DNA from: an uncultured Clostridia bacterium
GTDB taxonomy: Bacteria > Bacillota > Clostridia > Christensenellales > UBA1242
Assembly (NCBI GenBank): GCA_944349805.1
Contig: CALVNP010000039.1
Span: 1 to 38,889, forward strand
Length of the DNA: 38,889 bases
Direction of reading: 5' to 3'
In this document: positions 1 to 38,889 of the stretch, in pieces
Numbering within the stretch: the stretch's first letter is position 1
Layout: every line of letters begins with the position of its first letter
Position numbers and translations under genes: made by a program
Notes under the pieces: generated by a model
The model's database searches: none
What the model saw: only the letters and a program-made list of their open reading frames with translations
What the model was told of the DNA's origin: nothing

Positions 1-74
1 ATAAATAAAAAATATATAAGAAAAATGTCAAATTTTATTAAAATGCTTATGAATTATATTTTGGAAGATTAATT

Positions 75-3000
75 ATGAATTCTTTTAAATTAAAAAATAT
101 TTTTTGGACATTATTATTTTCTTTAACACTATTTTTTTCTGGTATTTTAATGTTTCCACATACAAGTGAAAATACTATAGTAAAAGCTGAAAATTCAGTT
201 ATACCTGATTATTTTTCTGCTGTTGTAGTAAATTCTGATGAAACATCAGAATCCTACACTAATGGACAAGCAATATTTTTAAAAGAAGGACAAAAGTTTA
301 AAATATCACTAGGCAATGGCAAAAGTTTAAATTTATCTTCAATTCCTAACAAAAATTTTGAAGATTTGGATTTTGCAATCTCTGACGAAGACGAATCCCC
401 CGACCCTTCACAATTTTTTCCATTAGATTTGTCTTTAACATCAGTTGGCATTACAATTGATAATACAGCTGTTGAATCCAGCACAATCATTGGGAATAAT
501 TCTATTGGAAATATTCATTATTATGCAAATAATTACACCCAAAATGGCGATGAAGAACAAGGAACACATAAAGTTTTTGAATATTTATCATTTGAAATTA
601 ATGCTGGCGAAACATTAAAAACTGGCAAATATACTTTTACATTTAATAATTATTATGAATATTCAGGAACTGATTACATAATTTCAACTGAAAGAAGTTT
701 TTCTATTACATTTTACATTTTCAATGAAACAGATTATTTCCAATCAAATGGACAAGCAAATGTAATTGCTGAAAATGTTAGAATTGAAACGCTTGCAAGT
801 TCATCTAGAACATACAATCAAAACTATTTCTTTAATTATAAAAATGAAAATTCAACTTTTACTGACACATTAAAACTCCCCAAAATAACCTTTGAAGGTG
901 ATAAATATTATATTTCAATTGAAAAAACAATTCAAGGAAAAATTGAAACTGCAACTGTTTTCTACAATGGAGAAAATGTTGTTATTACTGGAAGCAATAT
1001 TGTACTTGCAAATATAAAGTCAGGCAAAACAATTGAAATAACTTTTAATGATATTGGAGAATATGTTTTGGTTTACAACTTCATATACTTACCTGACGGA
1101 GACGAAGTTAGTTCATACAATGAATTATCAAAATTACAAAATTCCAGAATTGATTCAATTAAACCAAATAAGTTAGATATTTTTGGTTATCAAATTTACT
1201 ACAATAATATAAACACATCTTCAACTTCTGAATTTAAAATTTTAAATAATGATGGAACTATTGATCTTGATGAAAATAACGTTCCATTAATGGCAGATAT
1301 AACTTATAAAGGTTTAACACTAAATATAGAAGATATTAACACAATACCATCTTATGATGACTTACCCTTACCCCAATCTACAAACCAAGCACCTATAACT
1401 TTTAATTTTAATACAAATCTTGAATCAGCAACACTTTATAAAATGGAAAATGAAGTATGGGTTACTGAAGAACCACAATGGAACAATTCCCCTATTACAG
1501 ACAACGGTGTATATTTTTTAGTGGTAAATTATAACTATGAAAACAATATTAGTTCTGGAAGCTTAGAACAAACAGACACATTTACTCAAGCATTTTATTT
1601 TGAAATAACAACAGAAACACCAAAACCAAAGGTTCAAGAAAATGGCACTGATACAAATTTAGCTTCTGGTGACTATACTAAAAATAGTGTAAAAGTTTCC
1701 ATTGAAGAACAAAGCGTTTTCAACTCCCCTGTCAGACTTGTTGTACAATCAAAAGATTACACTTCATCAATTTATACAAATGTTACACCAAATTCTACAA
1801 ATTATTATGAACTTACAGAAAATAAAAACTATAAAGTAATATTGTACTACGGGGCTAACTATGATAACGATAGTCTTGCAAAATATAGAATAAGTTATTT
1901 TACAATTGATAACACTGAAATTTCTGGTTTAGCTTTTAAAACTGCAACACAGGGAGTTGGTACAACTTATGATAAGGGTTCTATAATAAACTTTTTCACA
2001 AACACTTATGCAACTTTTGAATGGAATGAAAAAGCAAGTAGAGCACAAACAACTGCTTCGTATAAATATATTCCTTTTGTTACAAGCGAAACAACAGATA
2101 ATCCAAACTCTTCTAAATTCAATTCTTCAAATACATTAGCATTTTTCAACAATAACAATTCATTTAGAAATGGCTATAAATTAGATTATACTTTAAACGA
2201 AAATTTGGTTGAAACAATCTACAACAATACTTTTGGTCAAAATATTGTTTCAGACTCAATGATATTAACAAATCAAGGTCTTTACTTGTTCCGTATACAA
2301 GATTCTGCAGGAAATGAAAAATATGCCTCATTAATAATTGATTACACTACCCCACTTATTTTACAAAAAATTAACAATACATACGAGCAAATAAAACCAT
2401 ATAATGTAATTTCGGCAGATGCTAGAATCGAATGGGGACAATATAAGCTTATTCAAACAGGTTTGACGGCTAGTAGTCTTGAAGAAGCTAATGATATTGA
2501 CCCTTGGCTTAAAAATGTTATATTAGAAAAAATTGCCGACCAAGATTTTAAATATTTTTCTGATGGTAATTTGTATATTTGTCCTGAAATAAGCTCAACA
2601 GTTTATATGCTATCTGGCAACACTTACACGGCAATAAAAAATGTTTTTTATAAGGACATTGAATTTTTAGAAAATGGAATAGCTAATGAAACAAACTATA
2701 CTTTCTTTATCATAGACGAAAGCAATACATACTTTAATTCTACTAACACAAATGATTATATTAACAATTACTCTGCTGTATTAAATGTAAAAGTGTCTTC
2801 TGATGCCTCAGGGGCTGATGTGTTGATTATGCCTAACAATATTTCTCAACTTGAAAATATGAATGTTACTTCGTTAAATGAAGCAGGAACAACAGACAAC
2901 TATCAAGTTACACAACTTGAAGACAAGTGGACCGTTAATACAAGCAATATAAATACAAGAATAAAATATTACACAGCAACAGGTTTAAGAACTGCTTCCA

Positions 3001-6000
3001 ATGAAAATGTAGATCAACTTATTTATATTTTCAATCCAAACCCCAATGATAATATTCAAGTAGAAAAAGTCATAGTTTATTACTATCCATTTACAAAAGA
3101 TGGTGATAATTATAAATTAAACACTAAATCCACTGAGATTGTTATATATAACATAAATAACCCAACAAATAACAATATGTTATTAGAATTAAGTGGAGAT
3201 ATGGCAGGCTATTACTACTACCCTATTAATGTAATATACAATAACCAAACTTATAAGACAGCAGAAGGAAAATACGTCATTGAAAGAATTTATACTGAGG
3301 ATACGGAAAATTATTTACAAACCACAAGCTCCAATGACAAATATGATTTTGCCATAAGAAAAAATGTATTTATTGTTGATAGACAAAACATAGTTTCAAA
3401 TCCTGAATATTTAACAAACAATGAATATAAAAGTTTGATCGGTCAACATATTTACGTTACTATGTTAGACGAAGATGGTTCACAACAAAAAACTACTTTT
3501 GATGAAATATATAGAACATTTTCAAGTCAAAATATGGCAATTTTAGAAACAAATAAACTTCCTGTTAAAATTTATGTACCAAAATATAAATATGTTTCAG
3601 GCAACAATTCAAAAGTTTCACCTTTTAATGATATTTCTTATTATTACACAAGCGAAACAGTTTCAAATACTATATATTATATGGGAGATTTTACCCCAAA
3701 AGATGAAGAGGGTAATTATATAAAAGATACAAATGGTCAAGTTATACAAACACTTGCAAGAACAAATTTTTCTGGCAAAAGCATAACATCAAATTTCAGT
3801 AAAAATGCAGAAAACAATAGTTTTGACTTATCTGTTAAAATTTATTACTCCCCTACTTTAGAGTTCTCAAACAGTCAAGTTTACGAAGTGCCTTTGGCTA
3901 ACGACAATAATTTCTATATTTCAAGTGCAATTACAAATGTTGGATATTACAAAATTGTTATAACTCAAAATGAAAAAGGTCAAAACTTATATCCAAATGT
4001 ACAAAATACTTTATCATATATAATAAATATAACATCAGTTAAACCTCAATTTGAATTTACAACCACCAACGATGAAAGTTTAAAAACAGAACCAGATGTT
4101 ACAGACAATCCAGCCACATATTATAATGGCGAAACTGTAAGAGTAACTTGGACAGATTCTATTAATGAATATTTAGCAAAAATAAATACTGCTGATGCAA
4201 ACAAAGATGGAAAGGTTGATAAAATTTACTATTACACATCTAACAACTTAACTTTAAACTATATTTTAACATCTGATATAAAAACAGGTATCACATCAAA
4301 TGTTCATTATTTTGATTTAGACATATCAAATATTCAAAGTGGAACAAGCATATTTGTTTATATGGAGTACGAAGGAAATGCTTATAATAATTACCACTCA
4401 ATAATAAGAGAATTGGTAATAGACAGACAAGCTCCAATATCTAAACTTAATACGCTTTTAAACAAGTCAAAATTAGATAATAATCAATTAATTGAATATT
4501 CAAGAAAGTATTCAAATTTAGAAGAAACTTCATTTATTTATGGCATCAATGTTACCACTGTTGGAACCAGCTTAAACTATAAATATAATATTTCATCTTC
4601 GACAGGACCATTGGCATATTATTCATTTATGGTGACCCCAGATGAATTAAAAGGTTTTATCAACTCAATAAGTTATACCGGTGGTTACTACTATTATTAT
4701 AAAGAATTCACAGAAAATAGTAAATATGGCAACAACTATTATCAAGAAACTTCATTGATAAATGCGTTAAATGTAGAAGCAACTCACACAAGAATTTATG
4801 AAAATACAGTATTTAATGAAAATACATATTATGAAATAATAGAATTAGATCTTGCAGGCAATATTTCAATTTACACAGTGTATGTATCAAAACCTGAAAG
4901 CAACAACACATCAATTCTTGTTGCACAAGGAAGAAATCCTAATAAAATTGTTGAAACTGACGCAAATTATATCGTCTTTGATTATGATTATAGCACCTTG
5001 TCCAAACAACCAACTCAAAATATATACTCAAAGAGCGAATTTAAAACTAAACAACTCAGCTTATACGATTTTAATAATTCAAAAACAGGATATTTCATCT
5101 TCTCCGTTAATAACACAATTTATGTTTCTTCCCCATACTTAGTAGAAAAAAATACTTTTTATAATTTATCATTATGGTCTGGAAGTTCTAATGAAATTCC
5201 ACCAATTGTAAAACTAGAAGAAATATTAGATATGGCTATAACAAAAGGCGCTGATTATAGAATATTAAAATTAAAAGATGCTTTAACGAATAATACTTAC
5301 ACATTTAATATTTATTGCTCGAATGAAAATTTAACAATTTCTCAGAATCAAAGTGGTGAAGGAATAATAATAACAGCACCTGTTTATACAACCCTTTCCT
5401 CTATTACAATAAGTGAGTGGGTTGACGCAACAATTCAATTTAGCGAAATTTATAGCAGTACTTCTACATTCTTGTCTAATGAATTTGTTACAGTATCATC
5501 ATCTTCAAATAATTGGACTTTTACTATTCGACAACCTAAAAATACTGCTTATAAATATTCATTAACTGATAATTATGGTAAAACATATTCCTTTGCACAC
5601 ACCTACGGAACAACGATTATCACAGATGCAGTTCAAGGTGAAATAGGAACATTAGTGGATTCTGATTATAATTTATGGTATTATGCAATAAATACTGTCC
5701 AGTTCTATTTCAATGTAGTAGATTATACAGCAAATATTTCAGTTGAAGAATTAATTTTCTCAGACAACCTTTTTAAATTTAATTTAACTCTCAACGGCGA
5801 TAATAAAGTTGAAATACCAACATTAAATACAAGTAATAAGTATTACACAGCTCAAACACCAACAAATGATAGAACAATAGGAATTATAAATTTAAAGCTT
5901 CCAACAGACATATCAGACGCTCCAGACTTTGAAGGTGGTGTTTATAAATTTGTAATAACATTAACTAATCGTAATGATAATTCAACGCAAAAGTATAACA

Positions 6001-7844
6001 TTATTATAAGTACATTAACACCAACAATAAACTTATATGATAAAAATAATGAAAATAAAAATTCTTTATTTACATCAAATTCAATATTTTCTGGGCAACT
6101 GAGAATTGAATATAAAGATTTGTTTAATTACTTAAGTGAAACTGATAAAATATTTTTCCCATCATATGAAATAACTTATAAATTTGAAGACAATGAAGAA
6201 AACAATTTATCAGCAGGAACATTTGTTGAGGATATAGGGACATATACAATCAATATTTATATTAATCTTAATGGAAAACATTTGTTAGAAAGCAAAACAT
6301 TTACAATATCTGATTCTGAACGAGATTTTTATCAAGTTGTATACTACGATGAAACAACAGGTACGTACAAACCTGCAACTGAAACAGGCTCCAACTATAC
6401 TTACAACAACACTGTGTACACTTCGCATTACATTGTTAATTCTGCACATCAGATTAATGTTAATACAGAGCAGGATATAACCTGGGAAAAAGTGGGAGAC
6501 GACGAATTAAAAAATGGAACAACAACTGTTTTTTATAAAATAAGCAACTATGGTAGCGATAATAAAAATATTAATTATTTTGAAAAATATATTGCAATAA
6601 CGACTGTACCAAAAACAAATTCAATAATAAATAGTTTTACCTACTTTAATAGTAATGGTATAGAAACTGCATTTACAAACACAAGCAGTACCATAATAGC
6701 AACTGTTAACGATGTGGATTTAGACTCCTTGACAATAAGATGGAATTCTTATTATCTAATAGAATCAAACAAAGTTAATATAGAAATAAAATACGGAACA
6801 AATGCAGATTCAGAATATAATACTTCTAATATTACGCAAAGTGGTACAAAATCTTCATTGGATTTAAATTTAAGTGGAAGTTATACAATAACATTTAGAG
6901 ATATGGCTGGAAATGTAAATATATTTACTCACCCAACATTTGGATATCAAAGTCAAAGCTTCAATTTAACATTTATAAAAGATGTCGTATACACTGTTAA
7001 TGGCAGTTCAGCTATCGATAATGCAATTTACAATGATGAAGTAATTATCGCAATTCCCGAATATTCAAAAGAATATTACGACAGAGGATATCAACCAACC
7101 ATACACGCAAAGAAAAATGGACAAGACTATTCAATTTCAATTAAAGATGGTGTATACACATTTACAGAACCCGGGTTTTATGAAATTTACTTTAGTGCAA
7201 AAATAAATGGTCAAGATGTTAGAGAATCAGGAAGCACATTTACAATTATTAACAAAAATGAAACAAGATGGGCATTTGAGTATTCAGAATTTAAAGACTA
7301 TGAAATTGTTTCAATTCAAAAAGATGGAAAAGCTTTTAGCTTAGAAAATTCAACAAAGAGTGTTTTAATCTCCTTATATGACGAAAAAACAGGAGCTGGA
7401 AGATATAAAATAACAATAAAAACAAACGGCGAAATTGAAGACCAAGCATTTAGTTTTGAATTTTGGATTAATGATGCTGAAATTCCAATTGAAATATCAA
7501 TTCCTGAGGGCTCAAGCACAACAGACAACATTTTAGTTACATATAATGCTTATAACTTATATAATAACGCAGGAGATTGTAAAATTGTTATTTCTGGTCA
7601 ACCAGATATTGTTATTAATGAAACAACAGCAACCCCAACAAGTTCGACAATAACAATAAGTAGAGCTGGAACACATTTTATACAAATTTACACAGATAGT
7701 GGAAGATTACTCTATAGCTATAAAGTTATAAAAACTGAGCCATTATCAACACTTGCTATTATTATGATAGTACTAGGATGCATAGTAGTTGTTGTACTTG
7801 TAGTTGTAATGATTTTACTTAGAAAGAAGATGAAAATCAGATAA
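75..7844 (+). CDS. Giant secreted, membrane-anchored surface protein with Ig-like repeats (2589 aa)
   Basis: The protein is unrecognised beyond its architecture. Residues 1-40 form an export signal: basic start, long hydrophobic stretch, then a VKAEN site typical of Firmicute signal peptides. The body is rich in Asn, Thr, Tyr and Ser, has almost no Cys, and looks like many beta-sandwich domains in series. Several segments end in the DxAGN-type motif found in bacterial Ig-like domains (for example QDSAGNE, LDLAGNIS, RDMAGNV). The C-terminus has one hydrophobic helix (about residues 2556-2580), followed by the basic tail RKKMKIR. No LPXTG motif is visible, so anchoring is probably by this helix, with the body outside the cell. 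The start is supported by a weak ribosome-binding site, GGAAGA at 63-68. I could not define a promoter in the 74 bases visible upstream. A role in adhesion or envelope structure is inference. The reading frame is intact over 7.8 kb. Confidence 0.85.
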   Translation: MNSFKLKNIFWTLLFSLTLFFSGILMFPHTSENTIVKAENSVIPDYFSAVVVNSDETSESYTNGQAIFLKEGQKFKISLGNGKSLNLSSIPNKNFEDLDFAISDEDESPDPSQFFPLDLSLTSVGITIDNTAVESSTIIGNNSIGNIHYYANNYTQNGDEEQGTHKVFEYLSFEINAGETLKTGKYTFTFNNYYEYSGTDYIISTERSFSITFYIFNETDYFQSNGQANVIAENVRIETLASSSRTYNQNYFFNYKNENSTFTDTLKLPKITFEGDKYYISIEKTIQGKIETATVFYNGENVVITGSNIVLANIKSGKTIEITFNDIGEYVLVYNFIYLPDGDEVSSYNELSKLQNSRIDSIKPNKLDIFGYQIYYNNINTSSTSEFKILNNDGTIDLDENNVPLMADITYKGLTLNIEDINTIPSYDDLPLPQSTNQAPITFNFNTNLESATLYKMENEVWVTEEPQWNNSPITDNGVYFLVVNYNYENNISSGSLEQTDTFTQAFYFEITTETPKPKVQENGTDTNLASGDYTKNSVKVSIEEQSVFNSPVRLVVQSKDYTSSIYTNVTPNSTNYYELTENKNYKVILYYGANYDNDSLAKYRISYFTIDNTEISGLAFKTATQGVGTTYDKGSIINFFTNTYATFEWNEKASRAQTTASYKYIPFVTSETTDNPNSSKFNSSNTLAFFNNNNSFRNGYKLDYTLNENLVETIYNNTFGQNIVSDSMILTNQGLYLFRIQDSAGNEKYASLIIDYTTPLILQKINNTYEQIKPYNVISADARIEWGQYKLIQTGLTASSLEEANDIDPWLKNVILEKIADQDFKYFSDGNLYICPEISSTVYMLSGNTYTAIKNVFYKDIEFLENGIANETNYTFFIIDESNTYFNSTNTNDYINNYSAVLNVKVSSDASGADVLIMPNNISQLENMNVTSLNEAGTTDNYQVTQLEDKWTVNTSNINTRIKYYTATGLRTASNENVDQLIYIFNPNPNDNIQVEKVIVYYYPFTKDGDNYKLNTKSTEIVIYNINNPTNNNMLLELSGDMAGYYYYPINVIYNNQTYKTAEGKYVIERIYTEDTENYLQTTSSNDKYDFAIRKNVFIVDRQNIVSNPEYLTNNEYKSLIGQHIYVTMLDEDGSQQKTTFDEIYRTFSSQNMAILETNKLPVKIYVPKYKYVSGNNSKVSPFNDISYYYTSETVSNTIYYMGDFTPKDEEGNYIKDTNGQVIQTLARTNFSGKSITSNFSKNAENNSFDLSVKIYYSPTLEFSNSQVYEVPLANDNNFYISSAITNVGYYKIVITQNEKGQNLYPNVQNTLSYIINITSVKPQFEFTTTNDESLKTEPDVTDNPATYYNGETVRVTWTDSINEYLAKINTADANKDGKVDKIYYYTSNNLTLNYILTSDIKTGITSNVHYFDLDISNIQSGTSIFVYMEYEGNAYNNYHSIIRELVIDRQAPISKLNTLLNKSKLDNNQLIEYSRKYSNLEETSFIYGINVTTVGTSLNYKYNISSSTGPLAYYSFMVTPDELKGFINSISYTGGYYYYYKEFTENSKYGNNYYQETSLINALNVEATHTRIYENTVFNENTYYEIIELDLAGNISIYTVYVSKPESNNTSILVAQGRNPNKIVETDANYIVFDYDYSTLSKQPTQNIYSKSEFKTKQLSLYDFNNSKTGYFIFSVNNTIYVSSPYLVEKNTFYNLSLWSGSSNEIPPIVKLEEILDMAITKGADYRILKLKDALTNNTYTFNIYCSNENLTISQNQSGEGIIITAPVYTTLSSITISEWVDATIQFSEIYSSTSTFLSNEFVTVSSSSNNWTFTIRQPKNTAYKYSLTDNYGKTYSFAHTYGTTIITDAVQGEIGTLVDSDYNLWYYAINTVQFYFNVVDYTANISVEELIFSDNLFKFNLTLNGDNKVEIPTLNTSNKYYTAQTPTNDRTIGIINLKLPTDISDAPDFEGGVYKFVITLTNRNDNSTQKYNIIISTLTPTINLYDKNNENKNSLFTSNSIFSGQLRIEYKDLFNYLSETDKIFFPSYEITYKFEDNEENNLSAGTFVEDIGTYTINIYINLNGKHLLESKTFTISDSERDFYQVVYYDETTGTYKPATETGSNYTYNNTVYTSHYIVNSAHQINVNTEQDITWEKVGDDELKNGTTTVFYKISNYGSDNKNINYFEKYIAITTVPKTNSIINSFTYFNSNGIETAFTNTSSTIIATVNDVDLDSLTIRWNSYYLIESNKVNIEIKYGTNADSEYNTSNITQSGTKSSLDLNLSGSYTITFRDMAGNVNIFTHPTFGYQSQSFNLTFIKDVVYTVNGSSAIDNAIYNDEVIIAIPEYSKEYYDRGYQPTIHAKKNGQDYSISIKDGVYTFTEPGFYEIYFSAKINGQDVRESGSTFTIINKNETRWAFEYSEFKDYEIVSIQKDGKAFSLENSTKSVLISLYDEKTGAGRYKITIKTNGEIEDQAFSFEFWINDAEIPIEISIPEGSSTTDNILVTYNAYNLYNNAGDCKIVISGQPDIVINETTATPTSSTITISRAGTHFIQIYTDSGRLLYSYKVIKTEPLSTLAIIMIVLGCIVVVVLVVVMILLRKKMKIR

Positions 7845-7854
7845 AAATAAAACT

Positions 7855-7890
7855 AAAAATAAAAACACAAAATTTTGTGTTTTTATTTTT
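7855..7890 (+). terminator. Intrinsic terminator after the 2589-aa gene
   Basis: A perfect inverted repeat, AAAAACACAAAA / TTTTGTGTTTTT (7861-7884), is extended by A/T pairs to 7855-7890 and followed by a T-rich tract. It begins 10 bases after the stop codon of the + strand giant gene. The sequence is symmetrical enough to work in both directions. Confidence 0.8.
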
Positions 7891-7949
7891 TTTAATTTAT
7901 TTTTGATTATTTTTAGATTTATGATAGATTATTAAATTTTTATTAATAT

Positions 7950-7993
7950 TTATTATTTACTTATTATTTACTTATTATTTACTTATTATTTAC
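7950..7993. repeat. Four perfect tandem copies of an 11-bp repeat
   Basis: The unit TTATTATTTAC occurs at 7950-7960, 7961-7971, 7972-7982 and 7983-7993 without a mismatch. It lies between the two terminators that separate the convergent giant genes, so it is non-coding. It is either a slippage-made minisatellite or a set of iterated sites; the sequence alone does not say which. Confidence 0.9.
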
Positions 7994-8000
7994 TTAAAAT

Positions 8001-8034
8001 AAAAAATCTTAAATCGATTGATTTAAGATTTTTT
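8001..8034 (-). terminator. Intrinsic terminator after the 5805-aa gene
   Basis: A 14-bp perfect stem has arms at 8001-8014 and 8021-8034 and a 6-base loop (CGATTG). Read on the minus strand it lies 14 bases after the stop codon of the giant gene, and its descending arm ends in a run of T. Confidence 0.85.
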
Positions 8035-8047
8035 AAACTTATTTTTG

Positions 8048-11000
8048 CTATTTAATAACTGTTTTTTCTCTTGTAATATTTTTTCTTCGTTGATTAGATA
8101 TCACAATTAATACAATAGTTATTAATGCAATACCACCTAAAACTCCAAGAACTATCCATAAAACCAGCAATGATTGTTGTTCTACTATAATCTTAGCTCC
8201 ATCTAAATATCCAAACAATTTACCATAAAGTGTATAATAATCTTCATCTATTGCAAAATTTTCATCTGATGGATACAGAGGATCATCATCATTAACAAAT
8301 ATGTTATTTCTATCACCTCTTATATAAAATGTTCCTTTAAATGGATTGGTTTTTGTTCCAATTGGAGTCCAGAATCTTTCTTCAAAATTAATATTTTGAT
8401 TAAGTTCATAAATAGCATTAGCATATTCAGCTTTTTGATTATTATTTTGCTTTATATTATTATTTATAATAAATGCTAATTTTGAAATATCATTTATGCT
8501 ATTAATTTCATAAGGATATTCTTCTGTTCCATCTCCAATGAAATCTCCACCATTTGGATTTACAGAATATGTCCCATCGCCATCATCAATTATTTGACCA
8601 TTTTCTAAAACGTATTCACGCCAATAATTTTCAATTAAATTAATATTAATTTGAATTGTTCGTACATCATTATAATCAATATAATTAATTTTAAATAGAT
8701 TGTTTTGCACTTCGACTACATTCTGTGTTCCATTTCCATATTTTACGGTAGCATTATCAAATTTGTACCTTACATTAGGAACGATGTTAAACTCTAAGTT
8801 GGTTTCGTAAGGTATTGTTAATTCATAAGTATTATTTCTTTTATTGTAATCAATTGTCCAACCACTTGCAAATTTGATTGTACCATCACCTTCGCCTTGC
8901 CCACTCATTATTATCTGAACTTTTACACTTGCCATAGTAAATGTTGGATTTACTTTAATATTTTTATAGTCTGCAGTCAGAGTGTAAGTTGGATTTACTC
9001 CCGTTATTAAACTTATTTCAACTCCATCATTGTATAACATCCAATTTGTATGCTCATATCCAACAACTTTATCATTAAACTTGAACTTGATTATATCTCC
9101 GACGTGATAGTAAGTTTCAGCTGAAACAAGTTCAGGATTACCATTTTGCACCTCGACATTATAGTCTGACGTTATTAAAATTAACTCACCTTTGAATATT
9201 GCTGTGTAATGCTTGCTTTGACTAACATTAATTTCAAGTTCAGGGCTTAAAGAAATTTCTTCGCCATTTTCATCAACCCATTTAACAAATTCATAACCTT
9301 TGTTTGGAGTTGCAATCATTTTTACTAATGTATTTGTGTTTGTTTCTACACTTATTATAGAACCATTGACGACGCTAGGTAAATCAACAAATTTAACAGT
9401 TCCACCAACTTCAGATACTCTATTGCTCGCGTAAAAATTTTCAGCACTAATAGATGTTACAACCTTGAATGAAAGTTTTATTATAATTGTTCCATCTTCA
9501 CTTTGATTTTGATAATTTGTGTAATATGAATAACCTTTTATGTTCAACAAACAATTTGTTGAAGTTGCGTAATCACTTGCGCCATCACTTGCCTGCCCAA
9601 CTTTTTCATATTCATCTGTTGTTGGATTTTTTAAATAGAATCCGTCAAATATATATCCAGATTTATATTTAGGAAGTGTTAAATATAATTTAGACAACGG
9701 TCTTGTAAAGTAAAGTATATTTCCATTTTGTACCATTTCCTCTGGTTGTAATCCGTAAATGAATGAATTTGCAAATACCGTTTTATACAACGTACTTGCA
9801 GATTGTAAAGCGTATATTGGATCGACTTCAACAATTATTTGCAACAATCTTTCTTGCCATACTCCGTACAAATCATATGTTTTATCAGTTATTAACCATT
9901 TTGATTTTAAATTTCCAGATGAATCAATAACCATATATCCTAATTCATTTTCCCAACCAACAAACATATATGTTTCACTAGTTGGACATAATTGCTCAGA
10001 GGTAACTCCACTAATAATAGTTGTTCCATAAGCAATGCTAGCTGTAAATGTTTTTGATGGATCATTTAACTCAACATTATGGAATGTTACAATTGTTTTT
10101 ACTCTTTCAATTGGTATAACAATATCAATATCAGTTTTGTAACCAGAAATTGTTACATCATACACACTTGTAAAATATGCACTATCTAATCCTGTGTAAT
10201 CAGTTGAAGTTGAAATTGTCAAATTATAATTTCCAGAATTGTATGTTCCATTATCAACAAAATCTTGCAAATCTGTCCCTAAAACATATCCTGCATATAC
10301 AAACACTTTGTATGTCAATGAACTTTCCGTTTTCATATTTGTTGTGTATGTTGGTCCTATATGTTGCCATACACCACCTTCTTGATATCTTATTACGCCC
10401 CCACCATTCTCTCCATCTATTTCTAATGTTGAATTGATTACATTATTCTTTTTACCAAAGTTAATGCTTACAACTGAATTATTTTCTTTAGCATTTATAA
10501 TAAATTCATTACCAGAAATAATAACAGACACATTTCCAGATACCACATAAACAGGTGTATACTCACCCAAAGTGTAACCATCTTTTGCTGTTGCAGATAT
10601 GGTTATATCTGTGTTTGTCTTAGCATTTAGTGTCATTGATAGGCATTCATCTGTTGAAATGGATTCTCCAATGGCCCCTGATTGATATTTAATAGATACT
10701 TTTTCTATTCCATCAGAAATTAATGTCCCTTCAATCGTTGTGTTAATTGTAATGGTTATATCCATTTTTTCAAACACTGCAACACAGGTTACATTAGACC
10801 TAACATCGCTAATATTTAATACAGCATTGGTGTTTATCACTGCATTTATTTCATTGCCATAATAAATTTCCCAATGAACAAAATTATAACCAGCATTAGG
10901 AAGCGTTGTAACTTGTTCAGCATTTGCTCCAAATGTAACAGTTTGTGAGGTATTTCCTTCAAAATATCCAAAATTGTAACAATCATCTGATAGTTGGTAT

Positions 11001-14000
11001 TTCACTGTAAATTCTTTTATTTGGAACTTAGCATATAAATGTAAATTACTTGTCACACTTATTGTTTTTGGATTTTCATTTGAATACAAAACTTCACAGG
11101 TTTCATCTTCAAACCAACCAATGAAATCATACTTTTCATCTTCGCCATCTTTGGCACTCGTAGCTGTAAATGTTACTTCTGTTCCATAATTATACTTATC
11201 ATTTTCATTAGCATTTCCTGAAATTTGAACTGAACCGAACTCATCACCACCGATAACACTTGCTGAAATAGAATATTCATTAATTTTTGTATCAATTTGT
11301 ATTATTGTATCTTCATTAATATTGTCTATTAAAGCTCTTTCTGTATTTTCATTATAAGGATAATTTACATTGAACTCATAACCCTCATTAGAAATAGCCA
11401 CGATTGAATATCCTTCTAGCATCTTGATTTCTAGCAAGATAATATCGTTTATTGTAGCAGAAATTCCCTTAGAATTATATGTGTTAAATACATCAGTTAA
11501 GTCATTTACGTCAGAAACAACCTGATATCTTATTTTTTCAATGTTATTTCCACTTATTTTAACGGTGTTTACTCTTGCTATAAATTCTGATTGCAATTCA
11601 AGATTAGTGGTGAATTCTGAAACATAAACTTTATCATTACCTTTATCAATACTTATGTTAACATTTTGTTCTGATGCTGTTACGTTGTCAAATACATAAC
11701 CTTTAATGGACTTTATATTTAATTCTACCTTTACTCCTGTTAATGTTGTTGCTTTGTTCGAAACAACATTATAAACACCACTAGCAAATTCTAATGTGCC
11801 ATTATTTCCATTTACAGTAATTTCTAATTCTATTGGTTCTAATACGACTATTACATCAATATTTGAAGTAAAGTTAGTTATCTCTACAACACTCTTGTCT
11901 CCATCTGGATTAATTTGTGTTGCATTTTCAATTTGCCATTCTTTTACCCTATAACCAGCTGGTGCTACTGCTGAAACTTTAACCACATCTCCCGTGTGTG
12001 AAATGAAATTTGTACTTTCTACATTGTTTACATAGAATGTAAATTGTACATTTCCAGGTCTTGTATTAATTGACAAACCATTTTCACTATACAATGTTTC
12101 ATCAAGCATAGAATTTAAAGTAAAGGTATTTTCTCCTGATTGCCATATTGGACTTAATGTAAATGTTGTTACATAATCTCCAACTAAATCTATAGAATAT
12201 TTATTTTCTATACTACGCAATGAATTTCCGTTGATAAAATCACATTCAACTGAATCTGCTCTTATTACCCACTTTGAAATTGTATATCCGTCCTTTGAAA
12301 CATTGCCTGGTAAAATTATATTATCTTCATAAGTTATAGTTGTTGCTGTTTGTTCAGGTGAGCCACCATCTAATTCATAAGTTAAATTATATGAAATAGC
12401 CTGCCATTGTGCATACAAGGTTGTGTTTTGTGCTGTTTGAGTATAAGTTGCTCCAGCTAAAATCATTGTGCCAGAATTATTAATTGCCCAAGCATCTAAA
12501 AAGTTATAACCTTTTCTTTGCAATGTTATATCTGGAACGATGTAGGTTTGTCCTACTTTTAGTTGTATAGTTTCAGGTAAACCTGTAACTGAATCTGATG
12601 TGTTTTTATCAAATATTAAACTATATCTTGTTCTGCTTATATTAAATGTAATTTTTGCATCAACATTTGTCATTACAAATTCAAAATAATAAACATTTCC
12701 ATTATTGAAAGTACTTCCATTTAACTCATCAGCAATAATATTTTCAAGTTTTAACTCAAAATTGTCTTTAAGTGTTAAAACAAATCTTGCCTGTTGTAAG
12801 TATTCAATATTATTTACACTACCATTAGTAAATTCAGCATCTTCCCAAGTTTGATTTTCGGAATTATAAATTTCAAACCTTATTTCTTGTAGCCCATCTG
12901 AATTTTCTAAGAATGTGTCGTTCTGAACATCTTCCGTTTTTATATCTATAGTTATATTGAAAGTATCTAGTGAGTATTTTGCAAACAAGGTTGTATCGGT
13001 ATCATACATTTGAGTATACGATGTAACTTCTTCTCCTTCGCCATTAAGCTTTGTATACCAGCCTTGGAATACTAATCCACTAATTGATGGTATTGGGAAG
13101 CTATTAACAACATCATTATAGTTTAAACTCTTTGTTATAACATTATCAGAAACATTCCAATCATCTGCATTACTCCAATCAATTTCATAATCAAGAATTA
13201 ATGAAGTTGAAGCATCTAATGTAAGAGTGAATTCTTTTGCTTTAAAAGTTATATCAATAGTTTTATCAGTTGGACCCATTTTAAAGGTTAAAACATCACT
13301 ATCTCCATCTATTCCCTCAATTAAATAAACTTCATAATAACTTCCTGCATTGATTGTTAATGTTAATTCTGTTCCAAATTGTACTAAATCGGTAAATGTT
13401 GTATTTACGCCATCGCTTTTTAAAACTTCATTTCCTAAATTGTCAGTTAAAACAAATGAAATTTTATCTAATTCAATTATTAAGTCATTTAAACCTTTTA
13501 TGTTTATTTGCAAATTATAAGATGATATTTCCCAAATTGCATAGAGTGTTGTATTATCATTACCTTGAGTAAATGTTCCAACATATTGTGTACCCGTACC
13601 ATCTTGACTAGAATTCCAACCAACAAATTCGCAACCATCAGCTGTTAATTCGGGTAAAATTATTTGTTGTTCAAATTTTAAATTTATACTTTCTGGCATA
13701 GCAACTTCAACATTGTTGTTTCCATTTACATATGTCAATGTGTATACTTTTCTTGTTATATTGAAAACAATTTCTGTATTTTGATTTGGCATAGTAAATT
13801 TTAATGTATAACTATCTTCATCAAAATTAAATTTTCCACTAGTCAAACCAGAAATATTGCTATAATTTAAATCAAAACCTTCATTTAGTTTTATAACATA
13901 CCTTATTTCTGAATTATAACCAATAGAAAATGGTTCTAACCCATTGACATCAATCCAAGCCCCTTCATCTTCGTTAAATATTTGCAACTTAATTGAATTT

Positions 14001-17000
14001 AAGCCATTATTGTTATTATCAAAATTATCATCATTAATATTTTGTGTGTTTACAACATAAGTCAAATCATAAGGTGTAGCAGACCATTTTGCATAGAGTG
14101 TTATATTAGTTGCAGTTATTTGTTGATATTCTGCTTTATCATCATAAAGTTTTACACCTTCTCCATTAGGATTGCTATACCAACCATCAAATGTGTAACC
14201 ATTACATTTTGGTGTAATTAATGTTACTTTTCCATTAGATAAAATAGAATATGTTGCAATTGCATTAACACAAACCCAACCCGTACTTGCATCATAGGAT
14301 ACTGATGCATTAGGATTAAGGTAATTTGTAGCATCAAGTTTTAATTCATATGTTGTTCCTATAAGATAAATCTTTATTTCTACATTTGTATCTTGAACAG
14401 TGATATATCTATAAGCACCTGCACTTGTGTAATTTGCACCCGTTATTTCAATTCTATCCAAAGAATAGATAAGAGGATTTACTTCAAGTGTGATATTTTC
14501 TCCTGAAACAGCACTATATGAATATACTTGTTCTTTATTTAGACTATTTGTTGTTAAATTAAATATTCCGTCAATTTCAAATTCATTATTGTTAACATAA
14601 ATTGTTGTAGTAAGAATTAAACTTTTAATTTCCCAATTTGCATATAAGATTTCATCTTCTGCCCCTTGTACATAAAAGTTGCTAACATTATCTAAAATGC
14701 TTCCACCAAGTTCTCTACTCCAACCTTTAAATGTATAACCAACTCTCTCTGCGTCTGGAAGAGTTGCATTTGCATTGTACTTAACCTGCATAGGTTCTGG
14801 CAAGGTTATATCCTTAGCATCTACTCCATCTTCAACCCCATCATCAAATGTTAATGTGTAAACTTGTCTTCTTATTTTAATCTCAACAATATTACCATTA
14901 ACATTGCCAATAGGCATATTGAACGAATATGTATAACCCGTCTCATTACTATATATAAGTGATGAGTTGTTTCCAAAAATGAAATCGCTTTCTTGTGCAA
15001 TATAGCCTGAATTTAATACAAAATTTACTGTAACAAGTTCGTTATAATTTGCCCCATCTGTATGTGAATATGTAATTGAATTAAAAATATTTTCATATTC
15101 TTGACTACCTTGAAGTACAGTTGTAAAGTTGTCATCGTTTGCATTTTCAAGTTTAATATCATAGCTTAAATCATACTCAATATAACCCCAACGAGCATAA
15201 TATGTTGTCTCTGATGGTGTTAATTGTGTATATGTTGCTTCTATTATACTGTCGCCTTGTCCATTTTCTTCTGTACACCAACCCAAGAACTCATAACCAT
15301 CGCATTTTGGTGTAAGTAAACTAACTTGTCCTAATGAAGCAACCTTTACTGTTGCAATGTTTCCATTTACTGTATAACTACCCTGATTTTCAAATGTAAC
15401 AACTGCATCGGGATTTAAATAATTGCTTGCATTTAATGTGAAAGTATACTCGTCATCAATATAATAAACTTCAATAGTCAAATCTTGACTTGGCATTGTA
15501 ATATTAAAATTATAAGTTTTATACTCGCTTGTATTAACAACAGCTTTATCTAGTTTATAAACATCTTTTGTCAATACAATATTTAAAGATGCTTCTGATG
15601 GAATTAAATATGTATAAACACCGTTAACAAAACTTTGTGGTGAATAATTTTCCAAAACAAAATTCCAATCTGCTAAAACTTGAAGTCCATTAATATATTT
15701 CTTTAATGTTAAACTATATGCTTCTTTTGTCCATTTTGCATAATAAGTTGTTTGGTTTAAATCTTGTGTATGAGAAGTAACAATATCACCACTTCCATCA
15801 GCATTTAATGTCCAACCAAGGAAATCATAACCTGTTGTTCTTATTAAGGTTGGAAGTTGTTTTGTTTGACCAAACTTAACTTTAAATTCTGTTGGTAAAC
15901 CTTGAACATTATCCCCATTTGCATTTGCGTCCAAAATTACATCAAAAGACAATCTTGAAACATAGATATCTATATTAATATCACTGTCAGGTACTGAAAT
16001 AATGCTTGGAAGTGTTGTAATTGTATTTTCCTCAACTATAATTTTGCTAAATGTAAAACCACTTGCAATATTTAAATTAGTCAAATTAAATTCAATTGTT
16101 GAATTATATTCGTAATACTCATTGTAATTTCCAACAACATCAATTTTAGTTCCATTAATTATAATACTATAAGTTTGATTTACTGAAATTTCATATTCTT
16201 CATCGATGTTTTCAATATAATAATTTACTTGTACATTTAAAGTTTTAATTTCCCAAACTGCATACAAATTAAAGTCTGTATTATTTGGTGTATAAGTACT
16301 TTCTGTGTAATCAACAACATCTGAACTTTCTGTTGTAGACCAACCAACAAATTGATAACCATTTCTATAAGGTGTAATTAAATTAATTGGTTCAGTCTCT
16401 AAAGCTTTAACTGCGTAATTTAAGTCATCATTTATAACCCAGCCAATTTCAGACCCCACATTCCATCCATCAGCATTATCTGCAAATAATGTTATGGCAT
16501 AATTTATATCTTGAGTAAATGTGATAATAATTGTGCAGTCCTTATCTGGAAGATTAAAGTTTTGACTTTCAATATTTTCAAGTCCCTGAATACCTGTGAT
16601 TGATAAAATTTTGTATCCATCACTATTTATATTAAGGTTCATTAAGGTATTGTAATCATATTTTCCTGTACTTGTATAAATTCCCTCACCTTGACCACTT
16701 ACAACTTCTACATCACCACTTGAAATTTCAAAACTTGGTGTTGCTCCTGCAATTTCATCACCAAAAACAACAATTTCAACTGAAATGCTAAACTTATTGC
16801 TCCATATTGCTGTTAAAATTGAATTTCCTTTAATTTCATAAAGTGTTTCAGGAGCATATATTTCATCTGAGCTATAGCTCCATCCATCAAGATTAAATCC
16901 ACTTCTCTGAATGTATGGAAGCATAACACTTGCGCCATATTTAAATGTATTTGTCGCCTTATATATCCCGTCAGTCAATGTAAAATTCCAACCAGCAACA

Positions 17001-20000
17001 TAAGGTAAAGCATCAGAAGTATTTGCATTTAATGTCAATTCACAACTTGCTCTATCCAAGTAAATTGTTACAACAGTATTCAAGTTTTGAACTTCAAACT
17101 GATATTTTTCATAATAAGGAATTAAATTTAACACTTGTTCATTACATTTAACAGAATTTATAGTAAACGCAAATAAATTATAGGACAAGTTGGTTATATC
17201 AACCGTTGTACCAAAATCTACACTTCGCTCAAAATATGAATCCGTAAATGTTTGAGCATTGTAACTAATTGTAAAGGTTAAATCTTCTGAAAGCTCATAG
17301 ACATCATCGTTGCTTACAGATTGTGTTTTAACCTGAACAATTACAGAAGCTTGAAGTGGTGTCCAAACTGCATACAAAGTACAATCTGCTGGTTCTTGCC
17401 AAATTGTATCATTTGTATAGGAATTACCACTTCCATCTTGTTTTGTATTCCAAGAACTAAAAGTATAACCATTTTTTATTGGTTTTTCATTAAAAGTATA
17501 ATCATTATACCCAAAAGTAACTCTACCACTTAATTCTGATGCACCTGATAAGAATTGTCCACCATTTGCATTATATGTAATGTTAATTTGTTTTGGTTCA
17601 AAGTTTGCTGTAACAATAACATCAGAACTTACCATTGTAAATTTGTTGTTAAGAATTTTTAAACTTGTTGGATTAGTAGAATAATCTTTAAAATTATATC
17701 CAGCAGTTGCAGTAGGTACAAGTTCTACATTTTCACCATAAGTAACATTGCTTGTTAAATATAGTTCTTCATCTCCCACAACAGCTTGTAACGAACCATA
17801 AAGTGCGTTTGAAGAAACAAGTGTAAGACTATAATAATTTTTATATAGCAAATAAATAACGGTGTTAGATGTGATTCCACTTTGTATATCAAATTGATCA
17901 GTTAAATTCCAATTTTCATTTTGATTGTAATATCCAACAAAGGTGTATCCGTTTTTGCAATATAATTCTGGATTTACACTTTTAACCACATCACCATATT
18001 TAACGTTTTGTGATAAAGCTGATAAAGTTTGCCCCATATTATATACAACACTATTTCTATTGCCTGCCATTAAGGTTGCGCTATAATCAACAAAGCTAAC
18101 ATTAAATGTTTTTGTTTCCCAAATTGCAGTAAGTGTTGCATCACCACCATAATTCCAAGTAATAGGATTCTGTTGCCCAACTTTATAAGTATAAGTTTTT
18201 CCATTTACTAAAACTGTCCAACCTAAGAAATTATGACTATCACTGCTTAAACTTTGATATGTAAATAATGTTCCAGCTGTTATTTGACTTACGCCTTCTG
18301 AGTTCAACCAATCAACATTAACAACATTTTTGTCATCTCCACAAGGATTATCTTCATTAAAATTATAAGTAATGTTATATGTCTTTGCGCCCCAAACAGC
18401 TTCAAGTTCACAATTTAAATTTGGTTGAACATAATTTAACGATGACGAATCGTAAACAATTTCACCATCTTGTGCCCAACCTAAAAAGTCAAAGCCTGCT
18501 CTAAAATTAGATAAATCTGGTAAATCCAAACTATATCCAAATTTTATGCTTCTACTAGCAATATCATTAGTAAAACTCCATCCAAGTAAGCTTATAGTTG
18601 TTGAATTGTTTATATTTAAATCTAGTTGTAAAGTATAAGACAATCTTTCAACATAAATTATAACTTCCCCACCATTTAAAGGAACTTGTAAAGTATATAT
18701 TCCGTTGTCACCATTTAAAGTTGTTCCATTAAACGTGACTTGTCCTAAACTATAACCAGATGTTGCAACTATATTACTAATTGTTACAGCCGTTTTATAA
18801 TCAACATTTTGATTAAATGAAGTTAAATTGTTTTCAATATAAGTTGAGTAGGCAACGCTAAATGTTGTTTTGGTTTCTACATTTAAATCCTTATAAGAAG
18901 AATCCGTATCCTCATATAAAACTTTTACAGTTAGTTGATAAGGGATTGCTTTCCAAATTGCATATAGTGTTATTTCTTCCATACCATTTTGGGTATATGA
19001 AGTTGTATATTCAGCTTCATCGGAAGTTGGACTTGTAGAATATCCAATTAATTCATACCCAACTCTGTTTAAAACAGGTAGTGTTATTGTTTGACCAAAA
19101 TTAGCAGTAATTTCCGATGTTGGCATTCCTGTAACTATATCAGTAGTATTTTTATTTATGGTTAAAGCAAAATCTTTTCTAGAAAGATAAACATTGAGAT
19201 CGTCACCATCATTCATCATTATAAATTTAAATGGTAAAGAATTTGATATCTGTGTCCCATAAATTATAGAATAGACTTCATAACCTTCATTTATTTCTCC
19301 AGAAAGGGTTAAATTTGAATTATAAGCAAAATTTCCAACAAAAGTTGCAATTTCTTCGTTATTACCAACTGAAATTGTACCATCTGTTAAAGTTAATGTT
19401 GCAACGCTTAAAGATCTATAATTGTTTAAGTTTGTTTTATCGGCAGAATCTATACTCTCTGTGTAAATATTTACATTGATTTCATATTTAATTGATGTCC
19501 ATTGTGCATAAAGGGTTGCATTTTCTTTTATGATATCCCACATTGTTGATTTATTATACAACTTTCCACCAACTTCACTATCAAACCACCCAGCAAATGT
19601 ATATCCATTTTTTGATGGTGTAGGCATACCAGAAGTGTTGTTGTTACCATATACATATTCTGTCGTACCATACTTTACTTTGCCGTAATTATCACCAATG
19701 TTTGCAAAAGTTCCACCTGTCACATCGTACATGATGTTAGTTGTCATTCTGTCAAAATTTACAGATAATTCCAAATCATAATTTGGCATTGTAAATTCCA
19801 CTTGTGAAATTCCTGAAACATAATTTGGTAAACTTGTAATACTTAAAGGAGTATATCCATTATTTGAAGTTAATGCAACAACCACATCCCTACCATAAAC
19901 TACATCTTTTGTATGTAAGCTTTCATAATAATTATTAGTACTAGATGTCCCTATTTTTACAGAAACATACCCACCACTTGTATTTGAATTTTTTATAGTA

Positions 20001-23000
20001 AGTTCGTAATAATTTCTATAAACTAAGTAAATTGTTAGTTTACCATCAATCACTTTTTCATTTAAATTTGAAAGGGTTATATTTGGAAATTCACTGTAAA
20101 TTGTAGCTTCTTGAGATGGAACTTCCAACGAATATCCTACAAAACCTTGATAATAAACTTCGTTTGGCTTGTTCTCTTTTCTTGTTGGAATATTGTTAGC
20201 ATCAACGCCAAATGATGTTGATGTAAATGTTCCAAATGGCTGATTAAGATAAGTTGCTCCATTCTTTAAATAATTAAAACTATAAATATCTGAAATGTCG
20301 TTAAGGGAATTTACATATAGTATAGTTTCAACATTGAATTTTGAATTTTCCCAAACTGCCTTTAAAGTTGTACTTTCTTTTATAGTCCATTGTAATTCAC
20401 TACCAACACTTTTATTTTCTCCTGCAATTGTCCATTCTGTCAATGTATGACTAGCACTCATAACATTAGGAAGTACTAAAGTGTCAAGATATTGTATGCT
20501 GAATGTACCATTAGCATTTTTTGTTTTAACTATTGTCTCAATAGAATTATATGGTTTAATAGCAATTTCATTTAAGTCAACTATGTCTGTTACACTGTTA
20601 TTTTGATAATCAAATGTTATTTCATAAGAAACCCTTTCCCAAGTTGGATAAAGAATAAAATTGTCTGTTTTATCACAAATTGTTTGAGTGTCATAAACAT
20701 TACCGTCGCTATCTGTCCAATTTGCAAAAACATAACCATCATCTTGATGATAAGGTGTTGGCATTCCAGAAATACCATCATAATAATAATTAGAATGTAA
20801 ATATGTTACTGTTCCCGATTTTTCTGTAAGTGTTGTTCCATTATTTTCTTTAAAATAACAACCCGATTGCCCTTCTTGATTAGCTTTATATGTTATATTT
20901 ATTATCTTTTCAGTAAAGTATCCAATTATAGATAGACTTACATCAGGCATTGTGAATTTATAATCTTCTTTTATTATATCATAATAACTTGTTGGAATAA
21001 CTTGATATGAATTTAACCTATAACCATCATCAGGAGCAAATGTAATTTCATACTCTGTTCCATATGTTGCATTATATTTTTCTGTAACATTATTTATAGA
21101 AACTGTTCCATTTCCCCCTGAGCTTAAATTGACTAAATAGTGATTTTTATACAAGGCATAAACTGTTATAACTCCATCTGTTGCATTCGCATCACAAGCA
21201 GATATTTTATTTAATTCTCCAAAATTATCTTTTGTTGAGGAAGTTGGAGCAGATAAAGAATATCCAATAAGGGTATATCCTTTTTCATTGTATAATGCAA
21301 CGTCGCCTGCTTGAAGCACCCTATATCCAATTGTTGTTGATGATGTTGAAGAAAAAATTTCAACATATTCAAAATTTTCAGAACCATCACTGCTTTGTTC
21401 GTTATAGATAACAGTTTTAATCGTATATTGTTTTGCTTCCCATACAGCAGTGAATGTCATATTTTGAGTAAAATCCCAAACAATTTCTTGTTCAGCGTCA
21501 AATGTGAAAGAATTTCCATTGTATGTTGTAGTCCAATATAAAAAATTATGGCTATCACTGATTAATGTTGGGAATATATATTTAACTCCAGAAGTTATAG
21601 AATAAACCCCAGATGTTTTCCATTCACCATTTTGTACATCAGCAAAATTGGTTTCGTAGTTAATTGAATATTCATTTTCAACAATTTCCCAAACAGGATA
21701 CAGTTCATAATTTTGTTTCACTTCGGTTGAACTATTATAATTAACAGAATTAGAATCTTTTTCTGTACTCCAACCTTGAAAATTATAAGCATCTCTTTTA
21801 GAAGATGGAATGGTATCAACTGATTCACCAAATTTTACAGTTTTAGAATAAACATTGCCAGTGATCTTTTCGTCCTCCCAAGTTGGAAGATTAATCACTT
21901 CTTCGCCCATAGGGTACAAGTTAAAATTAACAGTAAAAGTTTTTAATTGAACATTAACAATTAATGATTTATTTTGTGCAGATAATAAATTCAAATATGA
22001 AAAATTAAGCGTATTGCCTGAAAGAGTGTCAAAACTTAAACTGATGGTATCAATTGCATTTTCTTCCTCTATAATGGAAACAGATATTGAATCACCATAT
22101 CTTAATGAAATTCTAGTTGAATTTATATTTGCAGGATCAATTAAAGAAGATATATGATTGCTTTCTCCGTCATTGTAGAAAGTCCTTGTTATTTCATACC
22201 TTAATGAAAAATAACTTGTATCTCCAATATTATTAAAACTTATTTCTTGCTCTTGAATTGCATATCCTATTTCAATTTTATATAAGCTGTTGTTAGAGTT
22301 TATATTTAAATAATCACACAACAAATCAACATTGCTTCCCTGTCCAATTTCTTCTAATTTTATCCCTTCAATTTCACTATAAATATTTTTTATAAAATAT
22401 GCTGTGCTAGAACTATAAATAGACTTTATACTGATTTTATAACCTGTTTTTACTATAATATTCTCTGTTAATTTTTCATAACTTCCAACACAAATGCCAT
22501 TTTGATTATACACTTCCACTTTATATTGTTGAAGTTTTTGATGTTCGTTGTATAAAGAACTTTCATTGTTAAACTTACCAATTTCATTTATATTTAAAGT
22601 AGCTGTATTTCTTGCAAGAGTTATTAAAAATGTTGTTTCTTCATTGATAATAGTTGCATAATTGTCATCAGCATTTAAACTTCCACTTCCATTTTCGATG
22701 CTTATAGATTTAACATAATAACCTTGTGGTATTTTATTAAAATAAAACCTTAATTCTGTTCCAACTTTTGCAGACTCTGTGTTGTATTCAAGTTTTCCTG
22801 TAAGTGCATTTTCGCTAACACTTGTGCCAAATACCAAACTTGTAAGTGTGTCATCAGAAACATCATCACCTTCAAGACCAACAATTTTATATGTTAAATC
22901 TTTAGAAGCTCTAGTTAAATAAACATTAATTGTTAAGTCGTCAGTAATAGCAATCGATGGTTGTATCTCTATCTCTGAACCATTTGTCCCAGTAATCTCG

Positions 23001-25465
23001 GAGCCATTATTGATAGAAAACTTATAATTGTTATCATAATGTAAGTCATACTCAACCACAAAAATTGAAAAATTATAATTATAATAAACATCTTCAAATA
23101 TTAATTGATTTCCATAGACAGTATCTGTAAACTCTCCTCCAACAGCAATATTAATACCATTATTAAAATCCTCATCTTTTGGCTTCCCTTCGTCATAAAT
23201 ATTAATTGTTATTGTAAGGGACTCACAACGAAATGCAGTATAAAATGACAATTCTTTATATCTTGTGTTACCATTTTGATTATAACTGTCAGTATTATAG
23301 GCATCAGAATCTTTTATCAAATAATAGATGTCATCAGTAGTAGCAGATGCTGAAGATAACATTGCAGAAGGAAAATCAGCAAAAGTATCATCTCTCTCAA
23401 TTGGATCAAAATTATCAATAGATGACCAACCAATTAATTGAAGTTTTTCACTCAACCCACTTGTGTTTATTGTTGGAAACAAACCACTATCTGAATCATA
23501 AGAATAAAAACTTTTATTATTAGATACAGCATCTTTTAATGTATTTGCATTTAAAGCAAATACTTTATTATATCTTCCAGTATTATCTATCCAATATGTA
23601 GTATCCGTTTGAGGTTCTACATCTACCACTGGATATTGTCCAGAATAAAAGTTAATTTTAGTTATATTTGTAAAATATAACATTATTGGAACATGAAAAT
23701 CATCTGAAAGTGTAAACTCAGTTGTTAAAGAATTTGTTTGGTAATCATAAGATAATGCCTCAGATTCACAAAAGTATTCTGCCAAGTAAGTGATATTATC
23801 TTGCTTAATTTCAAAACCAGTTATTGTATCATTAATTCTTAAATAAATTGTTATGACTTTGGTTTTGTAACTGTTTCCTGTATGTCCATCTTCAATTATA
23901 CATTTTCTGTAATTATAGCTATCGCCAGTTGAATGAGTGATTTCCCCATTTTCAAAATCATCAGAATTGGATCCACCACTTGTATAATTAATATTTGTTA
24001 TCAAATCATCATAACTATAATCTTTATTAGGTGCTATTAAATAAGAATGAACAACAACTTCTTGCAACTTATAATCAAAAACACCTTTTATATCAAAATA
24101 ACCCTGTCTTTCATTTGAAGTAAAGTTACTCATACCCGTTATTACTTCTGTGTTTAAACTTTCTGACACAGACTCGTTTTGATTATTGTTTAATTTCGAG
24201 TTGACCGCTTTTGGTGAAACAGAACAGTTGTTATTAAAAATAACATAACCAACCAATGTTGAATTTGAAGTAGAATATTGTAAAGTTAATGTGTCTATAT
24301 TTTCCCCAAGGTTGAATTTTTCTCCCACAAAAGCATTTGATGTGCCATTATAATACAAGCTTCCTAACTCCGTTGATGGGGTATAAACTTCCGTGTCGTT
24401 GTATTGACTATAATTTACGTCTAATTCTTTTATTTCAGTTTTTGCTGAATATGTTTGACCATCAACAAACACATTGCCAACACCCCTTAAATACACACCA
24501 GAATCATCAACATACCAAATTTTATAACCATCACCATCTGTTATACCATTTAGGAGTTCCTTCAACTCATCTATTGTCTTTGATGCATTGTTTATATCAT
24601 AGTATACATCTCCAATTTTTCTTATACAATCTGTTCCACCCCCAGAAGATGAAATTTTAATGTCAGTTTCACTCTCAGCATAACAATTAGAAATAACTGC
24701 ACCACCCCCTGTTATCAAACCAGTATTTGTTGCAGATAATATTTTAACATTAGAAAAGCAGGTCGATATATAAGTCTGCCAAGCTGCAGAACCTACAATA
24801 CCACCAGCATAAGATGTTGAACTTAAAACACCCGTGACATAACAACTAGATATTTCAGAAGTTTTATCAGATGATCCCATAGATTGTCCTGCAATAATTC
24901 CCGAAGAAGTTGTACCTATAACCGTTGCACCTTTCACCTGGACATTAAAAATTTTTGCTTCAAATATTTGTCCAAATAAACCAAAATAAGAAGCTCCCGT
25001 TACAATTCTATAATCAGTATATAAGTTTGAAATCGTATACCCATTTCCATCAAAACTCCCCATAAAACTTGCAGCGGCTGCACCAATTGGAACCCAAATT
25101 TTTCCAGACAAATCTATATTGGCAGTTAAAATATAATTTTTAAAAGTATAATACTTTTCGTCTGTGTCTTTTTCCCCGTTATTAACATTTTTTGCAAGTA
25201 AGGCAAGTTGCTCAGCTGAGTTGATTTGATATGGTTTAGCTTCAGTTCCGTCACCCCCAGCAAAGCTTGTTGCAACAGCAAGTGGTGTGTATTCCACATT
25301 ACTTAAATCTTCAATAACCAAATCACTTATTTCCGAAGTTTTTATGTTTTCAGCGTAAGCCGTTTTAACATTGCTCATAAAAAATCCAAGCAATGCTGTC
25401 AGGACAAAAAACGCCAAAACACCAGCTTTGAAAATATTGATATAAGAGATTTTATTCTTTTGCAT
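8048..25465 (-). CDS. Giant InlB-repeat surface protein, membrane anchored (5805 aa)
   Basis: The protein is probably exported and displayed on the cell surface. Residues 1-38 are a signal peptide with a likely cut at AYA/EN. Residues about 69-270 form a GLUG-like beta-helix module (GDGTEAKPYQI, then SFDGNGYTISNL, FGLFG and GGIVG-like turns). From about residue 1200 to 5400 the body is a chain of some 25 Listeria/Bacteroides B-repeats (consensus GYxFxGW ... LYAxW). These alternate with divergent InlB B-repeats, which end in FTMPxxDxxVxxxF. A second GLUG-like module is at about 5640-5765. It is followed by one membrane helix (LWIVLGVLGGIALITIVLIV) and the basic tail NQRRKN. No LPXTG is seen. 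The start is set by AGGAG at 25472-25478 and the signal peptide. Repeats of this kind are known in Listeria internalins and many gut bacterial surface proteins. Adhesion is the likely role but is inferred. The 17.4-kb frame has no break. Confidence 0.9.
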   Translation of the reverse strand: MQKNKISYINIFKAGVLAFFVLTALLGFFMSNVKTAYAENIKTSEISDLVIEDLSNVEYTPLAVATSFAGGDGTEAKPYQINSAEQLALLAKNVNNGEKDTDEKYYTFKNYILTANIDLSGKIWVPIGAAAASFMGSFDGNGYTISNLYTDYRIVTGASYFGLFGQIFEAKIFNVQVKGATVIGTTSSGIIAGQSMGSSDKTSEISSCYVTGVLSSTSYAGGIVGSAAWQTYISTCFSNVKILSATNTGLITGGGAVISNCYAESETDIKISSSGGGTDCIRKIGDVYYDINNASKTIDELKELLNGITDGDGYKIWYVDDSGVYLRGVGNVFVDGQTYSAKTEIKELDVNYSQYNDTEVYTPSTELGSLYYNGTSNAFVGEKFNLGENIDTLTLQYSTSNSTLVGYVIFNNNCSVSPKAVNSKLNNNQNESVSESLNTEVITGMSNFTSNERQGYFDIKGVFDYKLQEVVVHSYLIAPNKDYSYDDLITNINYTSGGSNSDDFENGEITHSTGDSYNYRKCIIEDGHTGNSYKTKVITIYLRINDTITGFEIKQDNITYLAEYFCESEALSYDYQTNSLTTEFTLSDDFHVPIMLYFTNITKINFYSGQYPVVDVEPQTDTTYWIDNTGRYNKVFALNANTLKDAVSNNKSFYSYDSDSGLFPTINTSGLSEKLQLIGWSSIDNFDPIERDDTFADFPSAMLSSASATTDDIYYLIKDSDAYNTDSYNQNGNTRYKELSFYTAFRCESLTITINIYDEGKPKDEDFNNGINIAVGGEFTDTVYGNQLIFEDVYYNYNFSIFVVEYDLHYDNNYKFSINNGSEITGTNGSEIEIQPSIAITDDLTINVYLTRASKDLTYKIVGLEGDDVSDDTLTSLVFGTSVSENALTGKLEYNTESAKVGTELRFYFNKIPQGYYVKSISIENGSGSLNADDNYATIINEETTFLITLARNTATLNINEIGKFNNESSLYNEHQKLQQYKVEVYNQNGICVGSYEKLTENIIVKTGYKISIKSIYSSSTAYFIKNIYSEIEGIKLEEIGQGSNVDLLCDYLNINSNNSLYKIEIGYAIQEQEISFNNIGDTSYFSLRYEITRTFYNDGESNHISSLIDPANINSTRISLRYGDSISVSIIEEENAIDTISLSFDTLSGNTLNFSYLNLLSAQNKSLIVNVQLKTFTVNFNLYPMGEEVINLPTWEDEKITGNVYSKTVKFGESVDTIPSSKRDAYNFQGWSTEKDSNSVNYNSSTEVKQNYELYPVWEIVENEYSINYETNFADVQNGEWKTSGVYSITSGVKYIFPTLISDSHNFLYWTTTYNGNSFTFDAEQEIVWDFTQNMTFTAVWEAKQYTIKTVIYNEQSSDGSENFEYVEIFSSTSSTTIGYRVLQAGDVALYNEKGYTLIGYSLSAPTSSTKDNFGELNKISACDANATDGVITVYALYKNHYLVNLSSGGNGTVSINNVTEKYNATYGTEYEITFAPDDGYRLNSYQVIPTSYYDIIKEDYKFTMPDVSLSIIGYFTEKIINITYKANQEGQSGCYFKENNGTTLTEKSGTVTYLHSNYYYDGISGMPTPYHQDDGYVFANWTDSDGNVYDTQTICDKTDNFILYPTWERVSYEITFDYQNNSVTDIVDLNEIAIKPYNSIETIVKTKNANGTFSIQYLDTLVLPNVMSASHTLTEWTIAGENKSVGSELQWTIKESTTLKAVWENSKFNVETILYVNSLNDISDIYSFNYLKNGATYLNQPFGTFTSTSFGVDANNIPTRKENKPNEVYYQGFVGYSLEVPSQEATIYSEFPNITLSNLNEKVIDGKLTIYLVYRNYYELTIKNSNTSGGYVSVKIGTSSTNNYYESLHTKDVVYGRDVVVALTSNNGYTPLSITSLPNYVSGISQVEFTMPNYDLELSVNFDRMTTNIMYDVTGGTFANIGDNYGKVKYGTTEYVYGNNNTSGMPTPSKNGYTFAGWFDSEVGGKLYNKSTMWDIIKENATLYAQWTSIKYEINVNIYTESIDSADKTNLNNYRSLSVATLTLTDGTISVGNNEEIATFVGNFAYNSNLTLSGEINEGYEVYSIIYGTQISNSLPFKFIMMNDGDDLNVYLSRKDFALTINKNTTDIVTGMPTSEITANFGQTITLPVLNRVGYELIGYSTSPTSDEAEYTTSYTQNGMEEITLYAIWKAIPYQLTVKVLYEDTDSSYKDLNVETKTTFSVAYSTYIENNLTSFNQNVDYKTAVTISNIVATSGYSLGQVTFNGTTLNGDNGIYTLQVPLNGGEVIIYVERLSYTLQLDLNINNSTTISLLGWSFTNDIASRSIKFGYSLDLPDLSNFRAGFDFLGWAQDGEIVYDSSSLNYVQPNLNCELEAVWGAKTYNITYNFNEDNPCGDDKNVVNVDWLNSEGVSQITAGTLFTYQSLSSDSHNFLGWTVLVNGKTYTYKVGQQNPITWNYGGDATLTAIWETKTFNVSFVDYSATLMAGNRNSVVYNMGQTLSALSQNVKYGDVVKSVNPELYCKNGYTFVGYYNQNENWNLTDQFDIQSGITSNTVIYLLYKNYYSLTLVSSNALYGSLQAVVGDEELYLTSNVTYGENVELVPTATAGYNFKDYSTNPTSLKILNNKFTMVSSDVIVTANFEPKQINITYNANGGQFLSGASELSGRVTFGYNDYTFNEKPIKNGYTFSSWNTKQDGSGNSYTNDTIWQEPADCTLYAVWTPLQASVIVQVKTQSVSNDDVYELSEDLTFTISYNAQTFTDSYFERSVDFGTTVDITNLSYNLFAFTINSVKCNEQVLNLIPYYEKYQFEVQNLNTVVTIYLDRASCELTLNANTSDALPYVAGWNFTLTDGIYKATNTFKYGASVMLPYIQRSGFNLDGWSYSSDEIYAPETLYEIKGNSILTAIWSNKFSISVEIVVFGDEIAGATPSFEISSGDVEVVSGQGEGIYTSTGKYDYNTLMNLNINSDGYKILSITGIQGLENIESQNFNLPDKDCTIIITFTQDINYAITLFADNADGWNVGSEIGWVINDDLNYAVKALETEPINLITPYRNGYQFVGWSTTESSDVVDYTESTYTPNNTDFNLYAVWEIKTLNVQVNYYIENIDEEYEISVNQTYSIIINGTKIDVVGNYNEYYEYNSTIEFNLTNLNIASGFTFSKIIVEENTITTLPSIISVPDSDINIDIYVSRLSFDVILDANANGDNVQGLPTEFKVKFGQTKQLPTLIRTTGYDFLGWTLNADGSGDIVTSHTQDLNQTTYYAKWTKEAYSLTLKKYINGLQVLADWNFVLENYSPQSFVNGVYTYLIPSEASLNIVLTKDVYKLDKAVVNTSEYKTYNFNITMPSQDLTIEVYYIDDEYTFTLNASNYLNPDAVVTFENQGSYTVNGNIATVKVASLGQVSLLTPKCDGYEFLGWCTEENGQGDSIIEATYTQLTPSETTYYARWGYIEYDLSYDIKLENANDDNFTTVLQGSQEYENIFNSITYSHTDGANYNELVTVNFVLNSGYIAQESDFIFGNNSSLIYSNETGYTYSFNMPIGNVNGNIVEIKIRRQVYTLTFDDGVEDGVDAKDITLPEPMQVKYNANATLPDAERVGYTFKGWSRELGGSILDNVSNFYVQGAEDEILYANWEIKSLILTTTIYVNNNEFEIDGIFNLTTNSLNKEQVYSYSAVSGENITLEVNPLIYSLDRIEITGANYTSAGAYRYITVQDTNVEIKIYLIGTTYELKLDATNYLNPNASVSYDASTGWVCVNAIATYSILSNGKVTLITPKCNGYTFDGWYSNPNGEGVKLYDDKAEYQQITATNITLYAKWSATPYDLTYVVNTQNINDDNFDNNNNGLNSIKLQIFNEDEGAWIDVNGLEPFSIGYNSEIRYVIKLNEGFDLNYSNISGLTSGKFNFDEDSYTLKFTMPNQNTEIVFNITRKVYTLTYVNGNNNVEVAMPESINLKFEQQIILPELTADGCEFVGWNSSQDGTGTQYVGTFTQGNDNTTLYAIWEISSYNLQINIKGLNDLIIELDKISFVLTDNLGNEVLKSDGVNTTFTDLVQFGTELTLTINAGSYYEVYLIEGIDGDSDVLTFKMGPTDKTIDITFKAKEFTLTLDASTSLILDYEIDWSNADDWNVSDNVITKSLNYNDVVNSFPIPSISGLVFQGWYTKLNGEGEEVTSYTQMYDTDTTLFAKYSLDTFNITIDIKTEDVQNDTFLENSDGLQEIRFEIYNSENQTWEDAEFTNGSVNNIEYLQQARFVLTLKDNFELKLENIIADELNGSTFNNGNVYYFEFVMTNVDAKITFNISRTRYSLIFDKNTSDSVTGLPETIQLKVGQTYIVPDITLQRKGYNFLDAWAINNSGTMILAGATYTQTAQNTTLYAQWQAISYNLTYELDGGSPEQTATTITYEDNIILPGNVSKDGYTISKWVIRADSVECDFINGNSLRSIENKYSIDLVGDYVTTFTLSPIWQSGENTFTLNSMLDETLYSENGLSINTRPGNVQFTFYVNNVESTNFISHTGDVVKVSAVAPAGYRVKEWQIENATQINPDGDKSVVEITNFTSNIDVIVVLEPIELEITVNGNNGTLEFASGVYNVVSNKATTLTGVKVELNIKSIKGYVFDNVTASEQNVNISIDKGNDKVYVSEFTTNLELQSEFIARVNTVKISGNNIEKIRYQVVSDVNDLTDVFNTYNSKGISATINDIILLEIKMLEGYSIVAISNEGYEFNVNYPYNENTERALIDNINEDTIIQIDTKINEYSISASVIGGDEFGSVQISGNANENDKYNYGTEVTFTATSAKDGEDEKYDFIGWFEDETCEVLYSNENPKTISVTSNLHLYAKFQIKEFTVKYQLSDDCYNFGYFEGNTSQTVTFGANAEQVTTLPNAGYNFVHWEIYYGNEINAVINTNAVLNISDVRSNVTCVAVFEKMDITITINTTIEGTLISDGIEKVSIKYQSGAIGESISTDECLSMTLNAKTNTDITISATAKDGYTLGEYTPVYVVSGNVSVIISGNEFIINAKENNSVVSINFGKKNNVINSTLEIDGENGGGVIRYQEGGVWQHIGPTYTTNMKTESSLTYKVFVYAGYVLGTDLQDFVDNGTYNSGNYNLTISTSTDYTGLDSAYFTSVYDVTISGYKTDIDIVIPIERVKTIVTFHNVELNDPSKTFTASIAYGTTIISGVTSEQLCPTSETYMFVGWENELGYMVIDSSGNLKSKWLITDKTYDLYGVWQERLLQIIVEVDPIYALQSASTLYKTVFANSFIYGLQPEEMVQNGNILYFTRPLSKLYLTLPKYKSGYIFDGFYLKNPTTDEYEKVGQASDGASDYATSTNCLLNIKGYSYYTNYQNQSEDGTIIIKLSFKVVTSISAENFYASNRVSEVGGTVKFVDLPSVVNGSIISVETNTNTLVKMIATPNKGYEFVKWVDENGEEISLSPELEINVSQSKHYTAIFKGELILITSDYNVEVQNGNPELVSAETYYHVGDIIKFKFNDKVVGYEHTNWMLYNDGVEISLITGVNPTYTLTADYKNIKVNPTFTMASVKVQIIMSGQGEGDGTIKFASGWTIDYNKRNNTYELTIPYETNLEFNIVPNVRYKFDNATVKYGNGTQNVVEVQNNLFKINYIDYNDVRTIQININLIENYWREYVLENGQIIDDGDGTYSVNPNGGDFIGDGTEEYPYEINSINDISKLAFIINNNIKQNNNQKAEYANAIYELNQNINFEERFWTPIGTKTNPFKGTFYIRGDRNNIFVNDDDPLYPSDENFAIDEDYYTLYGKLFGYLDGAKIIVEQQSLLVLWIVLGVLGGIALITIVLIVISNQRRKNITREKTVIK
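8090..8170 (-). other. C-terminal membrane anchor of the 5805-aa protein
   Basis: This stretch encodes the hydrophobic segment starting LLVLWIVLGVLGG and running into ISNQRRKN. The positive charges after the helix predict a cytoplasmic tail and an extracellular repeat body. Confidence 0.8.
8170..8553 (-). other. C-terminal GLUG-like module of the 5805-aa protein
   Basis: The segment has GDGTEEYPYEINS, then WTPIGTKTNPFKGTF, then YGKLFGYLDGAKI. It parallels the N-terminal module (GDGTEAKPYQINS, WVPIGAAAASFMGSF, FGLFGQIFEAKI) step by step, but is shorter. It sits just before the membrane helix. Confidence 0.75.
9230..21900 (-). repeat. InlB-type B-repeat array within the 5805-aa protein
   Basis: About 25 modules carry the GYxFxGW and LYAxW hallmarks, alternating with divergent B-repeats. 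A higher-order period of roughly 1.1 kb (about 360-375 residues) is visible. The YRNYYELTI-type junction recurs near 21140, 20015 and 17838. The TPKCxGYxFxGW segment recurs near 15310 and 14200. Copies have diverged strongly at DNA level, so this is an old expansion and not a recent tandem duplication. Confidence 0.8.
24656..25261 (-). other. N-terminal GLUG-like beta-helix module of the 5805-aa protein
   Basis: Residues about 69-270 show the pattern GDGTExxPYxI, then GSFDGNGYTISNLY, and glycine-rich turns such as SGIIAGQS and AGGIVGSA. This is typical of right-handed beta-helix or GLUG regions in secreted proteins. Confidence 0.7.
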
Positions 25466-25502
25466 ACAAAACTCCTTTTGCTTTGTACAATATTACAATT
25501 TT

Positions 25503-25531
25503 AGTATACATTATTACGACATAAATATCAA
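25503..25531 (-). promoter_or_regulatory. Sigma-A promoter of the 5805-aa gene
   Basis: Read on the minus strand: -35 TTGATA (25531-25526), 17-base spacer, -10 TATACT (25508-25503). It lies about 40 bases upstream of the ATG, leaving room for a leader with the AGGAG site. Both boxes are one mismatch from consensus and the spacing is ideal. Confidence 0.75.
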
Positions 25532-25553
25532 TTATTTTGCTCAATTTTACAAA

Positions 25554-25582
25554 AAAAACAAGCTTTGAAAAAGCTTGTTTTT
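25554..25582 (-). terminator. Intrinsic terminator of the Rho-like gene
   Basis: A 12-bp perfect stem, AAAAACAAGCTT / AAGCTTGTTTTT, has a 5-base loop and an A-run on the + strand that gives the U-tract on the minus-strand transcript. Its ascending arm overlaps the stop codon of the Rho-like gene. It insulates the giant gene downstream, which has its own promoter. Confidence 0.85.
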
Positions 25583-26657
25583 ACATATAATTTATATCAA
25601 TATTTTCACTTGTTCCACAAAGCAATGAAACACAACCACCACCCACTAAACTTCTGTTTACGCTAAATAGTTTTCGCATTATTAAAAGTGTGTTATAGTT
25701 AGGATTTTGATTGACTACGCTCTCTTCAAAATACACCTTTAATTCAGATATAAGAGTGGAAACATCAAAAACAAATAAAAGCACCTTACTTCCAGATCTC
25801 GCCAATGAAATTGAATTATTAATTGAATCAAGAGAAATTTCAAATGATTCTTTAGGCCCATCTTCATAAAAGCTTATAAATTCTATATGTTCTACATCAT
25901 CAAACGAAGACTTGATTTTTAATATAAGTTCTGGAACTAATCCAACTGCTAAAAAGTTTATAATATATCCATTTTCAGAATAATTTTTCAAAATTGAATG
26001 TGTTTCATTTATATATTGTGTTAAATCATCAATTTTAATAAACTTTCTTATTCCATCTAAAGCATTTGATGATGTCCTAATATTCAAAAAAGCAGTTAAT
26101 TCTCTTTTATTAATTTCAAATTTTTTATAGTTTAGTTTTTCCAAAATATAAAATACATCAAACGGCTTATCTTGAATTTGCCAAGCACCACCCTGCAGTA
26201 AATCGCCTTCTATAAGCTTACATTCTGCAATAAGATTTGATGGAACAAAAACTAAGTTTTCGCCGTCTTTAAAAAAATATGCCCCACTTTTTGTTTTTCT
26301 TAAAAAGCCCTGCCTTTCAACTCTAATCTTCCCATCAAACCTTGAAAGGTCAAGTTCTTGTCTAAACATCAAGCTTTCATCAGCATACACCCTTTCTTTT
26401 TCTTCTTTTGCATAATCTATAAAATCTTGTGGGACAAAAACATCCATAACGGATGTATCAAGTTTTGTTGTCTTGGGAGGTCTACCCACTTTTTTTATTG
26501 GAGAAGCATCTTTAACGCCGTCCATAATTTCAGTTATAGCATCTAATAGCTGTTGTCTTTTTAGTGTTGTAGGAGAAGAAACACCTACATTCCTTGCAAG
26601 TGTTCTCAACTCATATATACCCATCATTTCTATTGTTTTTTTTGTTGCTTCTTCCAT
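25581..26657 (-). CDS. Rho-derived protein lacking the P-loop (358 aa)
   Basis: Residues about 13-45 resemble the Rho N-terminal domain (YELRTLARNVGVSSPTTLKR, then LLDAITEI). They are followed by an AT-hook-like GRPPK. Residues about 112-160 resemble the Rho cold-shock-type RNA-binding domain (GFLRKTKSGAYFF ... VFVPSNLI ... GDLLQG). The rest can be laid on the Rho ATPase core. RSGSKVLLFVFDVSTLI matches the Walker B region (gkDVvillDSiTRL), and FSVNRSLVGGGCVSLL matches FgaARnieeGGSLTii. Where Rho has GxxxxGKT this protein has only a P-loop-less stretch around IRKFIKIDDL. It ends soon after the GGG motif, well short of a normal Rho C-terminus. It is therefore likely a non-catalytic Rho relative; an RNA-binding or regulatory role is inference. 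Family assignment rests on motif order by eye. It stands alone, between ypeB and the giant gene. Confidence 0.7.
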   Translation of the reverse strand: MEEATKKTIEMMGIYELRTLARNVGVSSPTTLKRQQLLDAITEIMDGVKDASPIKKVGRPPKTTKLDTSVMDVFVPQDFIDYAKEEKERVYADESLMFRQELDLSRFDGKIRVERQGFLRKTKSGAYFFKDGENLVFVPSNLIAECKLIEGDLLQGGAWQIQDKPFDVFYILEKLNYKKFEINKRELTAFLNIRTSSNALDGIRKFIKIDDLTQYINETHSILKNYSENGYIINFLAVGLVPELILKIKSSFDDVEHIEFISFYEDGPKESFEISLDSINNSISLARSGSKVLLFVFDVSTLISELKVYFEESVVNQNPNYNTLLIMRKLFSVNRSLVGGGCVSLLCGTSENIDINYM

Positions 26658-26671
26658 AATTCGTACAAATT

Positions 26672-26700
26672 ATTATATAAATGATTTCTATAATTGTCAA
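26672..26700 (-). promoter_or_regulatory. Perfect consensus sigma-A promoter of the Rho-like gene
   Basis: On the minus strand: TTGACA (26700-26695), 17-base spacer, TATAAT (26677-26672). Only 14 bases separate the -10 box from the ATG, so the predicted start near 26665 leaves a leader of about 8 bases (UACGAAUU) with no Shine-Dalgarno sequence. Confidence 0.85.
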
Positions 26701-26733
26701 CTTTTTTACTAAAAAGTCGAAATTTTTACTTGA

Positions 26734-28086
26734 CTACATTAACAAGTTGCCGTTGTCAGTGTTTACAACCTTTAAAATATTTTCTTCAACACCATTAAGT
26801 GCATTAATGTAAACATAATAAGTGCTTCCTTCCATATTACAAGTAAATTCATAGCAAAGAACTTCTCTGTCGTATTCAAGTGGAATAAGAGCTAATTTAC
26901 ATTCTTTAATTTTTAAAGAAGAATTTACCATTTGTCTAGCAGAACTTTCAGACAACCTTGCCGGTAAAATTTTTCTTTCAGTATGGTTCATATAGTACGA
27001 TGAAGCTTCATATCCTAAAACATCACCTTTGTCCAAATCAACTTTAACTTTTATTAAATCAGGATATATGATAACTCCACTAATTTTAGGTGCTAAATTT
27101 ATATAAGCATCGTCACCTACTATGTCACTCCATACAACTGTAACATCATTGATTCCATTTCTGTTTACAAAATCTATTGCAATTTTTTCAGCATTTGCAA
27201 GTTCAATTTTTTTATTGTTGTAAATATTTGGACAACTCAATGTAAGTAGTTTACCCCCTTTCTTAGTCATTTGTGCAAATATATATTTTCCTTCATCATT
27301 TTGATAAGTAAAATCATATGTTTGAAAATGTCCATTACTTTCACCACTAAAATTTAAATCCTCAGCAGGAATATCTGTTAAAATTTTTCCGAGATTGTTT
27401 TTAGCAACTTCCATACTAACATCGGTAAAATTAAGCCCTTTTACTTCTTTGTTTAGTTGAGAATCTGAAAATGGCCCATCATAAATCATTGTGGGATACT
27501 CAACATCAGCTCCATTCATAGCCGTAAGCTTTCTTGTTAAATAATTATAATCACCGTCCATTTTTAAACTAGAATCTGTAATGCTATAACCATCCCACAT
27601 TTGTTTTGACATTGTGTTCAAGTATTTTTTAATATCCACAACTGAATTGTGGACTTTTTCTAATGTTGCCACATTATCATTACTCAAACTCTTCCCATTA
27701 TCTAAATTCTGAGCCAATGTTTCCGTGTAACCACTTAACTTATTTACAAAAGTTATTGTGTCAGACAAACCACTTATAGAATAGGGTAACATATTTAATC
27801 TTGTCTGTGCTTCATTTGCGTTTTTACTTACTTCTTTTAATAATTTTGCTCTGTATTCATTACTATTTGAAACTAAAATTTTATTTAATTTTGTTTCTGC
27901 ATTGTTTACTTCATCAACAAGCTCATAAAAATTCTTTTGATATACATTTTCTAATGATGTTTGATATTTAATACTTGAACTAATACTAATTCCGTATAAA
28001 ATACCAAGTGTTATAACTGCAATTGATAAAATTATTGTAGCAATAGTAAGTGCCCTATTTGTTTTTTTTACTTCTACCGTTTCCAT
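26734..28086 (-). CDS. ypeB: Spore germination protein YpeB
   Basis: YpeB is required for correct placement and stability of the cortex-lytic enzyme SleB in the spore. The 450-residue length matches the family. There is an N-terminal membrane anchor (about residues 12-34, IATIILSIAVITLGILYGI), then a helical region (FYELVDEVNNAETKLNKIL onward). The C-terminal half has PepSY-like repeats, for example IAIDFVNRNGINDVTVV and SSARQMVNSSLKIKECKLA. The start is firm: AGGAGG at 28091-28096 overlaps the stop codon of sleB upstream, which predicts translational coupling. No convincing hairpin with a U-tract follows; only a weak 7-bp stem overlaps the next promoter. Confidence 0.93.
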   Translation of the reverse strand: METVEVKKTNRALTIATIILSIAVITLGILYGISISSSIKYQTSLENVYQKNFYELVDEVNNAETKLNKILVSNSNEYRAKLLKEVSKNANEAQTRLNMLPYSISGLSDTITFVNKLSGYTETLAQNLDNGKSLSNDNVATLEKVHNSVVDIKKYLNTMSKQMWDGYSITDSSLKMDGDYNYLTRKLTAMNGADVEYPTMIYDGPFSDSQLNKEVKGLNFTDVSMEVAKNNLGKILTDIPAEDLNFSGESNGHFQTYDFTYQNDEGKYIFAQMTKKGGKLLTLSCPNIYNNKKIELANAEKIAIDFVNRNGINDVTVVWSDIVGDDAYINLAPKISGVIIYPDLIKVKVDLDKGDVLGYEASSYYMNHTERKILPARLSESSARQMVNSSLKIKECKLALIPLEYDREVLCYEFTCNMEGSTYYVYINALNGVEENILKVVNTDNGNLLM

Positions 28087-28094
28087 ATATCCTC

Positions 28095-28754
28095 CTATAT
28101 CGCAAATACGTGTTTCCCTATTGTTACAACAACTTGTCTAGAATATATCCACTGACTTGTTGCCGTAACAGGATTGTAATAATACAAACAACCATATGTT
28201 GGATCCCAACCATTTAAAGCATCTTTTGCAGCTTGATATGCTGTATCGTTGGGTTCTAAATTAATTTGCCCATCGTGCACAGCAGTGAATGCCCAAGGTT
28301 GATAGATCACACCAGAAATGGTATTTGGAAATTCAGGAGACTCAACTCTATTTAGAATAACTGCAGCAACTGCGACTTGTCCTACATAAGGTTCTCCCCT
28401 TGCCTCAGCATATACACATTTTGCAAGTAGATATAAATCTGAACTTGATTGACTTGTACTGTTAGACACCCCCAATGCCCCTAAAGTTTCAGGGCCCACA
28501 ATTCCATCAACACTCAGTCCATAATCCCTCTGAAAATTAATTACAGCACTTCTTGTTAACGGACCATAAATTCCGTCAATATTACCTGTATAATAACCCA
28601 AATCTTTAAGTCTAGATTGAACACTTTTATTTGTAGACGCAGTTGCAACTTGCACGACATCTGAATTATTATTTAGTATAAAATATGTAGAAAAGCCACC
28701 AACTAAAATAAATGCTAAAATTAAAAAAGAAATTATAAATAATTTACTTTTCAT
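28095..28754 (-). CDS. sleB: Spore cortex-lytic enzyme SleB
   Basis: SleB is a lytic transglycosylase that cleaves cortex peptidoglycan during germination. The 219 residues contain an N-terminal hydrophobic signal or anchor (about 5-28) and a PG_binding_1 domain (about 44-95, with LKDLGYYTGNIDGIYGPLT and VDGIVGPETLGAL). A SleB/Hydrolase_2 catalytic domain follows (about 105-219), with the hallmark CVYAEARGEPYVGQVAVAAV containing the catalytic Glu. The start is supported by GGAGG at 28761-28765. It forms an operon with ypeB, eight bases apart, as in Bacillus. The expected control is sigma-G in the forespore. Confidence 0.95.
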   Translation of the reverse strand: MKSKLFIISFLILAFILVGGFSTYFILNNNSDVVQVATASTNKSVQSRLKDLGYYTGNIDGIYGPLTRSAVINFQRDYGLSVDGIVGPETLGALGVSNSTSQSSSDLYLLAKCVYAEARGEPYVGQVAVAAVILNRVESPEFPNTISGVIYQPWAFTAVHDGQINLEPNDTAYQAAKDALNGWDPTYGCLYYYNPVTATSQWIYSRQVVVTIGKHVFAI

Positions 28755-28776
28755 TAATTACCTCCATTTTTATTGC

Positions 28777-28807
28777 TATTTTTACAAAAAATAATATTTT
28801 TTATTCA
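28777..28807 (-). promoter_or_regulatory. Candidate sigma-G promoter of sleB-ypeB
   Basis: On the minus strand: TGAATA (28807-28802), 18-base spacer, AAAAATA (28783-28777). The -35 fits the sigma-G pattern TGmATA well, but the -10 matches CATAmTA in only 5 of 7 positions. The location just upstream of the GGAGG site and the known sigma-G control of sleB support it. Confidence 0.35.
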
Positions 28808-28862
28808 TAAAAAAATGTTTTTTAAACAAAATTTAGTCAATAAATATTTGCAAGGAGATAAA

Positions 28863-29384
28863 ATGAAATATTTAATTGGAATATTTTGTATTTTAGGAAT
28901 TTTATTTATTTTAATTTTTAGTCCATTAAAAACAGGAGCAAATAGTGAATATTTAAGAATACATATAAGAGCAAATTCCAATTCTGAAATTGACCAATCA
29001 ATAAAATATCAAATAAAAGATGAAATAGTTGACGCATTGATTCCTCTTTTATCAAATTGTAAAAGCAAAGATGAATCTTCTAAAATCATAGAAAATAATT
29101 TTGAATACATTGAAGGAATAGCAAATAAAATATTAGAAGAAAATAATTTTAATTACAAAAGTAAAGCAAAATTAAGCTATGAAGAGTTTCCAACGAGAGC
29201 TTATGGAGATTTGGTTTTAAATGCTGGATTTTATGATGCATTAATTCTAGAATTAGGAGAAGCTAAAGGAGATAATTGGTGGTGCGTTGTTTATCCTCCA
29301 CTTTGCTTTGTAAATGGTTCTAGCAGTGTAAATGGTTTTAAAAGTAGAATTTTAGAAATAATAAATAATTTTTTTAATAAATAA
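28863..29384 (+). CDS. spoIIR: Stage II sporulation protein R
   Basis: SpoIIR is secreted from the forespore and triggers SpoIIGA to process pro-sigma-E in the mother cell. The chosen start at 28863 gives 173 residues. It has AAGGAGA at 28852-28858 and an immediate hydrophobic signal segment (MKYLIGIFCILGILFILIF). An upstream in-frame ATG at 28773 lacks a ribosome-binding site and adds a basic extension unlike the family. Family hallmarks are YLRIHIRANSNSEIDQSIKY near the mature N-terminus, YEEFPTRAYGDLVLNAGFYD, and the terminal GDNWWCVVYPPLCF. It is divergent from sleB across about 108 bases. Sigma-F control is expected, but I could not define the promoter boxes with confidence. Confidence 0.95.
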   Translation: MKYLIGIFCILGILFILIFSPLKTGANSEYLRIHIRANSNSEIDQSIKYQIKDEIVDALIPLLSNCKSKDESSKIIENNFEYIEGIANKILEENNFNYKSKAKLSYEEFPTRAYGDLVLNAGFYDALILELGEAKGDNWWCVVYPPLCFVNGSSSVNGFKSRILEIINNFFNK

Positions 29385-29409
29385 AAAATGAGTTTTAAAC
29401 TCATTTTTT
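29383..29409. terminator. Shared bidirectional terminator between spoIIR and the sipL-like gene
   Basis: The inverted repeat AAAAAATGAGTTT / AAACTCATTTTTT overlaps the stop codons of both convergent genes. A- and T-runs on each side allow termination in both directions. Confidence 0.85.
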
Positions 29410-30928
29410 ATTTATTTTTTTGATAATAAATTGTTAAATTAGTATTATTTTCCAAAATATCGGGAGCAGTGACATTTTGTTCTTTTAACACATCTAAGGA
29501 TATATTTAATGATTTTGCAATATCCCATAATTTATCTCCTTCTTTTCCAAAATAAATTTCAATGGCACAGTCGCGTTCTGGTAAATCTTCTCCTATTGCT
29601 ATATCAGTTATAACTGCATCTGTTTCTTCAGTGTAACATTTTACATTAGCTTTAATTTTAGCGTCGAAGTATAGTTCCCTACCTCGCTTTACAATAACAT
29701 CAACATCATCAATGATTTGATTTACTTCAATTTCGCAACCTTCCTTATTGCTTGTTTTTTCTGAAATAGTGAATGGGACTTCAACTTGAATTGAATTGGT
29801 AGTCATTTCTTCATCATTTAAATAGATTACATTTGTATATGCAACACCTTCAACAAAAACTTCTCCTTCCTTAATATATGAGTTTGTACTAAGAACATAA
29901 GGTGAAGAAATAGCTAAAATTTTATCCACTCTTGGTTGTGTTTCTGAAAGTGTTAAACTCCCCTCAATTTTACTTTCAAAATATTCAAGTTCTCCAAAAT
30001 TAAGCCTTTTAAAAGATTCTGTTACAATTTCAATATTATTTGTTAATGAATAAATATCTTCTGTACAACTTACATAGCTCTGATCATAAGCATAAATTTC
30101 CACTTTGCTAGGAATATTTAATTTAAGAATAGATGCCCCATCTTGTTCAACCACTTCATATTTCATTAAATCCTTTCTTACTTGCAAAGATATATCTATT
30201 TGAGATTCCTGATTGACTCCCGTGGCCTCCAATTCTCTTTTAAAAGTTTCATTGTTAGTTAATGTTGTAATCTTACCTGTTTCCGAATCAGACAAAAGCA
30301 TTATCTTTGTAATTATTTCACCTGTTATACTTACAAAATTTACACCTTGCAATGTGTCTTTTATAATAATATCTGAATCAACACTTATTATTTTTTCAAA
30401 TTTTTCTTTTAATTGAACATTAATTTCTTCTTCAAAATCTTGATTTTCACAACAAGCTAGAGATGTCACTTTCATTTCTGTTGAACTTAAACACAATGTT
30501 TCATCTCCACCACACAGAACTGATAAGTCTTCTTGTTTAATGAGTGTATATTGCAGTTCAATTACAGAAGTAATTTTAATGTTATTTTCACTTAAAACAA
30601 CAGCATTAGCATCAATAAGTTTTGAACAAACATTCACTTTGTTGGAAGGGTCAATTGAATTATTTGAATACTTACTTGAAAAATCGCAAGTGGTGTCACG
30701 ACACAAAATTTGATTTTCAGTGGTCATATAAACAAGTTTAACGGCCAGCTTTCCAACAACATTAACCTCCCCCATAAGAACTTCAATGTTTTCTACTATA
30801 GGATACACACAATAAGATAAAAGCTTAGAAACTTGTTCATCTAGATTAACAGAACATTCAGCTGAAATTTGTTCAACTCCCAACTTACACTTATTAACCA
30901 TACCTATCGTATTTTTTTCTATTGCCAT
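29408..30928 (-). CDS. sipL: SPOCS/LysM spore coat protein, SipL-like
   Basis: The 506 residues resemble SipL of Clostridioides difficile, which binds SpoIVA and tethers the coat to the forespore. The body has repeated SPOCS (DUF3794) modules. Their hallmarks are VNVVGKLAVKLVYMTTENQ near residue 55, LQGVNFVSITGEIITKIML near 200, and VEGVAYTNVIYLNDEEM near 360. The C-terminus is a LysM domain (about 455-503, with GDKLWDIAKSLNISLDVLKE). GGAGG at 30933-30937 supports the start, with a rather short 4-base spacer. A candidate sigma-E promoter lies upstream, which fits mother-cell expression. The symbol rests on architecture, not on a database match; another SPOCS-LysM coat protein is possible. Confidence 0.85.
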   Translation of the reverse strand: MAIEKNTIGMVNKCKLGVEQISAECSVNLDEQVSKLLSYCVYPIVENIEVLMGEVNVVGKLAVKLVYMTTENQILCRDTTCDFSSKYSNNSIDPSNKVNVCSKLIDANAVVLSENNIKITSVIELQYTLIKQEDLSVLCGGDETLCLSSTEMKVTSLACCENQDFEEEINVQLKEKFEKIISVDSDIIIKDTLQGVNFVSITGEIITKIMLLSDSETGKITTLTNNETFKRELEATGVNQESQIDISLQVRKDLMKYEVVEQDGASILKLNIPSKVEIYAYDQSYVSCTEDIYSLTNNIEIVTESFKRLNFGELEYFESKIEGSLTLSETQPRVDKILAISSPYVLSTNSYIKEGEVFVEGVAYTNVIYLNDEEMTTNSIQVEVPFTISEKTSNKEGCEIEVNQIIDDVDVIVKRGRELYFDAKIKANVKCYTEETDAVITDIAIGEDLPERDCAIEIYFGKEGDKLWDIAKSLNISLDVLKEQNVTAPDILENNTNLTIYYQKNK

Positions 30929-30953
30929 AAACCCTCCCTTTTCTTTTCCCTAT

Positions 30954-30983
30954 AATGTATACTTGAAATTTCAAATTTATGAC
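30954..30983 (-). promoter_or_regulatory. Candidate sigma-E promoter of the sipL-like gene
   Basis: On the minus strand: GTCATA (30983-30978), 16-base spacer, TATACATT (30961-30954). The -10 matches CATACAnT in all but the first base and the -35 has the required ATA. About 25 bases separate the -10 box from the ATG. The other strand also has AT-rich boxes, so a function for veg cannot be excluded. Confidence 0.5.
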
Positions 30984-31045
30984 ATTTTTAAAAAATTTTT
31001 TTGTTTAAAAATTTTTTTAATGGAAACAATCAATCTAGGTGATAT

Positions 31046-31282
31046 ATGAAAATAAATACAAATGCCCTATTAGAAATAAAACAAAAAATTTCCTCATTGA
31101 AAGGAAATACCATAAAACTTAAAATAAATAGGGGCAGAAATAAAATTGAAATTTTTGAAGCTATTATTGAAAGCGTATACCCTAGTGTATTCACTGTAAA
31201 AGTAAATGCAAATAAACAACTCCCCTCACAAACATTTTCTTATTACGATGTCCTATGTGGAGATGTTGTTATGGACAAATAA
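31046..31282 (+). CDS. veg: Veg family protein
   Basis: This small cytosolic protein has the usual Veg length (78 residues here). In Bacillus, Veg stimulates biofilm formation and is strongly expressed; its biochemical role is not settled. Hallmarks are IKQKISSLKGNTIKLKINRG, RNKIEIFEAIIESVYPSVF, and the closing SYYDVLCGDVVM. The ribosome-binding site is AGGTGAT just before the ATG. It is divergent from the sipL-like gene and in the same neighbourhood as ksgA, as in Bacillus, though several genes separate them here. A good sigma-A promoter was not obvious in the very A/T-rich upstream stretch. Confidence 0.93.
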   Translation: MKINTNALLEIKQKISSLKGNTIKLKINRGRNKIEIFEAIIESVYPSVFTVKVNANKQLPSQTFSYYDVLCGDVVMDK

Positions 31283-31307
31283 AAAGAGCACATAAAGTGC
31301 TCTTTTT
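31281..31307. terminator. Shared bidirectional terminator after veg
   Basis: An 11-bp perfect stem, AAAAAGAGCAC / GTGCTCTTTTT, has a 5-base loop. It overlaps the stop codons of veg (+) and of the acidic zinc-ribbon gene (-) and has A/T runs on both sides. Confidence 0.88.
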
Positions 31308-31851
31308 ATTTGTCATCATCGTCGTCATCATCATAATCTTCATCATCAATGTCATCGTCATCATCATAATCTTCATCGTCGTCTTCGTCTAAATCATCAA
31401 AGTCCTCTTCATCACTATCCGTCTCATCATCTTCTTCATCATTCATACTATCATCATCTAAATCGTCAGCAAATGATATGTCGTCATCTCCATCTAACAA
31501 ATCAGCCTCATCTAAGTTACTCACAACTGCCATATCTCCTGTTTCTTCATCTGGTGATATAATCTCATCTTCATCACGATTGATATATGCATCCCACTCG
31601 TCATTTTCATCAACAACCCCGTGTATATCATTATCAAGCGCTCTTTCCTTCAAACAGCTTGCACACATAACTTCATCAGATTGAATATAGTTAGTTTTAC
31701 ATACAGGGCAAAGTTCAAGATCTAACTCGTCTACATAATCATCTTTTGCACTAAGCTCAGCTTTACAAACACTACAAAGTTTATCTTTCTTTTGTATATA
31801 ATTTAATTCACATCTAGGACACCTAATATAAACCGGTTTTTTTTCTGCCAT
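31306..31851 (-). CDS. Duplicated zinc-ribbon protein with poly-acidic tail (181 aa)
   Basis: No named family was recognised. Residues 11-29 and 48-66 are two copies of one zinc knuckle, CPxCxxNYIQ(x5)CxxC, with Cys 11/14/26/29 and 48/51/63/66. From about residue 80 to the end the protein is mostly Asp and Glu. The last 60 residues are nearly all acidic, with a few Tyr, and end in a single Lys. Such tails often mimic nucleic acid or bind basic proteins, as in the delta subunit of RNA polymerase, but this protein lacks the delta N-terminal domain. It was probably made by tandem duplication of one ribbon. The start is supported by AGGAG upstream and a good sigma-A promoter. Function unknown; a transcription- or ribosome-associated role is only a guess. 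Confidence 0.8.
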   Translation of the reverse strand: MAEKKPVYIRCPRCELNYIQKKDKLCSVCKAELSAKDDYVDELDLELCPVCKTNYIQSDEVMCASCLKERALDNDIHGVVDENDEWDAYINRDEDEIISPDEETGDMAVVSNLDEADLLDGDDDISFADDLDDDSMNDEEDDETDSDEEDFDDLDEDDDEDYDDDDDIDDEDYDDDDDDDK

Positions 31852-31879
31852 AAAATATTCTCCTTATGTTGCTGGTGAC

Positions 31880-31908
31880 ATTATAATTTAAACTGCGTTT
31901 ATTGTCTA
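31880..31908 (-). promoter_or_regulatory. Sigma-A promoter of the acidic zinc-ribbon gene
   Basis: On the minus strand: TAGACA (31908-31903), 17-base spacer, TATAAT (31885-31880). The -10 is perfect, the -35 is one mismatch from TTGACA, and the ATG follows about 30 bases later. Confidence 0.75.
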
Positions 31909-32024
31909 CTAAATTAATTAAAAAATTCAAAATTTTTTTTATAAAATAACATATTGAAAAAATAATCTTTTTAAAATATATATACGATACATTTTCCCCT
32001 TATGTTACACAACAAACAAATAAA

Positions 32025-32060
32025 AAAAATAAAAGTCAATAATGCTTGACTTTTATTTTT
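32025..32060 (-). terminator. Intrinsic terminator of the lipoprotein gene
   Basis: A 15-bp perfect stem has arms at 32025-32039 and 32046-32060 and a 6-base loop. On the minus strand it starts just after the stop codon and is followed by a T-run. The rest of the 213-base gap to the zinc-ribbon gene is A/T-rich; I see only that gene's promoter in it. Confidence 0.85.
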
Positions 32061-32064
32061 AATA

Positions 32065-33399
32065 TCATTCTGTTTCATCTTCACTTGGCATATCATCTTC
32101 GTGTAATTTAGATAGTAATTCAGTTTTTATACCTGTTCCATTCTCTGCCGAATACACATCTGCTCTATAACAATAATAATTGCCCGTTGTACTGTCAGAA
32201 TTTTTAGCGTAGAAATAAATATATTGTCCATCAAAACTTACATTTGTTTTAAAATCTGTCATATCTGAAATTTGTTGTGCAACTTTATCTTTATATGAAA
32301 TTCTATAAATTCCACTTGAATTTGAATAATAAATGTAATCACCATCAACAAATAATACCGTAACATCTGAATTTAAAATTTCATTAACACCAAGCTTACC
32401 AAATTCACTATAAACCAATTTGGATTGATATTTAAATATTATTGGTAAAATCTCACCATTAAATCCTATTCCCAATGGAGTAAAGCTTGAAATATCAGAA
32501 GAAATTGAAGTTGTTAATTGAACTTCGCTTGCTTCAAAAGATGAAACAAAATTATTAGCATAATAGCAAGTTCCACCATCTTCCGTTCTTGTATAATATA
32601 AATATCCATTTTTCACTGTGGAAAGTGTGATTGTCTCTCCAAGCTGTTGTCTAACAAGAGAAACATCGCCTGTTACGATGTCAACCTTTTTTAAGATATT
32701 GCCCGTTAACCCAATTGAACTACCTTCTTCTTCTCCACGACTAATTGTAAAATATGCGAACTTGTCAAATTCAGAAGCATACTCAGTTGCAAAAGCCACA
32801 CCTGTAACATCTTCTGCTAAAACATTAACTTTTCCACTTTCAACATTAATTGAAACAAGATTAGCCCCATCATATTCAACAATAAATGGAGTGTTGTCTA
32901 TAACTAAAAAAGCTTGATTTGTAACAGCACTAGAAGTTGTATAAAGTTCTTTTAAATTTTTTCCATTGTTGTCCATTTTAAAATACGATGTTCTGTCAAA
33001 TGCCGTTTGACTTTGATTTGTTTTATGAACGTTTGGCGAAGCAAAAACTATCATATCCCCAAATGAATACATAAATGCATTTTCGCTTGCAACAACCTTT
33101 CCTACAACTTTTTCAATGTTTAAAACATTTCCATCTTCATCATAAGAAATTTTGCCATCTTCAAGTTTTACTCTATACATTGCTTCAAGGTCTGCATTTT
33201 TATTATCACCGTCCTGCATACTTGAATTAGAGATATACATACCTCCAAAATAGATGTAATCATCATAAACCAAAACTTCAGAGTTCTTAACCATTGTTCC
33301 ATCACCTGTTGGTGCTTGCAAATTCACTCCACAAGCTGTGAAAAACAATGTACAAAAAGATATACACAAAATTAATGCTAGTAATTGAATTTTTTTCAT
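32065..33399 (-). CDS. Lipoprotein with beta-propeller-like repeats (444 aa)
   Basis: A type II signal peptide ends in the lipobox FTAC, with Cys23 as the lipid-modified residue, so the protein is probably membrane-tethered outside the cell. The rest is a series of short repeats of the form DDYIYFGG, NGYLYYTRTEDG, GDYIYYSNSSGIYRISY and GQYIYFYAKN. These look like the DUF5050 / six-bladed propeller group common in Clostridia. Typical members are annotated only as cell-surface sensors or binding proteins. It has its own promoter and terminator, so it is monocistronic. Substrate or partner cannot be read from the sequence. Confidence 0.8.
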   Translation of the reverse strand: MKKIQLLALILCISFCTLFFTACGVNLQAPTGDGTMVKNSEVLVYDDYIYFGGMYISNSSMQDGDNKNADLEAMYRVKLEDGKISYDEDGNVLNIEKVVGKVVASENAFMYSFGDMIVFASPNVHKTNQSQTAFDRTSYFKMDNNGKNLKELYTTSSAVTNQAFLVIDNTPFIVEYDGANLVSINVESGKVNVLAEDVTGVAFATEYASEFDKFAYFTISRGEEEGSSIGLTGNILKKVDIVTGDVSLVRQQLGETITLSTVKNGYLYYTRTEDGGTCYYANNFVSSFEASEVQLTTSISSDISSFTPLGIGFNGEILPIIFKYQSKLVYSEFGKLGVNEILNSDVTVLFVDGDYIYYSNSSGIYRISYKDKVAQQISDMTDFKTNVSFDGQYIYFYAKNSDSTTGNYYCYRADVYSAENGTGIKTELLSKLHEDDMPSEDETE

Positions 33400-33432
33400 C
33401 TTAGTCCTTCTTTTATAAAAATTTGCCTTTAA

Positions 33433-33461
33433 AGTTTATCAAAAAATACGCAGAGTGTCAA
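33433..33461 (-). promoter_or_regulatory. Sigma-A promoter of the lipoprotein gene
   Basis: On the minus strand: TTGACA (33461-33456), 17-base spacer, TAAACT (33438-33433). The -35 is perfect. A leader of about 27 bases carries an AAGGA site before the ATG at 33399. Confidence 0.78.
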
Positions 33462-33493
33462 TTAAATTCTTGACCAAACTATATATTTTTAAT

Positions 33494-34462
33494 CTAATTT
33501 AACTTGTCAAAACGATTATTAACAAAATCCTTTACAACTTGTCTATATTCTTCCTCATTGAATGGCAGACATTCAGCGTGTCCAGCATTTGAAAAAGAAT
33601 ATTTATACCTTAAATTTTGTGGAGTAGAATCATAAAGTTCTTGTAAATTTGAATACGGAACAAAGATATCCTTTTCTCCGTGAATAAACAAAATTGGGAC
33701 TTTGCATTTTGGTAGTTGCAATCTTGCGTCTGCATTTTTTATAGAATAACCTGCTCTAAATTTTGCATAATAATTTAATAAATTTGCAAGTCCATTTGCT
33801 GGTAAATTTGTTTGCGACTTATAAACATATTTAAATTGCTCAAAAACACTAGCATAGGCACAATCAGAAATTAAATGTTTAACATTTATGGGCAAATTTT
33901 CCCCTGCAAGCATACAAACTGTTGAAGCCCCCATAGATAATCCAAACACATCAATCTCGCAATTTTTGCCAAACTTTTCAATGCACATATTGATGACTTC
34001 AAGCATATCCAACCTGTCAAGCCACCCCATTCCAATAAATCTACCTTCACTCTTGCCGTGAGCTCGATTTTGAGTTATAACAACATTATAACCCATATCA
34101 TAAAACATTTCAGCATATTTGTTCATTTCCTGAAATTTTGCATAGTAACCGTGAATTACAATTGCAACCTTATCCGATTTAACATCAGATTTTAAAATCA
34201 TAGGATAAAGTTTTTTACCATCAAAACTAGTAACACACTCTTCTTCAAGTTTAAAACTTTTCCACCAATCCAAATCAATTTTAAAGCTTTTATATGCTTT
34301 TTTTGTTTCTTTTGCAACAATTTTACCAATTAATGAATCTCTTTTTAAACTTATTGACAAAAGAATTTCACCGATTATTACAACCAATAAAAAAATAAAC
34401 AGCAATGCTGAAAAAATTGATAAACAAATAATTTCAATTGTACTCAAACCCAATAAACTCAT
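33494..34462 (-). CDS. Membrane-anchored alpha/beta hydrolase (322 aa)
   Basis: This is a serine hydrolase of the alpha/beta fold, similar in layout to Bacillus YqkD-type proteins. An N-terminal membrane helix (about residues 10-35) is followed by the hydrolase domain. An oxyanion-side HGYYAKF motif is near 104, and the nucleophile elbow GLSMGAS has Ser176. The acid is Asp265 in HGEKD, and His295 lies in AGHAE. The triad is complete, so the enzyme is probably active; the substrate is unknown (ester, peptide or thioester are all possible). No Shine-Dalgarno sequence precedes the ATG. A promoter-like TTGATT-16-TATCAT ends 6 bases before it, so the transcript may be leaderless. It lies 39 bases downstream of the 336-residue gene on the same strand. 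Confidence 0.85.
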   Translation of the reverse strand: MSLLGLSTIEIICLSIFSALLFIFLLVVIIGEILLSISLKRDSLIGKIVAKETKKAYKSFKIDLDWWKSFKLEEECVTSFDGKKLYPMILKSDVKSDKVAIVIHGYYAKFQEMNKYAEMFYDMGYNVVITQNRAHGKSEGRFIGMGWLDRLDMLEVINMCIEKFGKNCEIDVFGLSMGASTVCMLAGENLPINVKHLISDCAYASVFEQFKYVYKSQTNLPANGLANLLNYYAKFRAGYSIKNADARLQLPKCKVPILFIHGEKDIFVPYSNLQELYDSTPQNLRYKYSFSNAGHAECLPFNEEEYRQVVKDFVNNRFDKLN

Positions 34463-34468
34463 ATTATT

Positions 34469-34496
34469 ATGATAACATAAAATTTTATAAAATCAA
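34469..34496 (-). promoter_or_regulatory. Possible leaderless promoter of the hydrolase gene
   Basis: On the minus strand: TTGATT (34496-34491), 16-base spacer, TATCAT (34474-34469), then six bases to the ATG. This places the expected start of transcription at or next to the start codon. The region is A/T-rich, so a chance match is possible. Confidence 0.4.
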
Positions 34497-34501
34497 CTAT
34501 T

Positions 34502-35512
34502 TTAAACAACTTCTATCTTTATATTTTCACCATTTTGTGCATCTTGATAAGAAAGCCAATATCCTTTGCCTTGTGGTTGACTTTCATCTAATGGTAACCA
34601 TTGAGAAAGTCCTTGCAATTCCTGTGGACACTCGTCAGCATAAATTCCAGGAACCCCATAGCAAACATATTTTATTTGACCGTCTTCATAAATCAATCCC
34701 AAAACATAAAAAAGACCACTTTCATCATATTCAATTTTTACAAATTTTGAATTTGGAATAATATCTTCTAAATCCTTTGCTTCATCATATTTTGTAAAAA
34801 GCATTCCAAGTTGCTCTTTTATCTCATCATAAAATGTTAATTTTTTATCATCAAAGACTTCTTTTTCTTCTAAATTTTCCTTATTTTCACCAACATTTTC
34901 ATCATTTTCCATATTTTTTTCAATTTCTTCATCAATATCATTAATATTGCAACAAATTTGATTTTCCTTAACCTGCTCTTCTTCTATTTTATTTCCATCA
35001 TAAAAAGCTTTTTTATAAGGACATAAAAAGCAATTTTCATCACAAGTTTTTGATATTTCATCATTTATAATTTGTTCTGCATCATCTTCTAAGTCGATTT
35101 GATTTTCATCTAATATTTTTTTAACAGAATCCATACTTTTCTTTTGTAATGCACCTAAAGATGAAGCAAGTCTTATTTCTGCACTTTGAGAACTCGCTCC
35201 ATTTGAAGCACCAATCAATAAAGGTTTTATTTCACCATTATAAGAGTTTACAAGCGCGCAAGTAAAATCATCAATTTCATTTTTTATGTATGTATTAAAT
35301 TGATATTGATTTAATGCAATTCTGTTTAAACCAGCTTTATAAACTTCTCCTCCACTTAAAATCCCTAAAGTTAGAACACCTTTGGGTTCATCTCTAAAAT
35401 TGTATAATTTACAACTACCCTTAATTTGTTCTCCATCCCTTTCTAAGTTAATAACAGCTTTATGTAAATTTTGTTCAACCGAATTTAAAATTATTGTTCT
35501 TTTTGTAAACAT
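34502..35512 (-). CDS. Conserved-looking hypothetical protein with Cys cluster (336 aa)
   Basis: Not recognised by name. The N-terminal part (1-120) is a beta-rich domain: LERDGEQIKGSCKLYNF, then GVLTLGILSGGEVYKAGL. The middle has a cysteine cluster, CDENCFLC (Cys157/161/164), followed by a Glu/Asn-rich linker that also holds a CC pair (187-188). The C-terminal domain (about 252-336) has the phrase LGLIYEDGQIKYVCYGVPGI and QWLPLDESQPQGKGYWLSYQ. I recall this phrase from hypothetical proteins of Clostridia, but I cannot attach a function to it. No signal peptide or membrane helix is seen, so it is probably cytosolic. AGGAG before the ATG at 35512 supports the start. It may be read together with the hydrolase downstream. 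Confidence 0.75.
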   Translation of the reverse strand: MFTKRTIILNSVEQNLHKAVINLERDGEQIKGSCKLYNFRDEPKGVLTLGILSGGEVYKAGLNRIALNQYQFNTYIKNEIDDFTCALVNSYNGEIKPLLIGASNGASSQSAEIRLASSLGALQKKSMDSVKKILDENQIDLEDDAEQIINDEISKTCDENCFLCPYKKAFYDGNKIEEEQVKENQICCNINDIDEEIEKNMENDENVGENKENLEEKEVFDDKKLTFYDEIKEQLGMLFTKYDEAKDLEDIIPNSKFVKIEYDESGLFYVLGLIYEDGQIKYVCYGVPGIYADECPQELQGLSQWLPLDESQPQGKGYWLSYQDAQNGENIKIEVV

Positions 35513-35579
35513 TTTTTTCTCCTATCTTCTTAAATAGTATACGAGAAAAATAGATTATGGTGATATTTTTTGACAACAA

Positions 35580-35605
35580 AAAATTAGCGTAAAAACGCTA
35601 ATTTT
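35580..35605 (-). terminator. Intrinsic terminator of tatD-ksgA
   Basis: An 11-bp stem, AAAATTAGCGT / ACGCTAATTTT, overlaps the ksgA stop codon. It is followed on the minus strand by TTTTT and further T-rich sequence. Confidence 0.82.
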
Positions 35606-36383
35606 GTCGAAAGCAATTATAAAGATTATAAAAGTTTTCAAGAGTTAACTCTTCTGCTCTAATAGTTACAGAATAATTTAAAGTTTTAAAAACATCTAAA
35701 ATTTCTTCTTTATTATACAATTTGAGTAAATTATTAAAGAGTGTTTTTCTTCGCATAGAAAACGATGTTTGAATAAATGTTTTAAATTTTTCATCATAAT
35801 TATTGTGTTTGATTTTTAAAACAACAACACAGGAATCAACCTTGGGCATTGGAGTAAACATTTGTTTTTTTACAACTCTTGTAATTTTTACATCAGCATA
35901 ATGATTGACCATTATAGATAGCACGCCATAGTTTGATGTTTTAGGTTTTGCCAACATTTTTTCTGCAACTTCTTTTTGCACCATAATTGTCATTGATTCT
36001 AATTTTTTAGATTGTTCTAAAAATTTAAAAATGATTGGAGATGTAATATAATAAGGTAAATTTGCTATAATTTTATATTTATTTTTAAATTTATCATCTA
36101 TTTCTTTTGTATTAACCTTTAAAATATCTTGAAAAATTATTTCTACATTATTTTGATTTTTTATTCTATTTTCTATTATATCTTTTAGGCTATTATCAAT
36201 TTCATAACTAATTAATTTATTGCATTTTTTTGCAATTTCCAGGGTTAATGTTCCAGCACCTGCACCTATTTCTAAAACATCAGAGTTTTCAGTAATCTCG
36301 CTATCTGAAACAATTGCCTTTAACAAATTTGTATCAGAAATAAAATTTTGACCAAATTTCTTTTTAAAATTAATATTTTCCAT
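35598..36383 (-). CDS. ksgA: 16S rRNA dimethyladenosine transferase KsgA/RsmA
   Basis: KsgA dimethylates A1518 and A1519 in helix 45 of 16S rRNA, a late step of small-subunit assembly, using S-adenosylmethionine. The 261 residues show KKFGQNFISD at the start, SAM motif I EIGAGAGTLTLEIA (38-51), catalytic motif IV NLPYYITSP (108-116), MVQKEVAEKM, and FTPMPKVDSCVV. The C-terminal helical domain is present but slightly short. There is no strong ribosome-binding site. The ATG lies two bases after the tatD stop codon, so it is probably translated by coupling to tatD. The tatD-ksgA pairing matches the Bacillus cluster, except that the RNase M5 gene (rnmV) normally between them is absent. Confidence 0.96.
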   Translation of the reverse strand: MENINFKKKFGQNFISDTNLLKAIVSDSEITENSDVLEIGAGAGTLTLEIAKKCNKLISYEIDNSLKDIIENRIKNQNNVEIIFQDILKVNTKEIDDKFKNKYKIIANLPYYITSPIIFKFLEQSKKLESMTIMVQKEVAEKMLAKPKTSNYGVLSIMVNHYADVKITRVVKKQMFTPMPKVDSCVVVLKIKHNNYDEKFKTFIQTSFSMRRKTLFNNLLKLYNKEEILDVFKTLNYSVTIRAEELTLENFYNLYNCFRQN

Positions 36384-36385
36384 AA

Positions 36386-37159
36386 TTAAATCAACTTTTT
36401 AAATAAATTTTTTGCATTTTTTGTTGTAATTTCTTCAATTTCTTTAATATTAATTTGCAATATTTCAGAAATTTTTTTTGCAATTAATGGTATATTTTTA
36501 GGTTCATTTATATTTCCCCTAAAAGGCTCTGGACATAAATAGGGACAATCTGTTTCAAGAGTAAAACAATCTAATGGAACTGCTGTAATTAATGATGGTG
36601 AATTTCTAGCATTTTTAAATGTGATAACACCACCAAATGAAACTTTAAGACCAAGTTTTATTATTTCATTTAAAGTTTCAACACTTCCATTAAAACAATG
36701 CATAAGTCCACCATTTTTCAACAAATGCTTATTTTCTTTTAAAATATCAAGCATATCTTTTGTAGCATCTCTTGAATGTATAACAACAGGCAAATTCAAT
36801 TTATCTGCGAGTTTAAGTTGCTTAATAAAAACTTCTTTTTGTAAAGCACTGTTATAACCTTCATAATGATAATCAAGTCCAATTTCTCCGATAGCTACAA
36901 CTTTTTTATTATTTGCATTTGCTATAAAAAATTTTTCCACATCATCATTATATTCTTCACAGTTTTCTGGATGTATGCCTATGCAAGCATAAACTTCCTT
37001 GTACTTACTTGCAATTTCGACAGAACTTTTAGATGATGAGTAACTACTTCCAGAATTGACAATTACATCAACCCCTTCATTATGTGCTCTTGTTATAACA
37101 TTTTCTATGTCATCTATCAATTTTTCATCATTAATATGTGCGTGTGTATCTATAAACAT
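36386..37159 (-). CDS. tatD: TatD family metal-dependent hydrolase
   Basis: This is a TIM-barrel metallohydrolase of the TatD/YabD family, whose members act as 3'-5' DNases or on D-aminoacyl-tRNA. All expected metal ligands are visible: DTHAH (His6, His8), GEIGLDYH (Glu92), VIHSRD (His128), MHCFNG (His154) and ETDCPYLCPEPFRG (Asp204). The 257-residue length is normal. A good AGGAG site precedes the ATG. It is the first gene of the tatD-ksgA unit and is divergent from spmA across 89 bases. In Bacillus this gene is yabD. The cellular substrate is not known from the sequence. Confidence 0.95.
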   Translation of the reverse strand: MFIDTHAHINDEKLIDDIENVITRAHNEGVDVIVNSGSSYSSSKSSVEIASKYKEVYACIGIHPENCEEYNDDVEKFFIANANNKKVVAIGEIGLDYHYEGYNSALQKEVFIKQLKLADKLNLPVVIHSRDATKDMLDILKENKHLLKNGGLMHCFNGSVETLNEIIKLGLKVSFGGVITFKNARNSPSLITAVPLDCFTLETDCPYLCPEPFRGNINEPKNIPLIAKKISEILQINIKEIEEITTKNAKNLFKKLI

Positions 37160-37234
37160 TTTTTTCTCCTATAAAAATATATCACATTTTTCAAAAAAAT
37201 CAAATAAAGAAAAGTATTAAAACAAACATATAAA

Positions 37235-37242
37235 CATATAAA
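37235..37242 (+). promoter_or_regulatory. Possible -10 element placing spmA on a leaderless transcript
   Basis: CATATAAA ends six bases before the spmA ATG. It resembles both the sigma-E -10 (CATACAnT) and, as TATAAA, a sigma-A -10. A weak GTATTA lies upstream at 37214-37219. The A/T-rich context makes this tentative. Confidence 0.3.
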
Positions 37243-37248
37243 TTTTAT

Positions 37249-37833
37249 ATGAATAAAATTTGGGGACTTTTAATGATTTTGTCCACGGTTATTTTAATAT
37301 TCAAAAACCCTGCTATATTGGTAACAGAAATGACGGAAAGTGCAATGAGTGTAATCGAATTGTGTGTGGAACTTATTGCTGTTTATACAATATGGTTGGG
37401 CATCTTAGAAATTGTTGACAAAACGGGATTAAGTGAAAAGCTTGCAAAAATTTTAAGCCCGTTAATTAAATTTTTATTTAAAACAAACGACAAAGAAATA
37501 ATAAAAATGATTGCTATGAATATGTCATCTAATATTCTTGGAGTTGGAAATGCTGCAACACCTTGTGGCATACGAGCAATGAAATTAATGGACGATAAAA
37601 GTGGAAAAGCAACTCCTGCAATGATTATGCTTTTAATTGTAAATGCTACATCAATACAATTATTACCAACCACCACTATTGGTTTAAGAACGGCAGCGGG
37701 AAGTGTCTCCCCAACCGATATTATGATACCAACATTTGTAGCAACTTTGTTAACTGCCTGTTTTGGAGTTGGCTTAACTTTGCTTATACAAAAACTTTTT
37801 AATAGGAGGAAAAAAATATATCAAAATACATAA
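37249..37833 (+). CDS. spmA: Spore maturation protein A
   Basis: SpmA is an integral membrane protein that, with SpmB, is needed for spore core dehydration and heat resistance; the mechanism is unclear. The 194 residues contain several hydrophobic segments. Family hallmarks are the N-terminal MNKIWGLLMI, VELIAVYTIWLGILEI, MSSNILGVGNAATPCGIRAM, and TSIQLLPTTTIGLRT. The start at 37249 aligns with the usual SpmA N-terminus. An internal ATG at 37273 would cut the first helix. No Shine-Dalgarno sequence precedes this ATG, and a -10-like CATATAAA ends six bases before it. spmB follows directly. Confidence 0.95.
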   Translation: MNKIWGLLMILSTVILIFKNPAILVTEMTESAMSVIELCVELIAVYTIWLGILEIVDKTGLSEKLAKILSPLIKFLFKTNDKEIIKMIAMNMSSNILGVGNAATPCGIRAMKLMDDKSGKATPAMIMLLIVNATSIQLLPTTTIGLRTAAGSVSPTDIMIPTFVATLLTACFGVGLTLLIQKLFNRRKKIYQNT

Positions 37834-38324
37834 TGCCTATTTTAATTGCATCTCTACTTTTATATTCAAAGTTTAAAAAAGTAGAAACATATAATGTATT
37901 TGTAAAAGGCGCAAAAGGCTCAGTAAATTTAGTTTTGGACATATTCCCATACATTGTCGCCATTATGGTTATGGTTGCTCTTATGCGAGCTAGTGGTATA
38001 ACAGAAATTTTAATAGATTTATTATCACCACTTTTTAAAATTTTGGGAATTCCAACCGAAGTAAGTGAACTTGTTTTGCTTAGACCGTTCACAGGAAGTG
38101 GTAGTTATGCAATTTTAAAAGATATCTACACAACTTATGGTGTAGATACTTATGTTGGTAGATGTGCTTCTGTTATAATGGGGACAAGCGAAACATTGTT
38201 TTATGTTGCAACAGTGTATTTTTCTCAAACTTCTGTAAAAAAACTATCTTATGCAATACCTTTAGCATTAGTATGCAATATATTTGGAACTGTGACTGCT
38301 TGTCTTATTTGCAAAATTTTGTAA
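37818..38324 (+). CDS. spmB: Spore maturation protein B, apparent ATA start
   Basis: SpmB is the membrane partner of SpmA in spore core dehydration. Hallmarks are KVETYNVFVKGAKGSVNL, VLLRPFTGSGSYAIL, and GRCASVIMGTSETLFYV. The first ATG is at 37833, but the strong AGGAGG at 37804-37809 is 23 bases away from it. The reading frame between the upstream stop (37803-37805) and that ATG contains no ATG, GTG or TTG. It encodes ISKYI, which matches the residues that normally precede MPxxI in SpmB (a pattern like ISxYIMPLI). The ATA codon at 37818 is 8 bases after AGGAGG, the best-spaced candidate. I therefore place the start at 37818 (168 residues). The alternative is ATG 37833 with a shortened N-terminus. 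The gene overlaps the end of spmA and abuts the end of rsmI. Confidence 0.85.
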   Translation: MSKYIMPILIASLLLYSKFKKVETYNVFVKGAKGSVNLVLDIFPYIVAIMVMVALMRASGITEILIDLLSPLFKILGIPTEVSELVLLRPFTGSGSYAILKDIYTTYGVDTYVGRCASVIMGTSETLFYVATVYFSQTSVKKLSYAIPLALVCNIFGTVTACLICKIL

Positions 38325-38889
38325 CTAAATTTTAATATTTTTGTAAGGGTTTTTTATATTCCTATCCTTACCAACTTTTTTAATTGCTTCACTTCTAGAT
38401 AAACCTTGTGCGAGATAATAATTAATATGTTCTTCTAAACTAAGCTCATTCATTTCATTTTCTTTACAATTGGGAGCACCTTCACAAACTAACACATACT
38501 CACCTTTTATTTCAAATTCTGGTATGTTTGATAAAGAAAAAAAATATTTTTTTTCAAACATTTTTGTAATTTCGCTAACAAGACATACCTTTCTATCTCC
38601 CAGCATTTCATATAAAAAATGCAAATCTTTTATTAAATTATGTGGAGAAACATAAAAAATTAAACTACCAGAAAAATTTTTAACATTTTGTATTTCAGCT
38701 ATTCTTTCCTTTTTATTTTCAGATAAAAATCCTAAAAATGTATAAGCTTTTGAATTAAAACCACTTAATATAAGGGCACAAAGTCCTGCATTTGCACCAG
38801 GAATTACAGTAAATTGTTCTCCTTCAGATATTAATAAGTTAACAAGTGTTGAACCAGGGTCTGAAATACAAGGCATTCCACTGTCTGAA
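38325..38889 (-). CDS. rsmI: 16S rRNA (cytidine1402-2'-O)-methyltransferase RsmI, 5' part outside window
   Basis: RsmI 2'-O-methylates C1402 of 16S rRNA at the P site, using SAM. Only the downstream part is present. The frame stays open to the window edge and reads SDSGMPCISDPGS, matching the family motif SDAGMPxISDPG, so the ATG at 38876 is internal and not the start. Other hallmarks are VIPGANAGLCALILSGF, YTFLGFLSENKKER, FYVSPHNL and SEITKMFEKKY. The gene ends directly next to the spmB stop codon, with no room for a terminator between them. In Bacillus, rsmI lies just upstream of the metS-tatD-ksgA region, which agrees with this context. Confidence 0.93.
   Translation of the reverse strand, partial: SDSGMPCISDPGSTLVNLLISEGEQFTVIPGANAGLCALILSGFNSKAYTFLGFLSENKKERIAEIQNVKNFSGSLIFYVSPHNLIKDLHFLYEMLGDRKVCLVSEITKMFEKKYFFSLSNIPEFEIKGEYVLVCEGAPNCKENEMNELSLEEHINYYLAQGLSRSEAIKKVGKDRNIKNPYKNIKI

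Follow-up and report, generated by a model that had tools for sequence, protein, structure and literature searches.

A motor-dead descendant of the termination factor Rho is retained across a family of tiny-genome Clostridia

The window, the whole 38,889-nucleotide stretch of DNA analyzed here from an uncultured Clostridia bacterium, carries a rho-derived open reading frame (ORF) with an ATG start (Table 1). The plus-strand frame across the same interval contains 28 stops. An assembly or frameshift artifact was ruled out, as the ORF is open in many independent assemblies. The predicted promoter matches at 12 of 12 positions in three other genomes of the genus as well (G005, G004, and G001), and matches of at least 10 of 12 were found for 27 of 67 upstream regions of the family versus 24 of 340 control stretches inside genes. 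A leader of just a few nucleotides would result. At the other end of the gene, the RNA fold of positions 25545 to 25590 gave −13.8 kcal/mol (z = −4.4), as for a strong terminator.

Table 1. Features at the rho-like locus of the window
Feature	Position	Strand	Basis or remark
Intrinsic terminator (AACAAGCTTTTTCAAAGCTTGTT + T run), directly after stop codon	25550..25579	-	sequence
Motor-dead Rho descendant, CDS, 358 aa	25581..26657	-	translation, family profile, fold model
RecA-like core without nucleotide site, residues 204-350	25608..26048	-	C-terminal profile, fold model
Former Walker B strand, residues 291-298	25764..25787	-	Asp moved one place, to S266 position
Former P-loop position, residues 210-217	26007..26030	-	K181/G183/K184/T185 replaced by L/Q/Y/I
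OB fold (primary RNA-binding site region), residues 111-185	26103..26327	-	Rho_RNA_bind, E 0.0081; pLDDT about 90-96
GRPPK linker motif, residues 58-62, AT-hook-like GRP core	26472..26486	-	sequence
Rho_N helical (SAP-like) domain, residues 5-48	26514..26645	-	Pfam Rho_N; best-conserved part in the family
Predicted perfect sigma-A promoter, TTGACA-17-TATAAT, 14 nt before ATG	26672..26700	-	sequence
ypeB	26734..28086	-	TIGR02889, E 5.2e-93; upstream neighbor
sleB (spore cortex-lytic enzyme)	28095..28754	-	TIGR02869, E 3.9e-80; conserved neighbor
spoIIR	28773..29384	+	Spore_II_R, E 8.2e-43; conserved neighbor
SipL/SPOCS-domain protein	29408..30928	-	PF12673, E 1e-11; conserved neighbor

The gene order SipL-domain protein, spoIIR, sleB, ypeB, and rho-like gene is common to the window, most of g1, and many other family genomes; in these, and in the f9 genome G031, ypeB lies upstream. 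The 926-kb genome contains spoIIR, sleB, ypeB, and a SipL-domain gene (26734-30928), together with a SpoIIIAA-like gene (G000:C55:72572-72697). A complete sporulation set would make this genome strikingly small for a spore former. On the other side of the rho-like gene, positions 8048-25465 of the minus strand form one ORF of 5805 aa, signal-like at its N terminus and with a membrane segment at its C terminus; the product is a repetitive surface protein of giant size. In L093 and L094 the rho-like gene likewise adjoins a related giant ORF.

The sequence-only reading had recognized by eye the domain order of a Rho protein, and this order (Rho_N, GRPPK, OB fold, RecA-like core) proved to be real. 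It is supported by the following data. Pfam Rho_N matched residues 12-42 (E 4.9e-4) and Pfam Rho_RNA_bind also matched (E 0.0081), both under the Pfam gathering score, while the TIGR00767 rho model matched residues 7-185 (E 2.5e-5) with 23.3 bits, the NCBIfam equivalog cut-off of 509.45 not being reached. Rho_N was found by Pfam in 46 of 59 family members, and the AlphaFold2 (AF2) model of the window protein has helices at residues 3-45. No match was obtained by phmmer for the window protein against PDB sequences or by profile searches for its C-terminal half as a single sequence. A profile of that half built from six genus members, with the N terminus excluded, aligned to residues 263-376 of complete Rho (E 3.3e-5), and the 59-member family profile aligned to complete Rho over 445 columns (hhalign, E 3.2e-62). 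The linker reads KKVGRPPK, a GRP core flanked by basic residues that resembles an AT-hook and may bind DNA. The GRP core is present in 58 of 68 family members versus 7 of 12 complete Rhos of the order.

The AF2 models were single chains, and that of the window protein, computed from the 59-row family alignment, had a mean pLDDT of 85 and a pTM of 0.72. Among the 50 matches listed by Foldseek against the PDB, all were Rho (best E, 1.7e-14). The top VIA-align match was Mycobacterium tuberculosis Rho (7oqh; Z 21.2, 2.9 Å, 239 residues), and the remaining rows, at Z values of about 18 and lower, were type-III, flagellar, and F1/V-type ATPases, which belong to the same fold superfamily as Rho. The comparison with M. 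tuberculosis Rho indicates that the RecA-like core fold is present in the model. The Rho chain was matched only up to E. coli residue 338, confirming the earlier remark that the protein stops soon after the GGG region. High-confidence OB and RecA-like core models were also obtained for a 300-aa member from f1g11, among the most degenerate and shortest of the family. On the profile and fold-model evidence, the window ORF is a genuine descendant of Rho.

The GxxxxGKT loop had been read as missing, and the alignment agrees, with Walker A replaced at the P-loop position (Table 1). The position of the catalytic glutamate (E211) is occupied by L240. The strand LLFVFDVSTLI had been taken as Walker B-like; here, however, F297 aligns with D265 and D298 with S266. 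Since the Asp is one place off D265, Walker B is not kept. Of 67 family members, 36 have an Asp at this shifted position. The window protein also lacks the Q-loop motif and stops short of the R-loop and the Arg finger (R366). Across the family, the catalytic glutamate was retained in 5 of 68 sequences and R366 in none. In the survey of relatives for P-loop loss, three members, all from f1g2 (L034, L037, and L038), were noted with an intact-looking GxxxxGK[ST] loop (GPKGSGKT, GEKGSGKS, and GPKKSGKT, respectively). These same three have DKRPE instead of DERPE, which changes the catalytic Glu to Lys, and have no Arg finger; nucleotide may be bound by them but not hydrolyzed.

As judged from the alignments and the model, the window protein has lost the residues that bind and hydrolyze ATP, the central-channel loops that grip RNA, and the Arg finger, and it should therefore be unable to translocate RNA or to strip transcripts from RNA polymerase by motor action. 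By descent and predicted fold it belongs to the Rho family, but it would not qualify as an ATP-dependent termination factor, with RNA-dependent ATPase and termination activity both predicted to be absent. The suggestion that the RNA-binding parts are kept stood only in part. Rho_N and GRPPK are conserved, but of the OB contacts F64 is kept, R66 and Y80 are changed conservatively to K and F, and the aromatic F62 is lost (A126). The RNA-contact residues of this classical primary site are not conserved family-wide, so RNA binding is not assured and persistence of Rho's pyrimidine preference is not claimed.

The occurrence of the gene was examined in 197 genomes of the family of the window, which are tiny-genome Clostridia and mostly draft assemblies. 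With complete Rho defined by the TIGR00767 cut-off of 509 bits, no complete rho was found in the genome of the window (98.7% complete) or in the 197 family genomes, where the top score was 191 bits. The same search across the order placed 144 of 248 genomes above the cut-off, and it therefore detects complete Rho where present; complete-like Rhos of the order, decayed lineages apart, mostly scored 440 bits or more. A second weak Rho match in the genome of the window resembles SpoIIIAA by eye. No Rho homologue other than the window gene was found in this genome.

The motor-dead form was found with its own profile in 183 of the 197 family genomes and in 127 of the 132 of high quality, with all 42 counted genera represented. 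By this profile, no copy was found in 14 of the 197, among them the same-genus genome G002 (96% complete), where protein and family searches gave none either and where the cause may be gene loss or an assembly gap. The protein may thus not be strictly required. NusG is present in nearly all sampled family genomes. Among 299 genomes spread over the phylum, few of them from the class of the window, the best matches listed fell at two levels, that of near-complete Rho and that of F1-type ATPases, with hardly any in the gap, from which a retained decayed Rho is deduced to be unusual. Short Rho_N-only ORFs of 108-141 aa were also observed (L032 at G010:C15:16474-16719; G001:C45:3360-3524; G003:C81:3355-3636; G015:C36:4672-4848), each coexisting with a longer motor-dead copy in the same genome.

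Against the nearest relative (93% identity), dN/dS was 0.044 overall and 0.056 in the core (Nei-Gojobori, with dS near 1). This strong purifying selection, together with the gene's own promoter, predicted to be strong and vegetative, argues that the gene has a function. The distribution of conservation proved particularly informative. For complete Rhos of the order, mean pairwise identity was 30% in Rho_N plus GRPPK, 43% in the OB fold, and 75% in the core, whereas for the family, represented by one member per genus, the corresponding values were 43%, 21%, and 17.5%. Conservation in the aligned sequences is thus inverted, the part lowest in working Rhos being highest in the family, and this shift to Rho_N and GRPPK is the main pointer to function.

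In the f9 genome G031 (L113), spoIIR, sleB, and ypeB precede a Rho of full length whose P-loop is broken (PPKTDPTT). Since these neighbors are common to the window and G031, the window gene is inferred from synteny to occupy a rho locus that is ancestral for this part of the order. Rhos of nearly full length (about 507-681 aa) in which the P-loop, the catalytic motif, or both are broken were found in other families of the order (L240 in G331, L241 in G272, L243 in G289, L242 in G413, and L029 in G031) and are earlier stages of the same decay. Within f15/g32, the species G037 and G426 have a complete Rho, and the Rhos of G334, G346, G357, G378, and G406 are without the catalytic Glu and in part without the P-loop; G037 and these five decayed species share the same upstream neighbors and an obg-like gene downstream. 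A graded series of Rho decay was seen in f4, with further decayed copies in f32, f29, and f30. Decay of this kind also arose independently in other parts of the order; the tree, built in quick mode and with long branches, needs five changes, and the starred branches force at least three.

The best explanation for these data, to which we assign a probability of roughly 0.6, is that the protein has ceased to be a translocase and binds nucleic acid independently of ATP in a new function. A narrower alternative, possible but clearly less probable, is that it is mainly a DNA-binding protein of the nucleoid type, in which Rho_N (SAP-like) and GRPPK grip AT-rich DNA and the dead body only oligomerizes. 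This would fit the superior conservation of Rho_N and GRPPK, the weak Pfam match to the Fan1 SAP subdomain (E 0.03), and the coding GC of the window (29%). The net charge of the protein is −7, however, and the complete Rhos of the order already have both GRPPK and Rho_N, which need therefore not be DNA-specific. Rather unlikely is a remaining role in termination or pausing, whereby the protein would bind RNA polymerase (RNAP) with NusG or NusA and trap or slow the elongation complex without ATP, keeping the pre-translocation part of Rho action. In E. coli, Rho needs ATP to release the transcript, and the OB surface diverges in the family; on the other hand, NusG is kept, and structures have been solved for pre-termination complexes of Rho, RNAP, and NusG (6xas and 6xav).

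Decay to a pseudogene in reduced genomes is disfavored and very improbable. The core diverges fast between genera (17.5% identity), the protein is shortened in several of them, and some genomes are without a copy, but the frame is open in 183 of 197 genomes and in all 42 genera counted. The dN/dS of 0.044 and the perfect sigma-A promoter, conserved in the genus, also led to rejection of this reading. Least probable of all is antagonism of a complete Rho or the formation of mixed hexamers with it. The Rho-like fold and the kept N-terminal and OB parts would have suited such a role, and both forms of it had been proposed in the sequence-only reading; they fail because no complete rho was found in this genome or in the 197 sampled genomes of the family. 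Of the roles proposed there, a regulator with a new role survives and is the best reading.

Compared with Rho (TIGR00767; Pfam Rho_N, Rho_RNA_bind, and ATP-synt_ab), the window protein is alike in domain order, OB and RecA-like fold, single copy, and a locus shared with the full-length Rho of G031. It differs in having no Walker A, catalytic Glu, Walker B Asp, Q and R loops, or Arg finger, in ending at E. coli residue 338, and in its inverted conservation. M. tuberculosis Rho has the closest solved fold but is still described as an NTPase (PMC4167861, PMC4499133, PMC8828861), with reportedly poor NTPase and helicase activity (PMC8828861), unlike the window protein with no nucleotide site. Loss of Rho is already known, from Bacilli (PMC13323073) and cyanobacteria (PMC13289151). 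As in those lineages, no Rho motor activity would be expected here; there the gene is absent, whereas here a motor-dead protein is retained under selection. Coding-strand purine bias is much weaker in rho-less Bacilli (PMC13323073). When samples of at most 20 kb were compared between the family, genomes with complete Rho, and other genomes with decayed Rho, no loss of this bias was detected in the family at third (p = 0.49) or fourfold (p = 0.89) sites; its overall purine content was higher, but the GC contents are unequal (33% versus 51%). What appears to be new is that a family keeps a motor-dead Rho: no earlier description of this, or of a retained P-loop-less Rho, was found in the open-access literature searched, which is not proof of absence.

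For the preferred reading, that of an ATP-independent nucleic-acid-binding protein, we hypothesize that nucleic acid or the transcription complex would be contacted chiefly through the Rho_N/GRPPK module, and that the OB fold and the empty RecA-like core would serve as a scaffold for oligomerization or for residual RNA or RNAP contacts. Candidate binding targets are RNA, AT-rich DNA, and RNAP. The protein would act by occupancy rather than translocation, by coating nascent RNA or AT-rich DNA or staying bound to RNAP, and intrinsic terminators would be where most transcription in these cells ends.

Rho is the textbook RNA-translocating motor. In this one order, the ring motor has probably been converted in situ, repeatedly and convergently, to an ATP-independent nucleic-acid-binding protein and been fixed as the only Rho of a many-genus family, as a non-motor regulator whose new function is centered on Rho_N. 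A large clade that keeps the protein without the motor separates Rho's moving from its binding, and its members are natural separation-of-function variants. The series available in related species, from complete Rho through full-length proteins with a broken P-loop and forms without P-loop and Arg finger to truncated proteins, provides a system for following the passage from motor to non-motor. It also raises the question of how, with no Rho motor, genomes of about 1 Mb cope with termination and antisense transcription.
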